Positions 1-64,000 of a DNA stretch of 64,000 nucleotides are shown here, in pieces. Position numbers and translations under genes: made by a program. The stretch is from a virus. The stretch spans positions 54,229 through 118,228 of the IMG/VR virus record IMGVR_UViG_3300044675_001548; one strand, written 5' to 3'. The notes below the pieces were generated by a model. It saw only the letters and a list, made by a program, of their open reading frames with translations. It ran no database searches and was not told the origin of the DNA. The stretch's first letter is position 1. Every line of letters starts with the position of its first letter.

Positions 1-162
1 GTAGATATTCAAGACCTTTCCGAAAATCTTTACGATTATGAAATTCTTGAAGTTTTAGATGGATTTAATGATACCTACACAGGCTCATCATTTAAAAGCT
101 ATGAAGAAGCACAAACAGCCTGTCTAGCTAATTTAATTGAAATTGTAGAACAAAAAAAATGA
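1..162 (+). CDS. Conserved hypothetical protein, C-terminal part
   Basis: This is an open frame entering from the left edge and ending at TGA 160-162, so only the last 53 residues are visible. The end contains the pattern SFKSYEEAQTACLANLIEIV. Short proteins with this YEEAQ..C...LI.IV ending are common in phages and mobile elements of Bacteroidota, but I know no function for them. The true start lies outside the window. The next gene starts about 95 bases downstream. Confidence 0.6.
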   Translation, partial: VDIQDLSENLYDYEILEVLDGFNDTYTGSSFKSYEEAQTACLANLIEIVEQKK

Positions 163-256
163 GAATAGAATGAGATAAATAGTAGTAAAGTGCTAATCCA
201 GCAGATGCTAGGACCATGGGATGGTTAAAATGATTTTATTAATGATTTAAAAATTT
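163..256 (+). other. Short A+T-rich intergenic leader
   Basis: These 94 bases separate the partial first gene from the ParB-like gene. They contain no open frame longer than a few codons. The piece GAGAATAGAATG near 163-174 resembles the right half of the 26-bp repeat found later at 4963-5538, but the left half is absent. No convincing promoter or RNA structure is visible. Confidence 0.4.
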
Positions 257-1006
257 ATGATTATGAAAAAAGGATTTATTCAAATAGCTACAACAACAGA
301 TTATACATTGTTTAACTATTTACCAATGAACAGAATTATTGATGCAAAACAAGTAGAAGCATTAGTACAGAGTCTCCGCAAGATTGGTGTAAGAAGATCA
401 GTAATGTGTATTAAAACAGATCTTATTGATGGTGAGTTAAAAACTTATATTATTGATGGTCAGCATTTGTTACATGCATGTCAAAGGGAAGGCGTTCCAG
501 TTAGATATGAATATGTTGAGGTAACTGATCTTGATGATATAGTACATACTATGGCATTTTACAATAACTCTTCCAAGTCTTGGAAGCTTATGGATTATGT
601 AAATGCTTGGTTATATATTCACCCTGATTACCTTACACTGAAAAAGTTTAAGAACTTGTATAACTTGGAACCACTAATGATTGCAGGTATTTGTAATAAT
701 TCAGATTCTTACAATGGTGTATCTGCTGCAAGTGATTTAATTAAAACTGGTAACTTTAGAGTTACAAATCCAAAAGCTCAAGCAATGTGTAAAGACTTTA
801 GTGATTTGTTTATTAAGATTGGTAAAGCTGATAGATGGGTTAAGCATAACTTCTTGAGAGTATTTATACAGGCTTATAATAGTAAAAATTATGACCATAA
901 AGCTACTCTTCAGAATATTGATGATAACATCAAGACTATTAAAGCTATGACAGATGTATCTGAGGCTAACCAGTTTATCCAAAAGAATGTATTTAATTTA
1001 ATTTAA
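257..1006 (+). CDS. ParB/Srx-like domain protein
   Basis: This 249-aa protein carries a ParB/sulfiredoxin-like N-terminal fold. Residues 20-45 give the pattern PMNRIIDAKQVEALVQSLRK, followed by a strand and the signature IIDGQHLLHACQREGV (about 65-80), equivalent to the DGxHR/DGQH core of ParB-type nuclease/CTPase domains. Phage proteins with this fold are variously DNA-binding, nuclease or modification factors; which applies here is unknown. The C-terminal two thirds is helical and unassigned. The first ATG is used, with a second possible start six bases later (MKKGF). It is followed after 4 bases by the SF2 helicase, so the two are probably co-transcribed. Confidence 0.7.
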   Translation: MIMKKGFIQIATTTDYTLFNYLPMNRIIDAKQVEALVQSLRKIGVRRSVMCIKTDLIDGELKTYIIDGQHLLHACQREGVPVRYEYVEVTDLDDIVHTMAFYNNSSKSWKLMDYVNAWLYIHPDYLTLKKFKNLYNLEPLMIAGICNNSDSYNGVSAASDLIKTGNFRVTNPKAQAMCKDFSDLFIKIGKADRWVKHNFLRVFIQAYNSKNYDHKATLQNIDDNIKTIKAMTDVSEANQFIQKNVFNLI

Positions 1007-1010
1007 AAAA

Positions 1011-2105
1011 ATGAACAGGCAAGAAGTCCAAGAAGAAGCAATCAAAGCTACAGAGGGTAAACAACGTGTTTCAGTGGTACTTGGCACAGGGGTCGGCAAG
1101 ACCCTTGTTGGCCTAACTCATATAGAGCAAAACACTACAGAGTTGATGCGGTGTCTTATTGTAGCACCAAAGAAGGCAATCTTCCAATCATGGAAAGATG
1201 ATGCTGTGAAATTTGGTAAACAAAATTTATTAGGTAGAATGACATTCACTACTTACTTAAGTCTGAACAAACACAATCCTAATGATTATGATGCTGTCTA
1301 TTTGGATGAGATGCATAGTCTACTGGATAGTCACCGGGGATTCCTCCAGTTATACAAAGGTAAAATCCTTGGTCTAACTGGTACTCCACCTAAGCGTGAT
1401 TATTCAGAGAAAGGTAAGTTAGTAAATGAGTTCTGTCCTGTAGTATATACATTCAAAGCAGATGATGCTGTAGAGAATGGAATACTAAATGACTATCAGA
1501 TTATAGTACACCAGATTCAATTAACTGATCAAAAGGTGTATCCAGTCAAAGTAGGCAATAAACAGTATTTAGCATCTGAGATAGATAACTATACTTACTG
1601 GTCTAGAAGATTAGATGTAGGGTCAGGAAATGTGCATATGCTCAGAGTGATGAGAATGAAGGCTATGATGGAGTATCCTAGTAAAGAAAGATATACTAAA
1701 AAGCTAATGGAAAGCATTAGTACTAAGTGCATTATATTTGCTAATACTCAAGCCCAGGCTGATAGATTATGTGAATACAGCTATCATAGCGGTAATAAGG
1801 AGTCTGAGGATAATCTAGAACTGTTTAAGAAAGGTGAAATTACTAAGTTATCTACGGTACTGCAGTTAAATGAGGGTGTGAATATACCCAATCTTAAGCA
1901 AGGTATCATTATGCATGCGTATGGTAATGAGAGAAAAGCTGCACAGAGAATTGGTAGGTTACTCCGGTTAAACCCTGATGACAAAGCTATTGTACACATA
2001 CTATGTTATATGGATTCAATAGATGAAAAATGGGTAAAAGAAGCCTTGGAGAACTTTGACCAGACTAAAATTATTTGGAAAGATTTTAATATTTCATTAT
2101 ATTAA
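1011..2105 (+). CDS. SF2 DNA helicase (DEAD/DEAH-type)
   Basis: This 364-aa ATP-dependent helicase has the full set of superfamily 2 motifs: Walker A GTGVGKT (residues 25-31), motif II DEMH (99-102), motif III-like TGTPP (123-127) and a motif VI arginine finger region QRIGRLLRLN near residue 330. It is compact, without extra N- or C-terminal domains, as is typical of small phage SF2 helicases conserved in crAss-like genomes. It probably acts in DNA replication, recombination or repair. Its start is 4 bases after the ParB-like gene, and the ClpS-like gene begins 4 bases after its stop. Confidence 0.92.
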   Translation: MNRQEVQEEAIKATEGKQRVSVVLGTGVGKTLVGLTHIEQNTTELMRCLIVAPKKAIFQSWKDDAVKFGKQNLLGRMTFTTYLSLNKHNPNDYDAVYLDEMHSLLDSHRGFLQLYKGKILGLTGTPPKRDYSEKGKLVNEFCPVVYTFKADDAVENGILNDYQIIVHQIQLTDQKVYPVKVGNKQYLASEIDNYTYWSRRLDVGSGNVHMLRVMRMKAMMEYPSKERYTKKLMESISTKCIIFANTQAQADRLCEYSYHSGNKESEDNLELFKKGEITKLSTVLQLNEGVNIPNLKQGIIMHAYGNERKAAQRIGRLLRLNPDDKAIVHILCYMDSIDEKWVKEALENFDQTKIIWKDFNISLY

Positions 2106-2109
2106 TAGT

Positions 2110-2364
2110 ATGGAAGAGACTAAAACACACAAGCTGGCAATTTACAATGATGATGTAAATTCCTATGATTATGTTACAGCATGTCTTATTAAGTTATGTA
2201 AACATAATCCTATACAAGCAGAACAATGTGCTATTACAGCACATAATGTAGGAAAATGTGTAGTAAAATCTGGTGCTTTCTTGGACATGTTTGAGTTAAA
2301 AACTACTTTTGATGATCTAGACATTAAGTCTGAAATTGAGGAATATGCAAGTGATATGTATTAA
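2110..2364 (+). CDS. clpS: ClpS-like Clp protease adaptor
   Basis: This 84-aa protein reads as a nearly complete ClpS core. The N-degron pocket signature NDD is at residues 13-15 (context LAIYNDDVNSYDYV), the pocket histidine is at residue 45 (context ITAHNVGKCVVKSG), and the spacing matches ClpS. ClpS delivers proteins with N-terminal aromatic or leucine residues to ClpAP or ClpCP. The pieces QAEQC and GKC.VK.G resemble ClpS of Bacteroidota hosts, which suggests acquisition from the host lineage (inference). An in-frame start upstream would overlap the helicase; ATG 2110, just after the helicase stop, fits the family N-terminus. It could feed phage-chosen substrates to the host protease or compete with host ClpS. 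Confidence 0.85.
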   Translation: MEETKTHKLAIYNDDVNSYDYVTACLIKLCKHNPIQAEQCAITAHNVGKCVVKSGAFLDMFELKTTFDDLDIKSEIEEYASDMY

Positions 2365-2620
2365 TGATGAGAATAAGCCAAAAAGAATCTCTCCATATGA
2401 ATGGATTGAGGAAGGTAAAACCTATACTGTTGTAGAAGTATCTAAAATGGGTTTACAAGCCGGTAAATTTGGATATAAACTTAAAGAAGTGCAACTATCA
2501 GAACAGTCATTTCCATATGAATATTACAATGCAGACAGATTTGTACCAGTAGAGCCATTAAAACAAGCATTAAAAGAAGAAAGAGTAGAAGAAATCTCTG
2601 CAGATCTAGAACTAGTTTAA
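2345..2620 (+). CDS. Conserved hypothetical phage protein
   Basis: This 91-aa protein starts with MQVICINDENKP and contains EEGKTYTVVEV and a YYNADRFVPVE segment, a layout common in small proteins of Bacteroidota phages and prophages. It looks like a compact beta-rich (SH3-like) fold followed by a charged helix. An upstream TTG is in frame, but ATG 2345 gives the usual N-terminus. It overlaps the end of the ClpS-like gene by 20 bases in another frame. The function is unknown. Confidence 0.75.
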   Translation: MQVICINDENKPKRISPYEWIEEGKTYTVVEVSKMGLQAGKFGYKLKEVQLSEQSFPYEYYNADRFVPVEPLKQALKEERVEEISADLELV

Positions 2621-2630
2621 CTTAACACAT

Positions 2631-3071
2631 ATGGAAGAGTACACTAAAGAAGATGTAGTGGAAGCTCTTTTAAAAATCCCTAACAAGTCAAGACATAGAG
2701 TATTAGTTGATCAAAGAAGTTACTTAGTGGCTATTTTAGCTTATAGATTTTTATTAACTGAAAACACTATTGCTAGTCTTACTGGTTTTAAAAGAGACAA
2801 AGTAAACTACAATAAAAAACTTGCATTACAGTTACATGCAGATAAGTCTTATCAGCAAAATGTCTATGTGTATGCTCAAATGTTTCCATTTGATTTTAGT
2901 GTAATTGAACCAAATGAAATTGGTAGCCATAGATCAAAAAGAATTGAACTTGATCTTGATAGAAAGTTTTATAACAAGTTAAAAGCAATTGGAAATATAA
3001 AAGGTCACTCAGACATAAGAGTTACAATCAAATTTTTTTTAGAAAAAAGTATAAAAATATGGGAAGAATGA
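2631..3071 (+). CDS. Putative DNA-binding protein (HTH and ribbon-helix-helix-like)
   Basis: This protein has 146 residues. Residues 28-65 (AILAYRFLLTENTIASLTGF then KRDKVNYNKK) look like a helix-turn-helix with a recognition helix. The last 40 residues (IELDLDRKFYNKLKAIG ... TIKFFLEKSIK) resemble a ribbon-helix-helix or small dimerisation unit. I infer a DNA-binding regulator or replication accessory; no catalytic motif is present. It lies between small unknown genes and overlaps the next gene by 13 bases. Confidence 0.6.
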   Translation: MEEYTKEDVVEALLKIPNKSRHRVLVDQRSYLVAILAYRFLLTENTIASLTGFKRDKVNYNKKLALQLHADKSYQQNVYVYAQMFPFDFSVIEPNEIGSHRSKRIELDLDRKFYNKLKAIGNIKGHSDIRVTIKFFLEKSIKIWEE

Positions 3072-3319
3072 AAGAACTTTGTATGGATATTATTGAAGCC
3101 AATGGTGGTATACCTGAAGGCATGACTATAGGAGATGTAGTCAAAATGAAAGAGTTAGAAAATTATAATTGGCATGAGTATGAACGACAACAAGAGAAAA
3201 ACAGACTACAACAGTATCAACAAGAAAATACAGGAGAGACTGGAAAGGTTGAACAAGTCAGCAAAAAATTCTCCCAGAGATATGGAGAAGCCAAAGAACA
3301 AAAAAACAGTGAACAATGA
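3059..3319 (+). CDS. Hypothetical protein, Gln/Glu-rich C-terminus
   Basis: This is an 86-aa protein with a short folded-looking N-terminus (MKELCMDIIEANGGIPEGM) and a charged, glutamine-rich second half that is probably disordered or coiled. It overlaps both neighbours (13 bases upstream, 4 bases downstream, ATGA type), so it belongs to a translationally coupled series. A second ATG at 3068 is possible. I do not recognise a family. Confidence 0.6.
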   Translation: MGRMKELCMDIIEANGGIPEGMTIGDVVKMKELENYNWHEYERQQEKNRLQQYQQENTGETGKVEQVSKKFSQRYGEAKEQKNSEQ

Positions 3320-3768
3320 AGAAGGTGATTAATTTATTAGGAGCAATACTAATTACAGGAAGTGTTAGTGCTCAATGGACTTATGAGAAAATAGATAATG
3401 GTTTTGATGACCCTTACAAGGTTGCATACACAGAAACAGATAACAATGCTTTTCTTAAGCTAGAAAGAGTGGATACCAATACTATACTTTTTATTAAAGG
3501 TGGTTACTATTGTGATGATAAGCCTGAAGTAGATATAGTATTTGTAGTGAATGGTGTAGATAAGAAGTATAGAAAAGTTTGTGATAAGTCTGAGAAAAAT
3601 AACATAGTTTTCCTAACCTGGTCATTGGAATTGAGACCTGAGATGCTTGCAGATTTTAAAGCAGCATCTGCAGTAAAAATTAGGATAAATGAGAGTTATT
3701 GTACAACAGAAACTTATAAGTTTAACATGAGTGGTAGCAAAGCTGCTTATGACTTTATGCTAAAATAA
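3316..3768 (+). CDS. Secreted (periplasmic) hypothetical protein
   Basis: This 150-aa protein has a clear Sec signal peptide: a basic MKK start, the hydrophobic core VINLLGAILITGS, and a probable cleavage after VSA before QW. The mature part is beta-rich with four cysteines, so disulfides in the periplasm are plausible. No known domain is recognised. It is followed directly by a lipoprotein gene and a small membrane-protein gene, forming an envelope-directed cluster. Such phage cargo often alters the host surface or blocks superinfection; that role is an inference here. Confidence 0.75.
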   Translation: MKKVINLLGAILITGSVSAQWTYEKIDNGFDDPYKVAYTETDNNAFLKLERVDTNTILFIKGGYYCDDKPEVDIVFVVNGVDKKYRKVCDKSEKNNIVFLTWSLELRPEMLADFKAASAVKIRINESYCTTETYKFNMSGSKAAYDFMLK

Positions 3769-3783
3769 TTAAAACAAGCAAAC

Positions 3784-4029
3784 ATGAAAAAGATAATTAG
3801 TGTCTTACTGTTAAGTTTAGTCCTTTTAAGCTGTAAAAAAAAAGAGTGCAAATGTGCTGATGTAAAGGATAAAGATATTGATCATATGCTTAGCTCATCT
3901 GGTAATGTCATAGGAACTTCCTATACTATACTATTTTATGATCCTTGTATTCGTGAGTCTAGATGGGTAAGTGTTAGTGAGGAGCTGTACAATAGCTTAG
4001 GACTTGGTGATACTTATTGTATACCTTAA
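3784..4029 (+). CDS. Small lipoprotein
   Basis: This 81-aa protein has a type II signal peptide: MKKIISVLLLSLVLLSC, with the lipobox LLSC and lipidated Cys17. The mature part begins with a lysine run (KKKECKCADVKDKD) and has additional cysteines. It should be anchored in the inner or outer membrane of a Gram-negative host. No known domain is recognised. Its stop overlaps the start of the next gene (TAATG). Confidence 0.75.
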   Translation: MKKIISVLLLSLVLLSCKKKECKCADVKDKDIDHMLSSSGNVIGTSYTILFYDPCIRESRWVSVSEELYNSLGLGDTYCIP

Positions 4030-4220
4030 TGCTTCACTTTATTAAGTACCTAGTGGTATGGATAAGCCAAAACTTATCTGTACCATTTTGGATGGTTGGT
4101 CATGTACATTTGATGTCCACTATATATGAGGACATTCATGAAATAATAGCATCTTGTGGTATGAATGTACTAGTTGCTGCTGGATTTATTATTGATTATT
4201 TAGAACAAAAAAACAAGTAA
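4029..4220 (+). CDS. Small hypothetical membrane-associated protein
   Basis: This 63-aa protein starts at ATG 4029, overlapping the lipoprotein stop by one base. The stretches FIKYLVVWISQNLSVPFW and NVLVAAGFIIDYL are hydrophobic enough for one or two membrane segments. A TTG four codons upstream is a weaker alternative start. The function is unknown; its position after two exported proteins suggests an envelope role. Confidence 0.55.
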   Translation: MLHFIKYLVVWISQNLSVPFWMVGHVHLMSTIYEDIHEIIASCGMNVLVAAGFIIDYLEQKNK

Positions 4221-4222
4221 AA

Positions 4223-4570
4223 ATGGCAGTTAACAATAAAGTAAAAAATTCAGGAAGGCCTAAGAAGGTTAAGAATGATGATTTTGTAATGATGAAGAGT
4301 GATTTGGAACTTAACTTAGAAAAAGCACAGGCATGGCTTAAAGTTAAGGATGAGGTTATTGCAGACTTAGAAACTAAGTTAGATGAGGCTTATAAAGAGC
4401 AAGAAGACATGCTTAAAGAAGTAGATAAGTGGGTATTCCAAGTAATACACCATTGTGCTGAAGTAGAATCTAAAACAGGTAGAATTACACTACATGATGT
4501 AGACTACTGTGTAGATTTGATCAAAAGAATTATGAAACATAAATTTGAAAGTAAACCTGAAAACTATTAA
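4223..4570 (+). CDS. Hypothetical coiled-coil protein
   Basis: This is a 115-aa protein with a basic N-terminus (NSGRPKKVK) and a heptad-rich middle (residues about 25-75, rich in Glu, Lys and Leu) that should form a coiled coil. The last 40 residues contain the helix DVDYCVDLIKRIMKH. No catalytic motif is visible. It starts 3 bases after the previous gene and ends 3 bases before the next. Confidence 0.65.
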   Translation: MAVNNKVKNSGRPKKVKNDDFVMMKSDLELNLEKAQAWLKVKDEVIADLETKLDEAYKEQEDMLKEVDKWVFQVIHHCAEVESKTGRITLHDVDYCVDLIKRIMKHKFESKPENY

Positions 4571-4572
4571 TT

Positions 4573-4974
4573 ATGAAAGATGTTGTTTTAGCACTTATGA
4601 TAGGTGCAGCCTTTATGTATGAAATGTGGGTGTTTCTTAAAACAAGAGCATTTGTAAAAGTAATTTACATGTTGCCAAATGATGATGAAGATAAAAAATC
4701 AATAAAACTTGCAACTGGTTGTTTTTCAGCAATTTATTTGATGTGGTTAATTTTAGGAATGGCTATTAGTGGACTATGGTATGCTTACTTAGGTATTTTT
4801 GTATTATCTCTTTTACAAGCTCCTGTGGCCAAATATTTTAAGAAAAATAAGCACTGGGAAAGTTTGATACTATTTAAGAAGATAGATGGTATAATATCTA
4901 TGGCTATTCTTATATGGTTATTTGTAGCTCATTTTCATCCTGAACTACTTGGATCTTGGAAAATTAACCTTTAA
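4573..4974 (+). CDS. Polytopic membrane protein
   Basis: This 133-aa protein has four likely transmembrane segments: VVLALMIGAAFMYEMWVF, ATGCFSAIYLMWLILGMAI, YAYLGIFVLSLLQAPVA and IISMAILIWLFVAHF, separated by charged loops. I do not recognise a family. It continues the cluster of envelope-directed genes. The first copy of a 26-bp direct repeat overlaps its last codons and runs to the next start codon. Confidence 0.7.
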   Translation: MKDVVLALMIGAAFMYEMWVFLKTRAFVKVIYMLPNDDEDKKSIKLATGCFSAIYLMWLILGMAISGLWYAYLGIFVLSLLQAPVAKYFKKNKHWESLILFKKIDGIISMAILIWLFVAHFHPELLGSWKINL

Positions 4975-4988
4975 ATCAGAATAGAATG
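4963..4988 (+). repeat. 26-bp start-codon repeat, copy 1
   Basis: The sequence runs from ATTAACCTTTAAATCAG to an ATG and ends exactly with the start codon of the gene at 4986. It is identical over 26 bases to copy 2 at 5321 and has two mismatches to copy 3 at 5513. It spans the end of one coding sequence and the leader of the next. Confidence 0.85.
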
Positions 4989-5342
4989 AAAGCAAATGAA
5001 TTAAGAATAGGAAATTATGTTTATGATACTTTAGGTAAAGTAAATAAAATAGATTTAGAAGCAATTACCTATATTGTAAAAGAACCACATAATCAAGTTA
5101 AACCAATACCACTAACTGAAGAATGGTTGTTAAAGTTTGGGTTTGAGAAGTCAAAAGTAAGTAGCCAATTTGACAAAGAAAAATTAACAATACAAGTATC
5201 AAATGAATTAGAGCGTCATAAAAAAGGTAGAGTTTATTTTAATTCTTGGGCTATTTTAGAGGAATCTATTAAATATGTTCACCAACTACAAAACTTATAC
5301 TTTGCACTGACAGGAGAAGAATTAACCTTTAAATCAGAATAG
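4986..5342 (+). CDS. Conserved Bacteroidota phage/prophage protein (ELRIGN family)
   Basis: This 118-aa protein matches a family I recognise from Bacteroidota prophages: N-terminal MKANELRIGNYVYD, a central IPLTEEWLLKFGF, and C-terminal YVHQLQNLYFALTGEEL. The family is small and soluble with no known activity. The start codon is the end of repeat copy 1, and its last codons lie in repeat copy 2. The repeat is therefore partly coding here (LTFKSE at the C-terminus). Confidence 0.8.
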   Translation: MKANELRIGNYVYDTLGKVNKIDLEAITYIVKEPHNQVKPIPLTEEWLLKFGFEKSKVSSQFDKEKLTIQVSNELERHKKGRVYFNSWAILEESIKYVHQLQNLYFALTGEELTFKSE

Positions 5343-5346
5343 AATG
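5321..5346 (+). repeat. 26-bp start-codon repeat, copy 2
   Basis: This is identical over 26 bases to copy 1 (4963-4988) and again ends exactly on a start codon, here of the small gene at 5344. It also encodes the last residues of the upstream gene. Confidence 0.85.
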
Positions 5347-5517
5347 ATAATAGTAAAATGTAATGATAAAAATATAGGAGAAATAAAATGTGAATCAATG
5401 TATGAAGCTCACACTTGGAAAATATATCTTAATGCAAATGGATATGAATGTGAAGTGCTTAATAATGGAGAATCAATAAATCTCTCTAATGAAATTCAAC
5501 ACCCAAATAGTTATTAA
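5344..5517 (+). CDS. Small hypothetical protein (57 aa)
   Basis: This short gene reads MIIVKCNDKNIGEI and ends with HPNSY before TAA 5515-5517. It starts one base after the upstream stop, at the ATG that ends repeat copy 2, and ends inside repeat copy 3. Placement between two repeat copies in the same pattern as its neighbours supports it as a real gene. It contains two cysteines and no recognised domain. Confidence 0.6.
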   Translation: MIIVKCNDKNIGEIKCESMYEAHTWKIYLNANGYECEVLNNGESINLSNEIQHPNSY

Positions 5518-5538
5518 CCTTTAAATCAGAATAAGATG
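5513..5538 (+). repeat. 26-bp start-codon repeat, copy 3
   Basis: ATTAACCTTTAAATCAGAAT is conserved with copies 1 and 2. The last bases before ATG read AAG instead of AGA (two mismatches). It ends on the start codon of the gene at 5536. Confidence 0.8.
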
Positions 5539-5820
5539 GAAGAAAAAATAACAAATGAAACATTAATTCAAGATGGTTGGATTAATGAGGGTATTAGTTA
5601 CTCTAGAGATTGGGCTGGATCAAAATATAGATTGTTTCTATCCCATAATTATGGAGTAGATGGTAATTATTTTATAAAGCTTCAACAAGATTTGAGTGAC
5701 TATTCTCCTTCAATAAACATAAACTGTTTAACAATGAGAGATTTGGAATCAGTACAATATTTGTTTCACAGAGCAACTGCTTTGGATGTAATAAAAGATG
5801 TCATGAGAAATTATCTTTAG
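5536..5820 (+). CDS. Hypothetical protein
   Basis: This 94-aa soluble protein is mixed alpha/beta (INEGISYSRDW, YRLFLSHNYG, then a helical C-terminus). It is the third gene whose start is supplied by the 26-bp repeat. It ends with a TAG stop, direct evidence that TAG is not reassigned here. No family is recognised. Confidence 0.65.
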   Translation: MEEKITNETLIQDGWINEGISYSRDWAGSKYRLFLSHNYGVDGNYFIKLQQDLSDYSPSININCLTMRDLESVQYLFHRATALDVIKDVMRNYL

Positions 5821-5824
5821 ATGT

Positions 5825-6109
5825 ATGACACTCAGAGATACAGAACTAATAGGTAGGAGACTTGTAAAGTATGGGTTTTTTAGATCTAATAACAATCATC
5901 ATAATTATGAGTGCTTGAGAAGACATGCTCGTACTGGTATTGGTATAAAGTTTATCAAATATGGTTCAATATGGGTGGCAGATTTTCTTTATCATATTGA
6001 TCATTGTACAATGGTAAAGTTTAATCACCATGAGGCTGTATTTACTCCAGAATGGGTAATAGAGGAACATGATAAATTAATAGCAATGTTTAAATTTTTA
6101 AGAGGATGA
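5825..6109 (+). CDS. Hypothetical protein, His-rich
   Basis: This 94-aa protein contains a run NNNHHNYECLRRHARTG and a C-terminal helix. The pattern (LGRRLVKYGFF, IKFIKYGSIWVADFLYHI) resembles small beta-rich proteins of Bacteroidota phages. An ATG four bases upstream is in a closed frame, so 5825 is the start. It overlaps the next gene by 4 bases (ATGA). Confidence 0.6.
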   Translation: MTLRDTELIGRRLVKYGFFRSNNNHHNYECLRRHARTGIGIKFIKYGSIWVADFLYHIDHCTMVKFNHHEAVFTPEWVIEEHDKLIAMFKFLRG

Positions 6110-6513
6110 TAAAAACATTTAAAGATCCTAAGATTATGAAATTAATCCAGGAAATTTGTACAGAACATCAACTGGTTGCAAAACCAAGTGATAGTAATAT
6201 TGGATATTTATGGTTTATGTATGCAGCAGGTACTAAAGCAGGAACATTTAGACCCTTTATCTTTTTAGCAGAGTTAAACTTACTAGTTAAAACAGGTTAT
6301 ACTACTGAAGATGAAAAGCAGAACATGCTTGGTATGTTTCTTAGTTCAGATGAGGATAATGCTAATATAATGGCATATTCTATTCTTACATTAAGAAGCA
6401 ACAGAATAAAAGATATGGGATTGTGGACTCCTGATAATGATAAATACAGTGAAATTGATTACATTAGAGATATTATTAACACTGAAATATTTATGAACCA
6501 ATGGCACAAATAA
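6106..6513 (+). CDS. Hypothetical protein
   Basis: This is a 135-aa, largely helical protein with no signal peptide and no catalytic motif that I recognise. The segment YLWFMYAAGTKAGTFRPFIF is hydrophobic but interrupted, so it is more likely a buried core than a membrane span. It overlaps the previous gene by 4 bases and the next by 13. Confidence 0.6.
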   Translation: MIKTFKDPKIMKLIQEICTEHQLVAKPSDSNIGYLWFMYAAGTKAGTFRPFIFLAELNLLVKTGYTTEDEKQNMLGMFLSSDEDNANIMAYSILTLRSNRIKDMGLWTPDNDKYSEIDYIRDIINTEIFMNQWHK

Positions 6514-6725
6514 TTTTAAGGTTTAGAGAAGATGAACTTGAAGATGCTAGAACAGCATTGGATGGTTGGAAATGGAAAATGGCTATGTGGGATCTTGATC
6601 AACATCTCAGAAGTGAGATAAAGTATAATGAGAAGTTATCTGCAGAAGCAGATGAAGCTTATCAAGCTATCAGAGATAAGATCCGGGAAATATTACATGA
6701 CAGTAACTTAAATATAGAATCATGA
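6501..6725 (+). CDS. Conserved small phage protein (LRSEIKY family)
   Basis: This 74-aa protein has an N-terminal beta strand (MAQIILRFRED) and a long helix with WDLDQHLRSEIKYNEKLS, a pattern widespread in unrelated phages (W.(D)..LR(S/N)..KY). No biochemical role is established that I know of. It overlaps neighbours by 4-13 bases. Confidence 0.75.
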   Translation: MAQIILRFREDELEDARTALDGWKWKMAMWDLDQHLRSEIKYNEKLSAEADEAYQAIRDKIREILHDSNLNIES

Positions 6726-6904
6726 CTTGTGTAAAATGTGGAGCTCCTGCAACTAAGAGGTATAGTCCTGATCTTGATATCAAGGGTATAGGAATGTGTG
6801 CTGAGCATACTGATGAAATTATGATGGATCTTATGGTAGCTCAGTTTGACAAAAGAGGCTGGGAGAAATTTGAGAAAAAGTATTTACCTAAAAAAGATAA
6901 GTGA
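6722..6904 (+). CDS. Small zinc-ribbon-like protein
   Basis: This 60-aa protein has CVKC near the N-terminus and a C..H pair (MCAEH) about 20 residues later, a spacing suited to binding one zinc ion. The rest is a helical, charged tail. Such small ribbons are usually protein- or nucleic-acid-binding; the partner is unknown. Its stop TGA overlaps the ATG of the following micro-gene. Confidence 0.6.
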   Translation: MTCVKCGAPATKRYSPDLDIKGIGMCAEHTDEIMMDLMVAQFDKRGWEKFEKKYLPKKDK

Positions 6905-6999
6905 TGGAATTTGTGATTATAACAGTAGTAGTATTTGCAGTTGCAGGTTTAATAATTAATAGCTTAAGAAATGAAAATTATTATAACTGGGATGATTGA
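6904..6999 (+). CDS. Single-span membrane micro-protein (31 aa)
   Basis: This short gene reads MEFVIITVVVFAVAGLIINS followed by a polar tail ending in WDD. The hydrophobic core is one transmembrane helix with a short cytoplasmic or periplasmic tail. The start overlaps the previous stop (TGATG), which supports translation. A further 18-codon frame at 6992-7048 also has TAATG-type junctions, but it is too short to call. Confidence 0.45.
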   Translation: MEFVIITVVVFAVAGLIINSLRNENYYNWDD

Positions 7000-7047
7000 T
7001 TGTGTATACACAGCTATCATCAGTATTATTTATAAAAATCTGGAATA

Positions 7048-7299
7048 ATGACAGAAAAAGAATTAGTTGAATTAGGCTTTGAAAAGGTAAGTATTACTGA
7101 TGATGAAAGCCAGAATGGATATGATTACTATTACTACCAAAAAGAAATGTGCAGTGGTGTTGTGTTACACAGCTCTGATAGTATAGATACTAAGGGTGAT
7201 AACTGGACATTGAAATGTTTTGAGATCCCGGCTATTAGTATCAGCACTAAGGATCATTATGATCAGTTTCTTGAAGTGATGAACAATATAATTTGTTAA
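7048..7299 (+). CDS. Conserved hypothetical phage protein
   Basis: This 83-aa protein starts ELVELGFEKVSITDDES and is followed by a tyrosine-rich strand (YDYYYYQKE) and NWTLKCFEIP. This ordering is typical of a small family found in phages of Bacteroidota and others, with no known function. It precedes the replication-type gene at 7302 by 2 bases. Confidence 0.65.
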   Translation: MTEKELVELGFEKVSITDDESQNGYDYYYYQKEMCSGVVLHSSDSIDTKGDNWTLKCFEIPAISISTKDHYDQFLEVMNNIIC

Positions 7300-7301
7300 T
7301 T

Positions 7302-7655
7302 ATGTTTAGTGGAAGATTAATTAAAAAAGATGGTAAACTTACTTATGCTAGCCCTCAAGATAAATTGGCTTATGACATATTCATTAGCAAATTAGAAGAG
7401 GGTCAGATAGTAGAAATGTATATTGATCTTGCAAATGCAGATCATAGTAAAGCACAACTTGCAAAAGTACATGCTTGTATTAGAGAAATGGCAAAAGAGT
7501 CCGGGTACACTTTTGATGAAATGAAAGATGTGGTAAAAGAAGCATCTGGTCTGGGAGGTAAATCCTTTGCAGATTGTAGTAAGGATGAACTTATGTTAGC
7601 TATAGAAGCTTGTATACAAATAGGAAGAGAACAGTTTAATCTTAATCTTGGGTAG
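7302..7655 (+). CDS. Conserved replication-module protein
   Basis: This 117-aa protein contains the pattern KVHACIREMAKESGYTFDEM and then GKSFADCSKDELMLAIEACI, seen in small proteins of phage replication and recombination modules. I cannot assign an activity; a NinB-like recombination role is possible but unproven. ATG 7302 is preferred over an upstream TTG. The stop is TAG, and its last 14 bases overlap the end of the minus-strand gene at 7642. Confidence 0.6.
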   Translation: MFSGRLIKKDGKLTYASPQDKLAYDIFISKLEEGQIVEMYIDLANADHSKAQLAKVHACIREMAKESGYTFDEMKDVVKEASGLGGKSFADCSKDELMLAIEACIQIGREQFNLNLG

Positions 7656-7953
7656 GCTCTACATAGCCTTCATCTCCTGGTTCTAATATTTCTTTTTCTT
7701 CAAACATATTGTTAGCAATAGCTTGTTTTTCAATTTCAGCTAACAAGAGAGTAGTTGTATAAAAGTGTTGTTGTAGTTCAGTTTCCAGCTCATTGTATTT
7801 TTTGGTCATTACAGCTTTAAGATCCTCTTCAATAGTTTCTTTTGGAAGGTTTTTGAAGATATAGTAAGACAAACCTTTTACCATGAGATAAAAAGCTTTG
7901 TTAACTTTGACATCAACTATAACATCATCCTTTAGTTCTTTAACCTTTACCAT
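7642..7953 (-). CDS. Conserved crAss-like phage protein on the opposite strand
   Basis: This is a 103-aa protein starting MVKVKELKDDVIVDVKVNKA, with FYTTTLLLAEIEKQA and the C-terminal LEPGDEGYVEPT. I recognise this pattern from crAss-like phages. The fold looks like a beta strand pair followed by helices; the function is unknown. It is the only minus-strand gene inside the plus-strand block, converges with and overlaps 7302-7655, and diverges from the uracil-DNA glycosylase gene with only about 30 bases between starts. An in-frame ATG six codons upstream (7971) is possible but gives an unusual N-terminus. Confidence 0.75.
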   Translation of the reverse strand: MVKVKELKDDVIVDVKVNKAFYLMVKGLSYYIFKNLPKETIEEDLKAVMTKKYNELETELQQHFYTTTLLLAEIEKQAIANNMFEEKEILEPGDEGYVEPTQD

Positions 7954-7984
7954 TGTATTAATTTTAAACAAAAATAGAAAAAAA

Positions 7985-8683
7985 ATGGACTTAGAAGAAA
8001 TTAAACAAAAAATGTTTACTAAACTTGGACCCAGCGGCTGGGACAGGGTATTTAAATCTTTTATATTTAGCAGTGACTTTGATGATATACTTACTAAGCT
8101 ATATACACTGAGTCAGGATGATAAGAGATTTACTCCACCACTAAAACAAGTGTTCAGAGCATTTGAAGAATGTCCTTATGACAAGCTAAAAGTAGTTATA
8201 GTGGGTCAGGATCCATATCCACAGTTAGGAGTTGCAGACGGTATATCATTTAGTTGTGGTAACACAGGTAAATTACAACCAAGTCTTAAGTATATCTTAG
8301 GAGAAGTAAACAGGACAGTATACAATGGTCATCCAGTAAGTGAAGATGTAGATCTTACCAGATGGTCTAATCAAGGTATACTTATGCTTAATACAGCTCT
8401 TACAACTGAGGTAAGTAAAATAGGTAGTCACTATGATATATGGAAGAAGTTTACCGCATATCTATTAGACTGGCTTAATAACTACAACCCCGGACTAATT
8501 TATGTATACATGGGTAAGAAGGCTGAAGAATGGTCTGAACTTACTACTAATACAGATTATAAGTTTATGGTAAAGCATCCTGCTAGTGCTGCATATAATG
8601 GATCTAAATGGGATTCAGATGATGTTTTTGTTAAGATATCTACAATAGTAACTAACACCACAGGTGAAATAATAACTTGGTAA
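7985..8683 (+). CDS. ung: Uracil-DNA glycosylase, family 1
   Basis: This 232-aa enzyme removes uracil from DNA. The water-activating motif GQDPYP is at residues 74-79, the uracil-binding region reads LMLNTALTT, and the minor-groove intercalation loop is HPASA at 198-202 (usually HPSP). The length matches bacterial Ung. Uracil glycosylase is a characteristic gene of crAss-like phages. The start is ATG 7985, giving a normal N-terminus; a longer frame begins inside the divergent gene and is unlikely. It overlaps the next start by one base (TAATG). The variant HPASA loop is a mild departure but should be functional. Confidence 0.95.
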   Translation: MDLEEIKQKMFTKLGPSGWDRVFKSFIFSSDFDDILTKLYTLSQDDKRFTPPLKQVFRAFEECPYDKLKVVIVGQDPYPQLGVADGISFSCGNTGKLQPSLKYILGEVNRTVYNGHPVSEDVDLTRWSNQGILMLNTALTTEVSKIGSHYDIWKKFTAYLLDWLNNYNPGLIYVYMGKKAEEWSELTTNTDYKFMVKHPASAAYNGSKWDSDDVFVKISTIVTNTTGEIITW

Positions 8684-9270
8684 TGACAGATATATTTACA
8701 AGGTTGATCCAAGAAGGATTAACACCCAATACTTACTATGTTTTACATTGTATAAGAGAGAAAATTGTTCCACATAAATCTGTCAACAAAGAATTAGAAT
8801 GCAAAAGACTGCAAACGGATCAATGGTTGACAGAAAGTTTGGAATTAACAAGCAAAAGTCTTATCTTTATGGAAGAAATTAATGGTTACTTTAAGAGAAC
8901 CAAGAAGAAAACTTCACAAGATTTAATGGGGCAAGACTTTGTAAGAAATATAGAGAAATATGTAGAAATATTTCCTAACATAAAACTCCCATCTGGTAAA
9001 TATGCTAGAGTAAATGCTAAGAATCTTGAAGCACCATTTAGATGGTTCTTTGAGACCTTTAATTACAATTGGGAGGAGGTAATTAAAGCCACAGAAAGAT
9101 ATGTTGATGAATTCAGTGTAAGAAGATATGATTTTATGAGAAACTCACAATACTTTATCAGGAAACAGGATCCAGATAAATCTTTTGAATCTGATTTGGC
9201 AACATACTGTGAGATAATCAGAAGTGGTGGTAATGAAGAACAAGTATATTTTAGTGAGAGAGTAGTATGA
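8683..9270 (+). CDS. Probable replication accessory protein (helicase-loader position)
   Basis: This 195-aa protein has an N-terminal segment resembling a winged helix (PNTYYVLHCIREKIVPHKSV) and a conserved C-terminal region with KYARVNAKNLEAPFRWFFE and YDFMRNSQYFIRK. Proteins like this sit just upstream of the DnaB-type helicase in crAss-like phages. A role in helicase loading or origin recognition is inferred from position only. ATG 8683 is chosen over a TTG two codons earlier. Confidence 0.55.
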   Translation: MTDIFTRLIQEGLTPNTYYVLHCIREKIVPHKSVNKELECKRLQTDQWLTESLELTSKSLIFMEEINGYFKRTKKKTSQDLMGQDFVRNIEKYVEIFPNIKLPSGKYARVNAKNLEAPFRWFFETFNYNWEEVIKATERYVDEFSVRRYDFMRNSQYFIRKQDPDKSFESDLATYCEIIRSGGNEEQVYFSERVV

Positions 9271-9443
9271 TAAATCTAAAACTGACTATGATTGCTGTGG
9301 TGGGGTCTTTATTTTGCTTTACTGTTATAGACTACTTTATTGTAAGTATGAGTTTCTGGCAGTATTTGATAATTGAAGTAATCATGGCAGTTGTACATAG
9401 TTTTTATAACTATGTTAAAAACAAATATTTAACTAACACATAA
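9267..9443 (+). CDS. Small two-span membrane protein (58 aa)
   Basis: The frame begins MINLKLTMIAVVGSLF and ends KYLTNT before TAA 9441-9443. Two hydrophobic stretches (LTMIAVVGSLFCFTVIDYF and FWQYLIIEVIMAVVHSF) predict a helical hairpin in the membrane. The start overlaps the previous stop (ATGA) and the helicase gene follows after 4 bases, so it is well embedded in the operon. The function is unknown. Confidence 0.6.
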   Translation: MINLKLTMIAVVGSLFCFTVIDYFIVSMSFWQYLIIEVIMAVVHSFYNYVKNKYLTNT

Positions 9444-9447
9444 ACAT

Positions 9448-10473
9448 ATGGCAGAATTATTTAATGGTGCACAGCCACTACAACCTGTAAGTGAAAGAGA
9501 TGCTTTATACAAAGCATTAGCAAAAATGGCGGCTAGAAGCCGGGGGGATATAAAATCTTTAAGAAGTGCCTGGCCCAAATTTAATGATGCCTTTTGTGAT
9601 GGATTAGAATGGAGAACTATCACCGTAGTTGGTGCTAGACCTGGTACAGGTAAAACTTTATTCATGGAACAATTGATTAGTGACATTATTGAGATGAACA
9701 GAGATCAAAGATTCCGTGTATTAAAGTTTCAAATGGAAATGGTTGATGAGACCAGTGGTATAAGAAAGTTTAGTCTGAATACAGGTGCTGATTACAACAC
9801 CCTGATGAGTAAGGGTAAGAAGATTGATAAAACTCTTTATGCAAAATGCAAGGATTATTATGATAATACAGCTCACAAGGATATAATAGATGTAATCTAT
9901 GATGCTTGTACTGTAGATGAAATGTGTGCTACTATTCATTACCAAATGCAAAAGTATTCTAAGTTGACTGTGGATGCAGATGGTAATCAGAAAAGAGAGT
10001 ACACTAATATGCTTGTTGCAATAGATCACTCAGCTTTATTTAAAAATGGTAAGGGACAAAGAGATAAATTTGAAATGTTAGGAGCTTTAGGTGAAGCACT
10101 CACCATGTTAAAGAAAAAGTATCCGGTAGCTTTTGTAGTCCTTAGCCAGTTAAATAGAAACATAGATGATCCAAAGAGAGCAGTGGATGGTGATTATGGT
10201 AATTATGTATTGGACTCAGATATTTATGGGTCAGATGCATTATTACAACATGCAGACGTTGTGCTGGGTATAAACAAACCTTCTCTGAGAAAAATAAGAC
10301 AGTATGGACCAGACAGATATATCATAAATGATGAGGATATATTAGCTTTTCACTTTTTGAAATCTAGAAATGGTACCACAAGGATAAGTTTCTTTAAACT
10401 TGACAGAGAGGTGATGAGAATAGTAGAGATACCTACTCCAGCATGTGCAACTAAAAAAGTATCAACACAGTAA
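9448..10473 (+). CDS. dnaB: Replicative DNA helicase, DnaB-like (SF4)
   Basis: This 341-aa protein corresponds to the RecA-like C-terminal domain of DnaB. It has Walker A GARPGTGKT (residues 62-70), a Walker B region ending in VAIDH, and the SF4 sensor VVLSQLNRNIDD. The usual DnaB N-terminal collar domain is absent or much reduced, as in many phage DnaB homologues. It should form a hexameric 5'-3' helicase at the fork with the phage primase at 12620 and polymerase at 21736. Confidence 0.93.
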   Translation: MAELFNGAQPLQPVSERDALYKALAKMAARSRGDIKSLRSAWPKFNDAFCDGLEWRTITVVGARPGTGKTLFMEQLISDIIEMNRDQRFRVLKFQMEMVDETSGIRKFSLNTGADYNTLMSKGKKIDKTLYAKCKDYYDNTAHKDIIDVIYDACTVDEMCATIHYQMQKYSKLTVDADGNQKREYTNMLVAIDHSALFKNGKGQRDKFEMLGALGEALTMLKKKYPVAFVVLSQLNRNIDDPKRAVDGDYGNYVLDSDIYGSDALLQHADVVLGINKPSLRKIRQYGPDRYIINDEDILAFHFLKSRNGTTRISFFKLDREVMRIVEIPTPACATKKVSTQ

Positions 10474-10482
10474 ATTTTAAGT

Positions 10483-11139
10483 ATGAATATAAGAAAAGAA
10501 AGAGAAAAAGAGTTCTTTGTAGAACACATGGAGACTTTTAAAAAGCTGGGTCTGTCAGATCCGTTTTTTATAATTAAAACTGCATTCTTCCAGAAAGGTA
10601 AATTTGGTAGACAAGTACAGTTATTTGAGTCTGAAATCAGTAAAGGTGAAGATGTCTATATTGAATTTTATGACAATGTAACTGATGATAAAGGTACTGT
10701 AACTGATGTAACCCCATTCAATGAGGACAGGCAGTTGTTTAAGTACAAAGCTAATCCATTCTATGCTGAGGAGTATGAAACAAAAGAGGGTACAAACTTT
10801 AAAGGTGAGCCTTATGTTCTTTATACTGTTCCTACATCTGAATTGGTAGCAGTTCTTGAAGATGGTACTGAGATAACTTATGCTCTTTATGAAAAGAGAA
10901 AGGAAGAGAACAAGAAAGAAGATTCTTTACCTAAGTTACAGAAAAGCTTGTCATTGTTTCCTGATTTTGAAGATGAGTTTGGTTCCGCTAAGGAAATAGA
11001 ATTAAGCAGTCAGCTTGATAAAGATGTACCATTGTCAGAGATTACTATAAGAGATCTTGCAGCTATCATGTTAATGAAGCCTGTAAGTAATAGACCATGG
11101 TTGAATGATCTGATTAAACAAACAAAAAGTGAAATATGA
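10483..11139 (+). CDS. Conserved crAss-like phage protein
   Basis: This 218-aa soluble protein sits between the DnaB-like helicase and the Sak4-like ATPase. The N-terminal half is beta-rich (VQLFESEISKGEDVYIEFYD, SELVAVLEDGTEITYALYE); the C-terminal part is helical and acidic. Its position suggests a replication or recombination accessory, perhaps binding the ATPase or ssDNA, but no diagnostic motif is visible. It overlaps the next gene by 4 bases. Confidence 0.55.
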   Translation: MNIRKEREKEFFVEHMETFKKLGLSDPFFIIKTAFFQKGKFGRQVQLFESEISKGEDVYIEFYDNVTDDKGTVTDVTPFNEDRQLFKYKANPFYAEEYETKEGTNFKGEPYVLYTVPTSELVAVLEDGTEITYALYEKRKEENKKEDSLPKLQKSLSLFPDFEDEFGSAKEIELSSQLDKDVPLSEITIRDLAAIMLMKPVSNRPWLNDLIKQTKSEI

Positions 11140-11858
11140 GTATAGTACTTCCTACTAAAAAGGTTAAGGCTGAAAGACAGAATCCAAAAAGAATGATTAT
11201 TTATTCCAAGCCTAAGACTGGTAAGACAACAGCCTATGCTGGTCTTGATGACAATTTAATCCTAGATTTGGAGAGTGGTTCTGATTATGTTGAAGCTCTG
11301 AAGATTAAAGTGAATACTTTGCAAGAGTTGCTAGATGCTGGTAAAGCTATCAAAGCAGCTGGTAATCCTTATAAGTATGTTACTGTAGATACTGTAACTG
11401 CATTAGAGGATATGATACAACCTCTTGCAATAAAACTTTACCGTCAGACACCAATGGGTAAAAACTATGATGGAGACAATGTAACTACACTACCAAATGG
11501 TGCTGGTTATTTATATATCCGTCAAGCATTCTTCCAAGTTTTAGATTTTATTGATACCTTAGCTCCCCACATTATTTTATCTGGTCATATTAAAGACAAG
11601 GTAGTTGATGATAAAGGTGAGATGGTTATGTCTGCTAACATAGACTTAACTGGTAAAATAAAGTCTTTGATTTGTGCTAATGCTGATGCTATTGGGTACA
11701 TGTACAGAAAAGGAAATAAAACTATTCTGAGCTTTAAGACTAATGAAGAAGTTACTTGTGGTGCAAGACCAGAACATCTCCGTAATGAAGAGATAGTAGT
11801 AACTGAGATGAATGAAAAAGGTGAATTGCAGTTTCACTGGGATAAAATTTATGTATAA
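11136..11858 (+). CDS. Sak4-like RecA-fold ATPase
   Basis: This 240-aa ATPase has the P-loop SKPKTGKT at residues 24-31, an acidic strand (NLILDLESGS), a Walker B-like YVTVDTVTAL and the sensor HIILSGHIKDK. This is the AAA_24/Sak4 group of phage single-domain RecA relatives, which assist single-strand annealing and recombination together with a cognate SSB. The gene after it encodes a probable ssDNA-binding protein, the usual Sak4 neighbourhood. Confidence 0.85.
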   Translation: MSIVLPTKKVKAERQNPKRMIIYSKPKTGKTTAYAGLDDNLILDLESGSDYVEALKIKVNTLQELLDAGKAIKAAGNPYKYVTVDTVTALEDMIQPLAIKLYRQTPMGKNYDGDNVTTLPNGAGYLYIRQAFFQVLDFIDTLAPHIILSGHIKDKVVDDKGEMVMSANIDLTGKIKSLICANADAIGYMYRKGNKTILSFKTNEEVTCGARPEHLRNEEIVVTEMNEKGELQFHWDKIYV

Positions 11859-11881
11859 TAACAAATAAAAAATAAAAAACA

Positions 11882-12565
11882 ATGGGATTAAGTACAACTG
11901 ACTTAGGAACTGGTGGCAGTGGGCTACCTAAAACAATTTCTCCAGGAAATCATGTGTTAAAGATTAACTATGTGGAGCTAGAAGATTTTAAATTCATTGA
12001 TAATGCAAAACATTTGCTTTTGCATGTGGAAACACAACCTATTGATGGTTTTGAAGGCTTCATGCTTGACAAAGATGATGAAAGCAAAGGTAGATATGCT
12101 GGTCAGATTGGTAAAGTTAAAGCTAGCCAATATGCATATGCAGATGGTGTAACTAAAACAGGTATTAAGATTCAGAGAGATAGATCTATCTTGATTTTTC
12201 TACAAAGCTTGTGTAAAACTGCAGGAATCAATGAGTGGTTTACTGAACAAGATGGTAAGCATGACACTATTGAAGACTTTGTAGAAGCATTTAATGCTAC
12301 TGCACCTATCAAAGATAAGTTTCTTGAGTTCTGTATTGCTGGTAGAGAATATGAAGGTAAGACAGGTTATACAAACTATGATATGTGGTTGCCAAAAGGA
12401 GAAAATAAAAAGTATGCTTATGGTGAGGTAGAGGAAGGAAAAGTTATTACTTTTGATGAATCCAAACATTTGAAAAAATTAGAGACAAAAGAAGTAAAAA
12501 GCTTTGGAGAGGATGATGACTTCACACCTCCATCTAAAACATCTTCTGACTTCAGCCTAGACTAA
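11882..12565 (+). CDS. Probable single-stranded DNA-binding protein
   Basis: This 227-aa protein has a beta-rich core (about residues 20-150) compatible with an OB-type fold, followed by an acidic, flexible tail ending DFTPPSKTSSDFSLD. The acidic tail and the location directly after a Sak4-like ATPase support an SSB role. Sequence alone does not prove it, and the tip lacks the classical final Phe. A hairpin follows the stop codon (12575). Confidence 0.55.
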   Translation: MGLSTTDLGTGGSGLPKTISPGNHVLKINYVELEDFKFIDNAKHLLLHVETQPIDGFEGFMLDKDDESKGRYAGQIGKVKASQYAYADGVTKTGIKIQRDRSILIFLQSLCKTAGINEWFTEQDGKHDTIEDFVEAFNATAPIKDKFLEFCIAGREYEGKTGYTNYDMWLPKGENKKYAYGEVEEGKVITFDESKHLKKLETKEVKSFGEDDDFTPPSKTSSDFSLD

Positions 12566-12574
12566 TAAGTTATA

Positions 12575-12607
12575 GGGGGAGTTAGAAATGGCTTCCCCTT
12601 AATTTTT
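12575..12607 (+). terminator. Hairpin between the SSB-like and primase genes
   Basis: GGGGGAG (12575-12581) pairs with CTTCCCC (12592-12598) across a 10-base loop, with one G-U pair, followed by TTAATTTTT. It could be a weak intrinsic terminator. The T run is broken and the primase ATG is only about 20 bases further, so partial read-through or a translational effect is equally possible. Confidence 0.5.
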
Positions 12608-12619
12608 AAACTAGGTAGT

Positions 12620-13603
12620 ATGATTTCAACAAAGAATTTAATTACTGATTTAGAACAAGTCCCCAGAGAATGGGTCTTTGAATATTATCTTAACCTAAAG
12701 GAAAAACTAACAGGTCAAGATGTAAAAATGTTATCTGCATTTAATGCCAAGGACAAAGTTCCATCCATGTTTGTTTATTTTGATGTAGCCTCTGGATTCT
12801 ATAAATTCAAGGACTTTTCATCTGGTTATCAGGGAGATAGCATTGAGTTGGTAAAGTATTTGTTTAACATGTCTACAAGAGGACAAGCTACAAACAAAAT
12901 ACTTCTTGAGTATCAACAGTATCTTAAAGATAACACTACATATACTCCTGAGGCTGCTATGTTTCATGATAAGTATAGAGTAGTAGATTATGAGATGAGA
13001 CACTGGAATAACTTTGATCAGACTTATTGGATGGGTTTTAAGATTGGGTCTGGAATGCTTGATAGATATAATGTAGTTCCTCTGGCTTTCTTTACTATGA
13101 GCAAAACTGAACAAGATGGTAGTATAACTTCACATACATTTAGAAAGTCCCATACTTATGGATATTTTAGAAATGATGGTAGCTTGTATAAGATATATAT
13201 GCCAAAGAGTACTCAGAAGAAGTTTATCAAGGTAGAAAACTATATTCAGGGCACAGATCAGTTGAGATATGATTGCAAGTATCTTATCATCACATCTTCA
13301 CTTAAGGATCTTATGGCTTTCAACAAATTAGGTATTAGTAATATTGAGGCTATAGCACCAGACAGTGAGAATACTATGATAGGAGAAAAGGCTATTGGAG
13401 AACTAAAACTTAAGTATCATAAAATAGTTGTGTTGTTTGACAATGATGAGCCTGGGATTAAAGCTGCTCAAAGATATTCTGATATGTATGGATTTAGCTA
13501 TATACTGCTACCAATGGAGAAAGATCTTTCTGACTCAGTTAAAGTACATGGTATAGATAAAGTAAGAGAAGTATTATTTCCATTATTAAAACAAGCATTA
13601 TGA
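12620..13603 (+). CDS. DnaG-like primase (TOPRIM)
   Basis: This 327-aa protein has a TOPRIM domain in its C-terminal half: LIITSSLKDLMAFNKLG (the conserved ..E/S..D strand), then VVLFDNDEPG with D274 and D276, and LSDSVK. The N-terminal region (VPSMFVYFDV ... FKDFSSGYQGDSIELVKYL) follows the layout of the DnaG CHC2 zinc domain but has no cysteines. It probably synthesises primers at the fork together with the DnaB-like helicase. It overlaps the next gene by 4 bases. Confidence 0.88.
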   Translation: MISTKNLITDLEQVPREWVFEYYLNLKEKLTGQDVKMLSAFNAKDKVPSMFVYFDVASGFYKFKDFSSGYQGDSIELVKYLFNMSTRGQATNKILLEYQQYLKDNTTYTPEAAMFHDKYRVVDYEMRHWNNFDQTYWMGFKIGSGMLDRYNVVPLAFFTMSKTEQDGSITSHTFRKSHTYGYFRNDGSLYKIYMPKSTQKKFIKVENYIQGTDQLRYDCKYLIITSSLKDLMAFNKLGISNIEAIAPDSENTMIGEKAIGELKLKYHKIVVLFDNDEPGIKAAQRYSDMYGFSYILLPMEKDLSDSVKVHGIDKVREVLFPLLKQAL

Positions 13604-14025
13604 GTTGGATATATCAAGGTAAAGAGTTTACTAACAGTATGATTCCTGAAGGAGCTGTGGGATTTGTGTATGAGATGGAAGCCATTATTGATGGTAAGTC
13701 TGTAAGGTATGTGGGTAAGAAGAATTTTTACTCTACTACAAAGAAGAAGTTTGGTAAAAGAGCTGTTGCTCAGATGACTGATAAAAGAAACAAGAAATAT
13801 GAGACTGTTTCTAAAGCTAGTTACCAGAACTACTATAGTAGTAATGCAGTTCTTAAAGAAGCTCACAAAGCTGGTATACCAATCAAAAGGTATATGGTCA
13901 AGATATGTTTTTCTAAAATGGAACTTACATATTTTGAGACTAAGTATCAATTTTTGAGAGAGGTTCTTGAAAAAGAAGAGTACTTGAATGGAAACATTCT
14001 AGGTAGGTTTTATAAAATCAAATAA
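13600..14025 (+). CDS. GIY-YIG-like endonuclease
   Basis: This 141-aa protein starts with a GIY-YIG-type core: GFVYEM (the GIY strand) and RYVGKKNF (the YIG strand) about 20 residues apart, followed by NYYSSNAVLKEAHKAG and a glutamate helix (ELTYFETKYQF). It resembles stand-alone phage GIY-YIG nucleases that may be homing enzymes or process phage DNA. It is tightly packed between the primase and a small gene, so it is not an obvious recent insertion. Confidence 0.7.
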   Translation: MSWIYQGKEFTNSMIPEGAVGFVYEMEAIIDGKSVRYVGKKNFYSTTKKKFGKRAVAQMTDKRNKKYETVSKASYQNYYSSNAVLKEAHKAGIPIKRYMVKICFSKMELTYFETKYQFLREVLEKEEYLNGNILGRFYKIK

Positions 14026-14026
14026 T

Positions 14027-14218
14027 ATGAGTAATGACAGGCACATCTGGGAAGGTTGGACTGTACAAGATTTTATCAATGAGTTGGAAATAACATTTCC
14101 GTACCAAAAATTTACTACAAAGGAAGAAGTTAAAAACTGGTGTAAGTCTGAACAGCCTTATTATAAGAAACACATTCCTGAAGTAGCAAAACATTTTATT
14201 CAAAAAGCAGGATTATGA
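14027..14218 (+). CDS. Small conserved hypothetical protein
   Basis: This 63-aa protein contains WEGWTVQDFINELE and KEEVKNWCKSEQPYYKKHIPE. It looks like a compact helical domain. Similar short proteins with WTVQDFI occur in Bacteroidota phages. It overlaps the next gene by 4 bases. The function is unknown. Confidence 0.6.
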   Translation: MSNDRHIWEGWTVQDFINELEITFPYQKFTTKEEVKNWCKSEQPYYKKHIPEVAKHFIQKAGL

Positions 14219-14622
14219 CAGAATTAGAATTAACAAGCCTCCTATTTAGGTTGGCTGACTATGGTATTACAGGTGTTAAAGTAAAATATGATGGTGGAGG
14301 AGACTCAGGTGCCATAGAATGGATAGGTTATACAAAAAAACCTTGTGAAACTCCAGAAGATGTAAATGATAATATAGAAGATTGGGAAAATGATTGGTTA
14401 TTAGCAAAAATTTCTGCAGATGCCCATAATGCAATTGAAGAATTTGCTCAAGAAAAACTTCTTGATGACATAGAAGACTGGTGGAATAATGAAGGTGGTT
14501 GGGGAGAGTTATGTATTTGTGTTCCTTCAGGTAAGTATATTATTAATAATAATATTAGAATTACTGACCATGAGACTCATTTTCATGATGGTAGTATTCT
14601 AGATAAAGCAGAAGAAGACTAA
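14215..14622 (+). CDS. Conserved hypothetical (DUF6878-like)
   Basis: This 135-aa acidic protein has the pattern GITGVKVKYDGGGDSGAIE near the N-terminus and NEGGWGEL ... DHETHFHDG later, which resembles the family annotated as DUF6878. The conserved D/H/G residues hint at metal or ligand binding, but no activity is known. It overlaps the following micro-gene by one base. Confidence 0.6.
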   Translation: MTELELTSLLFRLADYGITGVKVKYDGGGDSGAIEWIGYTKKPCETPEDVNDNIEDWENDWLLAKISADAHNAIEEFAQEKLLDDIEDWWNNEGGWGELCICVPSGKYIINNNIRITDHETHFHDGSILDKAEED

Positions 14623-14801
14623 TGGAAGATTTTGAAAGATGGTTAATAGATGAGTTGGAGACTCAAACATTAACAGATGAACTAAAAGATGAAATACTTG
14701 AAAGGGTAAGAGAATTGTATGATGATGCTCAGAGTGAGGGATATAGTGAAGGTACTAATCAGGTTAGAGATGAGCTTATTGAGTTATTAAACAAAATGTA
14801 A
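14622..14801 (+). CDS. Small acidic helical protein (59 aa)
   Basis: The frame starts MEDFERWLIDELETQ and ends LIELLNKM before TAA 14799-14801. It is strongly acidic and predicted helical, with heptad-like leucines. It is bounded by one-base TAATG overlaps on both sides, which is good evidence for a real coupled gene. The function is unknown. Confidence 0.6.
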   Translation: MEDFERWLIDELETQTLTDELKDEILERVRELYDDAQSEGYSEGTNQVRDELIELLNKM

Positions 14802-15148
14802 TGGCACATCCTTGGCAACATGCAAAATCATCAGCTAAGAAGTTTGGTGGTTCTCCTGTGGATTACCTAGCAATACATAACTGGTTTGATGAAACTAAGG
14901 CCTGGGTAGGTCATAGTATGCACAGAATGTTTAGACATCATAGTGAAGGTATATTTGAATGTGAGCAAAGATTTGGTATGGTGATTACCAACTCTGATGG
15001 CAAAGATGTATATGTAAGATATGTTGGTGAGCAGCATGTCAAGGAAGATTGCAATAATTATATCCCTACTGCAAAAGAATGGGTGGATATGATTGAATCT
15101 GGTAAACCACATATGTGGGCAATAAAAACTTTAAAAATTGAAGACTAA
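14801..15148 (+). CDS. DUF6915-like protein
   Basis: This 115-aa protein begins MAHPWQHAKSSAKKFGG, with IHNWFDETKAW, HRMFRHHSEGIF and RYVGEQHVKED. These histidine-rich blocks match the conserved family annotated as DUF6915, found in phages and bacteria. The many conserved His and Asp/Glu residues suggest a metal-dependent enzyme, but none has been characterised to my knowledge. It overlaps both neighbours by one base. Confidence 0.8.
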   Translation: MAHPWQHAKSSAKKFGGSPVDYLAIHNWFDETKAWVGHSMHRMFRHHSEGIFECEQRFGMVITNSDGKDVYVRYVGEQHVKEDCNNYIPTAKEWVDMIESGKPHMWAIKTLKIED

Positions 15149-15477
15149 TGGAAGAAGTAAAGGCAATTAAACTAGAAAATGAAAAAATTAAAGTGGTTTT
15201 TACAAATGAAGCTGATTCAAATGAATCAGACTTAGTAATGACACTTACTATAACTAGAGATGGAGAAAAGAAAATAACCTCAGTAAGTATAGATCCTTCT
15301 GTACTTAGTAGAGAAGCATCATTTATGGGTGAAATGTATATGAAAACTGTTGATGTTTTGTTTGCTGTGAAAAAAATATTTGATGCAGGTGAGACATATG
15401 AGGGATTACATGTATTAACTAGAGCAGAGTATAAAGAGTATGTAACAAAAGTTTTAGGTTATAAAATTGAAGACTGA
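15148..15477 (+). CDS. Hypothetical protein
   Basis: This 109-aa protein is beta-rich at the N-terminus (AIKLENEKIKVVFTNEA ... LVMTLTITRDGEKKITSVSI) and helical at the end. No motif is recognised. One-base TAATG-type overlaps on both sides place it in the coupled operon before the metallopeptidase/MoxR pair. Confidence 0.6.
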   Translation: MEEVKAIKLENEKIKVVFTNEADSNESDLVMTLTITRDGEKKITSVSIDPSVLSREASFMGEMYMKTVDVLFAVKKIFDAGETYEGLHVLTRAEYKEYVTKVLGYKIED

Positions 15478-15893
15478 TGGCAAAGATGATTTTTGACAAA
15501 GAAGAAACAAGGAACTTAATGATGATGTTGCAATCTGAGGATGCAGATAATCATCTTATAGCATTTGAATCCTTGAAGAATGTTGATTATAATAAGTATA
15601 TAGGAGAATTATTAGTGCTTTATAAGTATGGTGGACACAGTTTAAACAATTGGCAAGTTAACTGTAAAAAAGTAACTGATAAACTTGATAAGATTTTAGA
15701 TCAAGCTGTACTAAGCAGTCCTAGAACATTAAGTTTGATTACAAAACACAGAGGTTCTAAAGCTTCGGTTGAGCTATTTATGGAATTCTTTATTAGGGAT
15801 ATGTCAAGGATGTTAGAGTCTATTGGCTATCCTACTGACAAATTTGAAATAGATATTAAATTTAAAGATGATGGACAGACAACAGAGTCTTAG
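15477..15893 (+). CDS. Conserved unknown, paralogous domain to the 18330 gene
   Basis: This is a 138-aa helical protein. The segment MLQSEDADNHLIAFESLKN (about residues 18-36) and the following region (DYNKYIGELLVLYKYGGHS) closely resemble residues about 212-260 of the 456-aa protein at 18330. The two genes therefore carry a shared domain. No catalytic motif is present. It overlaps the metallopeptidase/VWA gene by 26 bases. Confidence 0.6.
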   Translation: MAKMIFDKEETRNLMMMLQSEDADNHLIAFESLKNVDYNKYIGELLVLYKYGGHSLNNWQVNCKKVTDKLDKILDQAVLSSPRTLSLITKHRGSKASVELFMEFFIRDMSRMLESIGYPTDKFEIDIKFKDDGQTTES

Positions 15894-17052
15894 TAAAATT
15901 GCAAAAGAGTTAATGCTGAAAGAGCCCTTCTACGGGTTCTTTCTTATTGCTCTAAACAAAGTCTGGGATGCTAAAAGAGTTCCTACAGCAGGTGTTAGTA
16001 AGAATAATATTAATTATCAACTTGCTATTAATCCTGAGTTCTGGGAATCTCTTAGTGATAACCACAGACTTGGTTTACTTAAACATGAATTGCTACATAT
16101 TGCATTTGGACATCTTACTACTTTCTTTAAGTTTAGTGATAAGAAACTTGCTAATGTAGCAATGGACATGGAAATCAATCAGTATATATCTAAAGACTGG
16201 CTACCGGAAGGTGGTATTGATATAGATAATTATGCTGACTTAAATCTTGATAGGAAAGCTGGTTGTAGATATTACTATGACAAGCTGAAACAACTACAGG
16301 ATGAGAAAAATCAGAAGGGTACTTGTGGTAATGAACCTATGGACAAGTTACTAGATGCTATGGCAAATGGTGAACTTGATGAACATGCTACCTGGGAGGA
16401 GTTTGAAGACATGACTGAGGCAGAACAGAAGTTAATTGATAAACAATTACAAAAGGTTCTTGGTGATGCTAAAGAACAAACTCTTAAGAAGAAAGGTAAT
16501 GTTCCTGGAGAAATTGAAGGAGTAATTATTATTGAAGAAGTTGTAAAGCCTAAGTTTAATTGGAGAGGTTATATCAGAAGATTTACAGGAGTAAGTACTA
16601 AGGTATTTACTAAGAAAATCAGGAGGAAAGAGAACCGCAGATTTGATGCTAATCCTGGTCTGAAGGTAAAAATGAGACAGCATATGTTGTTAGCTATTGA
16701 TACTTCAGGTTCAGTAAGTGATTCTGAGTTGCAGGAGTTTATGAGTGAAATCTACCATATTTACAAATGTGGTGTTGATATTACTGTAGTACAGTGTGAT
16801 ACTGTTATTAGATCTATTGAACCTTACAAAGGTAAGTTTGAAATGGCTGTGCAAGGTAGAGGTGGAACTGAGTTTGACCCTGTCCTAGAATATTTTAATG
16901 CCAACACTAAAAAATATACAAGCCTGGTGTATTTTACTGACGGTGAATGTGGTTATTCTGTAAAACCTAGAGGTAATACTCTATGGGTTTTGTCAGAAAG
17001 GTCTTATATGAATACAGAGTTACCAGGTAAAGTTATTAAATTAGAATTATAA
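15868..17052 (+). CDS. VWA-domain protein with metallopeptidase-like domain
   Basis: This 394-aa protein has two parts. The N-terminal domain has the zinc motif HELLH (residues 73-77, with a further His at 82). The C-terminal von Willebrand A domain has the MIDAS motif DTSGSVS starting at residue 278, a second site GGTEFDP and LVYFTDGE. This is the architecture of DUF2201-type VWA partners of MoxR ATPases. The MoxR-like gene follows after 12 bases, so the pair probably works as a remodelling or metal-dependent chaperone complex. The cellular target is unknown. Confidence 0.85.
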   Translation: MMDRQQSLSKIAKELMLKEPFYGFFLIALNKVWDAKRVPTAGVSKNNINYQLAINPEFWESLSDNHRLGLLKHELLHIAFGHLTTFFKFSDKKLANVAMDMEINQYISKDWLPEGGIDIDNYADLNLDRKAGCRYYYDKLKQLQDEKNQKGTCGNEPMDKLLDAMANGELDEHATWEEFEDMTEAEQKLIDKQLQKVLGDAKEQTLKKKGNVPGEIEGVIIIEEVVKPKFNWRGYIRRFTGVSTKVFTKKIRRKENRRFDANPGLKVKMRQHMLLAIDTSGSVSDSELQEFMSEIYHIYKCGVDITVVQCDTVIRSIEPYKGKFEMAVQGRGGTEFDPVLEYFNANTKKYTSLVYFTDGECGYSVKPRGNTLWVLSERSYMNTELPGKVIKLEL

Positions 17053-17064
17053 AAATTAAAGATT

Positions 17065-18234
17065 ATGAATCAAGTGCAATTGAATGTAAATGAGTTAAAG
17101 GATTTTATTAAACATATGGTTAAGAATAACCAACATATCCAAGCTGAAGGTAAAGTTCCTGTGGCAGTGAATATTGAGGGTGATGCTGGTTTGGGTAAAA
17201 CTTCTGCAATCATGCAGTTGGGTAAAGAATTGCAAATGGAAGTTGTAAAGCTGAATTTATCTCAGCTAGAAGAATTGGGTGACTTGGTTGGTTTTCCTGT
17301 AAAAGAATTTCAAATTGCAAATGCTGAAGGTCAGACAAGATGGATTAATGAGTCTCAGATATCTGCAGCAAGTGCTAAAGGTTATAAAGTTGTAGGTAAG
17401 AGAATGTCACATGCTGCTCCTGAATGGATTCAGGGTAAAGGAGAGGGTGGTTTCTTGATTCTTGATGATTATACCAGAGCTGATGCAAGATTCATGCAAG
17501 CAACTATGGAGATATTAGACAGACAAGAATATGTATCTTGGAAGCTACCAAAGAACTGGCATGTAATCTTGACTACTAATCCAGACAATGGTGATTATAA
17601 TGTTACTTCTCTTGACGTAGCTCAGAAGACTAGATTTATCTCTGTTGAGTTAAAATATGATTCTGATGTATGGGCTAAGTGGGCAGAGAAAGCAAACATA
17701 GATGGTAGATGTATTAACTTCATGTTGATGCACCCGGAATTGGTAACTCAAAGAGTTAATCCAAGAGCTATTACTACTTTCTTTAATGCTATTAGTTCTA
17801 TTGAGAAGTTTGAAGCAGACCTGCCTCTAATCCAAATGATTGGTGAAGGTTCTGTTGGTGTAGACTTTAGTTCAATGTTTACTATGTTTATTAATAATAA
17901 GCTAGATAGAATTATTTCTCCAGTAGACATCCTGACTAAAGATGAGCAGTATGTAATGAATAGCTTAACCAATGCTGTTGGTAAGGATGATGATTTCCGG
18001 GCTGACATCTCTAGTGTTATTGCTACCAGGGTGATTAACTATTCTCTTACTTTAGCTGACAAAGGTTCAGTAGGTAAACCAATCATTGACAGGATAGCTA
18101 AACTTACTACTGACTGTGAAGCATTTACTGATGACCTTAGATACTATATGGTCAAAGAGATTGTTAACGGTAATAAAGTTAAGTTCTCTCAGCTCATGAT
18201 GAATCAGGACGTGGTGAAGATGGCTGTCAAGTAA
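17065..18234 (+). CDS. MoxR-like AAA+ ATPase
   Basis: This 389-aa AAA+ protein has Walker A GDAGLGKT (residues 39-46), Walker B FLILDDYTRA, sensor 1 VILTTNP and an arginine-containing DVAQKTRFISVEL. It resembles the MoxR family, which pairs with VWA-domain proteins. Its partner gene lies immediately upstream. By analogy the ATPase would drive conformational remodelling or protein assembly. It is followed by two small hairpins before the next gene. Confidence 0.85.
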   Translation: MNQVQLNVNELKDFIKHMVKNNQHIQAEGKVPVAVNIEGDAGLGKTSAIMQLGKELQMEVVKLNLSQLEELGDLVGFPVKEFQIANAEGQTRWINESQISAASAKGYKVVGKRMSHAAPEWIQGKGEGGFLILDDYTRADARFMQATMEILDRQEYVSWKLPKNWHVILTTNPDNGDYNVTSLDVAQKTRFISVELKYDSDVWAKWAEKANIDGRCINFMLMHPELVTQRVNPRAITTFFNAISSIEKFEADLPLIQMIGEGSVGVDFSSMFTMFINNKLDRIISPVDILTKDEQYVMNSLTNAVGKDDDFRADISSVIATRVINYSLTLADKGSVGKPIIDRIAKLTTDCEAFTDDLRYYMVKEIVNGNKVKFSQLMMNQDVVKMAVK

Positions 18235-18247
18235 AGCAAACATCAAG

Positions 18248-18270
18248 CAGTTCCCCACCAAAAGGAACTT
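18248..18270 (+). other. Short hairpin downstream of the MoxR-like gene
   Basis: AGTTCC and GGAACT form a 6-bp stem around an 11-base loop, followed by TAAAATTT. There is no T run, so it is not a clear terminator; it may protect an mRNA 3' end. It lies 25 bases upstream of the second hairpin. Confidence 0.35.
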
Positions 18271-18294
18271 AAAATTTAATTAAAACAAACATAG

Positions 18295-18318
18295 GGGGAG
18301 ATAAAACTCCCCTTATTA
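18295..18318 (+). terminator. GGGGAG/CTCCCC hairpin before the 18330 gene
   Basis: GGGGAG (18295-18300) and CTCCCC (18307-18312) form a perfect stem with the loop ATAAAA, followed by TTATTAAA. The stem is strong but the T tract is short, and the next ATG is 17 bases away. It could be an attenuator or RNA-processing signal rather than a full terminator. The hairpin resembles the one at 12575. Confidence 0.5.
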
Positions 18319-18329
18319 AACTTAAAAGA

Positions 18330-19700
18330 ATGAAAACATACTTACATATTTATGAAGCAGATGCAATGTCCAATGAGCTAATTATAAAGGTAGAACCTTT
18401 ATATTGTGCTGATAGTAGTACAAACATAATAACTGCAACTGATAAAGATTATACCCCTTCAAAAGGAGATAAACTTTATTTTCTACCGGGAGTAAACATC
18501 CCAAGAGTAAAACTAAAAGACTTGTCTTTGCAACATGGTATTAAAACTGTCAGAAATATAAATGATGCTACACATGTATTTGTTGGTAAGAACACTAAAG
18601 ATAAGATTACAAGTGGAGCTTGGTATTATTCTATACAAACTTCAGCTGTTAGAGCTATTCTTCTAGACCCTGAACTAGTTATGGATGACTATTATAAAGA
18701 AAATCTTACACAAGCTTTAGAGTTTTATACTGAAGATGTAGTTATTATAGATTATTCTGCAGCTGGTCAACTTAGAAATTCAGAATTAGCATTTGTAAAA
18801 AGATACACTTATAATAGTATTTCTAGACACTCTAGTGTATATTATTCAGTAGACAGTGATCACACAGATTTATTTCCAGATATCTTAACCCTAGATATTT
18901 ATGATGAGAGTAAGTTAATTAAACACATTAATGGTGAAGATGCTGCTACTATAGATGCAACTATGTTCAATCAGATTTCTGATATGTTTAAGAGCTCAGA
19001 TGGAGACAATCATGTACTTGCAATGGAGATTATGGCTAATTGTAATTATATAGATAGCTTATTGTATCTAGAGATGTTATTCAAGGATCATGCTGGCAAA
19101 ATGTACAACTGTCATACTAAGAACCATGTGAATTTCAAGTCTTTACTTAGTTATCTAGGTAAAAGTAAAAGCAACATGGATACCAGTGTGGATAATATAA
19201 TGCAGTCTCTTATTAACAAAGATGTCCTTGATACAGATAAAATAGATGTTCTTATGGAGCATTATTCTGATGAACTTGGTAGAAGAGGAGACAGTACATT
19301 TTTTAAAGTAAAAAGTATAACTGTCAATGAAGAAACTCTGCAGTTGCTAAATACTAACTATGTTTATGAAGAGCTCCCAGATTTTGTTCCAGAGGATGGT
19401 ATAGAGATATCTGAATTGCATGGAGACCTTGTAGATCTTAACACTTTGTCTCCAGGGGTGGCGGAGGTTGCTGATGTATGCAATGAGCCTGCACAGGAGG
19501 AAGAACTAGCTGATGAAGACATAGAAGATGCATTTACTAATATTGTTAGAAATGAACTCAAGTCAGAGTTAATAGCATTAGAAGAGTCAGATCCTGTTTC
19601 CGAATCTGAATTAAATGAAATTTCAGGGACCCCGGCTGAAGAATTAAATACTAATCCAACAGAAGAAAAAAATGACACAAATGACTTTGAATGGTTCTGA
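18330..19700 (+). CDS. Conserved crAss-like phage protein with acidic tail
   Basis: This 456-aa protein has a mixed N-terminal region (residues 1-200). A helical domain at about 212-300 contains KSSDGDNHVLAMEIMANCNY and resembles the 138-aa protein at 15477. A long acidic low-complexity tail ends DTNDFEWF. No enzymatic motif is seen. The placement between the MoxR pair and the exonuclease/polymerase genes suggests a replication-associated scaffold. It overlaps the exonuclease gene by 29 bases. Confidence 0.6.
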   Translation: MKTYLHIYEADAMSNELIIKVEPLYCADSSTNIITATDKDYTPSKGDKLYFLPGVNIPRVKLKDLSLQHGIKTVRNINDATHVFVGKNTKDKITSGAWYYSIQTSAVRAILLDPELVMDDYYKENLTQALEFYTEDVVIIDYSAAGQLRNSELAFVKRYTYNSISRHSSVYYSVDSDHTDLFPDILTLDIYDESKLIKHINGEDAATIDATMFNQISDMFKSSDGDNHVLAMEIMANCNYIDSLLYLEMLFKDHAGKMYNCHTKNHVNFKSLLSYLGKSKSNMDTSVDNIMQSLINKDVLDTDKIDVLMEHYSDELGRRGDSTFFKVKSITVNEETLQLLNTNYVYEELPDFVPEDGIEISELHGDLVDLNTLSPGVAEVADVCNEPAQEEELADEDIEDAFTNIVRNELKSELIALEESDPVSESELNEISGTPAEELNTNPTEEKNDTNDFEWF

Positions 19701-20691
19701 TGAACTAGAGAGATTTTACAAACAGAAGTTTTACTTTAGCTACAGTGGGTTGAATAAGTTACTTTATTCTCCTGCATTATTTTACAATCATTATGTGCTC
19801 AACCAAAGAGAAGATAGTAAGGATGCTCACCTTGTAGGAGGGAGCGTCCTGCACTGTTTACTCTTTGAGCCAGAAGCATATGATGATAAGTTTATTAGCA
19901 TGCCTGGGAAACTGCCCAGTGAAAACCCAAAGAAAATTATTGATAATATTTTTAGGACACATCTTGGATATGGAAATAATTCATTAACTTTGGAAGACTA
20001 CTCACAAGATATACTCACACAGCTACTCACAGCAAATCTTTATCAGAATCTTAAAACAGATCAGCAAAGACTTGACAAAATTCTTACTGATGACCACAAA
20101 GAGTATTTTGAATTCCTTAAACAAAGTCTAGACAAATCAATAGTGGATCAACCTACTTTGGATGGCTGCAAAGCACAGGTAGAGATACTAAAGAGTAATA
20201 GTGATGTGAGAACACTATTAGCACTAGATGTTACTAAGGAAGACACACACATTGAGACCTATAATGAGTTGCATATTAGGGTTGACCATGACAAATTACC
20301 TTTTGGTTTTCACGGAATTCTTGACAATGTTGTTGTTGACAATGAGGCAAAGATGATATTCATCAATGACCTTAAGACAACTGGCAAGTCAATTCAGGAT
20401 TTCCCGGAAGCTGTTGAGTACTATAAGTATTGGATGCAAGCTGTTATCTATACTATTCTAGCTTCAGATAAGTTCTTGAAAGACAGACCAGATGCTAGAG
20501 ACTGGCAAGTTCAAGTAACCTTTATTGTAATTGACAAATACAATTTAGTTTATCCTTTCCAAGTCTCTACAGAAACAATGACCAAGTGGAAGGGTGATTT
20601 CAAATCTGTTATACAAATAGCCCAGTGGCATTATACACAGAAGAGATATGACTTACCATTTGATCTTGCAGTTGGTAATATTAAATTGTAG
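19672..20691 (+). CDS. PD-(D/E)XK exonuclease (RecB/RecE-like)
   Basis: This 339-aa protein shows the family layout: SYSGLNKLLYSPALFYNHY near the N-terminus, GGSVLHCLLFEPEAYD (the motif I-like helix), GILDNVV with D218, and FINDLKTTGKS with D233 and K235 as the catalytic D...DxK. It ends with the QAVIYTILAS helix that packs on the active site. It probably processes DNA ends for recombination together with the Sak4-like and SSB-like proteins. ATG 19672 or ATG 19681 could be the start. Confidence 0.85.
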   Translation: MTQMTLNGSDELERFYKQKFYFSYSGLNKLLYSPALFYNHYVLNQREDSKDAHLVGGSVLHCLLFEPEAYDDKFISMPGKLPSENPKKIIDNIFRTHLGYGNNSLTLEDYSQDILTQLLTANLYQNLKTDQQRLDKILTDDHKEYFEFLKQSLDKSIVDQPTLDGCKAQVEILKSNSDVRTLLALDVTKEDTHIETYNELHIRVDHDKLPFGFHGILDNVVVDNEAKMIFINDLKTTGKSIQDFPEAVEYYKYWMQAVIYTILASDKFLKDRPDARDWQVQVTFIVIDKYNLVYPFQVSTETMTKWKGDFKSVIQIAQWHYTQKRYDLPFDLAVGNIKL

Positions 20692-20696
20692 AACTT

Positions 20697-21269
20697 ATGG
20701 TTATTAGCACGCTTTATAAGAAGTACTTTCAAAAGTCCAAGATATTTTTATATCCGCTCTTGGACATTAAAAGAGGTACAAGTGTTGTTCCAAAAGAGAC
20801 TTATGTTTCATGGAGTAATACTTGCACAACTGAGGATATGAAATTGATATGTGTTTATCACACCCGCACTGATGCTGAGTATATTAACTTTGAAAAGAAT
20901 GTTTTACTAAAGCATTCTAGACTCTGTGACTATGTGAAGGCTGATGCTGTGACAAGTATATTCACATTTGATTTTTCTGATTTAAGTGATGATTGGGACC
21001 ATTTTATAAATGGTAGGTATAGCAAAATGGATATAAAAATAAAGCGTAGAATTTTAGATTTCTTTGACAGCAACAGTGGTAATTACTATTATGTGAATAG
21101 TTATTTGTTTCCCATTCCTCATTTTAAACTGTATGCTGAGCTGCTGGATGTGCCGGTTGCTCTTGTAAAATCAGTAGGTGAGCTATGTGATAAACCCAAC
21201 TTAGATAAGGAAAATCTAGTATTGGAAGTTGCAAACTTGGAAAATATAGAAAAAACAGTAAATTTGTAA
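20697..21269 (+). CDS. Conserved crAss-like phage protein of unknown function
   Basis: This 190-aa protein contains WSNTCTTEDMKLICVYHTRTD, FTFDFSDLSDDWDHF and NSYLFPIPHFKLYAELLDVP. It looks like a single globular alpha/beta domain with no signal peptide. I recognise the overall pattern from crAss-like replication regions but not a function. It starts 5 bases after the exonuclease stop. Confidence 0.55.
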   Translation: MVISTLYKKYFQKSKIFLYPLLDIKRGTSVVPKETYVSWSNTCTTEDMKLICVYHTRTDAEYINFEKNVLLKHSRLCDYVKADAVTSIFTFDFSDLSDDWDHFINGRYSKMDIKIKRRILDFFDSNSGNYYYVNSYLFPIPHFKLYAELLDVPVALVKSVGELCDKPNLDKENLVLEVANLENIEKTVNL

Positions 21270-21288
21270 AAAATTAAACCAACAAAAA

Positions 21289-21642
21289 ATGAGTGAAAAC
21301 ACAATGATGCTTGTACAATCCACATGGAATGACAAGCAAACTTTCAGAATGATTCCTATTACTGAGTCTTGTCCTTATGTAGAGTGTATCATGGACCCGG
21401 ATACTAAGGTATTTGTAGTGATTTCTAAGATTAGAAAAGTATCATTACATATGTTACCAAAAGTTGATGATTATGGGCAGCCTGTTACTGGTACAAAAGG
21501 TGTGAAACAAGAGAGACACAAGATTGAAGTGTTTCAGGAGTTTTATATAGAAGATGCTACAGCAATAGATGAAGTTATCAAACTATTTGCAGTTAATGCT
21601 AAGAAGTTTGATTATAAGAAGTTTATGGCTGAGCAAGCTTAA
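21289..21642 (+). CDS. Conserved small crAss-like phage protein
   Basis: This is a 117-aa beta-rich protein (NDKQTFRMIPITESCPYVEC, VFVVISKIRKVSLHMLPKV) with a helical C-terminus (KKFDYKKFMAEQA). It is followed by a strong terminator and precedes the DNA polymerase gene, so it ends a transcription unit. The A-rich leader before its ATG is typical of translation starts in Bacteroidota, which make little use of Shine-Dalgarno pairing. Function unknown. Confidence 0.6.
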   Translation: MSENTMMLVQSTWNDKQTFRMIPITESCPYVECIMDPDTKVFVVISKIRKVSLHMLPKVDDYGQPVTGTKGVKQERHKIEVFQEFYIEDATAIDEVIKLFAVNAKKFDYKKFMAEQA

Positions 21643-21662
21643 ACAATACCAAAAAACCAGAA

Positions 21663-21697
21663 AGAGGGTGAGTACCAAACAGCACCCTCTTTTTTTA
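21663..21697 (+). terminator. Intrinsic terminator upstream of the DNA polymerase gene
   Basis: AGAGGGTG (21663-21670) and CACCCTCT (21683-21690) form an 8-bp perfect stem with a 12-base loop, followed by seven T residues and TATTT. This is a textbook rho-independent terminator at the end of the gene at 21289. Confidence 0.9.
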
Positions 21698-21735
21698 TTT
21701 AATTAAACGGGGGAACAGCTTAACTGAACTAAGGT

Positions 21736-23637
21736 ATGAGAACACATTATGTCATGGATTATGAAACATTATCCAATTGTTTTATAGCCTGCTTTGAAGA
21801 TGTAAAGTCTGAACACAGAGAAGTATTTATCTGTCACAAATCACAAAATGATATACTAGAACTAGTAACATTCCTTGAGAGAAACATAACTCTTGAAGAA
21901 TGGCATGTTAGCTTTAATGGTCTTGCATTTGACAGTCAGATTACTGAACATATTCTCCGGAATAAAGAACAGTTACTTGAACAGGACGGTGAGACTATTG
22001 CTAGGTTTATATATCAAAAAGCACAAGCTACTATACAAAGAAGTAATGCAGGAGAGTTTGCTGAATTTGGTTCTAGAGACTTACAGATTAGGCAGATAGA
22101 TGTATTTAAACTTAATCACTGGGATAACCCAGCTAAGAGATCTAGCCTGAAGTGGATTCAGTATAGCATGGATTGGAAGAATATAAAAGATATGCCTATT
22201 CCTCACTATACTGAAGTTACAGAAGGTCAAATAGCATCTATAGTAAACTATTGTATTAATGATGTCCGGTCTACTAAGCAAATCATGAGTTTGAGTAAGG
22301 GTCAGATTGAATTGAGAAGAGCACTTACTGAAGAATATGGTATTGATTTATTCTCAGCCTCTGAACCTAGGATAGCTAAAGAATTGTTTTTGCATTTCTT
22401 AAGTAAACAAACTGGTATCAAGAAGTATGATCTCCGTCAGATGAGAACCCAAAGAAACCAGATTGTTGTAAAAGATATCATACTACCTTATATAAGTTTT
22501 GAAACAGCTACATTCCAGCATCTTCTAAAAAAGTTCCAGGATGTGGTTATCCACACTGGTGAAACAAAAGGAGGCTTTAAATATTCTGTACAATATAAGG
22601 GAGTTAAAACAGACTATGGTCTTGGTGGTATTCATGGTGCTAGAACAAGTAGGGTATATAATGCAACAGAAGACATGGTTATCATGACTTCAGATGTTAT
22701 AAGTTTTTATCCTAATCTAGCTATTAGAAACAGATGGGCTCCGGCACATTTACCACAAGATGAATTCTGTACACAGTATGAATGGTTTTTTGATGAGAGA
22801 AAGGTTATACCTAAAAAGGACCCAAAGAACTATGTATATAAGATTATCTTAAACTCTACTTATGGTCTCAGCAATGATGAGAATAGTTTCCTGTATGACC
22901 CTGAGTTTACTATGAGGATTACTATTAATGGTCAGTTGAGTCTTACTATGTTGTATGAGATGATTTGTGAAGGTATCCCGGGTGCAATTCCTCTAATGCA
23001 AAATACAGATGGTTTGGAAACTATGATACCTAGGGACCAGATGGATAAGTATATGGAAATCTGCAAGATATGGGAGAAGATGACAAGTCTTCAACTAGAA
23101 CATGATACATATAGTAAGCTAGTACTGGGTGATGTAAATAACTATATTGCTGTTACTGAAGACGGTAAATCTAAATGCAAGGGTAGATTTGAGTATGCTG
23201 ACTTAGCTTTACACAAGAACAAAAGTTTTTTAGTTATACCTAAAGCTTTGCATGCATACTTTGTAGAAGGTATCCAGCCTGAAGATTATCTTAAATCCAA
23301 CAGAAATATCTTTGATTATTGTGGAGGCAAGAAGATTAAGGGTGATTGGAAATATGTAGAGAGATGTATTAAGAATGGTGAGTATAGAGAAAAAGAACTA
23401 CAACACACCTTAAGATATTATGTATGTAATACAGGATCTAAGATCATGAAGATCAATAAGTCTGATGGTAGAGAAATAAACATTGAGGCCGGTAAATGGC
23501 TACAGCAAATTTATATCAACCACATAGATGACATGGACTTTGATGAGTATGAGATTAACTACAAATACTATCTGGAAAATATAAAGAAAGAAATAGAAGG
23601 TTTAGAACCAAATGTAAACCAATTAAGTTTATTTTAA
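21736..23637 (+). CDS. Family B DNA polymerase with 3'-5' exonuclease
   Basis: This 633-aa polymerase has the exonuclease motifs DYETL (D8, E10), SFNGLAFDSQ and YCINDVRSTK. The polymerase motifs are: A, DVISFYPN with D320; B, KIILNSTYG with N373; and C, NTDG with D425. Motif C normally reads DTD, and here the first Asp is Asn, a substitution also familiar in phage PolB enzymes. The second, catalytic Asp is kept. It is the replicative polymerase of this phage. It starts after a strong terminator, so it probably has its own promoter, and it is followed after 1 base by the next gene. Confidence 0.93.
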   Translation: MRTHYVMDYETLSNCFIACFEDVKSEHREVFICHKSQNDILELVTFLERNITLEEWHVSFNGLAFDSQITEHILRNKEQLLEQDGETIARFIYQKAQATIQRSNAGEFAEFGSRDLQIRQIDVFKLNHWDNPAKRSSLKWIQYSMDWKNIKDMPIPHYTEVTEGQIASIVNYCINDVRSTKQIMSLSKGQIELRRALTEEYGIDLFSASEPRIAKELFLHFLSKQTGIKKYDLRQMRTQRNQIVVKDIILPYISFETATFQHLLKKFQDVVIHTGETKGGFKYSVQYKGVKTDYGLGGIHGARTSRVYNATEDMVIMTSDVISFYPNLAIRNRWAPAHLPQDEFCTQYEWFFDERKVIPKKDPKNYVYKIILNSTYGLSNDENSFLYDPEFTMRITINGQLSLTMLYEMICEGIPGAIPLMQNTDGLETMIPRDQMDKYMEICKIWEKMTSLQLEHDTYSKLVLGDVNNYIAVTEDGKSKCKGRFEYADLALHKNKSFLVIPKALHAYFVEGIQPEDYLKSNRNIFDYCGGKKIKGDWKYVERCIKNGEYREKELQHTLRYYVCNTGSKIMKINKSDGREINIEAGKWLQQIYINHIDDMDFDEYEINYKYYLENIKKEIEGLEPNVNQLSLF

Positions 23638-23638
23638 T

Positions 23639-24775
23639 ATGCCAAAGAAAATACAGAACACAACTAAAGCAAACTTAATAAGTGTACCACTGCCAAGTCA
23701 TGGTGCTACTTATACTGTGATTAGTCACCAGTTTGTTATTGATTATGCTTATCAAGCCCTTGCTGCTGCAGGGTTTGGTATTGTAGATGAGGAGTACAGA
23801 TGTACTGCTGACGGACAAATAGCTCAAGGAATTTATAAACTAAATTTTAATAATGACCCTGAGTTGTCAATGATGTTTGCATGGACAAACAGTTATAATA
23901 AACAAGTAAAGTTTAAATGTGTAGTAGGTGCATATATAAACAATAGTGGATCTGTTATGATGTCTGGAGAAGTTGGTAGCTGGGTTAGAAAACACACAGG
24001 TACGGCAGACACAGAGACAAAAGCCACTATTGATGACTATATCACTAATGCATATATGTATTATAATCAGCTATGTGCTGATAAAGCTGCTATGGAAGTA
24101 ATAAGTTTGAATAAGAGAAAACAGTCTCAGTTATTAGGCGTGTTGTTTGCTGAGTATGAGATACTTACTACAGAGCAAGCTAGTATGATTAGAGATCAAA
24201 TGAAGAGACCACAACAAGTATTCAAGAATACTGATAGCTTATGGGCCTTTTATAACTTTGTAACTAATGCATTACAGTCCTCACATCCAAGAACATGGAT
24301 GGAAGACCAAAGAATCTTGCATTACTTTATTGGGACAATTTGTGATTTTAGTGCACCAGCTATTCCTAATGCACCACTTGCTGTAATTAGTGAACCTGTT
24401 GAAGAAGAAGTAATAGACCCATTGTATGCAGATCCGGGACAGACTAATATTCTAGATCAGATTGCTGAAGCTGAAGCTGAAGAAAAGACATTTTCACAAA
24501 TGGTGCAAGAAGACCCTGAAATGTTAGAGATTGTGCACCAGGTAGAAGAAATACTTGGTACTTTAGATGAAGCTGAGGAAGATGTATTAAGTCTTGAACC
24601 AACTGTAGAAGATCATATTCAATTTGAAGCAGAAGGTATAGTTAACTATACTGACACAGCAGGTAATACATTTGAAGCTCCTATAGTAATAGATGATTTT
24701 GCTGAGGAAGATAATTTTGATCTTGACTTTAATGAAACTGAAGAAGAACCGGATAACACACCGGACTTTTTCTAG
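23639..24775 (+). CDS. Conserved protein, possibly DUF932-like, with acidic tail
   Basis: This 378-aa protein has a folded core (residues about 1-240) with SYNKQVKFKCVVGAYINNSG, DYITNAYMYYNQL and TDSLWAFYNFVTNAL. The layout recalls the DUF932 phage/plasmid family, but I am not certain. The last 130 residues are acidic and disordered and end NTPDFF, similar in character to the acidic, Phe-ending tip of SSB proteins. It is one base after the polymerase gene and may act with it. Confidence 0.5.
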   Translation: MPKKIQNTTKANLISVPLPSHGATYTVISHQFVIDYAYQALAAAGFGIVDEEYRCTADGQIAQGIYKLNFNNDPELSMMFAWTNSYNKQVKFKCVVGAYINNSGSVMMSGEVGSWVRKHTGTADTETKATIDDYITNAYMYYNQLCADKAAMEVISLNKRKQSQLLGVLFAEYEILTTEQASMIRDQMKRPQQVFKNTDSLWAFYNFVTNALQSSHPRTWMEDQRILHYFIGTICDFSAPAIPNAPLAVISEPVEEEVIDPLYADPGQTNILDQIAEAEAEEKTFSQMVQEDPEMLEIVHQVEEILGTLDEAEEDVLSLEPTVEDHIQFEAEGIVNYTDTAGNTFEAPIVIDDFAEEDNFDLDFNETEEEPDNTPDFF

Positions 24776-24809
24776 GAGCCTGTTGATGTAAACAGGTTAA
24801 TAATCAATC

Positions 24810-24838
24810 GGGGATGCAGAAATGTATCCCCTTTTTTT
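24810..24838 (+). terminator. Intrinsic terminator after the polymerase operon
   Basis: GGGGAT (24810-24815) and ATCCCC (24826-24831) form a 6-bp stem around GCAGAAATGT, followed by a run of seven T residues. It lies 35 bases after the stop of the 378-aa gene and just before the MazG-like gene. Confidence 0.88.
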
Positions 24839-24853
24839 CTTTATCTTTACATT

Positions 24854-25261
24854 ATGGAAAAACAATTAACTAAAGTAAAAAAGTTTCATGAAGCTTTTGG
24901 ACAAGAAAATGGAACATGGCCACAAAATTTAGGACCAGATGAAGCAGTACTAAGACATAAACTAATGGCTGAAGAAAATGATGAATACCTTGATGCATGT
25001 GACAAAAACTCATTAGTAGAAATAGCAGATGCTTTGGGAGACCAGTTATATATCTTATGTGGAACTATTCTTAAACATGGTATGCAGAATATTATAGAGG
25101 AAGTATTTGATGAAATACATGCTAGTAATATGAGTAAACTAGGTGAGGATGGAAAACCTATACTTAGAGAGGATAATAAGATATTAAAAGGTCCTGGATA
25201 TTTTAGACCAGATTTAAGTAAGTTTATTAAAGTTGAAATAGATGCATCCAATAACATTTAG
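24854..25261 (+). CDS. MazG-like nucleotide pyrophosphohydrolase
   Basis: This 135-aa protein has the all-alpha NTP pyrophosphatase signature: E40, E41 and E44 (AEENDEY) followed by E56, D59 and D63 (VEIADALGDQLYI), the metal-binding ExxE...ExxD arrangement. Members hydrolyse (d)NTPs to monophosphates. Phage MazG-type enzymes may adjust nucleotide pools or alarmone levels. The N-terminal VKKFHEAFGQ is also typical of this group. It overlaps the next gene by 20 bases. Confidence 0.85.
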   Translation: MEKQLTKVKKFHEAFGQENGTWPQNLGPDEAVLRHKLMAEENDEYLDACDKNSLVEIADALGDQLYILCGTILKHGMQNIIEEVFDEIHASNMSKLGEDGKPILREDNKILKGPGYFRPDLSKFIKVEIDASNNI

Positions 25262-25427
25262 AAAAGCAATGATTGAGGCCTATATGGCCGGAGCAGAAGC
25301 TATGACCTCAGGAGATATAGATGAACCTAACAAAAAAGATGCTAGGGATTGGTTTGATAATGAGTACGGACAACTAGAGTCAGAAGACTGTGACTGTTGT
25401 GAAGAGGATGAAGATGGAGACTCTTAA
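25242..25427 (+). CDS. Small acidic hypothetical protein
   Basis: This 61-aa protein contains a helix (MIEAYMAGAEAMTSG) and an acidic, cysteine-containing end (EDCDCCEEDEDGDS). The CxCC cluster amid acidic residues could bind metal, but this is weak. It overlaps the genes on both sides in other frames. Function unknown. Confidence 0.5.
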   Translation: MHPITFRKAMIEAYMAGAEAMTSGDIDEPNKKDARDWFDNEYGQLESEDCDCCEEDEDGDS

Positions 25428-25665
25428 ATGTTTTAATTGTGGTGTAGAAAAACCATTAGAAAAATTCAAGAATAACAACAGAAAGTATCAAGTAAAAAGT
25501 GCAAAGGGTAAGTGTATAGTTTGTAAAGCATGTTCTTTTCACAAAGCATTAAGTACACTATCTGTTGTAAGATATAATTTTGAAGAAAATATTTTTAAAG
25601 TAATACACTTTAAAGACAAGTATGAAGTCTTAGACTTCTATGAAAATGAAGGGGGAGAGCTGTAA
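25408..25665 (+). CDS. Small zinc-finger protein
   Basis: This protein has about 85 residues; ATG 25408 or 25414 is the start rather than the upstream GTG. CFNCG near the N-terminus and CIVCKAC about 30 residues later provide two Cys pairs for zinc binding, a treble-clef or ribbon layout seen in small phage nucleic-acid-binding proteins. The stop codon lies in the loop of the terminator hairpin. It is the last gene of the plus-strand block. Confidence 0.65.
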   Translation: MKMETLKCFNCGVEKPLEKFKNNNRKYQVKSAKGKCIVCKACSFHKALSTLSVVRYNFEENIFKVIHFKDKYEVLDFYENEGGEL

Positions 25666-25685
25666 AAGGTTCTCCCCTTTTTTTT
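25652..25685 (+). terminator. Terminator at the junction of the two gene blocks
   Basis: GGGGAGA (25652-25658) and TCTCCCC (25671-25677) form a 7-bp stem with a 12-base loop, followed by eight T residues. The TAA stop of the zinc-finger gene is inside the loop. The same T tract abuts the stop codon of the converging minus-strand gene. The hairpin could therefore limit transcription from both sides, although the T tract favours the plus strand. Confidence 0.9.
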
Positions 25686-25824
25686 ACCGTCCTTGGGAAC
25701 GGTATGCTTTTTTGTAGTTCTTAGATCTTTTAGATCTAGAAGTCTTTGTCTTTGCATGAACACCAGGTCTAGAAATTTTAGGCTTGATATATGCTTTTAC
25801 TGTTGTTGTTGTTGCCTTTGCCAT
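25684..25824 (-). CDS. Very basic 46-aa protein at the end of the virion operon
   Basis: The minus-strand frame reads MAKATTTTVKAYIKPKISRP, continues through KTKTSRSKRSKNYKKAYRS, and ends at the TAA complementary to 25684-25686. It is rich in Lys and Arg with almost no acidic residue, so nucleic-acid binding or a virion DNA-associated role is plausible. I recognise similar short basic proteins at this location in crAss-like phages. It lies 6 bases after the stop of the 1943-aa gene, suggesting co-transcription. Confidence 0.7.
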   Translation of the reverse strand: MAKATTTTVKAYIKPKISRPGVHAKTKTSRSKRSKNYKKAYRSQGR

Positions 25825-25830
25825 TATTTA

Positions 25831-28800
25831 TTATTTAAGATTTTGGAATTGTTCATCTCTTCTTAATGCCCATATAGGAGATAGGTTCTTACCTTTAATA
25901 CCATAGATGCTTAATATGTGATTCCATAATTTATAGTCCCCTTCTTCTTGCCATGGATATGGTCCAGACTCTTGACGGTATACAGCCTTCTCACTACCGG
26001 TTGCCATGTAACCTAAATCTGCAAGTATCTTTAAGTAAAGACCAATAGTAGGACCAAATGCAATTGAAGTAGCATCTCCATATTTATACCATTCTTCTAG
26101 TCCGCCAACCCATGGTAATGGAATAAAAGATTGGTTCTCTCTTTTGGTTGCAATTAACTGATACAACATATGATTACCCATCCATCCAAAGTAACCATAG
26201 TCCTCTTCTCTCTTGGCTAGTTTCTGGAATCTATCTTCATCCTGAGGATCCCAACCAAATATAAGAGTTATAGCCATTGCCATTAATGCAAGTGTCATAC
26301 CTTCAGTAATCATTTTTCTGAATGCAGCTTTTTCTTCTTTAGTCATTACTGACCAATAAGCACCACCGGTTCTCAATGTTTTATACATTGCTTGGACACC
26401 TGCTATATAATATCCTTTTACAGGTGAACCTGCTTCCCAGTTGTACACATGACCCCAGCGGTTATTCTTAGACAAGTCTGTTTGGAATCTGTTTAGGAAC
26501 ATACCAGTAGCAAACTTTTTATAGAAAGTAAATAGCCTATATACAATATACTTCTCTGCTTGTGGAGAATCTAGTTCATCCATAGCACCATTAAGTCTTT
26601 TCTGTACATAATGGATCTTCAACTTGTAGTCATTGAAATTAGTATTTCTAGATACAACAAGTTCTTGTCCTTCAGTAAGCTTAGCACTAGGTTTGATTTT
26701 ATTCTTAGCGGCCAGCTCTTCAACAGACATACTATATTTTTTAGCTATAGCCTCTAGAGTTTCATTAGGAGCTACAGTATGGTCAACATATCTATTACCC
26801 CACTCAGGATTAATACCCTGTTTAAGAACTATTTCTTTTTTATCATTAAGTTCCCAAGCATCTATATACTTTATTTTCTTTACAGAACCATCTGGTTGGA
26901 TTTGTTCTATTTCTTTATGATACATCATACCACCCATTACTTGGAAAGCACCTTCAACCTCCATAAGTTTTCTAGCATCATAAGCCCAGGTAACATCAAA
27001 CATATCTCTGATAAAACTTCTAGTAGCAGATTTACCATAGTCCTTTTCTACTTTACCTATAACAGGGTCAAACATGTCTATCATTTGTAGGTTAAGTGAC
27101 TTAGCTCCTTTCTTATAGATACCTCCTCCGGTAAAACCTGCAAGCTCAATAGCTGATTGATATGCCCACATTCTACCAGAAGCAAATGAGATTGGGTTAT
27201 AGTAAACCCCAGCTGCAGCTTCAATAGAGTTCTGAACTATCATACCAAATCTGTTTTTCACAGCTGATACCAAGTCAAAAGCAATAAATGATCTACTTGC
27301 ATTGCTCATTAAGCTATTAGCAAACTTAAGCCACCCTGGATATTCAGATTCCCATGCACTATTTTTCTGGCCATAGAATGTCTTTTCTATAAAGTAATCT
27401 AGTGCAGCAGCTCTTCTGTTGTCTCCAGCTTTAAGAAAAGATAGTACACCAGTATTCTTAGCTACTTGCTTACTAGCTTTATTTAGATCTTTGATAGCAT
27501 TATCTGGATCATTCATTACAGATCTCAGTGTTTCAGCCTTGGCTTTTTCTTTTATTAGTACTCCCTGTTTGTTAAGTGAGTAGTTATACATGAACATAGC
27601 ACTTAATACATCTGTAGAAACTTCATTAAGTTCCATTTTGTATAAACCGTCTACTGGAATTCTGGCTATAGGTTGTCCCTCTAAGTCAGTTGATACTAAT
27701 AATGTATTAGGATTATAGTTTATACCAAAGTTTTGGTAGTCATCTTTTCTTTTTGCAAATGTAGATTTAACAGCTTCCCATGTAGCACTACCTTTTTCTT
27801 TAACATCAGACACAGCTTTTCCAGACTTAAGTAATTCTAAGTTACTAGCCTTTCTTCTTCTTGGTAAGTCAAGATAGAGTTTAGCTGAACCTGGTCTATT
27901 CTCCTGCATCTTTAACATGTACTCAGTTACTTTATCCAGTAAGTTTTTCATAGCAGGATTAGTAATAGCTTGAGCATATTCTTTATCCATGTACTTATCA
28001 TCATAGGCACTGTTTGGATCACCTGGTTTGTATTCTTTAGGAAGGTAGTTACCATCATTATCTATAATAGTACCAATATATTTTTTCTTAGCCTCAGCAT
28101 CAAACGGTACAGTAAAGTACTCTTCTTTGACTCTTTGGTAAGAATACTTAGGTCCCGGTACTCCATTGATAATTAATGGTTGTTTAGTAACAGGATGTAC
28201 TAGAGTAGTTTTCTTGTAATGATTTTCATCTACAGGTTTTACTGAAGTCCACATTCTAGTTCTAAACCACTTGTCTTCTTTTTGTTTGGTACTATTGTTC
28301 CAGACTTTTTTCTTGTAGTGGTTATTCTCAAACCATTCTGCAAACTCTGGATTAAGTTCCATTGCAGTATATAAATCTTCAGAGTTTATCCAGTCATCTG
28401 CATTCTCTAAAGTAATATGAGGAACCTCTGTATCACCCAGCATATTATTAAATGCTATATAGTAGTATTCAGTAGGTGTCTTTTGTGTCAAGCCTCTTAA
28501 ATCTGCAAACAGTTCTTTTAGCTTTTTGAACTCAGATTCAGACAGACCTAACTCATTTCTTCTTGCTGTAAGTTCATCATAATCAGTCTGTTCTGTAACT
28601 GATAAGTCATAACCTGCTGCAAGTCTTTCTTCATAAGCTTTGAGTTTATCAGCTTCTTCAGCAAGTAAACCAGACTTGGTATCTATTTTACTTTCTAAAT
28701 CAGTTATCTTTTCCTCAATGTCCTTCATAAGTTTAAACTGCTCAGGTTTATACTCAAGAGCATTAGTCTGACCGTTTCTATCAGTCACAAGATTAGATAA

Positions 28801-31662
28801 TGCAAATCTCTGACGGTATAGATCAGCTAACTCAGTAGCAATAGCAGACTTCTTACTTTTGCTAGTAAGGGTCTTTATCTCAGTCATTATAGTATCTCTA
28901 CTTTCATAGTAGCTTGGAGTATAGGCTACTCTAAAGTTTCTTTCCTCAAACTTTTCAAGAGCTTTTTGAAACTCTTCAGGATTAGATTCCATTGTAATTT
29001 TTCTAGCAGCTAGGTCCTGAACAAAAGAATCTAAATCTGTTTGTACTTTATCTTCATTAGGAATATACTCATAGAACTTACTAGACCTTCTTCTATATTC
29101 TAGTCTTACTAAAACTCTTTGGAGCTCTTCTCCAGTTTTAGGTTGACCCTTGCTATCATATATCTGGAATAACTCATTGTATCTTTTCTGAGCTTCATCT
29201 GCTTCAGTAAAGGTATAGATGTCATCCATAGTAGTAAAGTCCCGGCTTTTGTATACTATCATCTCACCAAGTGCTTTCTGTCTTTCAAGATAAGACTCAG
29301 TAGCTATAGTAGCAGGGATTGTTTCTACTTGTTTTGTAAATGGATTAGTGATTTTATTTTCTTGTTTCCAAATATCCTGCACAGCATAATACTCAGGAAC
29401 TTTTTCCTGATGCATATATTTCTTTTCCCAGTCCCACTTTCTTGCAAGAATTTCTTTCATTGCAGTCTTGTCTCCTTTTTCTTGAGCCTGTTGGAATTCA
29501 TATTCAAATCTATCTCTGTCAGCTCTCCATCCGTTACCAAATTTACTTTTGATTTTGTAGACTTCAAACTCTTCATACTCACCTTTATCATTTGTACTAC
29601 CTACTTTATCCACAGATAGTAAAGCTTGTCCTGATCTCTCAATGTTTGTAGGATTTAGACCTGCAGCTTGCATTAGTGGTATAAGTGTCTCAAGCATATC
29701 AGTCTCTTCTCTAAGGCTAACTTGCTCAGCATCAGATAGTTTTGTTTTCATAAATCTTACAAAACTACCTAGCGGATCATCAATGGACATGTATGGGTTA
29801 AGAAGTGATTCCATAATACCTATGTCTTCTGTATTACCTTCTATCCAATTGTTTAATGAATCTCTGGTAAGTCTTTTTTGATAGTACTCACCTACTTCTC
29901 TAACTAATTCTGCAGCACGGGCTGAATTGATTCCAGCACCCATGTCTTTAACAGTAACAGTCTTACCATCAGGATTAGATATAATCCTTTCTACAAGTTC
30001 ATCTATCTGAGCCTGTGGTATTTTATCCTGTTTAAGATAAGTATTGATTCTTTCAGTTAATCTTTTTTCAAGTTCATCTTGCATAAATGCAGTATTGTCT
30101 TCCATGAACTGAAGAGCATATTCCTTTTGAAGTTCTTTTACTTTATCTCTGGCAACAGAAACTATATCAGATATATCAGATACTTCTTTTACAAACTCAT
30201 TGGTTCTTGAGAGACCAATAGTTTTTTTGATAGCCTTTAAGAATTTATCTTGTCTAGATAAGAAGTCATTAAAGTATAAGATTTTTGATATACCATCTTC
30301 AGTTAAGTAACTGTCATTGTTCTCCATCTCATTTAGGATGTTCTCTATCTTAGTAGTAAAGACTTTTACCTGGGATAAACTTTCAACTAATGCAGTAGCT
30401 CTCACTCTGAATTCCTCTTGTTGAGCTTGTAATGCTTCTGCCACATCTTCAACAGGAACATCTTTTACATCAACATTTTGGTATCTAGCTAGGAAACCTT
30501 TAAGATTACTAAGTATAGCAAGACCACCTTCACCAACAAGTTCTTTCTTAAGTCTACCTGAGTCTTTCAATACTTGAATCTGGTACTTAGCCTCAACATA
30601 TGTTTGGTTGATGGCATTCTGTAGATTTTTAGTGCTCACATTTTGGAGAGCATCTACAAGGTCATCATACTCATTCTTCATCTCAGCATAGTCTGTCTGA
30701 TCAAACTTTAAGTTAGCTATCTTAATGTCCTCAAACAGTAACATGTCTGTAAGTTGATCTATGGTTGTATCTGACTTAAGATCTTTTACAGAAATTACTT
30801 TGGATATTTTTCTGAAGAGTTCTTTTATAGCATATACAAGCATGCTGATAAAGTTATTGAACTCCGGATCCTGTTGCTGAAGCTTATTGATTTTATTCTC
30901 AGCATCTCTCTCAAGAGATCTAACAAGAACTTCTTCCATAAATCTATCAGACTCAAACTGTAGATTAGGATATAGAGCCTTCACTTGCTCAATAATACTT
31001 TGGCCGGTAGCTGTAAGCTTGGCTTTGTTATACAAGTTATTAAATAACTTATTGTTTTGGATTGATATACCTTTAATAAAAGGGTGGGCAAACTCATGGA
31101 TCATTGTACCCATGTTAGCTTTACCTTTAACTAGATATACCATATTACCATAGTAAAACCCTGGTTGATTTTTATATGGAGTGCTTGTTCCAGATAATGT
31201 CTCAATTGCTTCCTCTTCTGTTATGTACTGATATGGTACATCTAAAGTAAGCATCATTTTTTCTGCAAGAGCATTAAGAACTTTCTCTGCTCTCTCCTGA
31301 CTTACATCCTCTTTATTAAACTCAAATGGAACTATGTCTGGCTTAGATCTTTCTGGTAAATAATCTGGTCTAAGATATGCATTCTCTTTATAGAAGATAC
31401 CTTTGAAAGCATCTATCTGATGAAACATTTCTTTGTTAGGTAAAGCTCTGGTTCCACCAAACTCTGGAGTAAACAACCTACCTTCAATACCATATTTCTC
31501 ATTAGCATACTTTGACCACTTAGAGTTGTATTCCAGAAATTTTTTGAAGTCCTGGATATTAAGGTACTTATCTACAATACCTAGTGATCTCATGTTAGCT
31601 TTAGTAGAGGCTTCAGAGGACTTAAATCTTAAATTCTTGTTTGTGCATGCAGACCTTGCCAT
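25831..31662 (-). CDS. Giant virion protein: HExxH peptidase-like, LysM, membrane segments
   Basis: This protein has 1943 residues. Near the N-terminus, MIHEFAHPF gives a zinc-peptidase HEFAH motif at residues 189-193, with a glutamate-rich helix downstream (FMEEVLVRSLERD). A long charged, coiled-coil-rich middle follows (about 330-1300). A LysM peptidoglycan-binding domain lies at about 1625-1675 (NETLEAIAKKYSMSVEELAA ... LTEGQELVV). Close to the C-terminus are hydrophobic segments, such as LALMAMAITLIFGW near 1795. The C-terminal block ending WALRRDEQFQNLK is of a type I recognise from crAss-like phages. It is probably a packaged protein delivered at infection. LysM plus membrane segments would suit crossing the cell wall (inference). 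Confidence 0.75.
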   Translation of the reverse strand: MARSACTNKNLRFKSSEASTKANMRSLGIVDKYLNIQDFKKFLEYNSKWSKYANEKYGIEGRLFTPEFGGTRALPNKEMFHQIDAFKGIFYKENAYLRPDYLPERSKPDIVPFEFNKEDVSQERAEKVLNALAEKMMLTLDVPYQYITEEEAIETLSGTSTPYKNQPGFYYGNMVYLVKGKANMGTMIHEFAHPFIKGISIQNNKLFNNLYNKAKLTATGQSIIEQVKALYPNLQFESDRFMEEVLVRSLERDAENKINKLQQQDPEFNNFISMLVYAIKELFRKISKVISVKDLKSDTTIDQLTDMLLFEDIKIANLKFDQTDYAEMKNEYDDLVDALQNVSTKNLQNAINQTYVEAKYQIQVLKDSGRLKKELVGEGGLAILSNLKGFLARYQNVDVKDVPVEDVAEALQAQQEEFRVRATALVESLSQVKVFTTKIENILNEMENNDSYLTEDGISKILYFNDFLSRQDKFLKAIKKTIGLSRTNEFVKEVSDISDIVSVARDKVKELQKEYALQFMEDNTAFMQDELEKRLTERINTYLKQDKIPQAQIDELVERIISNPDGKTVTVKDMGAGINSARAAELVREVGEYYQKRLTRDSLNNWIEGNTEDIGIMESLLNPYMSIDDPLGSFVRFMKTKLSDAEQVSLREETDMLETLIPLMQAAGLNPTNIERSGQALLSVDKVGSTNDKGEYEEFEVYKIKSKFGNGWRADRDRFEYEFQQAQEKGDKTAMKEILARKWDWEKKYMHQEKVPEYYAVQDIWKQENKITNPFTKQVETIPATIATESYLERQKALGEMIVYKSRDFTTMDDIYTFTEADEAQKRYNELFQIYDSKGQPKTGEELQRVLVRLEYRRRSSKFYEYIPNEDKVQTDLDSFVQDLAARKITMESNPEEFQKALEKFEERNFRVAYTPSYYESRDTIMTEIKTLTSKSKKSAIATELADLYRQRFALSNLVTDRNGQTNALEYKPEQFKLMKDIEEKITDLESKIDTKSGLLAEEADKLKAYEERLAAGYDLSVTEQTDYDELTARRNELGLSESEFKKLKELFADLRGLTQKTPTEYYYIAFNNMLGDTEVPHITLENADDWINSEDLYTAMELNPEFAEWFENNHYKKKVWNNSTKQKEDKWFRTRMWTSVKPVDENHYKKTTLVHPVTKQPLIINGVPGPKYSYQRVKEEYFTVPFDAEAKKKYIGTIIDNDGNYLPKEYKPGDPNSAYDDKYMDKEYAQAITNPAMKNLLDKVTEYMLKMQENRPGSAKLYLDLPRRRKASNLELLKSGKAVSDVKEKGSATWEAVKSTFAKRKDDYQNFGINYNPNTLLVSTDLEGQPIARIPVDGLYKMELNEVSTDVLSAMFMYNYSLNKQGVLIKEKAKAETLRSVMNDPDNAIKDLNKASKQVAKNTGVLSFLKAGDNRRAAALDYFIEKTFYGQKNSAWESEYPGWLKFANSLMSNASRSFIAFDLVSAVKNRFGMIVQNSIEAAAGVYYNPISFASGRMWAYQSAIELAGFTGGGIYKKGAKSLNLQMIDMFDPVIGKVEKDYGKSATRSFIRDMFDVTWAYDARKLMEVEGAFQVMGGMMYHKEIEQIQPDGSVKKIKYIDAWELNDKKEIVLKQGINPEWGNRYVDHTVAPNETLEAIAKKYSMSVEELAAKNKIKPSAKLTEGQELVVSRNTNFNDYKLKIHYVQKRLNGAMDELDSPQAEKYIVYRLFTFYKKFATGMFLNRFQTDLSKNNRWGHVYNWEAGSPVKGYYIAGVQAMYKTLRTGGAYWSVMTKEEKAAFRKMITEGMTLALMAMAITLIFGWDPQDEDRFQKLAKREEDYGYFGWMGNHMLYQLIATKRENQSFIPLPWVGGLEEWYKYGDATSIAFGPTIGLYLKILADLGYMATGSEKAVYRQESGPYPWQEEGDYKLWNHILSIYGIKGKNLSPIWALRRDEQFQNLK

Positions 31663-31671
31663 ATCAATTAA

Positions 31672-34600
31672 TTATTCTCCTAAAAATGGATTAGTACAGT
31701 TATTATCTAGATCATCAGAGTCATCTTCTTCAGTATCTTTTCTCTCAGTAAAGTTAGTTAAATTTCCAGTGTTGTCAAGTTCTATTCTTGGTATACTACC
31801 AGTATGATATATAGTAAACTTAGCACCTATCTCTTGTAAGTAATCTATGAACTGACTGTCTACTCCCGGCATATCTCCTACTACAAACTCACCTCCATTA
31901 TTAAATGCTATTTCTATTTGATTTTTAGTTTCAGAACTAAGAGGTTTATTTTTTAATTCACCATTTCTTGCTAGCATTACCACTTTATTACCATCTACTC
32001 CAGTTTCTCTATATGCAACAACTGTTGGTGCATTATCAAAATAATCTAATGTATTATTGGTTTTATCCTTTTCATATATAGATTTGGCTGAAAAATTACT
32101 AGATGTTTGTTTATTTCTATCAAGTACTTCACCAATAAATCCATCAGCAATCTGTCTCATTGCTTTATCTTTACCATCACCTTGAGGAGTACCTTTACCT
32201 ACATTTTCAAATCCACCTTTATATCCTTGAAAGCCAGTACTTACAGGAGCTGTAGGTTGAGTAGATACAAACTGTTTAAATCCTTCTATATCTTGTTTAC
32301 CAGTTTGTTCTACATATTGAGAGTATAGTTGTTGAGCTTGCTGTTTTTGTTGTGGAGTTATAGGTGCATACACAGTCATAATGTTTATTCCTGCGTTTTT
32401 TAAAGAAAAATATCTATGATAACCATCATTTAATATACCATTAGAGTCAACAATTCCAGGTACTTTTTGCCCTTCTTTTTTTAAACTTTCAGTGTATTTA
32501 TTATTTTCTTCTTCACTTCTTTGTCCAAAATTACCTAATTTGATTTCAGATAAAGGTAATGTTTTTTTAACCCACCAAAAACCATTATTAGAATAGTTTT
32601 CTATAGTGCTTTCATCTTTGCTACCAAATACTTCATCAACCACATTATCTAATCTAATAAACCCAGCAGCTTCATATACAGCATTAGCTAATTCAGGATT
32701 AGAATCAAATAGTTCTGGTACACCTTCTTTAACTTCTCCTACTGGTTGTACAGTAGGTTGAGTAGGTTCTTCTCCAAATAAATTTAACTGAGTACCTGGT
32801 GTAGGTCCTTCTTCATCTGTTTCACTTTGTTCTTTTACAAGTTCATTGTAAATAAGTATCTGAGCAATAGCAAAGTTTGCAGTCTTTCTCTCTTTTATTT
32901 TAGTTTTTTCATTGTATTGTGGATACTTCTTTAAAAAGTCTTTTAAGAACTCTCTTGCACCATCTGCAGTTTCTTTTGTACTTTCAATTGGTTCATTAAT
33001 TTTTGATAATTCATCAAAGAATTCTATTATCTGGTCTTCATCATAAGATGATTGTATAAACCCTGGTGCAACCTCATTTGCAAGTTTAAGTGCTTCAGGA
33101 GATAATCTTCTGTTACCAGCTTCACTAAGTTTTTCAGCATCAAGCATGTATGACTTGAATGGAGTTTTAACTTGTGTAAGTCTATCAAATATAATTTGGA
33201 AAGCATTGTTATTCATGTAGTTATCTGAGAACACTTTAGAAGCATACTTCATTATGGTGTTATACTTATCTACAGGAAGAGCTGAATTAAATCCATATTT
33301 AGATTTACCTACACCATGCTGGTATACCATCATTTGTGGGAATAAACCAAAGACATCACTAATAACTTTATTTGATATTGGGTCTTCTACTTTCTTAATA
33401 TTAGGATCAGCAAGTTGTTTTATATTCTGTACATATATCTGAGCCTCTGATCCAGAGATAATTTTTCTGTCATTAAGAGTTAACATATTATCACCAGTCT
33501 TACTTGGTACTCTAGATATTTGTTCTAGTATTGGGAACTGTGCTTTTAGCTGAGGAAAATTCTTAATGATATTCATAATTTTATCAGTATATGAATGTTC
33601 ATTATCCTTCATTATTGCAGTTCTGTTGAATGTATTCATAAGAGCTTTATCTGCAAGATACATCTCTAAAGATGCTGCAGGTATTGTATCTTTATAAATA
33701 TCTCTTAAGTATTCTCTCTCTATGACATACTTTATAAAACTTGTTTTGTCTGGGAATAAAGCATCATCCTCTTTAAATGTCTTCAGACCTCTCTTAAAGT
33801 AAGAGTTATCTACCGCATTATTCTTACCAAGGTATAAGTTGTTATTATAGTCAGATTCAATTAAGTTATAGTTAACAGATATACCTGTTATTGTTCCTTC
33901 TGCATCTTTATTTATAATTACATCTTTCTCCTGGGAGTTATTACTAGTAACTTTATGACCTCTATAATCATCAGGTCTATTACTTATTTTACCATTGGAA
34001 TCTATAATATTGGACATATAGTTCTGGTAAATAAAGTTGATCATAGCATTCTTATATTCATCTATGAACCTAGAAGCACCATCTTTACCTTGACCAAAGT
34101 TAGCTTTGATAAGATCAGCATTTAATCTGATCTTAGACAATATAAAATCATTAAGTAATGTATTGTCTCTTAACTTAAACAATGGGTTAAGCATAGACAT
34201 GATGATTTCCTTGTCAAACAATGAACTAAGAACTGAATCAGTCTGTAGTGATGTCATTAAGGTTGGATCTACCTTAGAGTTATTAGCTAACAAATCAATG
34301 TTTACATCTCTATACAATATCTCTTGTGGGCTCTTAAATGTTTGAGTATCCGGTTTTGCATTTGACTTAGCAGTAGAAATACCTTTAAGTTGTTTTTCTA
34401 TTTCCAAGTAATGTAAGAACATAGAGATAGCAAGGTTGGAGTTTTCTTGACCTGGTTCTTTTACTAGTTTTTCCATGTCAGCCGAACTAAATACTCCATT
34501 CTTAAGAACATTTGGTTTGTTCACATAATTACTTACAGACTTAGCATACGTTGTACTTGTTATCTCAGGTTTAGTATAAAGTATTTTTGTCTGTGGACTA

Positions 34601-37600
34601 CCTGAGATTTTCTCAAGTCTTTTTATTAAAGATACTTCAAGGTTTCCGTTTCTGACCTCTTCTATAAATACCTCAACAGACATCCTGTTAACTTTTGGTT
34701 TAAAATCAAAAGGTCCTTGAGTAACAACAAACATATCACCTTTGTGCTCCTTAACAACATTTCTAAGCAATTGAGAAATTACTCCATTGACAACCATCTC
34801 AGCTGAGTTATACTTAACAAAGTTTTGATTTTTTGGAGCATCTCCAGTGAACTCACCATAAGCACTCTTTAATCTTTTTTGATTATCTACATACTGTCTT
34901 ACTAAAGGGTTGGAAACAAAGAAGATAGCATCTCTTACCGGAACCCCTGCTTTAAATAAATAGAACAGTGTACTAGCTACTTCCATGTTACCTTGAATAA
35001 AGAATATCCATGGGTTTTTCTCAACGTCCACAGTACCATTAATAGCCTGTGAAAATAATTCAGCTACACTATTAATACCATCAGCATCATAGATTTTTGA
35101 AAGGGATATTCTACCATCATCTGTTTTATTATGAGGTAGGAATAATCTCATTGGAACTTTTGGTTTATCTTTAAGTTCTACATCTCTTCCAAGTTTTTTA
35201 CTAAACTTAGTTAAGTAATAATCTTTTGGCATTGCCGCACCAATAGAATCAAAGACTGGACTGATAGCATTTTCATTAGCTGCAATACCAAGTACATCTT
35301 TACCTTCCATGTTTACACCATGCTTATGTACATTGTACAGTGGATGAAGTGTAATAGATGGAGTAATCTTTTTTCCATCTTTATCACCACCTACAAATCT
35401 ATCATAGTCACTTACTATGTTCTCAAGCTCTTCAGAAATGTCCTGTAAGATATATGTATCATTTGGTCTCACAAGGTTTACGTAATTATCTGGTAATTCA
35501 AGTACCCCTTTAATTGACTCAAGTATCTCATTCTCTGCAGCTTTCTTCTGTGCTTTAATCTGGCCAGCAAAACTTTTATTAGTCTTTTCTCTCTCAGCAT
35601 TTATCTTATTGATAAAGTCTTTGGTGTTTTCTTTACTAGTAACATATGTACCATCAGAAGCTATGTGTGGAAAGAATGTAGTTAACTTATCAACGTCAAA
35701 GTCACCACCAGACTTAGCAACAAGTTCAGATGGAACAAAGATCATGTTATCAGCACTAGGATCCATGAAATGATAAACCTCCATAAACTCCATAGAGTTA
35801 AGACCTTGAACTGGAATCCTAACAGCACTTAATGTAATTGACTTTCTGTTATCATCAGTATTAAGCCACTCTTCATCTTTGATAAGTTCATTAAGTCTTT
35901 GGATAGTACCTATCTTTTCACCCTTCCATTCTTTATTAAGTAAGTTATTGAACTCACCTTGGATACCAATGGAAACTTTCATGGCATTTGTATTACCATC
36001 TTTTCCGGGCTCATAGAAAGGAAGTGTATTACTACCTAGTAGTTTTTCTCTCTCAGCTTCAGTACCTTCAGTAAACTTAACACCACCAGACCACATACCT
36101 CTAGTAAGTGTACTTGATACTTGAACCAGTGCTTCACCATAAAGCTTTTGCTTAACAAATCTTTTCTCTACTATTGACATTATAGTCTTCTCAATTGTCT
36201 GAGCATCAAGATGTATTGACAAGTCATTTTTTAAAGTACCATCTTCATTAAGACCAATAGCCTCAACTAAATGTTCTGGCATATCTTTTCTTCTTAGCTC
36301 TCTTTGGATTAATCTAAGTAAGTTTTCAATATTACCTTTGTAACTATCACCTTCTTTCTTAAAGTTAATCTCATCAAGAAGCTCAAGCTTTAATAGATTA
36401 GTGTAGTTATCTACTGCAGCTTTATATCTATTAGCAGCAGACTCATTTTTAGTATTGATAAGTTTACCGCTTTCATATAGACCATTAAGAAGTAGTTTTC
36501 TTAACTGAGTTGCAAATACAACTTTACCTTTAGAATAATCTGGAACACTAGCTGATTCTTTAAGATACTCTACATATACAGTATTAGGAGTAAGAGTCAG
36601 TTTGTCCTTTATAATCTTTTGCTCTTTGTCAGCAAAAATGTTATCTGGTTTCCCGTCAGCAGTAACACCACCAACTTTAGATCCACTGGCAAATGTTGCA
36701 TACTGAATATTGTTTCTCAACATTTCATGATGTAGTGTCTCTAAGTCAGATCCTTTAATTACAGATGGTATTAAAGGCATAAGAGCAAACTTATGCATTG
36801 CTGTTACAGGTAACACTGTACCAGCTAAGTTACCATAGTTCTGCAACTTAAATACAGGGAAGAAATTTACAACATCTGCTGCTGTAATCTCTTGACGAGC
36901 TACTATTTTTTTATAAAGTGCTTCTTGCTGATCACTCCACTTATTCATACCCTTCTTAAGTGTACGGTATGCATCAATTGTAATATAACCTTGACCATCA
37001 GCCTCAGTCATGTTCAAGTACTTATCAGCTTCAATCTTAACTCTCTTCTCTACTTCTTCTGCAGCATTAGGTTTACCAGCATATCTTTTTTCATAATCCT
37101 CTCTGATAGCTTTTTCAATAATTGGTTTGTAAATACTATCTCTATCTGCATCCTGCATAATAGCTGTATTAACAGTACCATTGTAAGTAAACTTAACATA
37201 GTCTGAGCTACCTACAGTTTTAGCATAAGCATTTCTATCCCATGTAAATCCAGTTTCTTTACTGTTGACATCATTTATGAAATCTCTAAATGCTTTGTCA
37301 GTTCTGATTTTTGGTCCACTGGAAATAGCTCCTGAAGTTCTTTTATGAAACTCCTCTTTCTTATGATTGAACTGTGCAATGTCTCCAAAAATAACTTGAG
37401 ATATTTCAAAGTTATGAATCCAAGCATTATACATATAAGCTTTAGCAAGTATTCTTTCTTTTTCAGAGTTAGTTAGATTAGGTACATTTAATCTATCCAT
37501 GACAGTTTTATCTATATACTTAGCTTTTTGTAAGTATTCATAGACTTCTTCTGTACTATCATTAAAGTATTTAGTTACTCTTTGTTTTATTCTATCATAA

Positions 37601-40600
37601 AGCTTAGGATCATTTTTAATATAATCCTTTAACTTCACACCAGGTTTATTAACCACAGCTAGAATATCATCTTGTAAATCTTTATCAAGTATAGAATCAA
37701 AGTACACATATGACTCTCCATACATTTTACCATCCTTAAACTCTCTGTTATAACCAGTATAGTTCTTAGCTATAGAAGAGTTTTTAAATCTGTTGATTCT
37801 TTCAGTCTCTGCAGATATGTAAGGCAGAATAATATTGTCAAATGCAAATGATTCAGCATTACCCTCTGGTAAAAACTTATCTAAATCAACATAGTATCTT
37901 GGGTCTTTTCTATCACCAATCTCAGACATAATTCCACCTTCTATTCTCAAAGCCATAGCTGTAGACTTAGATCCAGCTCTTAGGAACTCCTGTAAACCAC
38001 CTTTAAAGAATGTGTGGAACTCCTGTAAGAATTTACTGTACTGATCTAATGATGTAGTATTAGTACCAATAGACTTGGTAATTTTATTTCCTTCATCATC
38101 TTCAACAGTGAACTCAGCAATTTGAGTACCCATGTCAAGTATTAAGTCAAGAGATCTGCTTGTTCTTCTTGCTTTCTCAGGCTTGCTTAAATCAAATAAG
38201 GATTTAGTAATTTGTAAGTCTTCAACAAAAGGATTTACTGCAGGATTGAATGAGCTCATATATTTTAACTCATCTTTTTTCCAGAAGTCTTCAAGCTTGG
38301 TAGCTTGATTAAAACCATTAATGATCATACTAGCACTACTATGCTCTATATGTTTGTTCACTAAGTTTCTTTCTGGGTTAAGTGCTGTAAAGTTAGAGGC
38401 ATCAACACCATACTTAACTTGTAATCCAGCTATCTTCTCAACAAAGTTTTTCTGTTTAGAACCTGCCGTATATACAAAGCTAGATGGTGGTCCAATAATT
38501 TGAGGTGAGATACCTTTTATTAAGGTAGCTAAAGGATCTTTCTTAAACTCAGAGATAACATCAGCAGCTGCTTTACTTACAGTCTTAGCATTCTCACTAT
38601 AGCTTATAGCTTTTATTGTATTGAATATATAATTAACACCATATTTTTTTACACCCTGTATACTATTGAGCTCATCCTTTATAACTTTGAGGTCATCAAG
38701 ATAGAAGCCCATTGCATTTAGGAACTTAAATGTTTTATCTGGGTCTAAGTTACCATTAGCATCTGAAAAGTTTCTTATTAATGCTGTTACATTTAACATA
38801 GATTGATTATCTATTCTTTCTATGTATGCATCTCTAGTATCAGCTTTAAATCTGTTACCAAATTCTCTAATAGTATTTGCTACATCTACGGCAGCATTTG
38901 TAAGTTCAGTTATGATACTTCCATCATCTTGTTTGAATCCAGTTAACTGTAGCAATGTAGCTGCAGGTTTCTGGAATGTTTGCCACATAGAAGTGATAAT
39001 GTCATTCTCTGCAGGAGTAGTAGGTAGTGATGGATCAGGTATCTTGTTTAACAACTGTTCAAACTCAGGATATATTTTTGAAGCCTCAACAATTGCAGTA
39101 TACATTTGCTTTGGATCAGTAATACCATTCAAAGTTCTTACAGTGTTTTTCCAGTTTTGGTTAAAGTTACCTAAGTCTTTGAAGCCTAGTTTGTTATTAG
39201 TAGTTATAAACTTAGTACCTTTCTTAGTTTGTTTAAATAAACTTTTTAAGATATAAACTATCTCTTGGTCAGCCATCTCTAATAGAGACATTTCACCGGC
39301 TTTCTTTTCAAACTTTTCACTAGCTGTTGCATCACCAGTTGCATCTTTCTCAGCATCTATATCAGTAACTTTTTGTCTGATAAGATCAAATCTACTATTC
39401 TCAATATGATACTTTATAACACCAGTAGTTGGATCACCCCAGTTGTTTAGAGCAGTCTGTAGAATTCTTACATTGTCTAATTCTTGACTTTGCTCATATG
39501 GTACTTCTGGTAATGTATTTACTACATCTTCATTAATATCTATTGAGGTAAATGTTTTGGCTTTCCCTTTAATATAATTATCATACTGGTTCTTAGCCTC
39601 TTCAATATCTGTAACTATTAATATATCAGCAGGCTGATCATTAATATTATTAACAGCCTTATGTTTGTAAAAGTCTGAGATTATCTCTATGGTTTCTTTA
39701 TATAATTCACCCTTCTGTCTAGTTCCCGCTTTTGTATCTAAATCTAAGTTATTATAATCATCAATCTGAGATCTTAAGAACACATATTTATGATTACCAT
39801 CTTTGTCTCTGATAACAGCTGCAGCATTTTTCTCTAATGCATCAGCATCTTGGAAGCTATTAAAAGGTTTCTCTGGCATGTATGTGATCTTACCAGGACC
39901 TTCTCCTTGTATTTGTCTAAGTCTTTCTTGAAATCTTTGTCTTACAAGTTCATATAACTGAACTTTGTTCTCAGATTTGGTCAAAAGTTTTAGAGTACCG
40001 GACTTACCATAGTTATTAGATGGGTCATTGTTTACCTCATCAACTATTTCTGATATAACAGAATCTATAGACTCAGAAACTAGTACAGCATCTTGTTTAT
40101 TTAATGAATCCTCCTTAGGTTGACTAACATTATTGATACCTCTGTTAAGTATATCAAACATTACATTATCTACAAGTGGAGTGTATATGTTCAATAAATT
40201 TGGGTTCTCACCAGCCATATACAGTCTGTAAAATAATTCATTAACTGTATCACTCTGTTCTGCTAAATTTGGAGACATGTCTTGTACTCCAGGTATACCA
40301 AATAACTTTTTAATAAAGTTCCAGATCTTTCTGAACAATGTATTTCTTACTGGAGAACCTTTCTTAGTCTTTTGATTTAGTGCATATTTCCTAAAATCCT
40401 CAGCTAAGAGTTCTTCCATTTCACGGAATGAATAATTTTGAACAAGGCCTGTTTCAAACACCTCAGCATATAAAGCTTTCTTCTCATCTCTGGTTAAATA
40501 TAACTGAGAGAATCCATGCCATGCTTCATGATATACATCAGTGAATGAACCTGACTTGTATATTTCTATCTTAGCAGGTTTACCACCATTAGCAAGAGTA

Positions 40601-43161
40601 TTACCGTCAACTATAAATCTGGCATATGCATCAGAGTTAACTATGTTTGCTAAGTGTGATAACTCAATATATTTGTTTAGTGGAGATTTGGTCCACCATT
40701 CTTTGGCATCATCTATTTGTTTAGCTGTAACACCTTTTGGTAAGGTAATCTTTCTATCAAGACTAAACAGACCACTAATACCAGTACCTTTATCTGAAGG
40801 TTGAGAAACATTAGGGTTGTTTATTACCTTATTAACTTGTTCCTCAACTGAGGTTTTTGGCTCTACTTTTTCTTCAACTATATCTCCTGGTTCTGCAGTG
40901 TAATCTCTTTCAGGCTCATCTTTTGCATAGTCAGTCTCAGCAGCCTGTCCAAGTAATACACCCTTCTTATCTCCTGTATAATCAAATACTTGTACTACAT
41001 CTGGTATAACTTTATTATCTACAGTTATAGTAGCAACTTCAAGAAGAACTTTCTGTCCATGCTTTGGAAATTTAAAGTTCTCAGATTCCTGTTTTTGCTC
41101 CAAGTATATTTTAACTCCTTGGCCTTCTTTGATTGGATTAGCAATCTTAAAGTTAGCATATGGTTTACCATCAACAGTGGTTCCTGCAGCAGTTGCTCCA
41201 ATAGTTGTAGTAGTCATACTCTTTGTAGATGAAGCTTTGATAGCATCAGCAAGATCATCTTTGTTAGTTCTTACAACAGATTTCTTTTCAGCATCTTCTT
41301 TGGCCTTTTCAGCAGCAGCATCTATCTTTTCACTAAGTTCTGTTGGAACTCTGAATCTCATATATGAGTTATAGAAAGGCACAGCCTTAGCACCATTTAT
41401 AAATATCTGAGCAGGAAGAGTAGTTAAGAAATCTAGGTAGTTAGCAGGAACTAATTTACCATCTTGAAAGTCAAGATATACTTCTTGATCCAATGCTGTA
41501 TCATCATATCTGATCTTGGCTGGGAATTTTGCACCACTAGCACTAGACTTACCTGACATAAGTATCTTATAAATATCTTCTTCAGCTGTAGGTGACTTTA
41601 AATCTATAGCTTGTCTTTTATTAGACTGAGCTTTAGCTTTGTCTGCTTTCATTTCTTGTTCAGTATATGTATCATATGTAAACAAGAACTGTCCTTTTTT
41701 AAATGCAGCATAGTGTCTTTTAGTACCAAAGAATCCTTTGTCTACAAAGAACTGTGAGTAGTAAGTATTCTTATCTTCATCAGATAAGCTAGATGTAAGA
41801 GCCTTAGCTATCTTTCTTGCTAAGTCTTCTGTTATATCTGATCTATCTACCTTATATGTTTCACCTTCAATGTTTAATACTGCAGCACCGGCTTCAAATC
41901 CTTTTGATGGAGTATTAAGTATTATCATACTACTTAATATCTCATTACTATTCATAGGAAATTGTCCGGTAAGGTTCTGTAAAGTTACCTTTTGATTAGG
42001 GTCAGTTTTAATTCTAACACCTGTTGAGATACTAGTTAACTTAAGTAACTTTGATTTACCTCCTTCTACAATAGAGTTTCTTAACTCATATAGAGCTTTG
42101 AATTGTTTTTGTTGATCTTCAGCAAGACCTTTTACAAAATCAGTAAATGACATCTTTTCACCCTTTTCAAATGCAGCCTTGTCTTTGTAACCCATGAAGT
42201 TCATCATGTTCTCAGCAATCTGTTCAGGAGTTTGAATTTGATCTGTTCTACCATAGATATCAGTAACTCTATATTTGTTACCTTCTTTTCTGGCATCACG
42301 CATCATTTGGTAAACTATTCTACCACCTTTTTCTTTAGTGGACACATTACCATTATTGTCAAAGTAAATGTAGTTTCCTTTCTCATCAGTAACCACTAAA
42401 GCAACAATCTCATTTGGTTTTTTTACTTTAGGATCCGGATTCTTAATGCTATTAGCTCTTAGTACAAAGTTATTACTGTACTCAGTTCTATCATTTACTG
42501 AAAGCTTAGATAGTAATATTGTTTTTAGTTTCAAGGTTTTACCCTGGAAAACAAAATCAGTATTAAGATCTCTGCCTAAATCATTTCTCATCTCATCATT
42601 TATCTTTCTAAGAGTAGCATAGATATATGATTTGTCTGGGTCTATTTGTTCTGCAAAGCTTTCAGGTTTTTTATTTGGATCTACTGTAAGATACTCTTCA
42701 AATGTAGAGCTAAAAGCACTGTCTGCTTTGTAATCATCTGTATCTTTAAACTCTGGTCTTGGTTTAACCGGGACAGGTTCTTCATCTTCACTAGCCTCTT
42801 CTTCTGCCTCAGCTATAATACTAAGTTGTTCTGGTGTTAAACCTCCACTAACCATTTTAAGAGTTTCAGCATAACCAGTCTCCGGGTTCATCAATGTTCT
42901 AGCTAGATTTCTAAGATCAGTCTCTGGACTTATCTCAACATCATCTAGTCTATAGCTTAATATACCAGCAAGATAAGGTATTGCTTGAACATACTCAACA
43001 GCAGGGCCTTCACCCTGTCTTTCTCTAAGTTGCTCATATAGTCTAGACATTAAAGTTCTAACATCAAAGGGTGTTCCTTCAGGAACATTTTGCATGTTTT
43101 TATAAACTACAGCATATAATACCTCCAACTGCTGGTTTCCCAGTGTACATGTAATAGCCAT
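31672..43161 (-). CDS. Giant polyprotein with virion RNA polymerase, peptidase-like, ParB-like and SLOG-like domains
   Basis: This protein has 3829 residues. An N-terminal region of about 850 residues of unknown fold precedes an HEAWH zinc motif at 878-882 (VYHEAWHGFSQ). The region about 1400-3000 contains the RNA polymerase core: SELVAKSGGDFDVDKLTTFF puts the metal-binding Asp residues at 2487, 2489 and 2491, with the upstream RIPVQGLNSMEF strand as in beta'-type barrels. This is the DxDxD signature of the crAss-like virion RNA polymerase (phi14:2 gp66 type). The C-terminus adds a ParB-like domain (NDGYHRYF, D3579) and a SLOG-like domain (FVVGDMPGVDS near 3760, then GAKFTIYHTG). It overlaps the upstream 2267-aa gene by one base. 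Confidence 0.88.
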   Translation of the reverse strand: MAITCTLGNQQLEVLYAVVYKNMQNVPEGTPFDVRTLMSRLYEQLRERQGEGPAVEYVQAIPYLAGILSYRLDDVEISPETDLRNLARTLMNPETGYAETLKMVSGGLTPEQLSIIAEAEEEASEDEEPVPVKPRPEFKDTDDYKADSAFSSTFEEYLTVDPNKKPESFAEQIDPDKSYIYATLRKINDEMRNDLGRDLNTDFVFQGKTLKLKTILLSKLSVNDRTEYSNNFVLRANSIKNPDPKVKKPNEIVALVVTDEKGNYIYFDNNGNVSTKEKGGRIVYQMMRDARKEGNKYRVTDIYGRTDQIQTPEQIAENMMNFMGYKDKAAFEKGEKMSFTDFVKGLAEDQQKQFKALYELRNSIVEGGKSKLLKLTSISTGVRIKTDPNQKVTLQNLTGQFPMNSNEILSSMIILNTPSKGFEAGAAVLNIEGETYKVDRSDITEDLARKIAKALTSSLSDEDKNTYYSQFFVDKGFFGTKRHYAAFKKGQFLFTYDTYTEQEMKADKAKAQSNKRQAIDLKSPTAEEDIYKILMSGKSSASGAKFPAKIRYDDTALDQEVYLDFQDGKLVPANYLDFLTTLPAQIFINGAKAVPFYNSYMRFRVPTELSEKIDAAAEKAKEDAEKKSVVRTNKDDLADAIKASSTKSMTTTTIGATAAGTTVDGKPYANFKIANPIKEGQGVKIYLEQKQESENFKFPKHGQKVLLEVATITVDNKVIPDVVQVFDYTGDKKGVLLGQAAETDYAKDEPERDYTAEPGDIVEEKVEPKTSVEEQVNKVINNPNVSQPSDKGTGISGLFSLDRKITLPKGVTAKQIDDAKEWWTKSPLNKYIELSHLANIVNSDAYARFIVDGNTLANGGKPAKIEIYKSGSFTDVYHEAWHGFSQLYLTRDEKKALYAEVFETGLVQNYSFREMEELLAEDFRKYALNQKTKKGSPVRNTLFRKIWNFIKKLFGIPGVQDMSPNLAEQSDTVNELFYRLYMAGENPNLLNIYTPLVDNVMFDILNRGINNVSQPKEDSLNKQDAVLVSESIDSVISEIVDEVNNDPSNNYGKSGTLKLLTKSENKVQLYELVRQRFQERLRQIQGEGPGKITYMPEKPFNSFQDADALEKNAAAVIRDKDGNHKYVFLRSQIDDYNNLDLDTKAGTRQKGELYKETIEIISDFYKHKAVNNINDQPADILIVTDIEEAKNQYDNYIKGKAKTFTSIDINEDVVNTLPEVPYEQSQELDNVRILQTALNNWGDPTTGVIKYHIENSRFDLIRQKVTDIDAEKDATGDATASEKFEKKAGEMSLLEMADQEIVYILKSLFKQTKKGTKFITTNNKLGFKDLGNFNQNWKNTVRTLNGITDPKQMYTAIVEASKIYPEFEQLLNKIPDPSLPTTPAENDIITSMWQTFQKPAATLLQLTGFKQDDGSIITELTNAAVDVANTIREFGNRFKADTRDAYIERIDNQSMLNVTALIRNFSDANGNLDPDKTFKFLNAMGFYLDDLKVIKDELNSIQGVKKYGVNYIFNTIKAISYSENAKTVSKAAADVISEFKKDPLATLIKGISPQIIGPPSSFVYTAGSKQKNFVEKIAGLQVKYGVDASNFTALNPERNLVNKHIEHSSASMIINGFNQATKLEDFWKKDELKYMSSFNPAVNPFVEDLQITKSLFDLSKPEKARRTSRSLDLILDMGTQIAEFTVEDDEGNKITKSIGTNTTSLDQYSKFLQEFHTFFKGGLQEFLRAGSKSTAMALRIEGGIMSEIGDRKDPRYYVDLDKFLPEGNAESFAFDNIILPYISAETERINRFKNSSIAKNYTGYNREFKDGKMYGESYVYFDSILDKDLQDDILAVVNKPGVKLKDYIKNDPKLYDRIKQRVTKYFNDSTEEVYEYLQKAKYIDKTVMDRLNVPNLTNSEKERILAKAYMYNAWIHNFEISQVIFGDIAQFNHKKEEFHKRTSGAISSGPKIRTDKAFRDFINDVNSKETGFTWDRNAYAKTVGSSDYVKFTYNGTVNTAIMQDADRDSIYKPIIEKAIREDYEKRYAGKPNAAEEVEKRVKIEADKYLNMTEADGQGYITIDAYRTLKKGMNKWSDQQEALYKKIVARQEITAADVVNFFPVFKLQNYGNLAGTVLPVTAMHKFALMPLIPSVIKGSDLETLHHEMLRNNIQYATFASGSKVGGVTADGKPDNIFADKEQKIIKDKLTLTPNTVYVEYLKESASVPDYSKGKVVFATQLRKLLLNGLYESGKLINTKNESAANRYKAAVDNYTNLLKLELLDEINFKKEGDSYKGNIENLLRLIQRELRRKDMPEHLVEAIGLNEDGTLKNDLSIHLDAQTIEKTIMSIVEKRFVKQKLYGEALVQVSSTLTRGMWSGGVKFTEGTEAEREKLLGSNTLPFYEPGKDGNTNAMKVSIGIQGEFNNLLNKEWKGEKIGTIQRLNELIKDEEWLNTDDNRKSITLSAVRIPVQGLNSMEFMEVYHFMDPSADNMIFVPSELVAKSGGDFDVDKLTTFFPHIASDGTYVTSKENTKDFINKINAEREKTNKSFAGQIKAQKKAAENEILESIKGVLELPDNYVNLVRPNDTYILQDISEELENIVSDYDRFVGGDKDGKKITPSITLHPLYNVHKHGVNMEGKDVLGIAANENAISPVFDSIGAAMPKDYYLTKFSKKLGRDVELKDKPKVPMRLFLPHNKTDDGRISLSKIYDADGINSVAELFSQAINGTVDVEKNPWIFFIQGNMEVASTLFYLFKAGVPVRDAIFFVSNPLVRQYVDNQKRLKSAYGEFTGDAPKNQNFVKYNSAEMVVNGVISQLLRNVVKEHKGDMFVVTQGPFDFKPKVNRMSVEVFIEEVRNGNLEVSLIKRLEKISGSPQTKILYTKPEITSTTYAKSVSNYVNKPNVLKNGVFSSADMEKLVKEPGQENSNLAISMFLHYLEIEKQLKGISTAKSNAKPDTQTFKSPQEILYRDVNIDLLANNSKVDPTLMTSLQTDSVLSSLFDKEIIMSMLNPLFKLRDNTLLNDFILSKIRLNADLIKANFGQGKDGASRFIDEYKNAMINFIYQNYMSNIIDSNGKISNRPDDYRGHKVTSNNSQEKDVIINKDAEGTITGISVNYNLIESDYNNNLYLGKNNAVDNSYFKRGLKTFKEDDALFPDKTSFIKYVIEREYLRDIYKDTIPAASLEMYLADKALMNTFNRTAIMKDNEHSYTDKIMNIIKNFPQLKAQFPILEQISRVPSKTGDNMLTLNDRKIISGSEAQIYVQNIKQLADPNIKKVEDPISNKVISDVFGLFPQMMVYQHGVGKSKYGFNSALPVDKYNTIMKYASKVFSDNYMNNNAFQIIFDRLTQVKTPFKSYMLDAEKLSEAGNRRLSPEALKLANEVAPGFIQSSYDEDQIIEFFDELSKINEPIESTKETADGAREFLKDFLKKYPQYNEKTKIKERKTANFAIAQILIYNELVKEQSETDEEGPTPGTQLNLFGEEPTQPTVQPVGEVKEGVPELFDSNPELANAVYEAAGFIRLDNVVDEVFGSKDESTIENYSNNGFWWVKKTLPLSEIKLGNFGQRSEEENNKYTESLKKEGQKVPGIVDSNGILNDGYHRYFSLKNAGINIMTVYAPITPQQKQQAQQLYSQYVEQTGKQDIEGFKQFVSTQPTAPVSTGFQGYKGGFENVGKGTPQGDGKDKAMRQIADGFIGEVLDRNKQTSSNFSAKSIYEKDKTNNTLDYFDNAPTVVAYRETGVDGNKVVMLARNGELKNKPLSSETKNQIEIAFNNGGEFVVGDMPGVDSQFIDYLQEIGAKFTIYHTGSIPRIELDNTGNLTNFTERKDTEEDDSDDLDNNCTNPFLGE

Positions 43162-46100
43162 TACTCACAAATATTTTGGTTAAATAATCTTTCTTCTAAG
43201 TCTTCAATACTCATTGAATCTGCCTCAGCTTCAATAGCATCTAATCTATTAAAGTCTTTTACAAACTCATCAATATTTGCTTTGGACTTAGCAACTATAT
43301 CTTGTTCTTTTTTAGTTAAAGGTTTTTCAGTTGTAGCTTTCATGTCTTCTAGACTATCTTTTAAAGTTGTTAATGCATTTACTTGTGCAAATGTAAGGTT
43401 TTCTGTTTTCTTACCTCTAGCTTTTCTAACAGTAACTCCTGTATCACTTACATCAGTTATCACTAAAGTATTTCCATAAATGGCCCACTTAGCCCCTCTT
43501 ATAAATATAGGTGTTTTTACAATAAGTTTGTCATTTTCTTTAAGATTTTCTTTATTTAATTTCAGAACTCCTTCAGATAATGAGTCAAGTTTCTCTTGTA
43601 ACTGGTTAGATAATTCAACAACTTCTGCCGCACTCAGTTTCTTAACAGCTTTATTTAAACTAGCTTGTGCTGCTTTAATAGAATCTTTAGATTTGGCAAG
43701 TCTGATCTTCATTGCAAGTTGTGCAGCCATATCAGGATCTCCTTTTCCAACACCAATAGGTTTTTCTTCAAGAGTTTCTTGAGCTTTAACTGCAGGTGAC
43801 GGAGCATCATCAGCATCTTGTCTTGGAATGCTTTCTAGATTAGCGGCCTCAGCAGATTCTTTAGACTCAACAGCCACACCTTTTCTAGGTATAATAGAGT
43901 CAATTTCTTTCTGGTAAATGCTTTTATCTAATGGTATCTCATATGAACCTGGTAATAATCCTGAAGCAACTTTTGGAGACTGTGCACTTAGTACTTTACC
44001 TGTCTCATCATCTTTAGTTATTTCAATTGGGAATATACCTATAGAGGCATTAAGACCTGTCATATTGAATAACAAGTTAGCATAGGCTGTTTGCTGTAAG
44101 ATATAGTCTTTTTGTTTTTGGTAGCCAAATTTCTTTTTGTCCTGGAAGTTATTCCATTTACTAGCCTCACCTGTTTTAACGTCAACTATCTTAACATTAC
44201 CATCTCTGTCTACTATGATGATATCTATCTCACCGGCTATACCAGCATCCTTGTCAAATACTCTGATGTCTTTGGTATATACAGCAATCTCATTTCTATC
44301 AAACTTAGCTTTAAGATCTGTAACAATACCTTCTGGACCAAACAAATTGTTATATGCTATTCTGGTTATGCTGTTTTCATCATATACAGCTTTACCTATC
44401 TTAGGGTCAAATATGTTTTTGATTTGGTTATCAATGTAGTTACCTGCAATTCTAGAAGCTTCATAAGTCTTCTCTTTGACTATAGCCATAACCTCATTTC
44501 TAATCTCATCTGAAAGACTACTTGTGTCTCCACTTGTTTGAGCTGATGGGTCTTGATACTCTATTGATATAAAACTTGCATCATCATTTTTATGATTTTT
44601 TCTAAAGTCATCAAAATTTAAGCTCTTTCCAAAACCTGCTTTTATAAAGTCTTGTATTGCTTCTTTAGTTTCAATAAAGTCAGATGCTAAAACAAGTCTT
44701 TCACCAGGTTTAAGTTCAACTGTATATTTTGATATCTTTTTAGCAGGCTCAGCACTTGTGTTACCATTAGAATCAACACCCCATGTAAAGCCATCTACAA
44801 AAGGTGAAGTACTCAGACCTTCTGCTTGTCTTATGTTATTATTTTTATCTACTACAAAAAAAACAGCATCACCTACATGTTCAATCTCATATTTATTATT
44901 ACTAACTCTTTGAGCTTTTACACCAACAGCACCAACAGCTCTTGTTAACCAGCTATCTTTATCAGTTATAGATTCTGGATCTTTTAAAATTCTAAGTAGA
45001 CCATTTATAGCAATTATAGTAGGATCCGCAAGACCAGAAAAACTTGTATTATCAAACTTTACAGAATCTGAAATAAAACCATTACTCTGTAATAGTTTAA
45101 ATATTTCTTCTGTAGTAACTTGATTGTTTGCTTTATAAGCATTTGCTATAATATCAAAAGGATTTTTTTCCTTAACACCTCTAAATTGATTTATCATCAA
45201 TCTAGCAGCATCATGTGGCTGAAAGAAAGGTACTTTATTTACTCCACCCATTCCATCAGCAACAATAAATACACCTTTGTTATTATCTACAAAAACTGCA
45301 TCTTGATTCTGTCTAGATGAATCTTTACCCATTTTACCAGCAGCTCCAAAAATAACCCCATCTTCCTCTTTTATTTCAGCTTCGGTTGGCTGGAAAATAG
45401 TTGATGTTTTAGTAGCTTTTGGTTTACCACCTTTTAAAGTAGGTAAGATTTTTTCTAATTCTCTTTTTAGTTCATTGTATGTGTACTCACTAAAGCCACC
45501 AGGTCTTTTAGTTCTTAAGTCTGTAATGAAATCTTCTACAGACTTTCCTTTTACAAGTGTCTGATTTACAGATGCTAGCACTTTAGTTTCATCTGAATAA
45601 GAATACTCAGTTACACCAAGCTCTTCAATAGCTTTAGTAACCCTTCTCATCAATTGATTTTCTACATAGTAGGCTTCATTAATTTTTTCAAGCTTAGACT
45701 GAGCATCAAACACAAGTTGTAGTCTATTGATAGTCTCTTGCATTTTTTCAGATACCTCTTTAGTATCTCTACTCTTAAGGTATCTATCAATCTTTGCTTT
45801 ATCGGCCTTAGCTTCTGCTAGCATTAAGTTCTCATCAGGAGTTCTCTTATCCTTATTCTGCATATTGTTAATCTGCATCATAAGCAACTGTCTGTTCTTT
45901 TTAATTACAGACTCTGGCTGATCAGTTAGATCAACTTCTTTACCTGATAATTTTATAACTAATTTTTCTGGAACTCCTGTGACTTCAGTAGCAGCAGTAA
46001 GTTTAGACTTTTTATTATACTCATCAATAATTCTTCTAGCTACACCACTTGTTCTAGCAAATGCTCTAAGCTCATTAAAGAACTGCTCATCATCAAACTC

Positions 46101-49100
46101 TTCAGCTTCAGGAAAGTTTTTGATAAATGCTTCTTGTAATTGATCTTGTAAGGCTTTATCTAGAGTACTAAAGTCATCTGTTGCACTGTATACTGCAGGC
46201 TCAGCTTTCTTAGTTTCAGCTTTAGCAGCCGGAGTTTCCTCTTCTGCTTCAGCTTGAGCAGTTTTCTTTTCAGCATACTTGTTTATAACATCAGCCTTTT
46301 TGTTTTTGTAAACATTCTCAATTTCTTGAGCTTGTTCCGGATCTGGTTTTAACTCTTGTGTGTATCTCTTATTGTCAATAATATCTAGTTTCATTGATTT
46401 AAGATCAACAAGAGCACCTGTATTCACATTATTAAAAGTACCATCTTCTGATCTGTATAGACTAATCTCATCCTGACCATCTTTGGTTTTAAATGTAATG
46501 TCTATATACTCAGTATTCTGTACTTGATCTTCTATGTCTTTAGCTGTAACTTTAGAACCTTTACTTGGTTCAACAGGGTCCAATTGAGTTGTTACTTCTA
46601 CTTTTGGAAGGGCATCTAACTCCTGAGCCTTTTGTGCATCAAGTTCTTCAAGTTCTTTTTTAAGCTCCTCATCATAGTTAAGGTTCTCATCAAGAACACC
46701 AGCTTGTCTTGCTAGAAATGCTGCATCAAAAATTGCAGAAAATCTATCATACTCAGCTGTACCTTCTCTTACTACTATATTCTTTTGATCATTAAAGAAT
46801 TCATCTGGTACCTGGCCAGTTTGTTGCCATCTTTCAAAGTCATCTAGGCTTACATAAAAGTTCTCATCAGCTAACTGGTTTAACAAAGCATTGTCTGCAA
46901 ATGCATTCATGCTAGCTTGGATCTGATCCTTATAGTAATCTTTTCTGTTCTCCCATAACTTTTTCATCCACTCAAAATGCCTTTCAACAAGATCAGCAAA
47001 GTCTCCTGGATTGTTAAGTAGGTTAACATACTTGGCCATATCTCTAGATTCTTTTTCTAGATTATAATAATCAAGTATCTTTTCAAATGCTGTTTCTGCA
47101 GCTTCATCAAAATAGGTATCATCACTAACACCGGCAACAGCTTTAAGATAATCTTTGTATGCTCTCTCAAATAAAGAGTCCACTTTATTGTCTGACTCAT
47201 TAGATCTTCTAACCATATTCTGAGCTTCTAGTTCTCTATCAAGTAGTTCATCTAGTTCTTCCTCAGTTATCTGTTCTTTCTGTTCATCTGTAAGAGTATC
47301 TATAAAGTCAGATTTAATTTTACTTGGATCTGCAGCATAGTGCTTACTTCTATAGTTAAGTGCTTTAAGGAAGTTATCCATTGCGGATATCTTGGTCTCT
47401 ATCTTGTCTGCCTTTGCTGCATCATCTGCTTTACCGGACTGTCTAAGTGTCTCAACCTCATATCTCAACATCTCCATCTCAGATTTCATTCTAGATGGTT
47501 CAAATATAGACTGCATCTCTGCAGCTGACATGTTCTTTAAAGGTTTCTCAGCCAACAGTGTATTTGCCATATCATACATCCGTGACATGGTGTCATCATA
47601 TGTATGTTTAAAGAACACTGCATTTTTCTTACCTTCTGCTAGAGCTGACTTATATATAGCAGCTCTGTTATAATCATCACTACCTTTCTTATAGTCATCA
47701 AGGTTTATTTGATCTGGGTACTTTTGGTTCAGATTCTTATAAGTAGTTTGCATGTTGTCAGCATGCTTTAGGATATCATCTATTCTAGCTTGATATTCTG
47801 CACCTGTACCTTTTTCAAAACCAAGAGCCTCTTCAAATTCCTCAGGAGTGTACTGTTTAAATGAACTTAAGTGATCTTTAAAAAAGTCAAGAGTGTTAGT
47901 TTCAAAGGCTGTGGTAAGTTGATTAATAAATGATTCTGACTTAGCATCATTTACTTCTTTAGTATTACCATTTTTAGTAATTATATTTGCTCTGTGTTGA
48001 GCAGCAAAGTTTGTAATCTTTGAATTAAAAAACTCAGTTGGATCTGCACCTAAAGCATTAAGATTATTGACCATCTGAGTACCAACTTTTTGTTTGGCAT
48101 CTACGTATTCTTGGTATTTTTCATTGTTAAACAATCTAGCTTTACCATAGCTTAATAGAGGTATTGCTTGATTTAGTGGAGCACCAAATAGACCCATCAC
48201 AAACCCAGAAGCAAATGTTTCAAGACCTTTTCCTGTAAACTGACCAGCTAAAGATGTATTAAATAAACTCTTTGCATAATTAAAATTAGCTAGTGCAGGA
48301 TCTTTATATGACTCTACATAATAATTTTTTGTAGTTTCAGAAATTACTTCTTGTAAGTTTTCTTGAATACCTTCAGAAAAGTTTGCTTTAGCATAACCTA
48401 ATACTTTAGGAATTGCTCTTACAGGATCTTTAGCTAGACCTTTAATAGAGTTCATTAAAGAGTTTTCTACATATCTAAAAGAACCTTTCATTCCTTTTTG
48501 AGCACCTGCTTTAACTGTTTCTTTTGCTGCTTTTTTACCAGCATTTTCAAATATAATTTTACCTGCTTTTAAGTCAAGGATATCTCTTGTTTTTGCCCTT
48601 ATAAAATTATTAATGCCACCTCTTGGTCCAAGAATATTTGGAAACATTATTTTATTAGAGGCATGTATAATAGCAGCATTCCATCCTAATGCAGTGATAC
48701 CAGCTTCTTTAGCTTGTTTATACATTAGTTCTTGTTCTTTATTACTTGGTCTTCTACCTGTTTCTTGATAAAAATCAGAGTATAGTTTATCATATGTATC
48801 ATTTTGAACAAATCCTCCTTCTAATCTTGCTTCTGAAAGAGCCATATTTAAACCTCTTACGTCTCTATATAAACCACCAGCTGTTTTACCTACAGCTTGT
48901 GTTGTTCTAGCAAGTCCTGTAAGGTTGTCTGAATTTCTTACTATACTTTCTATAGCATCAAATGTATTGTCTGCGGGATTTATGAATTTGCCAATTGGTG
49001 TATCTGCAGCAGATTTTACTTTACTCCAAAAAGATCTTGTATTGTTTATATCATCAAGAGTCTTTAATGAAGCCTTCATAGCTTTAGTACCATCAACAGC

Positions 49101-49964
49101 TCTATCAAATCCTTTTAATGTCTTAAATATACCTGGTATTTTTCTTACATTATTTGCAGTAGTTGCTACTAGTGCTCCAGATCCACCCCCTAATGTAGCT
49201 CCTGTAAGTGCTGCGGCAGCAAGTTCTTCCATCAGTATTTCTGATACAATACCTGCAGTATATCCAAAAGACATTGCTGTATTATTAAAAAATCCAAACA
49301 AACCACCTTTAGAGGATTGCCCTATAGCCGCATATTCTTCATATAGTTTAGCATCATCTGCATCTACAGAAGTAAAATCACCCTGTAACATTTTCCCCAT
49401 ACTCTTAATACCTGATGTAAAACCAAGACCAGCAAGCGGCATAAATGAGTGTGTTATCATTCTGCTAAACTCATCAAACTTACTTGTTTGAGCCGTAAAC
49501 ACAGCTTCATTATCTTGAAAGGGTGTAAACCCAATTTTATCAAACTGCTCTTGACCTAAAGCATGATATTTTTTATAGTAAGCATTTCCAGCAGGTCCTG
49601 CATTATAGTTATAAGTTCCTCCATAAGTACCCTGAGAAGCAGCTCCAGACATTAGACCTTGTGCCATACTTAACTTAGCTCTACGTCTTTCATTAAAAGA
49701 CATATCTTTATTTGGTGCAGCTGGACCTGGAGGTGCACCAGTATATTTTTTAGTAAGTTGTTTTGGATAAGTTGTACCTCCTGTACGGGGTAGGGCATTA
49801 AAATATTGTGGTTGCTCAGGTTTAGGAAAGTTAATTTTAGGTTGTTCAATTCTATCACCTTCAAAAGGAGCTATTCCTTGTGTGTCTAATATTGGTAAAT
49901 CACCTCTACCATATTCCGGACCAAGTGGATCTAGTGAACTAAATGGTACATTATCTTCTGCCAT
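43161..49964 (-). CDS. Giant virion protein with PP2C phosphatase and PD-(D/E)XK nuclease domains
   Basis: This protein has 2267 residues. The N-terminal region (FDKIGFTPFQDNEAVF, SRMITHSFMPLAGLGF) is of a type I recognise from crAss-like virion proteins and contains hydrophobic stretches near residues 225-275 and 590. Long helical segments follow. Residues about 1540-1810 form a PP2C-type phosphatase: NQDAVFV, VADGMGG with D1570, HVGDAVFFV, LVLASDF and NDDASFISI with D1794-D1795. Residues about 1845-1990 form a PD-(D/E)XK nuclease-like domain: GEIDIII with E1912 and D1914, then IVDVKTG with D1928 and K1930. It is translationally coupled to the RNA polymerase gene. Confidence 0.85.
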   Translation of the reverse strand: MAEDNVPFSSLDPLGPEYGRGDLPILDTQGIAPFEGDRIEQPKINFPKPEQPQYFNALPRTGGTTYPKQLTKKYTGAPPGPAAPNKDMSFNERRRAKLSMAQGLMSGAASQGTYGGTYNYNAGPAGNAYYKKYHALGQEQFDKIGFTPFQDNEAVFTAQTSKFDEFSRMITHSFMPLAGLGFTSGIKSMGKMLQGDFTSVDADDAKLYEEYAAIGQSSKGGLFGFFNNTAMSFGYTAGIVSEILMEELAAAALTGATLGGGSGALVATTANNVRKIPGIFKTLKGFDRAVDGTKAMKASLKTLDDINNTRSFWSKVKSAADTPIGKFINPADNTFDAIESIVRNSDNLTGLARTTQAVGKTAGGLYRDVRGLNMALSEARLEGGFVQNDTYDKLYSDFYQETGRRPSNKEQELMYKQAKEAGITALGWNAAIIHASNKIMFPNILGPRGGINNFIRAKTRDILDLKAGKIIFENAGKKAAKETVKAGAQKGMKGSFRYVENSLMNSIKGLAKDPVRAIPKVLGYAKANFSEGIQENLQEVISETTKNYYVESYKDPALANFNYAKSLFNTSLAGQFTGKGLETFASGFVMGLFGAPLNQAIPLLSYGKARLFNNEKYQEYVDAKQKVGTQMVNNLNALGADPTEFFNSKITNFAAQHRANIITKNGNTKEVNDAKSESFINQLTTAFETNTLDFFKDHLSSFKQYTPEEFEEALGFEKGTGAEYQARIDDILKHADNMQTTYKNLNQKYPDQINLDDYKKGSDDYNRAAIYKSALAEGKKNAVFFKHTYDDTMSRMYDMANTLLAEKPLKNMSAAEMQSIFEPSRMKSEMEMLRYEVETLRQSGKADDAAKADKIETKISAMDNFLKALNYRSKHYAADPSKIKSDFIDTLTDEQKEQITEEELDELLDRELEAQNMVRRSNESDNKVDSLFERAYKDYLKAVAGVSDDTYFDEAAETAFEKILDYYNLEKESRDMAKYVNLLNNPGDFADLVERHFEWMKKLWENRKDYYKDQIQASMNAFADNALLNQLADENFYVSLDDFERWQQTGQVPDEFFNDQKNIVVREGTAEYDRFSAIFDAAFLARQAGVLDENLNYDEELKKELEELDAQKAQELDALPKVEVTTQLDPVEPSKGSKVTAKDIEDQVQNTEYIDITFKTKDGQDEISLYRSEDGTFNNVNTGALVDLKSMKLDIIDNKRYTQELKPDPEQAQEIENVYKNKKADVINKYAEKKTAQAEAEEETPAAKAETKKAEPAVYSATDDFSTLDKALQDQLQEAFIKNFPEAEEFDDEQFFNELRAFARTSGVARRIIDEYNKKSKLTAATEVTGVPEKLVIKLSGKEVDLTDQPESVIKKNRQLLMMQINNMQNKDKRTPDENLMLAEAKADKAKIDRYLKSRDTKEVSEKMQETINRLQLVFDAQSKLEKINEAYYVENQLMRRVTKAIEELGVTEYSYSDETKVLASVNQTLVKGKSVEDFITDLRTKRPGGFSEYTYNELKRELEKILPTLKGGKPKATKTSTIFQPTEAEIKEEDGVIFGAAGKMGKDSSRQNQDAVFVDNNKGVFIVADGMGGVNKVPFFQPHDAARLMINQFRGVKEKNPFDIIANAYKANNQVTTEEIFKLLQSNGFISDSVKFDNTSFSGLADPTIIAINGLLRILKDPESITDKDSWLTRAVGAVGVKAQRVSNNKYEIEHVGDAVFFVVDKNNNIRQAEGLSTSPFVDGFTWGVDSNGNTSAEPAKKISKYTVELKPGERLVLASDFIETKEAIQDFIKAGFGKSLNFDDFRKNHKNDDASFISIEYQDPSAQTSGDTSSLSDEIRNEVMAIVKEKTYEASRIAGNYIDNQIKNIFDPKIGKAVYDENSITRIAYNNLFGPEGIVTDLKAKFDRNEIAVYTKDIRVFDKDAGIAGEIDIIIVDRDGNVKIVDVKTGEASKWNNFQDKKKFGYQKQKDYILQQTAYANLLFNMTGLNASIGIFPIEITKDDETGKVLSAQSPKVASGLLPGSYEIPLDKSIYQKEIDSIIPRKGVAVESKESAEAANLESIPRQDADDAPSPAVKAQETLEEKPIGVGKGDPDMAAQLAMKIRLAKSKDSIKAAQASLNKAVKKLSAAEVVELSNQLQEKLDSLSEGVLKLNKENLKENDKLIVKTPIFIRGAKWAIYGNTLVITDVSDTGVTVRKARGKKTENLTFAQVNALTTLKDSLEDMKATTEKPLTKKEQDIVAKSKANIDEFVKDFNRLDAIEAEADSMSIEDLEERLFNQNICE

Positions 49965-49981
49965 AATTAATAATTTTATTC

Positions 49982-52900
49982 TCAGTAACCATCATAATAA
50001 CCATTGAATGCACGGATATTATCTTCTCTATTTGCATTTAAATAGTCTACTCCATTTTTAAGATACAGCTCAAGTTGTCTATCTTTTGGTGAGAAACTAT
50101 CATAAGCTATGTCCTGATATACTTTTTTGTCAATGGGATTATACGTATCTATTGTGGTAGTTGTTATATACTTTGATGTACCAGTGGTACCTTTATCAAT
50201 TCTAAATGTACCACCATCCGGAACTGATTCCTCATAATAACCTCTGTAATCTACAATATTTTCTAGTGGTGTTTTATAAACACTATTCATTAACGGATTA
50301 CCAAAGGCATCTGAAGAGGATATAACAGATAATCCATTTTGTATAATAGCATTATACTCATCATTGGTTAACAAATTATTTGTATTATCCTTATCTGTAG
50401 CTTTAAACTGTTTAAGCCACTCAGCATCAGGCATAATTATCATAGCAGATTTATTATAATCTCCACCTGCCATTGGTAACGCAGCAAGTGTAAATGGTTT
50501 TAAATCATTATCTGGTAATGAAGATTGACTTATAAGAGCCTGAAGAATTGCTTGACCTTTTCTAGTTTGTGCAACTGCTACATCTAGATCTTCCATTGCT
50601 GTTTTTTCTGTTCCAGTTATACCTTCAGTATTACCAAACAAAATAGCATTTTCTTTACCGTCAAATGATGCCATGTTACGGAAATCATTTGTGAACCCAT
50701 GCCATGAATTAAATCCCTTAGTGCCAGGTGCTTGAGGTAATACCTGTATTCCTGTGCCTGTAGCAGCAAATCCTGTCCCCCCTTCATTAAGTACTCTGAA
50801 AGTAGGCATGTCAGCTAAATTATTATTTTTATACCAATCAGAACTTGTTGCATTCTTAAATATTTTATCATATCTGCTTTCAAGTTGTTCCTTTAAAAGA
50901 ACATATGCTTGGTCTTTTGTATCTCCACCTAGACCAGCAATACCTCTCACATATGGGCTATACTTAGCTATTTTTTCTCCAACCCATGTAGTAGGTGCTT
51001 CATTTCGGAATAAACCATTCCAATATTTAAGTGTCTCAGCATCCATACTATTTCTTCCACCTGTAGTATAGAACATAAAAGCATCACCAACAGCCTCAAA
51101 AAAGTTTTTATTTGATTCTGGCTGAATTTGCTCACCATATATAGCTTTAGATGCAACTTGTCTAAGTTCTTCTTTGCTTAGAAGATTGTTATCTTTATCA
51201 AACATCATCTTAGCTATTGGTCCTATTTCAGGATCACTTTCCATAGCTAGCCTAGTTTGATATTTAAAATCTTCTATATCATGATTTACATATGCAGAAA
51301 ACTTTGCTGGACGTAATGTTTCATTAATAAAGTTTGGTGCTGTTTCAGCAATAAAGGGAATATCATAATTGTCCTTTATTGTTTCTTCAAGTTTAGCGGT
51401 GACATAATCATAATAGTTTCTTGTATCAACATATTTTTTACCTGTCTTATCTGTTGCTATAGAATTTCTTCCTACAGGTATAAATGTTTTTTCTAGATTA
51501 TATATATCTTGGGCTGTTAGTTTATCAAGGTTCTCAAGAGTTACTCTTGGTGCTCTTGTTACTCTTTTTTCATCATCAAAATCTACATAATCATCCACTC
51601 TATAATCAGGACTAGTACCATCACTTTCAGTAACACTAGCAAATCTAGATGATGCTTTTCTTGTTGGTTGCCCTGTTTTAGGATTTATTTGGCCAAAATC
51701 TCCTGGATTTAAGATCTCATCAATTTCCTCTTCAGAAAGAGCCTTACTATCAAATGCTTTTTTTAACCATACACTAAATTGACCATTAGTTGCCTGGAAC
51801 TCTTGTGTTTTTCTTTTCTGAGCATTATTTAAAAGATCTGCAGGATTTAATTCATCTGTAGAATTTGTTATTGATTTCCATTCAAATGCCTCATTCTCAT
51901 TTGGTACAATGTCAACTATGGGATTACCATACTGATCAGTTGCCATTTTACCTGTTTTTGGATTTATTCTTGGTTGTGATTTTAAATAACCTTTTTTAAG
52001 ACCTTCAGAAGTTTTTAATGTTTCAAGTTCACCAGCATTTCTTATTCTAGCTGCATCAGTTGCACCTTTTGCTTTTATACTAGCAGCTCTTGTACTGTAT
52101 GAACCTCTAGTATGAATTTGTTGCATAGCTTGAGCATGTTTAACTTCAAGCACTTTGTATGGATTTTCTTTAATACTTGTCTTAGCATCTTTATATGCAA
52201 ATATTTCTGCAGCTTCATTAAGATCTTTAGACATAAGCATGCTTGCCATACCTGCATCAACCTTCCATCTCAGTGAGTTTACATCACCATAAGGATTAAT
52301 AAATCCTGTAGAAGTTGAAGGTGTGCTGGATGAAGTTTGACTAAATTCATTATTTTGTTTCTCAACTCTCTCAAGAATCTTATCATTAATTTCTTTAGCT
52401 TGTTTGTATTCATTTAATAGTTTCTCTGCAGATGGTGCAGCTTTTTTATCAGCAATAGATTTTTCTATTTCCTTTATCTTATCAGCATAGGATGTACTTC
52501 TGTTTTGAACAGCTTTATATCTTTGAGCATTTTGATCTTTGAGTATGTTAAAGCTATCTTCAAGGTATTTCATCTCTGCTGCATTTTGATCTCCATTAAA
52601 CTGTGCTGCATTTGAAGCCGCATAGTCTTTACGGTTTACATAAGCTTGAGTTTTATACACAGCTTGTACTTGTGGATCAGAGCCTAGTCTTGCTTCAAAT
52701 AATTTACTAAGTGGCTCTCTTAATTTTTCACCATTTTTTTGTGTAATAATCCATTTTTCATCCGGACTAAAGTCTACTGACTCAATTGAGAGACCAGCAT
52801 CCTTAGCAATCTTTTGAGCTAACTCAATAGAGTTTACATAAGGTGTATATGCTACATTTTGGAATCCCATTGCAGTACCATCATCAGCTTTTTTAAACTC

Positions 52901-53350
52901 ATCTCTTTTATACTGCATTTCTCTAAGTCCTGTATCCCAGAATTGCTTTCTTCTTTCTGCATCTGCTGAACCTTGTAAGGCTTCGGCTCTTCCTACTTGC
53001 GCATTGTAGGTCTTGGTCCAAGCCATATCTTTCATTAGATTCTTATCTTCATAGAAAGGTTTAAATACTTGTGTAGCCTGGTTTACATTTTGCTCTAAAG
53101 ACAAATCAAGTTGTGATACTCTCTTTAAATTAAACTCCATGTTCTTTAAAAGCTCATCTTTCTTTTTTATATTTCCATCTCTTGTAAGGTCAGCATAAAA
53201 ATACTGTCCATACATTTTATTAAGTGACTTCCAGTTACTGTCATACTGACTTTGTTTAGTCTGTAGAACATTTGCATAGAAATTTAAATCAGGCTGAAAG
53301 GGTTGAAACTCCGGTATATAATCAGTGACTCCCTGTAGATATGTTGCCAT
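49982..53350 (-). CDS. Conserved crAss-like virion (cargo-type) protein
   Basis: This 1122-aa protein begins MATYLQGVTDYIPEFQPFQP and contains QSQYDSNWKSLNKMYGQYFY and EDKNLMKDMAWTKTYNAQVG, a strongly conserved N-terminal block that I recognise from the structural/ejection region of crAss-like phages. The rest is largely helical and charged with no catalytic motif. It is probably an internal virion protein injected with the DNA. The neighbours are low-complexity virion proteins upstream and the RNA polymerase giants downstream. Confidence 0.75.
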   Translation of the reverse strand: MATYLQGVTDYIPEFQPFQPDLNFYANVLQTKQSQYDSNWKSLNKMYGQYFYADLTRDGNIKKKDELLKNMEFNLKRVSQLDLSLEQNVNQATQVFKPFYEDKNLMKDMAWTKTYNAQVGRAEALQGSADAERRKQFWDTGLREMQYKRDEFKKADDGTAMGFQNVAYTPYVNSIELAQKIAKDAGLSIESVDFSPDEKWIITQKNGEKLREPLSKLFEARLGSDPQVQAVYKTQAYVNRKDYAASNAAQFNGDQNAAEMKYLEDSFNILKDQNAQRYKAVQNRSTSYADKIKEIEKSIADKKAAPSAEKLLNEYKQAKEINDKILERVEKQNNEFSQTSSSTPSTSTGFINPYGDVNSLRWKVDAGMASMLMSKDLNEAAEIFAYKDAKTSIKENPYKVLEVKHAQAMQQIHTRGSYSTRAASIKAKGATDAARIRNAGELETLKTSEGLKKGYLKSQPRINPKTGKMATDQYGNPIVDIVPNENEAFEWKSITNSTDELNPADLLNNAQKRKTQEFQATNGQFSVWLKKAFDSKALSEEEIDEILNPGDFGQINPKTGQPTRKASSRFASVTESDGTSPDYRVDDYVDFDDEKRVTRAPRVTLENLDKLTAQDIYNLEKTFIPVGRNSIATDKTGKKYVDTRNYYDYVTAKLEETIKDNYDIPFIAETAPNFINETLRPAKFSAYVNHDIEDFKYQTRLAMESDPEIGPIAKMMFDKDNNLLSKEELRQVASKAIYGEQIQPESNKNFFEAVGDAFMFYTTGGRNSMDAETLKYWNGLFRNEAPTTWVGEKIAKYSPYVRGIAGLGGDTKDQAYVLLKEQLESRYDKIFKNATSSDWYKNNNLADMPTFRVLNEGGTGFAATGTGIQVLPQAPGTKGFNSWHGFTNDFRNMASFDGKENAILFGNTEGITGTEKTAMEDLDVAVAQTRKGQAILQALISQSSLPDNDLKPFTLAALPMAGGDYNKSAMIIMPDAEWLKQFKATDKDNTNNLLTNDEYNAIIQNGLSVISSSDAFGNPLMNSVYKTPLENIVDYRGYYEESVPDGGTFRIDKGTTGTSKYITTTTIDTYNPIDKKVYQDIAYDSFSPKDRQLELYLKNGVDYLNANREDNIRAFNGYYDGY

Positions 53351-53409
53351 AGTAATTTATCTTTGTGTAAAACTATTAAAATTTTATAAGTTTAATAAAC
53401 CTGAGAAGT

Positions 53410-55680
53410 TTACATAATAAAAGGGAAGATTGTATCTGCATAGACATAACCTCCATTTTTTAAGTAACCTACATAACCTCCTCTTTGTAAATTATCACTG
53501 CCAGCACCTCTCATACGTGCAGATACCATTCTACCAATTATATCTTTATCAATCCCTGCTGCTTCTAAACTTTGTACATATTTTATATCATCTGCATCTT
53601 TAGTTGGATTAAGAGTTTTTTCTGTTGGTCTATAACTTACAAACCCACCAGTAGAAGGATCAACTTGATAGTTAGGTGTTAATTGGTTCTGCGCATCTGT
53701 TTGTGCTCTGTTAGTAACAGCAGTATTGTACTGTTGTCTAAGATTGTTCATAGCTTGTCTCTTAGAGTTGTCAAACTGTTGATTAGCAATAACATTCTTA
53801 TCATACAAATCATTAGCAATTTGCTGGTTCATCAACTGTTCTTGGTTTCTAATTCCAACTTGTTGACCTTCAAATTGATTTGCTATACCAACATTTTGGT
53901 TGTTTATGTTAGATAGTGTATTTGCTGCTTGTGCTGCAGCTGATCCTTGTATGTTAGCTAGTCTTGCACCCATTTGTTGAGCACTACCTGCAAAGGCATT
54001 AGATGCTTGAGCAGCAATATTAGCTTGTTCAGATTGTGCTGCTAACTCTCTTGTAGGATCTAAGAATGTAGGTCTAGGTTCTTCAAGATCAACTTGAGCG
54101 GCCCACGGCATGTATTTGTTTATACTTGCCATATCACCAAATGCACCCATAGTATTTACAGTATCTTGTAACCACCATGGAGCATAACCATCCTCCATTA
54201 CAGGTTCTTGATAGTATTCATCTTCTACTTCTTCTTCAACTTCCTTTGATGGACAAGGAGGACATGTGCCATCAGCATTCTTAGGCATCGGTTCTGACTT
54301 AGTACCATCTTCATATTCACAAATACATTCCTGCTCATTAACAGGTGTTCCTTCTATCTTTACTATATCAACTTTTTCTTCAATGTTTTGACATGCTTGT
54401 AATTGTTTTCTTATGTCTTCAATTCCTTTATAACCGGCATCAAAGAACTTATTTATTTTACCTGTTTCATCTGGTACACCATTAATAACTTCATCAACTG
54501 TGTAACCTTTAAGATCACCGTTCTTCATTCTACCACACACACCAGACACATATGCAGATAAGTTAAAATTAGCAGTGTTACCTTTACCTGTTGTTGAACT
54601 TTTAATTGCTTTACCACCAGAAACATCACCTGTCCCATAATAACCACCACCTAAATCCTCATATCCTGAGGGTGCTGTTTTTACAGTTTTTACTCCTTCT
54701 TTTGGTATTCTTGTTTTTAATTCATCTTTAGTATATTTTCTACCTGTTGTTTTTACCTCATCACCGGGTCCGTACTTCTTTAATGCACCACCATAAGCCA
54801 TTTGATTAGGGTCACTATAGAATGGCATTCCATAACCACCCATTTCCATACCATAGGCTGCCATAGGATATCCTCCATATTGCATTGGTGGTTGCATCAT
54901 TGCTTGGTCTGGTGCTCCTTGTTCTGGCATTGGTTCACCTTGTGGCATAGCTACGGGAGATCCATCAGGCATAGTTTGAGGAGCTTCATTTTCTTCAGCC
55001 ATCATTTCTTCACCTTCTGCTTCTAATCCAGCTTCTGTAGCCTCTTCTTCCTCTTCTTGAGGTGGTACAAAGTCTGCTTCAGAAAGACCATTAGCTTCCA
55101 TGAATGGTTTAGCTACAGCAGGAACACCTTGAGGGAATCCTTTCTTAGCCTCTTGTGCTAATGCTAATGCTCCTAACTTCATGTTATAATTACGGATCAT
55201 TATCTCTGCAGTCTTTCTATCTATTGCATCTGAGTTGGGGTCCTGTAATATCTCTCTATACTTCTGTATGTCATATTGTTTAGAAAGTTGAGCTGGAGTA
55301 TATGCGGTTTTACCTTTTACAGCTTTACCAAACTTAGCTAGTAATGCTGGGTCCTTTATCTTCATTTCTCTAAAGTCACTGTAGATAAAACTATCATCCG
55401 GCAGATTTAATGGAACACCACCTTGAGCATGTCTTGGTCCTTTAATAGTGTAGAATGCAGGTATATTACCTGTATTCATCATCACTGTTTCATTACCTTC
55501 TGCTTCAAGATTAGCCTCTTCTCTTGGCACCTTCTTGAGTGTTCTATTCATCTTTATATCAGGAATACCAATATATGAATCATAGTCTGCACCACCCATT
55601 GCAGGCACATCATTAGCTAAAGCTCCACGTACTTGATAACCTGTTCTGGCTTTTGGTACTTTTTTAATTCTTACTTTCAT
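53410..55680 (-). CDS. Conserved crAss-like virion protein, Pro/Met/Gly-rich with Cys cluster
   Basis: This protein has 756 residues. The basic start MKVRIKKVPKARTGYQ and the region TGNIPAFYTIKGPRHAQGG are of a type found in crAss-like structural operons. Residues about 205-300 are acidic then Met/Pro/Gln/Gly-rich and probably disordered. A cysteine cluster (CIC at 452-454, CPPC at 473-476) could bind zinc. The last part is an Ala/Gln/Asn-rich helical repeat-like region (about 575-700). It ends with GGYVGYLKNGGYV-type residues. It is likely a virion-associated protein; the precise role is unknown. Confidence 0.65.
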   Translation of the reverse strand: MKVRIKKVPKARTGYQVRGALANDVPAMGGADYDSYIGIPDIKMNRTLKKVPREEANLEAEGNETVMMNTGNIPAFYTIKGPRHAQGGVPLNLPDDSFIYSDFREMKIKDPALLAKFGKAVKGKTAYTPAQLSKQYDIQKYREILQDPNSDAIDRKTAEIMIRNYNMKLGALALAQEAKKGFPQGVPAVAKPFMEANGLSEADFVPPQEEEEEATEAGLEAEGEEMMAEENEAPQTMPDGSPVAMPQGEPMPEQGAPDQAMMQPPMQYGGYPMAAYGMEMGGYGMPFYSDPNQMAYGGALKKYGPGDEVKTTGRKYTKDELKTRIPKEGVKTVKTAPSGYEDLGGGYYGTGDVSGGKAIKSSTTGKGNTANFNLSAYVSGVCGRMKNGDLKGYTVDEVINGVPDETGKINKFFDAGYKGIEDIRKQLQACQNIEEKVDIVKIEGTPVNEQECICEYEDGTKSEPMPKNADGTCPPCPSKEVEEEVEDEYYQEPVMEDGYAPWWLQDTVNTMGAFGDMASINKYMPWAAQVDLEEPRPTFLDPTRELAAQSEQANIAAQASNAFAGSAQQMGARLANIQGSAAAQAANTLSNINNQNVGIANQFEGQQVGIRNQEQLMNQQIANDLYDKNVIANQQFDNSKRQAMNNLRQQYNTAVTNRAQTDAQNQLTPNYQVDPSTGGFVSYRPTEKTLNPTKDADDIKYVQSLEAAGIDKDIIGRMVSARMRGAGSDNLQRGGYVGYLKNGGYVYADTIFPFIM

Positions 55681-55685
55681 TATAT

Positions 55686-58600
55686 TTAACTTATAATTTC
55701 TACTTCACCACCATTTGCTAGGAATTCTTCCAGTTCTTCCGGAGTCATATCTACTACATCACCTTCTGCAAAACCACCCTCTTGCATGAAACCACCTAAC
55801 TGTTTAGATCTACTGTTCCATATCTGACCTTGTTCATTAGGTCTGTATAAACCAGTATTAGTATCATAGTCTCCACGGTCTCTACTAGGATCAGAAGCAT
55901 AAAGATTATCTGAAGTAAACTTGTCATAGAAGTCTTTGTTCTGTCTTCTCTGATCTCTTTTCTCAAGCCTATCAAATAAACCTCTGGCAAGAGCATTACC
56001 AGAGTTTAGCATAGCCTGTGCATCAAGTTCATAAGTATCTTTATTTTTAAAGTCTATTGCAAAAGAATCTTCTTCAATTCTTCTTCTAGCTTCATCTGGT
56101 GACATTACAATCTCATTGCCTGATTCATCCATAGTAGATGTACTACCTGCAGGAGCAGCACTAAAGTCATCACCCTCACCATAACCTTCATAGTAATTTA
56201 GTGTAGATTTTAGTTGTTGATTTTCATCTTTTTTAGGTTCACCAAATCCTGGTATAACAAGTTTACCAGCATCATCATAACGGAGAAAAGGGTTCACTGG
56301 GTTATTTGTATTTGATACAGGGCTTTCTGTTCCTGTTGAAGTCCTAGTAACTTCATCACCATAAACAAACTTGCTTAGTGCACCACCATATTGTTTACCT
56401 ATAATACCACGCATCCAATCAGGTACAAATTCCATTGCAGAATCTTGCTTTTGTTTTTTACTTCTAGGTTTTGCAATCTGATCTATTTTTCCTTGCATTG
56501 TATTATAGAACTTATCATAACCTTCTACTTTTAGATAGTTATCAAAGTCACCATAATTTTTTCTCTGTGCTGGTGACATGTTTTGCCACCTTGTATCAAT
56601 AGCATATAGTGTTTTTTGTCCAGCAGGAGAATCTTTTAATGTTTCAAGTTGATTTTTGTTTTTGTTTATTACACCTTTAATATCCCAGTCATCAGTCCAG
56701 TTACCAGCCTGATTACCTTGTCTATCAGAATTAAATGCTTGTTCTTTAAGTGCACCAGCATCTCTAGATTGTTTAGATCCTTGACTTCCAGAACCAGATG
56801 AGGCTTGTTGTTGCTGTTGTCTTATAGCAGCTTGCTGTTGATCATATTGTTGTTTAGCAGCAATCTCTCTATTTCTTACAGAACCTTCACTCATACCATC
56901 CATAGTTCCCGGAAGATATTGCTCATCATTAGATGCAAATCCTTCAAAGGCATCTGTATATTGTGGAAAACTATTTAGAAGCATATCTTCATAATTAGCT
57001 CCTTCTAATTGGCTTGCTGGTAGTGTTGGTGCATTGATATTATCAGTATAAGCTAACTTATAAAGATCTTCACTAGGTTTTCTAGTATTTGGAATTGCTT
57101 GATCTCTATTGCTGAATATATTTGATTCAGTTAATCTAGCACTACGTGGTTGAAAGTCAACAGGTTCAGATCTTCTATTTTTCTCATAGTAATCCATAGC
57201 TGCTTTTTCTCTGTCAGATAATTGGTAATCTTCTCCAGTTGCAATTTCAGGAGTTGCACCAAAGTTAGGATTTGCTGCAGGAGCACCAGAACTTCCCATA
57301 AACATAGGGTTTCTTTGCATTGATTGTTGATTCATGATCTCTTCTTCAGCATCAGCTGTTAAGTTATCTCTTTCAACTGCAGCTGCATCTTTTCCTACAA
57401 CTTCATTTCTTTGACGTATTAGTTCTTCAAGCTTGCTGTCTATCTGACCTTTTGTAGGGTTTTGTTTTAATAGTTCATTGAACTCAGCATCAGCTCCTTC
57501 ACCAAGTACCTCTGTAATATCACTCATAACATCACCCCATTCTCCTTGAACATAGTTATTTGCAGAATCAGGGGAATCATAAGTTGTAGTAGATTCTTCA
57601 AAGTCTGAAGGTCCTTCTTCATTTCCACCACCCATACCAATACCAAATGGATCATCCTGTACTCCTTCAACTTCAGAGAAGTTTCTTATAACACCTTTGT
57701 TAGCTTCAGTAGCCGCATCTCTTGCAGCAATTTCTTCAGCAGAAGGTCCATAAGCAGTTTCTTCAGTTTCAGCTTCAGGATCAGGTAATGAGTCAACCCA
57801 TTCTTGACTCTTCATATTTCTTTTCTCTTGTCTTTTTTCTTTTGCACTCATTTTATCCCATTCTGCATCTGAATATCCAAAGAAGTCTTTTGGATCTTTT
57901 GCTGATTTATTTGCAGTTGCTCCTGAAGCAGAATCTGAATAATCAGCTGATGATGCTGAAGAAGGTTGACTACCAGGTTTAGCACCGCTTGTCTCTTCTA
58001 AGAATTTAGCAAGCTTAGGATCTACATTGTAGTTACTAAAGTGCATAGTATATTTCTTAGGTCTACCGGATAACCAGCCTGATTTTCTTACATCAATTTT
58101 TGTAAGATTAGTGTTGGGTCCAAAACCTCCAGCAAAAGCTCCACCAGTTCTTGGATCATAAGGCATACCTTGTTGTTGAGACCATGTACCCACTCTTCTT
58201 ACAGTGTTAGCTGGGAAGTATCTACCAAAAGCATTTGGTCTATAACCACCTCTTACATATCCACCATAAGGATCATATCCTCCACCACCACCTGAAGACT
58301 GATTTTCTTTTGTATAATCATCTTGCCATTTCTTTTTTTCATCAGCTAGTCTCTTATCATAATCTTCTTTAGATGTAATAGCTTGGAACTCTGGTTTTTT
58401 AGCCTCTTCTTTTTTCTCTTCTTTTTTCTCTTCAACTATTCTTTTAGTTTGTAAATTATCAGGAACACCATCACCATCTTTGTCCCAGTCCTTTACTTCT
58501 CCCTTTTTTTCATATTTTACTAAACCACCTTTAGCAAAGAATGGACTACCTGTATTTCTAGAGTCTGTATAGTCTAGGTCTTGTTGTGTGGTAACATCAT

Positions 58601-60473
58601 CTCCACCATATACAAACTTGTATAGGTCTGGATTTGAGCTGTCTACAAAACCACCACTCTCAAAACCACCAGGTAAAACTCTTTTTAAATCCCATAATGA
58701 TTTAACAGACTGACCAACATTTTTTAACATGTCAAGCTTCCCTTGTTGTTCATTTAAATATCTATCTACAATTGTGTTACTTGCAGGAGCTGGATTGGAT
58801 TTTGAATTATTTTTGATACTATTTTTTAACCATTCTGGTACAGGATCATATGTTGATGCTTTTGCCGGGGCTTTACCTGATTCAGTTAAGTGTGCAAAGC
58901 CTTTAGATTTAGCTGTAACAGCAGCTTTACCTTTATTAGTTTGTGCAGATGAAGCTGCAGGTTTGCTTTGACCAGCTTGTTTTGATTTGGTAGCTGTTGT
59001 TGTTTTTGCTGTTGCTGTTTTAGTGGGTACTTTAGCTCCAGTACCTACTGCATCTTTATTAGGGTTGTTATTTACTGCTGGAAGATTTGTTTTAACTTCA
59101 GTTACATCCAACATGTTGTTTGCATTTCTGTCATATGCAGAAGCTGTACCAGGAGTTGATGGTATTATATTACTTTGAACATTATCAGGAACACCATTAC
59201 CGTCCTTATCATACTCAGGATTGTTATTTAAAACTGTAGTATTATTTTTACCAGGATCAGCAGCTTTGTTTACTAACTTGGATACACCTTCTATAGTTTT
59301 TCTTTGTTTAGATTTAGTACCATAACCAGCACCAGGCATCATTCCAAATCCAGGTATAGCAAAGTCACCGCCAAACTCAATAGAATATTGTGATGGTCTT
59401 CCTGTAAGCCAGTTAGATTTTCTAACATCCAACTTCATACCCGGCATAGTTCCTTGTACATGTATAGGTTTTTGCTCAGGCATCATTTGAGGATATGTCA
59501 TGATATTCATTCCCATAGGAAAGAATCCACCCTGTGGAACCATGCCTGCAAATGATTGCATTTGGTTTCTACCAAAACCTCTTGGCATCATTCTACGCAT
59601 TTGTCTTACTGACATACCACGTTGAGCCATTGGTACTTGTTCCATAGGAGGTTGCATAGGAACTTGTTGCTGCATCATAGCTTGTTGCTGTTGTTCCCAC
59701 ATAGCTTCAGCTTTCTCTTTCATTTTAGCTTCTTGAGCTGAACTTGCTAGTGCTGCAACAAACTCATCTTTCTTATTTTTCTTTTTATTATCCATGGTGT
59801 CCATAGGATCAAAACCAGCAGAAGGCTTTTCTTCTTCACCTCCAGCTTGTTTCTTAAGTAATTTCATTACTTGACCTATGTACTTTCTTTTTGTAATACC
59901 ACCTTGTTTATAAAAATTTTGTTTGTCTTGATTGTATTCATAAGGATCATATCCAGTAAAGCTTACTGCATTGTCTTCAGGAATTATATCACCACCTTGT
60001 TGCATGTAGGCTTCTTCAGGTATGTCATCATCATCATCTTCATCTTCTTCATATTCACCATCAGCAGCTGTATCATCATAGTAACCATAGTCATCAGCTA
60101 GACCAGCTTGTCTTTCTTCTTCAGCTTCTTGCTCTTGACGTTCTAATTCTGCTAAGCCTTCATCATATACATCAGTCTCTTCTTCTTCTTGAACTGGTTC
60201 TTGACTTTCAAAATTAGCAGCAATGTTTTCTACCATTTGCTCAGCTTGATCCATAGGAATTTTAGCAGCCACTAACTCACCTATGAGTGAGTCTTTTGTC
60301 ATCTCCATATCAAGCTCATCAGTGTTTGCAAGGGTTTTGTAAACATAATCAGTTATTTGTGATTGCTGATCTTGTTGCCCACCTTCCTGTGCTTTCCGTA
60401 AAAACTTTGCGGTTTTGTTTACAAATTTTCCTTTACCATCTGGAGCTTTGTAAATTCTTACTTTTTTCTTCAT
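55686..60473 (-). CDS. Large low-complexity virion protein with duplicated modules and calcium-loop motifs
   Basis: This 1595-aa protein opens with basic MKKKVRIYKAPDGKGKFVN and an acidic region. It continues with Met/Gln/Pro/Gly-rich stretches. Two copies of a module DVRKS.WL(T/S)GRP..Y are centred on W355 and W800. Two calcium-binding-like loops (D.DG.GVPDN) start at residues 422 and 664, like thrombospondin type 3 or dockerin loops. The C-terminus DMTPEELEEFLANGG resembles motifs in the 932-aa protein. There is no catalytic site. It is probably a flexible particle protein of the ejection series. It is separated from the 756-aa gene by 5 bases. Confidence 0.65.
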   Translation of the reverse strand: MKKKVRIYKAPDGKGKFVNKTAKFLRKAQEGGQQDQQSQITDYVYKTLANTDELDMEMTKDSLIGELVAAKIPMDQAEQMVENIAANFESQEPVQEEEETDVYDEGLAELERQEQEAEEERQAGLADDYGYYDDTAADGEYEEDEDDDDDIPEEAYMQQGGDIIPEDNAVSFTGYDPYEYNQDKQNFYKQGGITKRKYIGQVMKLLKKQAGGEEEKPSAGFDPMDTMDNKKKNKKDEFVAALASSAQEAKMKEKAEAMWEQQQQAMMQQQVPMQPPMEQVPMAQRGMSVRQMRRMMPRGFGRNQMQSFAGMVPQGGFFPMGMNIMTYPQMMPEQKPIHVQGTMPGMKLDVRKSNWLTGRPSQYSIEFGGDFAIPGFGMMPGAGYGTKSKQRKTIEGVSKLVNKAADPGKNNTTVLNNNPEYDKDGNGVPDNVQSNIIPSTPGTASAYDRNANNMLDVTEVKTNLPAVNNNPNKDAVGTGAKVPTKTATAKTTTATKSKQAGQSKPAASSAQTNKGKAAVTAKSKGFAHLTESGKAPAKASTYDPVPEWLKNSIKNNSKSNPAPASNTIVDRYLNEQQGKLDMLKNVGQSVKSLWDLKRVLPGGFESGGFVDSSNPDLYKFVYGGDDVTTQQDLDYTDSRNTGSPFFAKGGLVKYEKKGEVKDWDKDGDGVPDNLQTKRIVEEKKEEKKEEAKKPEFQAITSKEDYDKRLADEKKKWQDDYTKENQSSGGGGGYDPYGGYVRGGYRPNAFGRYFPANTVRRVGTWSQQQGMPYDPRTGGAFAGGFGPNTNLTKIDVRKSGWLSGRPKKYTMHFSNYNVDPKLAKFLEETSGAKPGSQPSSASSADYSDSASGATANKSAKDPKDFFGYSDAEWDKMSAKEKRQEKRNMKSQEWVDSLPDPEAETEETAYGPSAEEIAARDAATEANKGVIRNFSEVEGVQDDPFGIGMGGGNEEGPSDFEESTTTYDSPDSANNYVQGEWGDVMSDITEVLGEGADAEFNELLKQNPTKGQIDSKLEELIRQRNEVVGKDAAAVERDNLTADAEEEIMNQQSMQRNPMFMGSSGAPAANPNFGATPEIATGEDYQLSDREKAAMDYYEKNRRSEPVDFQPRSARLTESNIFSNRDQAIPNTRKPSEDLYKLAYTDNINAPTLPASQLEGANYEDMLLNSFPQYTDAFEGFASNDEQYLPGTMDGMSEGSVRNREIAAKQQYDQQQAAIRQQQQQASSGSGSQGSKQSRDAGALKEQAFNSDRQGNQAGNWTDDWDIKGVINKNKNQLETLKDSPAGQKTLYAIDTRWQNMSPAQRKNYGDFDNYLKVEGYDKFYNTMQGKIDQIAKPRSKKQKQDSAMEFVPDWMRGIIGKQYGGALSKFVYGDEVTRTSTGTESPVSNTNNPVNPFLRYDDAGKLVIPGFGEPKKDENQQLKSTLNYYEGYGEGDDFSAAPAGSTSTMDESGNEIVMSPDEARRRIEEDSFAIDFKNKDTYELDAQAMLNSGNALARGLFDRLEKRDQRRQNKDFYDKFTSDNLYASDPSRDRGDYDTNTGLYRPNEQGQIWNSRSKQLGGFMQEGGFAEGDVVDMTPEELEEFLANGGEVEIIS

Positions 60474-60519
60474 ATATTAAATATAATAAATTCTAACTAA
60501 ACTACTAAACTTATTAAGT

Positions 60520-63318
60520 TTAATCTAGCTCTTCTACTATGTAACCTCTCTTTATATAATCTTGAATTTCCTTGTTTGACATGGTAGTTACAATACCACC
60601 TTTTTGTTGAGTTGGTAATTCACTGTTTGCATTTTTTAAGTGCCTTCTTATATGTTTTGGTTTTAAATAGTTAAACCCTTTAAAACCTTTTGTGTTAATT
60701 GGAACAAGGTCAGCTCTCTTTGTTGGTAGACCTGACATTGAATTAATTAATCTTATAACACTAAAGGCTGTTCCTGCATCAACACCATCTTTTGAGACAT
60801 CATCATAGATCTCTTGACTACGTGCTATTACATTCAATGGGGTTGTAAGATTATATGCATGATTTGCTGGTGATAGTACACCTGTTAAATCAACTACTGC
60901 ATCAGTCATGTTTGTTAAACCTTCTCTAAATTCTTCTCTGCTTCCATTTGAAAGACCTTCTTGTAATTCACCGGTACCTTTATAAACATTTTCACCAGCT
61001 TTTGTAAGAGTATATCCTCTTAATACATTCTTAACTGTAGGTTGTGCCCAGTCTGGCATATTTTCCATTACTTGACCTGCTTTATTAAGAAGTTGAGTTC
61101 CTTGAGCAGAATCTGTTATATAGTCAATACCTTTTGCATAAGGTGTTGCAGCAGCTTTAACAAGATTTGCTTTAAGTGCAGGGTCTGTAAATTTAGCAAA
61201 ACCTTTAACAGCACTTTTGTATTTATCTTTAAATGGTTTAATATAGGTTTTTGCAAAGTTAAATCCCTCTTTAGTTTTCAACCAGTCTCTAGCAGCCTTC
61301 ATAGTTTTTAGTCCAGGATAAGCAATGATTGCAAGATTAGCTAATTCATCAAGACCTTGACCATACTTTTCTCCAAATCTATTTAATTCACCTTCACGGC
61401 CTGTTGCCAAGTCATAACCTTCCACAAGTGTTGTTCCAACACCCTCTATTGTATCCATAGGATGTCTTGCAACCTCTTGTAAAGCATATGCTGTACTTGC
61501 ACCTTGCACATATGGATTTCCAAGAACAGCTTGAGCTGCTGGACCTACTGCACCTGCGGCTCCTACAAGTGGGATTGCAGTTGCTACTTTACTTACCATA
61601 TCAACAAACTGTGGCACATCTTTCATTGCAGCAGCTTCAGCTTCTTTAGCTGAGTAAACTGCATTAGAACCTTTACCTTGCTTTACATTAGGATCAACAG
61701 CATCTAGTCCATATCCTTTATATAAAGCTGCTACTTGATCACCAGATAAATTAGAATTTCTTATAGCATCCAAGATCTTCATTTTACCTTTTGTGGTATT
61801 AAGATCTTTTAGTTTAAGATTCTGTATGTCTTTGTTGTCTTTTAAGGCAGCTTTGCTTTTAAGATTCTCAAGTCTCTTAAGTTCAGCCTGTGTATCTTCT
61901 TGTTCTTTTCTTAATTCATCTTTGTAAAGTTGTATACCTTTTCTAAGATCTTCAATACTAGAAGAAGCATCAGCTATGTTTAATCTAAACTTTTTACCTT
62001 TGTTTTTTTCTGTAAAGTTTTGATATGCTTGTTTTGCATCTGATAACTGTCTAATAAGACTTGCTTGTACTTTTTTAGACTTGCCATCATATACTGTAGT
62101 TTCTGGTAAGTCTTGTACACCAGGTTTTGTATCACCACCATTATCAAATCTGTTTAATGAAGGTACAGAAATATCTTCTACAACATAACCACCATTAACA
62201 TACTGAGCTATCTCATCATCATCAAGTTCAAGATCTACATACCCACCGTCTTCAAAACCATATTTTATACCTGCTGTTACTCTTGGATTAAAATAACTAC
62301 CAGGCATCATAGTGTTTTGTATACCGGCATTTGCTACAAAGTTTTTACCTAGCTTTTTTTCATAACCAAGTTCCAGATTTGCACTTGGATTAAATAACTT
62401 TCCTGGTTCTGAATAATTACTTAATGTAGCATCACCATATATGTTTCTGTATTTTTTTCTTATACCTATGTCTTGAGTTGATCTAGGTGCAGTGTTTCTA
62501 TTCATGAATGGAACTTCTGCATTTATGTTACCGTGTAATCCAGATTTATGTGACATATCTACATTAGCACCAATAATCTGAGAACCTGGTCTGTTTGAAT
62601 TTGTATACAACCTAGGCTTTATGTTAAAGTTAGGAGGACCACCCTCTTGATAATACTTGGCATTAGGATCAAATACTTTATTCTTTTTAGACTTGGGTTT
62701 TTTAAACAATCTGTTTTCTGTAAACAATCTGTTTGTTGCATCAAGACTTCTTGAATACTTCTTAGAAGCTAAACCTTTCTTACTTGGCTTAGGCATTGGT
62801 ATAAGACCTCTTGTATAACCTCCTCTTTTCATTTGTGGATTATCATCTACACTTTGAACATTCCAATTATCATCAAAGTAAATCATGGAACCATGTTTGG
62901 TTTTTACAGTTTTTGCATTTAATTCTTTTGCTTGTGCTTTCATAGATTCCCAATTAGGAATCCAAAAACCTTCTTCATTATATGAACCAGCATCTTCAAT
63001 AACTGGAATATCACTTCTTGTTCCACCACCCTTACGCATGAAGTCTTCAGGTTGTTCTAACTCTGGCTGCATTCTGTAATTAGTAGTTAGCTCTTCCCCA
63101 GGTTTAAGATCTCTTTTGGCATACACATATCTTTTGTCACCAACCTTAACACTGTACATAGTTGGTTCATCAGAATGATTATGCATTTTACCTAGTGTAC
63201 CTACAGGCTGACCTTGTCTATGAGCAAGACCTATTCTTTCACCTTGCTTAATTGGGTTCTTTGCAAATAAACCTTTATCTGCATTTGGGATTTTAGATTT
63301 AGATACTTTATACTTCAT
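60520..63318 (-). CDS. SET-domain virion protein
   Basis: This protein has 932 residues. Residues 1-85 match a SET lysine methyltransferase core: KGLFAKNPIKQGERI, the SAM-binding NHS at 47-49, and DLKPGEELTTNY at 70-81. Residues about 215-345 are beta-rich with alternating Gly/Asn and aromatic residues, reminiscent of an outer-membrane-barrel-like segment. A coiled coil follows (about 430-510), then a hydrophobic Ala/Gly-rich region (about 575-630). Two related acidic motifs ending in GGYVVED and GYIVEEL occur internally and at the C-terminus. It overlaps the tail protein gene by one base. Confidence 0.75.
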   Translation of the reverse strand: MKYKVSKSKIPNADKGLFAKNPIKQGERIGLAHRQGQPVGTLGKMHNHSDEPTMYSVKVGDKRYVYAKRDLKPGEELTTNYRMQPELEQPEDFMRKGGGTRSDIPVIEDAGSYNEEGFWIPNWESMKAQAKELNAKTVKTKHGSMIYFDDNWNVQSVDDNPQMKRGGYTRGLIPMPKPSKKGLASKKYSRSLDATNRLFTENRLFKKPKSKKNKVFDPNAKYYQEGGPPNFNIKPRLYTNSNRPGSQIIGANVDMSHKSGLHGNINAEVPFMNRNTAPRSTQDIGIRKKYRNIYGDATLSNYSEPGKLFNPSANLELGYEKKLGKNFVANAGIQNTMMPGSYFNPRVTAGIKYGFEDGGYVDLELDDDEIAQYVNGGYVVEDISVPSLNRFDNGGDTKPGVQDLPETTVYDGKSKKVQASLIRQLSDAKQAYQNFTEKNKGKKFRLNIADASSSIEDLRKGIQLYKDELRKEQEDTQAELKRLENLKSKAALKDNKDIQNLKLKDLNTTKGKMKILDAIRNSNLSGDQVAALYKGYGLDAVDPNVKQGKGSNAVYSAKEAEAAAMKDVPQFVDMVSKVATAIPLVGAAGAVGPAAQAVLGNPYVQGASTAYALQEVARHPMDTIEGVGTTLVEGYDLATGREGELNRFGEKYGQGLDELANLAIIAYPGLKTMKAARDWLKTKEGFNFAKTYIKPFKDKYKSAVKGFAKFTDPALKANLVKAAATPYAKGIDYITDSAQGTQLLNKAGQVMENMPDWAQPTVKNVLRGYTLTKAGENVYKGTGELQEGLSNGSREEFREGLTNMTDAVVDLTGVLSPANHAYNLTTPLNVIARSQEIYDDVSKDGVDAGTAFSVIRLINSMSGLPTKRADLVPINTKGFKGFNYLKPKHIRRHLKNANSELPTQQKGGIVTTMSNKEIQDYIKRGYIVEELD

Positions 63319-64000
63319 TACCTTAAGGATACTTGGTTTTTAATATTGGATATTTTGAATATCATGTTTACATCACCTGATACCATTCTTGACAAACTTA
63401 AGAAATTTAAATAATGTCTAAACTTCTTTCTTTGCAAAAGTGGTTTTACATAATCTAAGTTAGCTTGATTAAGGAGTCTCTTGTAACCGCTAGGTCCTGT
63501 CTCCCATATCTGTCTCTCATCATAGTTACCTAATAGTTGTGTAGTTCCTGGAATAAGTGGTCCTTGTGGAGGATAACTTGATCCTATCGGAAACTCAGCT
63601 CTATCTTTTGTTATATCCCAGAATTGGTTTAGTCTGTATTTGTTTTCTTCTTTAGAGAATAAGATATCATATCCTGGAACTGGTAAGTATGTTGGGTCTA
63701 CAGATAAAGATGGATTAGGTCTTGGGTATTGTAAACTTAAAGCTACATTATTCTTAGGGAATATATTTAGGTTTAAGTATCCGGAAACTTGCTCTGAGTT
63801 ATATACCAAGGCTCTGTCAAAATTAAAGTCAAGAACATGATACTGGTCAAAGCAATTGTACTCAGATCTTTTATAACACTCTAATATATACTCTACAGAT
63901 TTAATTGTAGTTACTGTTTGTCCTGTTGATACAGGTATCTCTATTTCAAATGGGTAATCTACACCATAGAAGTTACAGTAAGTTCCACATGTTCCACCTG
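63318..64000 (-). CDS. Probable tail muzzle protein, C-terminal part
   Basis: This minus-strand frame is open to the right edge, so the 226 visible residues are only the C-terminal part of a larger protein. It reads GVDYPFEIEIPVSTGQTVTT near the edge and ends with LQRKKFRHYLNFLSLSRMVS and FKISNIKNQVSLR. The ending and the position before the cargo-type genes fit the tail muzzle/stabilisation protein of crAss-like phages. A start within the window (TTG near 63809) would cut the domain and is unlikely. Its stop overlaps the start of the SET-domain gene. Confidence 0.6.
   Translation of the reverse strand, partial: GGTCGTYCNFYGVDYPFEIEIPVSTGQTVTTIKSVEYILECYKRSEYNCFDQYHVLDFNFDRALVYNSEQVSGYLNLNIFPKNNVALSLQYPRPNPSLSVDPTYLPVPGYDILFSKEENKYRLNQFWDITKDRAEFPIGSSYPPQGPLIPGTTQLLGNYDERQIWETGPSGYKRLLNQANLDYVKPLLQRKKFRHYLNFLSLSRMVSGDVNMIFKISNIKNQVSLR

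What the first reader, a model, noticed from the sequence alone, without database searches (positions are those of the whole stretch)
2110..2364. Phage-encoded ClpS-like N-degron adaptor
The protein keeps the ClpS pocket residues (N13, D14-D15, H45) and the host-like pieces QAEQC and GKC.VK.G. A phage ClpS could direct ClpAP/ClpCP to new substrates, spare phage proteins by competition, or recycle host proteins. It lies in the early-type block next to a helicase rather than with virion genes. I am not aware of a characterised role for ClpS in this phage group.
Basis: partly seen in the sequence, partly recalled or inferred. Interest (0 to 1): 0.75.

Follow-up and report, generated by a model that had tools for sequence, protein, structure and literature searches.

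The report
Tailless ClpS adaptor in crAss-like phages
A large group of crAss-like phages carries, almost without exception, a copy of the bacterial protein ClpS, which hands marked proteins to the cell's Clp protease; in every phage copy the flexible tail that the protease pulls on is missing, which suggests that the phage uses it to block or sequester rather than to deliver.

Summary
The ClpS call is right. Window 2110-2364 encodes an 84-aa protein scoring 53 bits to Pfam ClpS (cut-off 23). Its AlphaFold model matches only ClpS structures at E<0.001. It belongs to one phage clade nested in Bacteroidota ClpS, under purifying selection.

First, the N-terminal extension (NTE) is gone: the 97 distinct phage copies start 11-12 residues before the N-D-D motif (85 have no ATG further upstream; 47 have a stop within 20 residues). 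Cellular Bacteroidota copies mostly start 23-43 before it. In E. coli the NTE is what ClpA pulls during delivery. Second, clpS is near-core in this crAss-like group (77 of 80 helicase loci; one miss is a contig end). It overlaps a small gene with which it is always jointly present or jointly absent.

Residues gripping the substrate's amino terminus are intact here but eroded in about a third of relatives. Best reading: a stable, non-delivering ClpS core that competes with host ClpS for N-degrons and/or the Clp unfoldase. Rivals: a two-part adaptor with its neighbour, or an ordinary adaptor. Phage ClpS as such was already reported in jumbo phages. No binding was tested.

The parts
2110..2364 (+). 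clpS-like gene, 84 aa, ClpS core without N-terminal extension
   Evidence: Pfam ClpS 53.2 bits; AF2 model and Foldseek; Met1 lies 12 residues before N of N-D-D in all 49 distinct proteins of the first set
2110..2127 (+). all that is left of the N-terminal extension: residues 1-6 (MEETKT) before strand 1 at residue 7
   Evidence: DSSP on the model; Bacteroidota ClpS mostly start 23-43 residues before the N of N-D-D
2146..2154 (+). N13-D14-D15, equivalent to E. coli N34-D35-D36
   Evidence: sequence; ungapped profile alignment to E. coli ClpS over residues 6-49
2215..2229 (+). QAEQC motif shared with Bacteroidota ClpS
   Evidence: invariant in 50 phage proteins; E, Q, C identical in 65 host proteins
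2242..2244 (+). H45, equivalent to E. coli H66
   Evidence: sequence; alignment
2345..2620 (+). co-inherited downstream gene, 91 aa, weakly SH3-like barrel plus C-terminal helix; its start overlaps the last 20 nt of clpS
   Evidence: overlap of 20 nt in most loci; present or absent together with clpS; model and Foldseek
1011..2105 (+). upstream SF2 helicase, 364 aa; its stop lies 4 nt before the clpS start codon
   Evidence: Pfam ResIII/Helicase_C, PHROG 16; conserved upstream neighbour
2631..3071 (+). third gene of the conserved block; directly follows the helicase where the clpS pair is missing

Best explanation
The gene encodes a stripped-down ClpS core of Bacteroidota type. It folds like ClpS (shown by prediction) and in this copy keeps the residues that hold a protein's N-terminal amino group (shown by alignment). 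It lacks the N-terminal extension that the Clp unfoldase threads and pulls to release the substrate (shown by sequence across the family). Inferred mechanism: early in infection it binds N-degron-bearing proteins and/or the ClpS docking site on the host Clp unfoldase, does not hand substrates over, and is itself not pulled or destroyed. It thus competes with host ClpS and slows N-degron proteolysis, or shifts what the host protease degrades. The co-inherited, overlapping downstream gene may act in the same step.
For: Family and fold. No NTE: Met 12 residues before N in 49 of 49 distinct proteins, 31 of them with no alternative start 8 or more codons upstream; in the set of 97, the start is at 12 (11 in one), 85 have no ATG further upstream in frame and 47 are stop-bounded within 20 residues. 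Cellular relatives: nearest ATG at 23-43 residues in 64 of 68 loci; in a sample not chosen by likeness to the phage, 27 of 28 at 25-37 and one at 16. In E. coli the NTE enters the ClpA channel and blocking its entry inhibits ClpS-assisted degradation (PMC9663308); NTE truncation abolishes ClpAP degradation of ClpS in vivo (PMC12974527). Purifying selection, one clade at 100/100, near-core gene. Candidate host genomes have ClpS, Clp_N unfoldases and L/F-transferase, while the phage record shows no ClpP and no Clp_N protein, so any Clp partner is probably the host's.
Against: The NTE requirement comes from E. coli ClpA; Bacteroidota Clp unfoldases could work differently. No binding or degradation was tested. 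The amino-terminus triad is broken in 33 of 97 relatives, so N-degron binding cannot be the shared function of all. E. coli-type unfoldase contacts could not be mapped with confidence in helix 3. Another protein could supply the missing tail in trans.
Confidence: 0.45

Rival explanations
1. Two-part adaptor: the phage ClpS core binds substrate and the overlapping downstream protein (SH3-like barrel with a C-terminal helix) engages the unfoldase in place of the missing NTE, so that together they deliver chosen host or phage proteins, as the ClpS1-ClpF pair is proposed to do in plastids.
For: The two genes were never found one without the other where both could be seen: 75 with both and 2 with neither in helicase loci, 68 with both and 6 with neither in third-gene loci, 80 of 80 downstream-gene loci with ClpS. 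The lacking loci fall into at least three helicase lineages at 74-76% identity. The downstream gene starts 20 nt inside clpS, which allows translational coupling. ClpS1-ClpF precedent: PMC7966870.
Against: Overlapping genes tend to be lost together for mechanical reasons. The SH3-like resemblance is weak (best Foldseek E 0.2). No interaction was modelled.
Confidence: 0.22
2. Ordinary adaptor: phage ClpS delivers N-degron proteins to host Clp despite the short N-terminus, raising or redirecting host proteolysis.
For: N13, D14, D15 and H45 and a ClpS fold are present in this copy; jumbo-phage ClpS has been proposed to do this (PMC7824862).
Against: NTE missing across the family, unlike host ClpS and most jumbo-phage ClpS; erosion of the triad in a third of relatives.
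Confidence: 0.2
3. Repurposed ClpS fold: the protein has left the Clp system and binds another early phage or host partner; pocket remnants are inheritance.
For: The D36 position is K, S, N, H or P in 16 of 97 and the H66 position is D or N in 18 of 97; position 67 changed from mostly aromatic in hosts to N or E in phages.
Against: N34 and D35 positions are invariant in all 97 and Q-A-E-Q-C is shared with hosts.
Confidence: 0.12

Closest known systems
Bacteroidota (Flavobacteriia-type) cellular ClpS
   Same: Core sequence (about 37-52% identity), NDD.N, QAEQC, H, GKC.VK.G, fold
   Different: Cells have an N-terminal extension (Met mostly 23-43 residues before N; phage 12) and an intact N/D/[DE]/H set in all 65 compared; phages lack the NTE and a third have a broken set
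ClpS of jumbo and huge phages (Phosso, PA5oct, Atu_ph07; LR745206, LR756504, LR756502)
   Same: Phage-encoded ClpS, already described for some (PMC7824862, PMC6102473)
   Different: They keep 25-30 residues before the N of N-D-D; other phages; 36-43% identity at most. Vibrio phage 2.275 is an exception with a short N-terminus like ours
Leptospira ClpS1
   Same: Tyr at the Met40 gate (as in the window protein) and Asp in place of His66 (as in 17 phage relatives); still binds ClpA and inhibits its ATPase (PMC12493166)
   Different: Cellular, described with an unstructured NTE; the window copy has His
Plastid ClpS1-ClpF binary adaptor
   Same: ClpS acting with a second small protein (PMC7966870)
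   Different: ClpF has UVR and YCCV domains; the phage neighbour is a 91-aa protein with no Pfam match

Membership tests
ClpS (PF02617) | Profile score above curated cut-off | tested here: met
   53.2 bits, cut-off 23
[quoted passage not shown]
   AF2 model pLDDT 86.7; Foldseek to E. coli ClpS 3o2b TMq 0.83, rmsd 1.0
ClpS N-degron adaptor | Residues contacting the substrate alpha-amino group (E. coli N34, D36, H66; from Caulobacter N47, D49, H79) | tested here: met
   N13, D15, H45 in this copy; intact in only 64 of 97 relatives
ClpS N-degron adaptor | N-terminal extension that enters the unfoldase channel | tested here: not met
   About 6 residues before strand 1 in this copy; family-wide
ClpS N-degron adaptor | Unfoldase N-domain contacts (E. 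coli E79, E82, K84) | tested here: inconclusive
   Helix-3 register relative to E. coli is unsure; profile alignment ends at residue 49
ClpS N-degron adaptor | NCBIfam ClpS equivalog score | tested here: not met
   Best 28.9 bits against a cut-off of 143
ClpS N-degron adaptor | Binds N-degron peptides and delivers them to a Clp protease | not testable with these tools
   Needs biochemistry

The most novel reading that the evidence does not exclude
A whole group of crAss-like phages has turned the host's N-degron adaptor into a dedicated inhibitor by deleting its unfoldase-engaging tail: a near-core phage anti-adaptor against the Clp/N-degron pathway, perhaps working with its overlapping neighbour.
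Probability: 0.38. Interest if true: 0.8.

Novelty: new variant of a known kind. Interest (0 to 1): 0.58.

Why it matters
Why phages carry ClpS is open; [quoted passage not shown] A family that is near-universal in its phage group and has lost the delivery tail argues for a different use and gives a clean test: the loss is natural, conserved, and can be reversed or copied by swapping the tail. It would point to N-degron proteolysis as something these phages must control in their hosts, probably Bacteroidota.

Tried and rejected
The conserved C-terminal end (Y-E/A-S/G-x-M-H/Y) was first thought a new functional motif; it coincides with the overlapping start of the downstream gene, so its conservation needs no ClpS function. 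A match of D59-x-x-E62-x-K64 to E. coli E79-x-x-E82-x-K84 was considered and dropped: it needs a one-residue shift that the ungapped loop and the helix start do not support. A longer product from the upstream TTG at 2056 was rejected: that stretch lies in the helicase's coding end and about half of the relatives have a stop that forbids it. Literature searches for ClpS in crAss-like phages or as a viral auxiliary gene returned nothing. A first regular-expression extraction found nothing and was corrected. E. coli papers on NTE length are not held; that at least about 14 NTE residues are needed is from memory only.

Full report
What it is. The ORF at 2110-2364 is as described. It scores 53.2 bits to Pfam ClpS, above the cut-off of 23, and is the only ClpS in its 118,228-base virus record. 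A model from 50 phage sequences has pLDDT 86.7 and the ClpS order of strands and helices. Foldseek hits in the PDB at E<0.001 are all ClpS, including a malarial ClpS-containing fusion. The match to NCBIfam ClpS equivalogs is far below their cut-offs, so it is a divergent member.

Which phage. The record has a terminase, portal and major head protein that match PHROGs 6681, 6547 and 11589. Its terminase is closest to crAss-like and Flavobacterium phages at 23-27% identity, and its head protein to Leptolyngbya phage Lbo-JY46 and Cellulophaga phages. I call it distantly crAss-like; formal placement was not attempted. The host is not known; ClpS relatives in genomes are almost all Bacteroidota. 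The two cellular ClpS nearest in the tree come from records labelled Bacteroidales and Alphaproteobacteria; they are nearly identical, so the second label may be a binning error.

How widespread. Profile search found 160 viral relatives, of which 80 were kept, with 49 distinct proteins counting the window. To avoid choosing loci by ClpS itself, I searched with the neighbours. Of 80 loci found by the helicase, 77 carry ClpS; one miss is a contig end and two are real. Of 80 found by the downstream gene, all carry ClpS. Of 74 loci found by the third gene with enough sequence upstream, 68 have ClpS and 6 do not. These samples overlap in contigs, and only the best 80 of each search were seen.

The missing tail. 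In all 49 distinct proteins Met1 lies exactly 12 residues before the N of N-D-D; 31 have no alternative start 8 or more codons upstream. In the larger set of 97 the start lies at 12 (11 in one; a few have a further Met inside strand 1), 85 have no ATG further upstream in frame, and 47 have a stop within 20 residues. Cellular ClpS: among 68 Bacteroidota-type loci the nearest ATG 13 or more codons upstream lies at 23-43 residues in 64, mostly 26; one has an extra ATG at 14 besides longer starts, and three have no ATG. In 28 readable ClpS from a class-wide sample not chosen by likeness to the phage, 27 are at 25-37 and one at 16. E. coli has 33 residues. Jumbo- and huge-phage ClpS keep 25-30; Vibrio phage 2.275 has 12.

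Why that matters. In E. coli the NTE (residues 2-26) lies in the ClpA channel; ClpA pulls on it during delivery, and blocking its entry inhibits ClpS-assisted degradation (PMC9663308). Truncating it stops ClpAP from degrading ClpS in vivo (PMC12974527). A core without the NTE should therefore be able to bind but not deliver, and should be stable. This step is inference, and rests on E. coli.

The pocket. The amino group of the substrate is held by residues equivalent to E. coli N34, D36 and H66 (Caulobacter N47, D49, H79; PMC12493166). The window protein has all three. Across 97 phage proteins N34 and D35 are invariant, position 36 is acidic in 81, and position 66 is His in 79 (Asp in 17, Asn in 1); 64 have both. 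All 65 distinct host proteins have N, D, D/E and H. So the pocket is retained here but is not under the same constraint family-wide.

Origin and selection. The phage proteins form one clade (100/100) among Bacteroidota ClpS; the grouping holds on core columns alone (SH-aLRT 99). Few columns limit finer placement. Median pairwise dN/dS is 0.23 with the overlapping end left out.

The neighbour. The downstream gene begins 20 nt inside clpS in most loci. Where both could be seen they were always both present or both absent: 75/2 and 68/6. The lacking loci fall into at least three helicase lineages. The conserved end of ClpS is explained by this overlap. The neighbour's model is weakly SH3-like. 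Three loci have a GIY-YIG-type ORF directly after clpS.

Host pathway. Eight Flavobacteriia genomes have ClpS, Clp_N unfoldases and L/F-transferase. The phage record shows neither ClpP nor Clp_N, though it may be incomplete.

Novelty. Phage ClpS is known in jumbo phages (PMC7824862; PMC6102473) and in uncultured phage proteins. No paper on ClpS in crAss-like phages was found in the held library. New here are the near-core distribution in this phage group, the conserved loss of the NTE, and the linked gene. Steps shown: homology, predicted fold, missing NTE, conservation, linkage. Steps inferred: binding to N-degrons or the unfoldase, failure to deliver, benefit to the phage.

Noticed in passing
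window 60520-63318 (-): 932-aa protein with an N-terminal SET domain (Pfam PF00856, E 9e-9) on the virion-gene strand; the left end of the record (G000 1-549) begins a close paralog.
   Followed up: partly
window 43161-49964 (-): 2267-aa protein with a PP2C-phosphatase-like VADGMGG stretch and a weak PD-(D/E)XK match.
   Followed up: no
window 31672-43161 (-): 3829-aa protein with a SGGDFDVDK stretch reminiscent of crAss-like RNA polymerase proteins; from memory, not tested.
   Followed up: no
window 15868-18234 (+): DUF2201 metallopeptidase/VWA gene next to an AAA ATPase gene.
   Followed up: no
L019 5275-5991; also L039, L089: GIY-YIG/NUMOD1 homing-endonuclease-like gene (tested in L019) directly after clpS.
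   Followed up: partly
L304 and L305, 3595-3624: Natural absence of both clpS and its overlapping neighbour: helicase abuts the third gene.
   Followed up: yes
L176 (Vibrio phage 2.275) 392-748: ClpS-like protein with a short N-terminus and a long C-terminal extension in an unrelated jumbo phage: possible second loss of the NTE.
   Followed up: no
L008 158-1033; L304 5113-5979: Radical-SAM-like gene (GHGCLYNCxYCYM) in the same early block of relatives.
   Followed up: no
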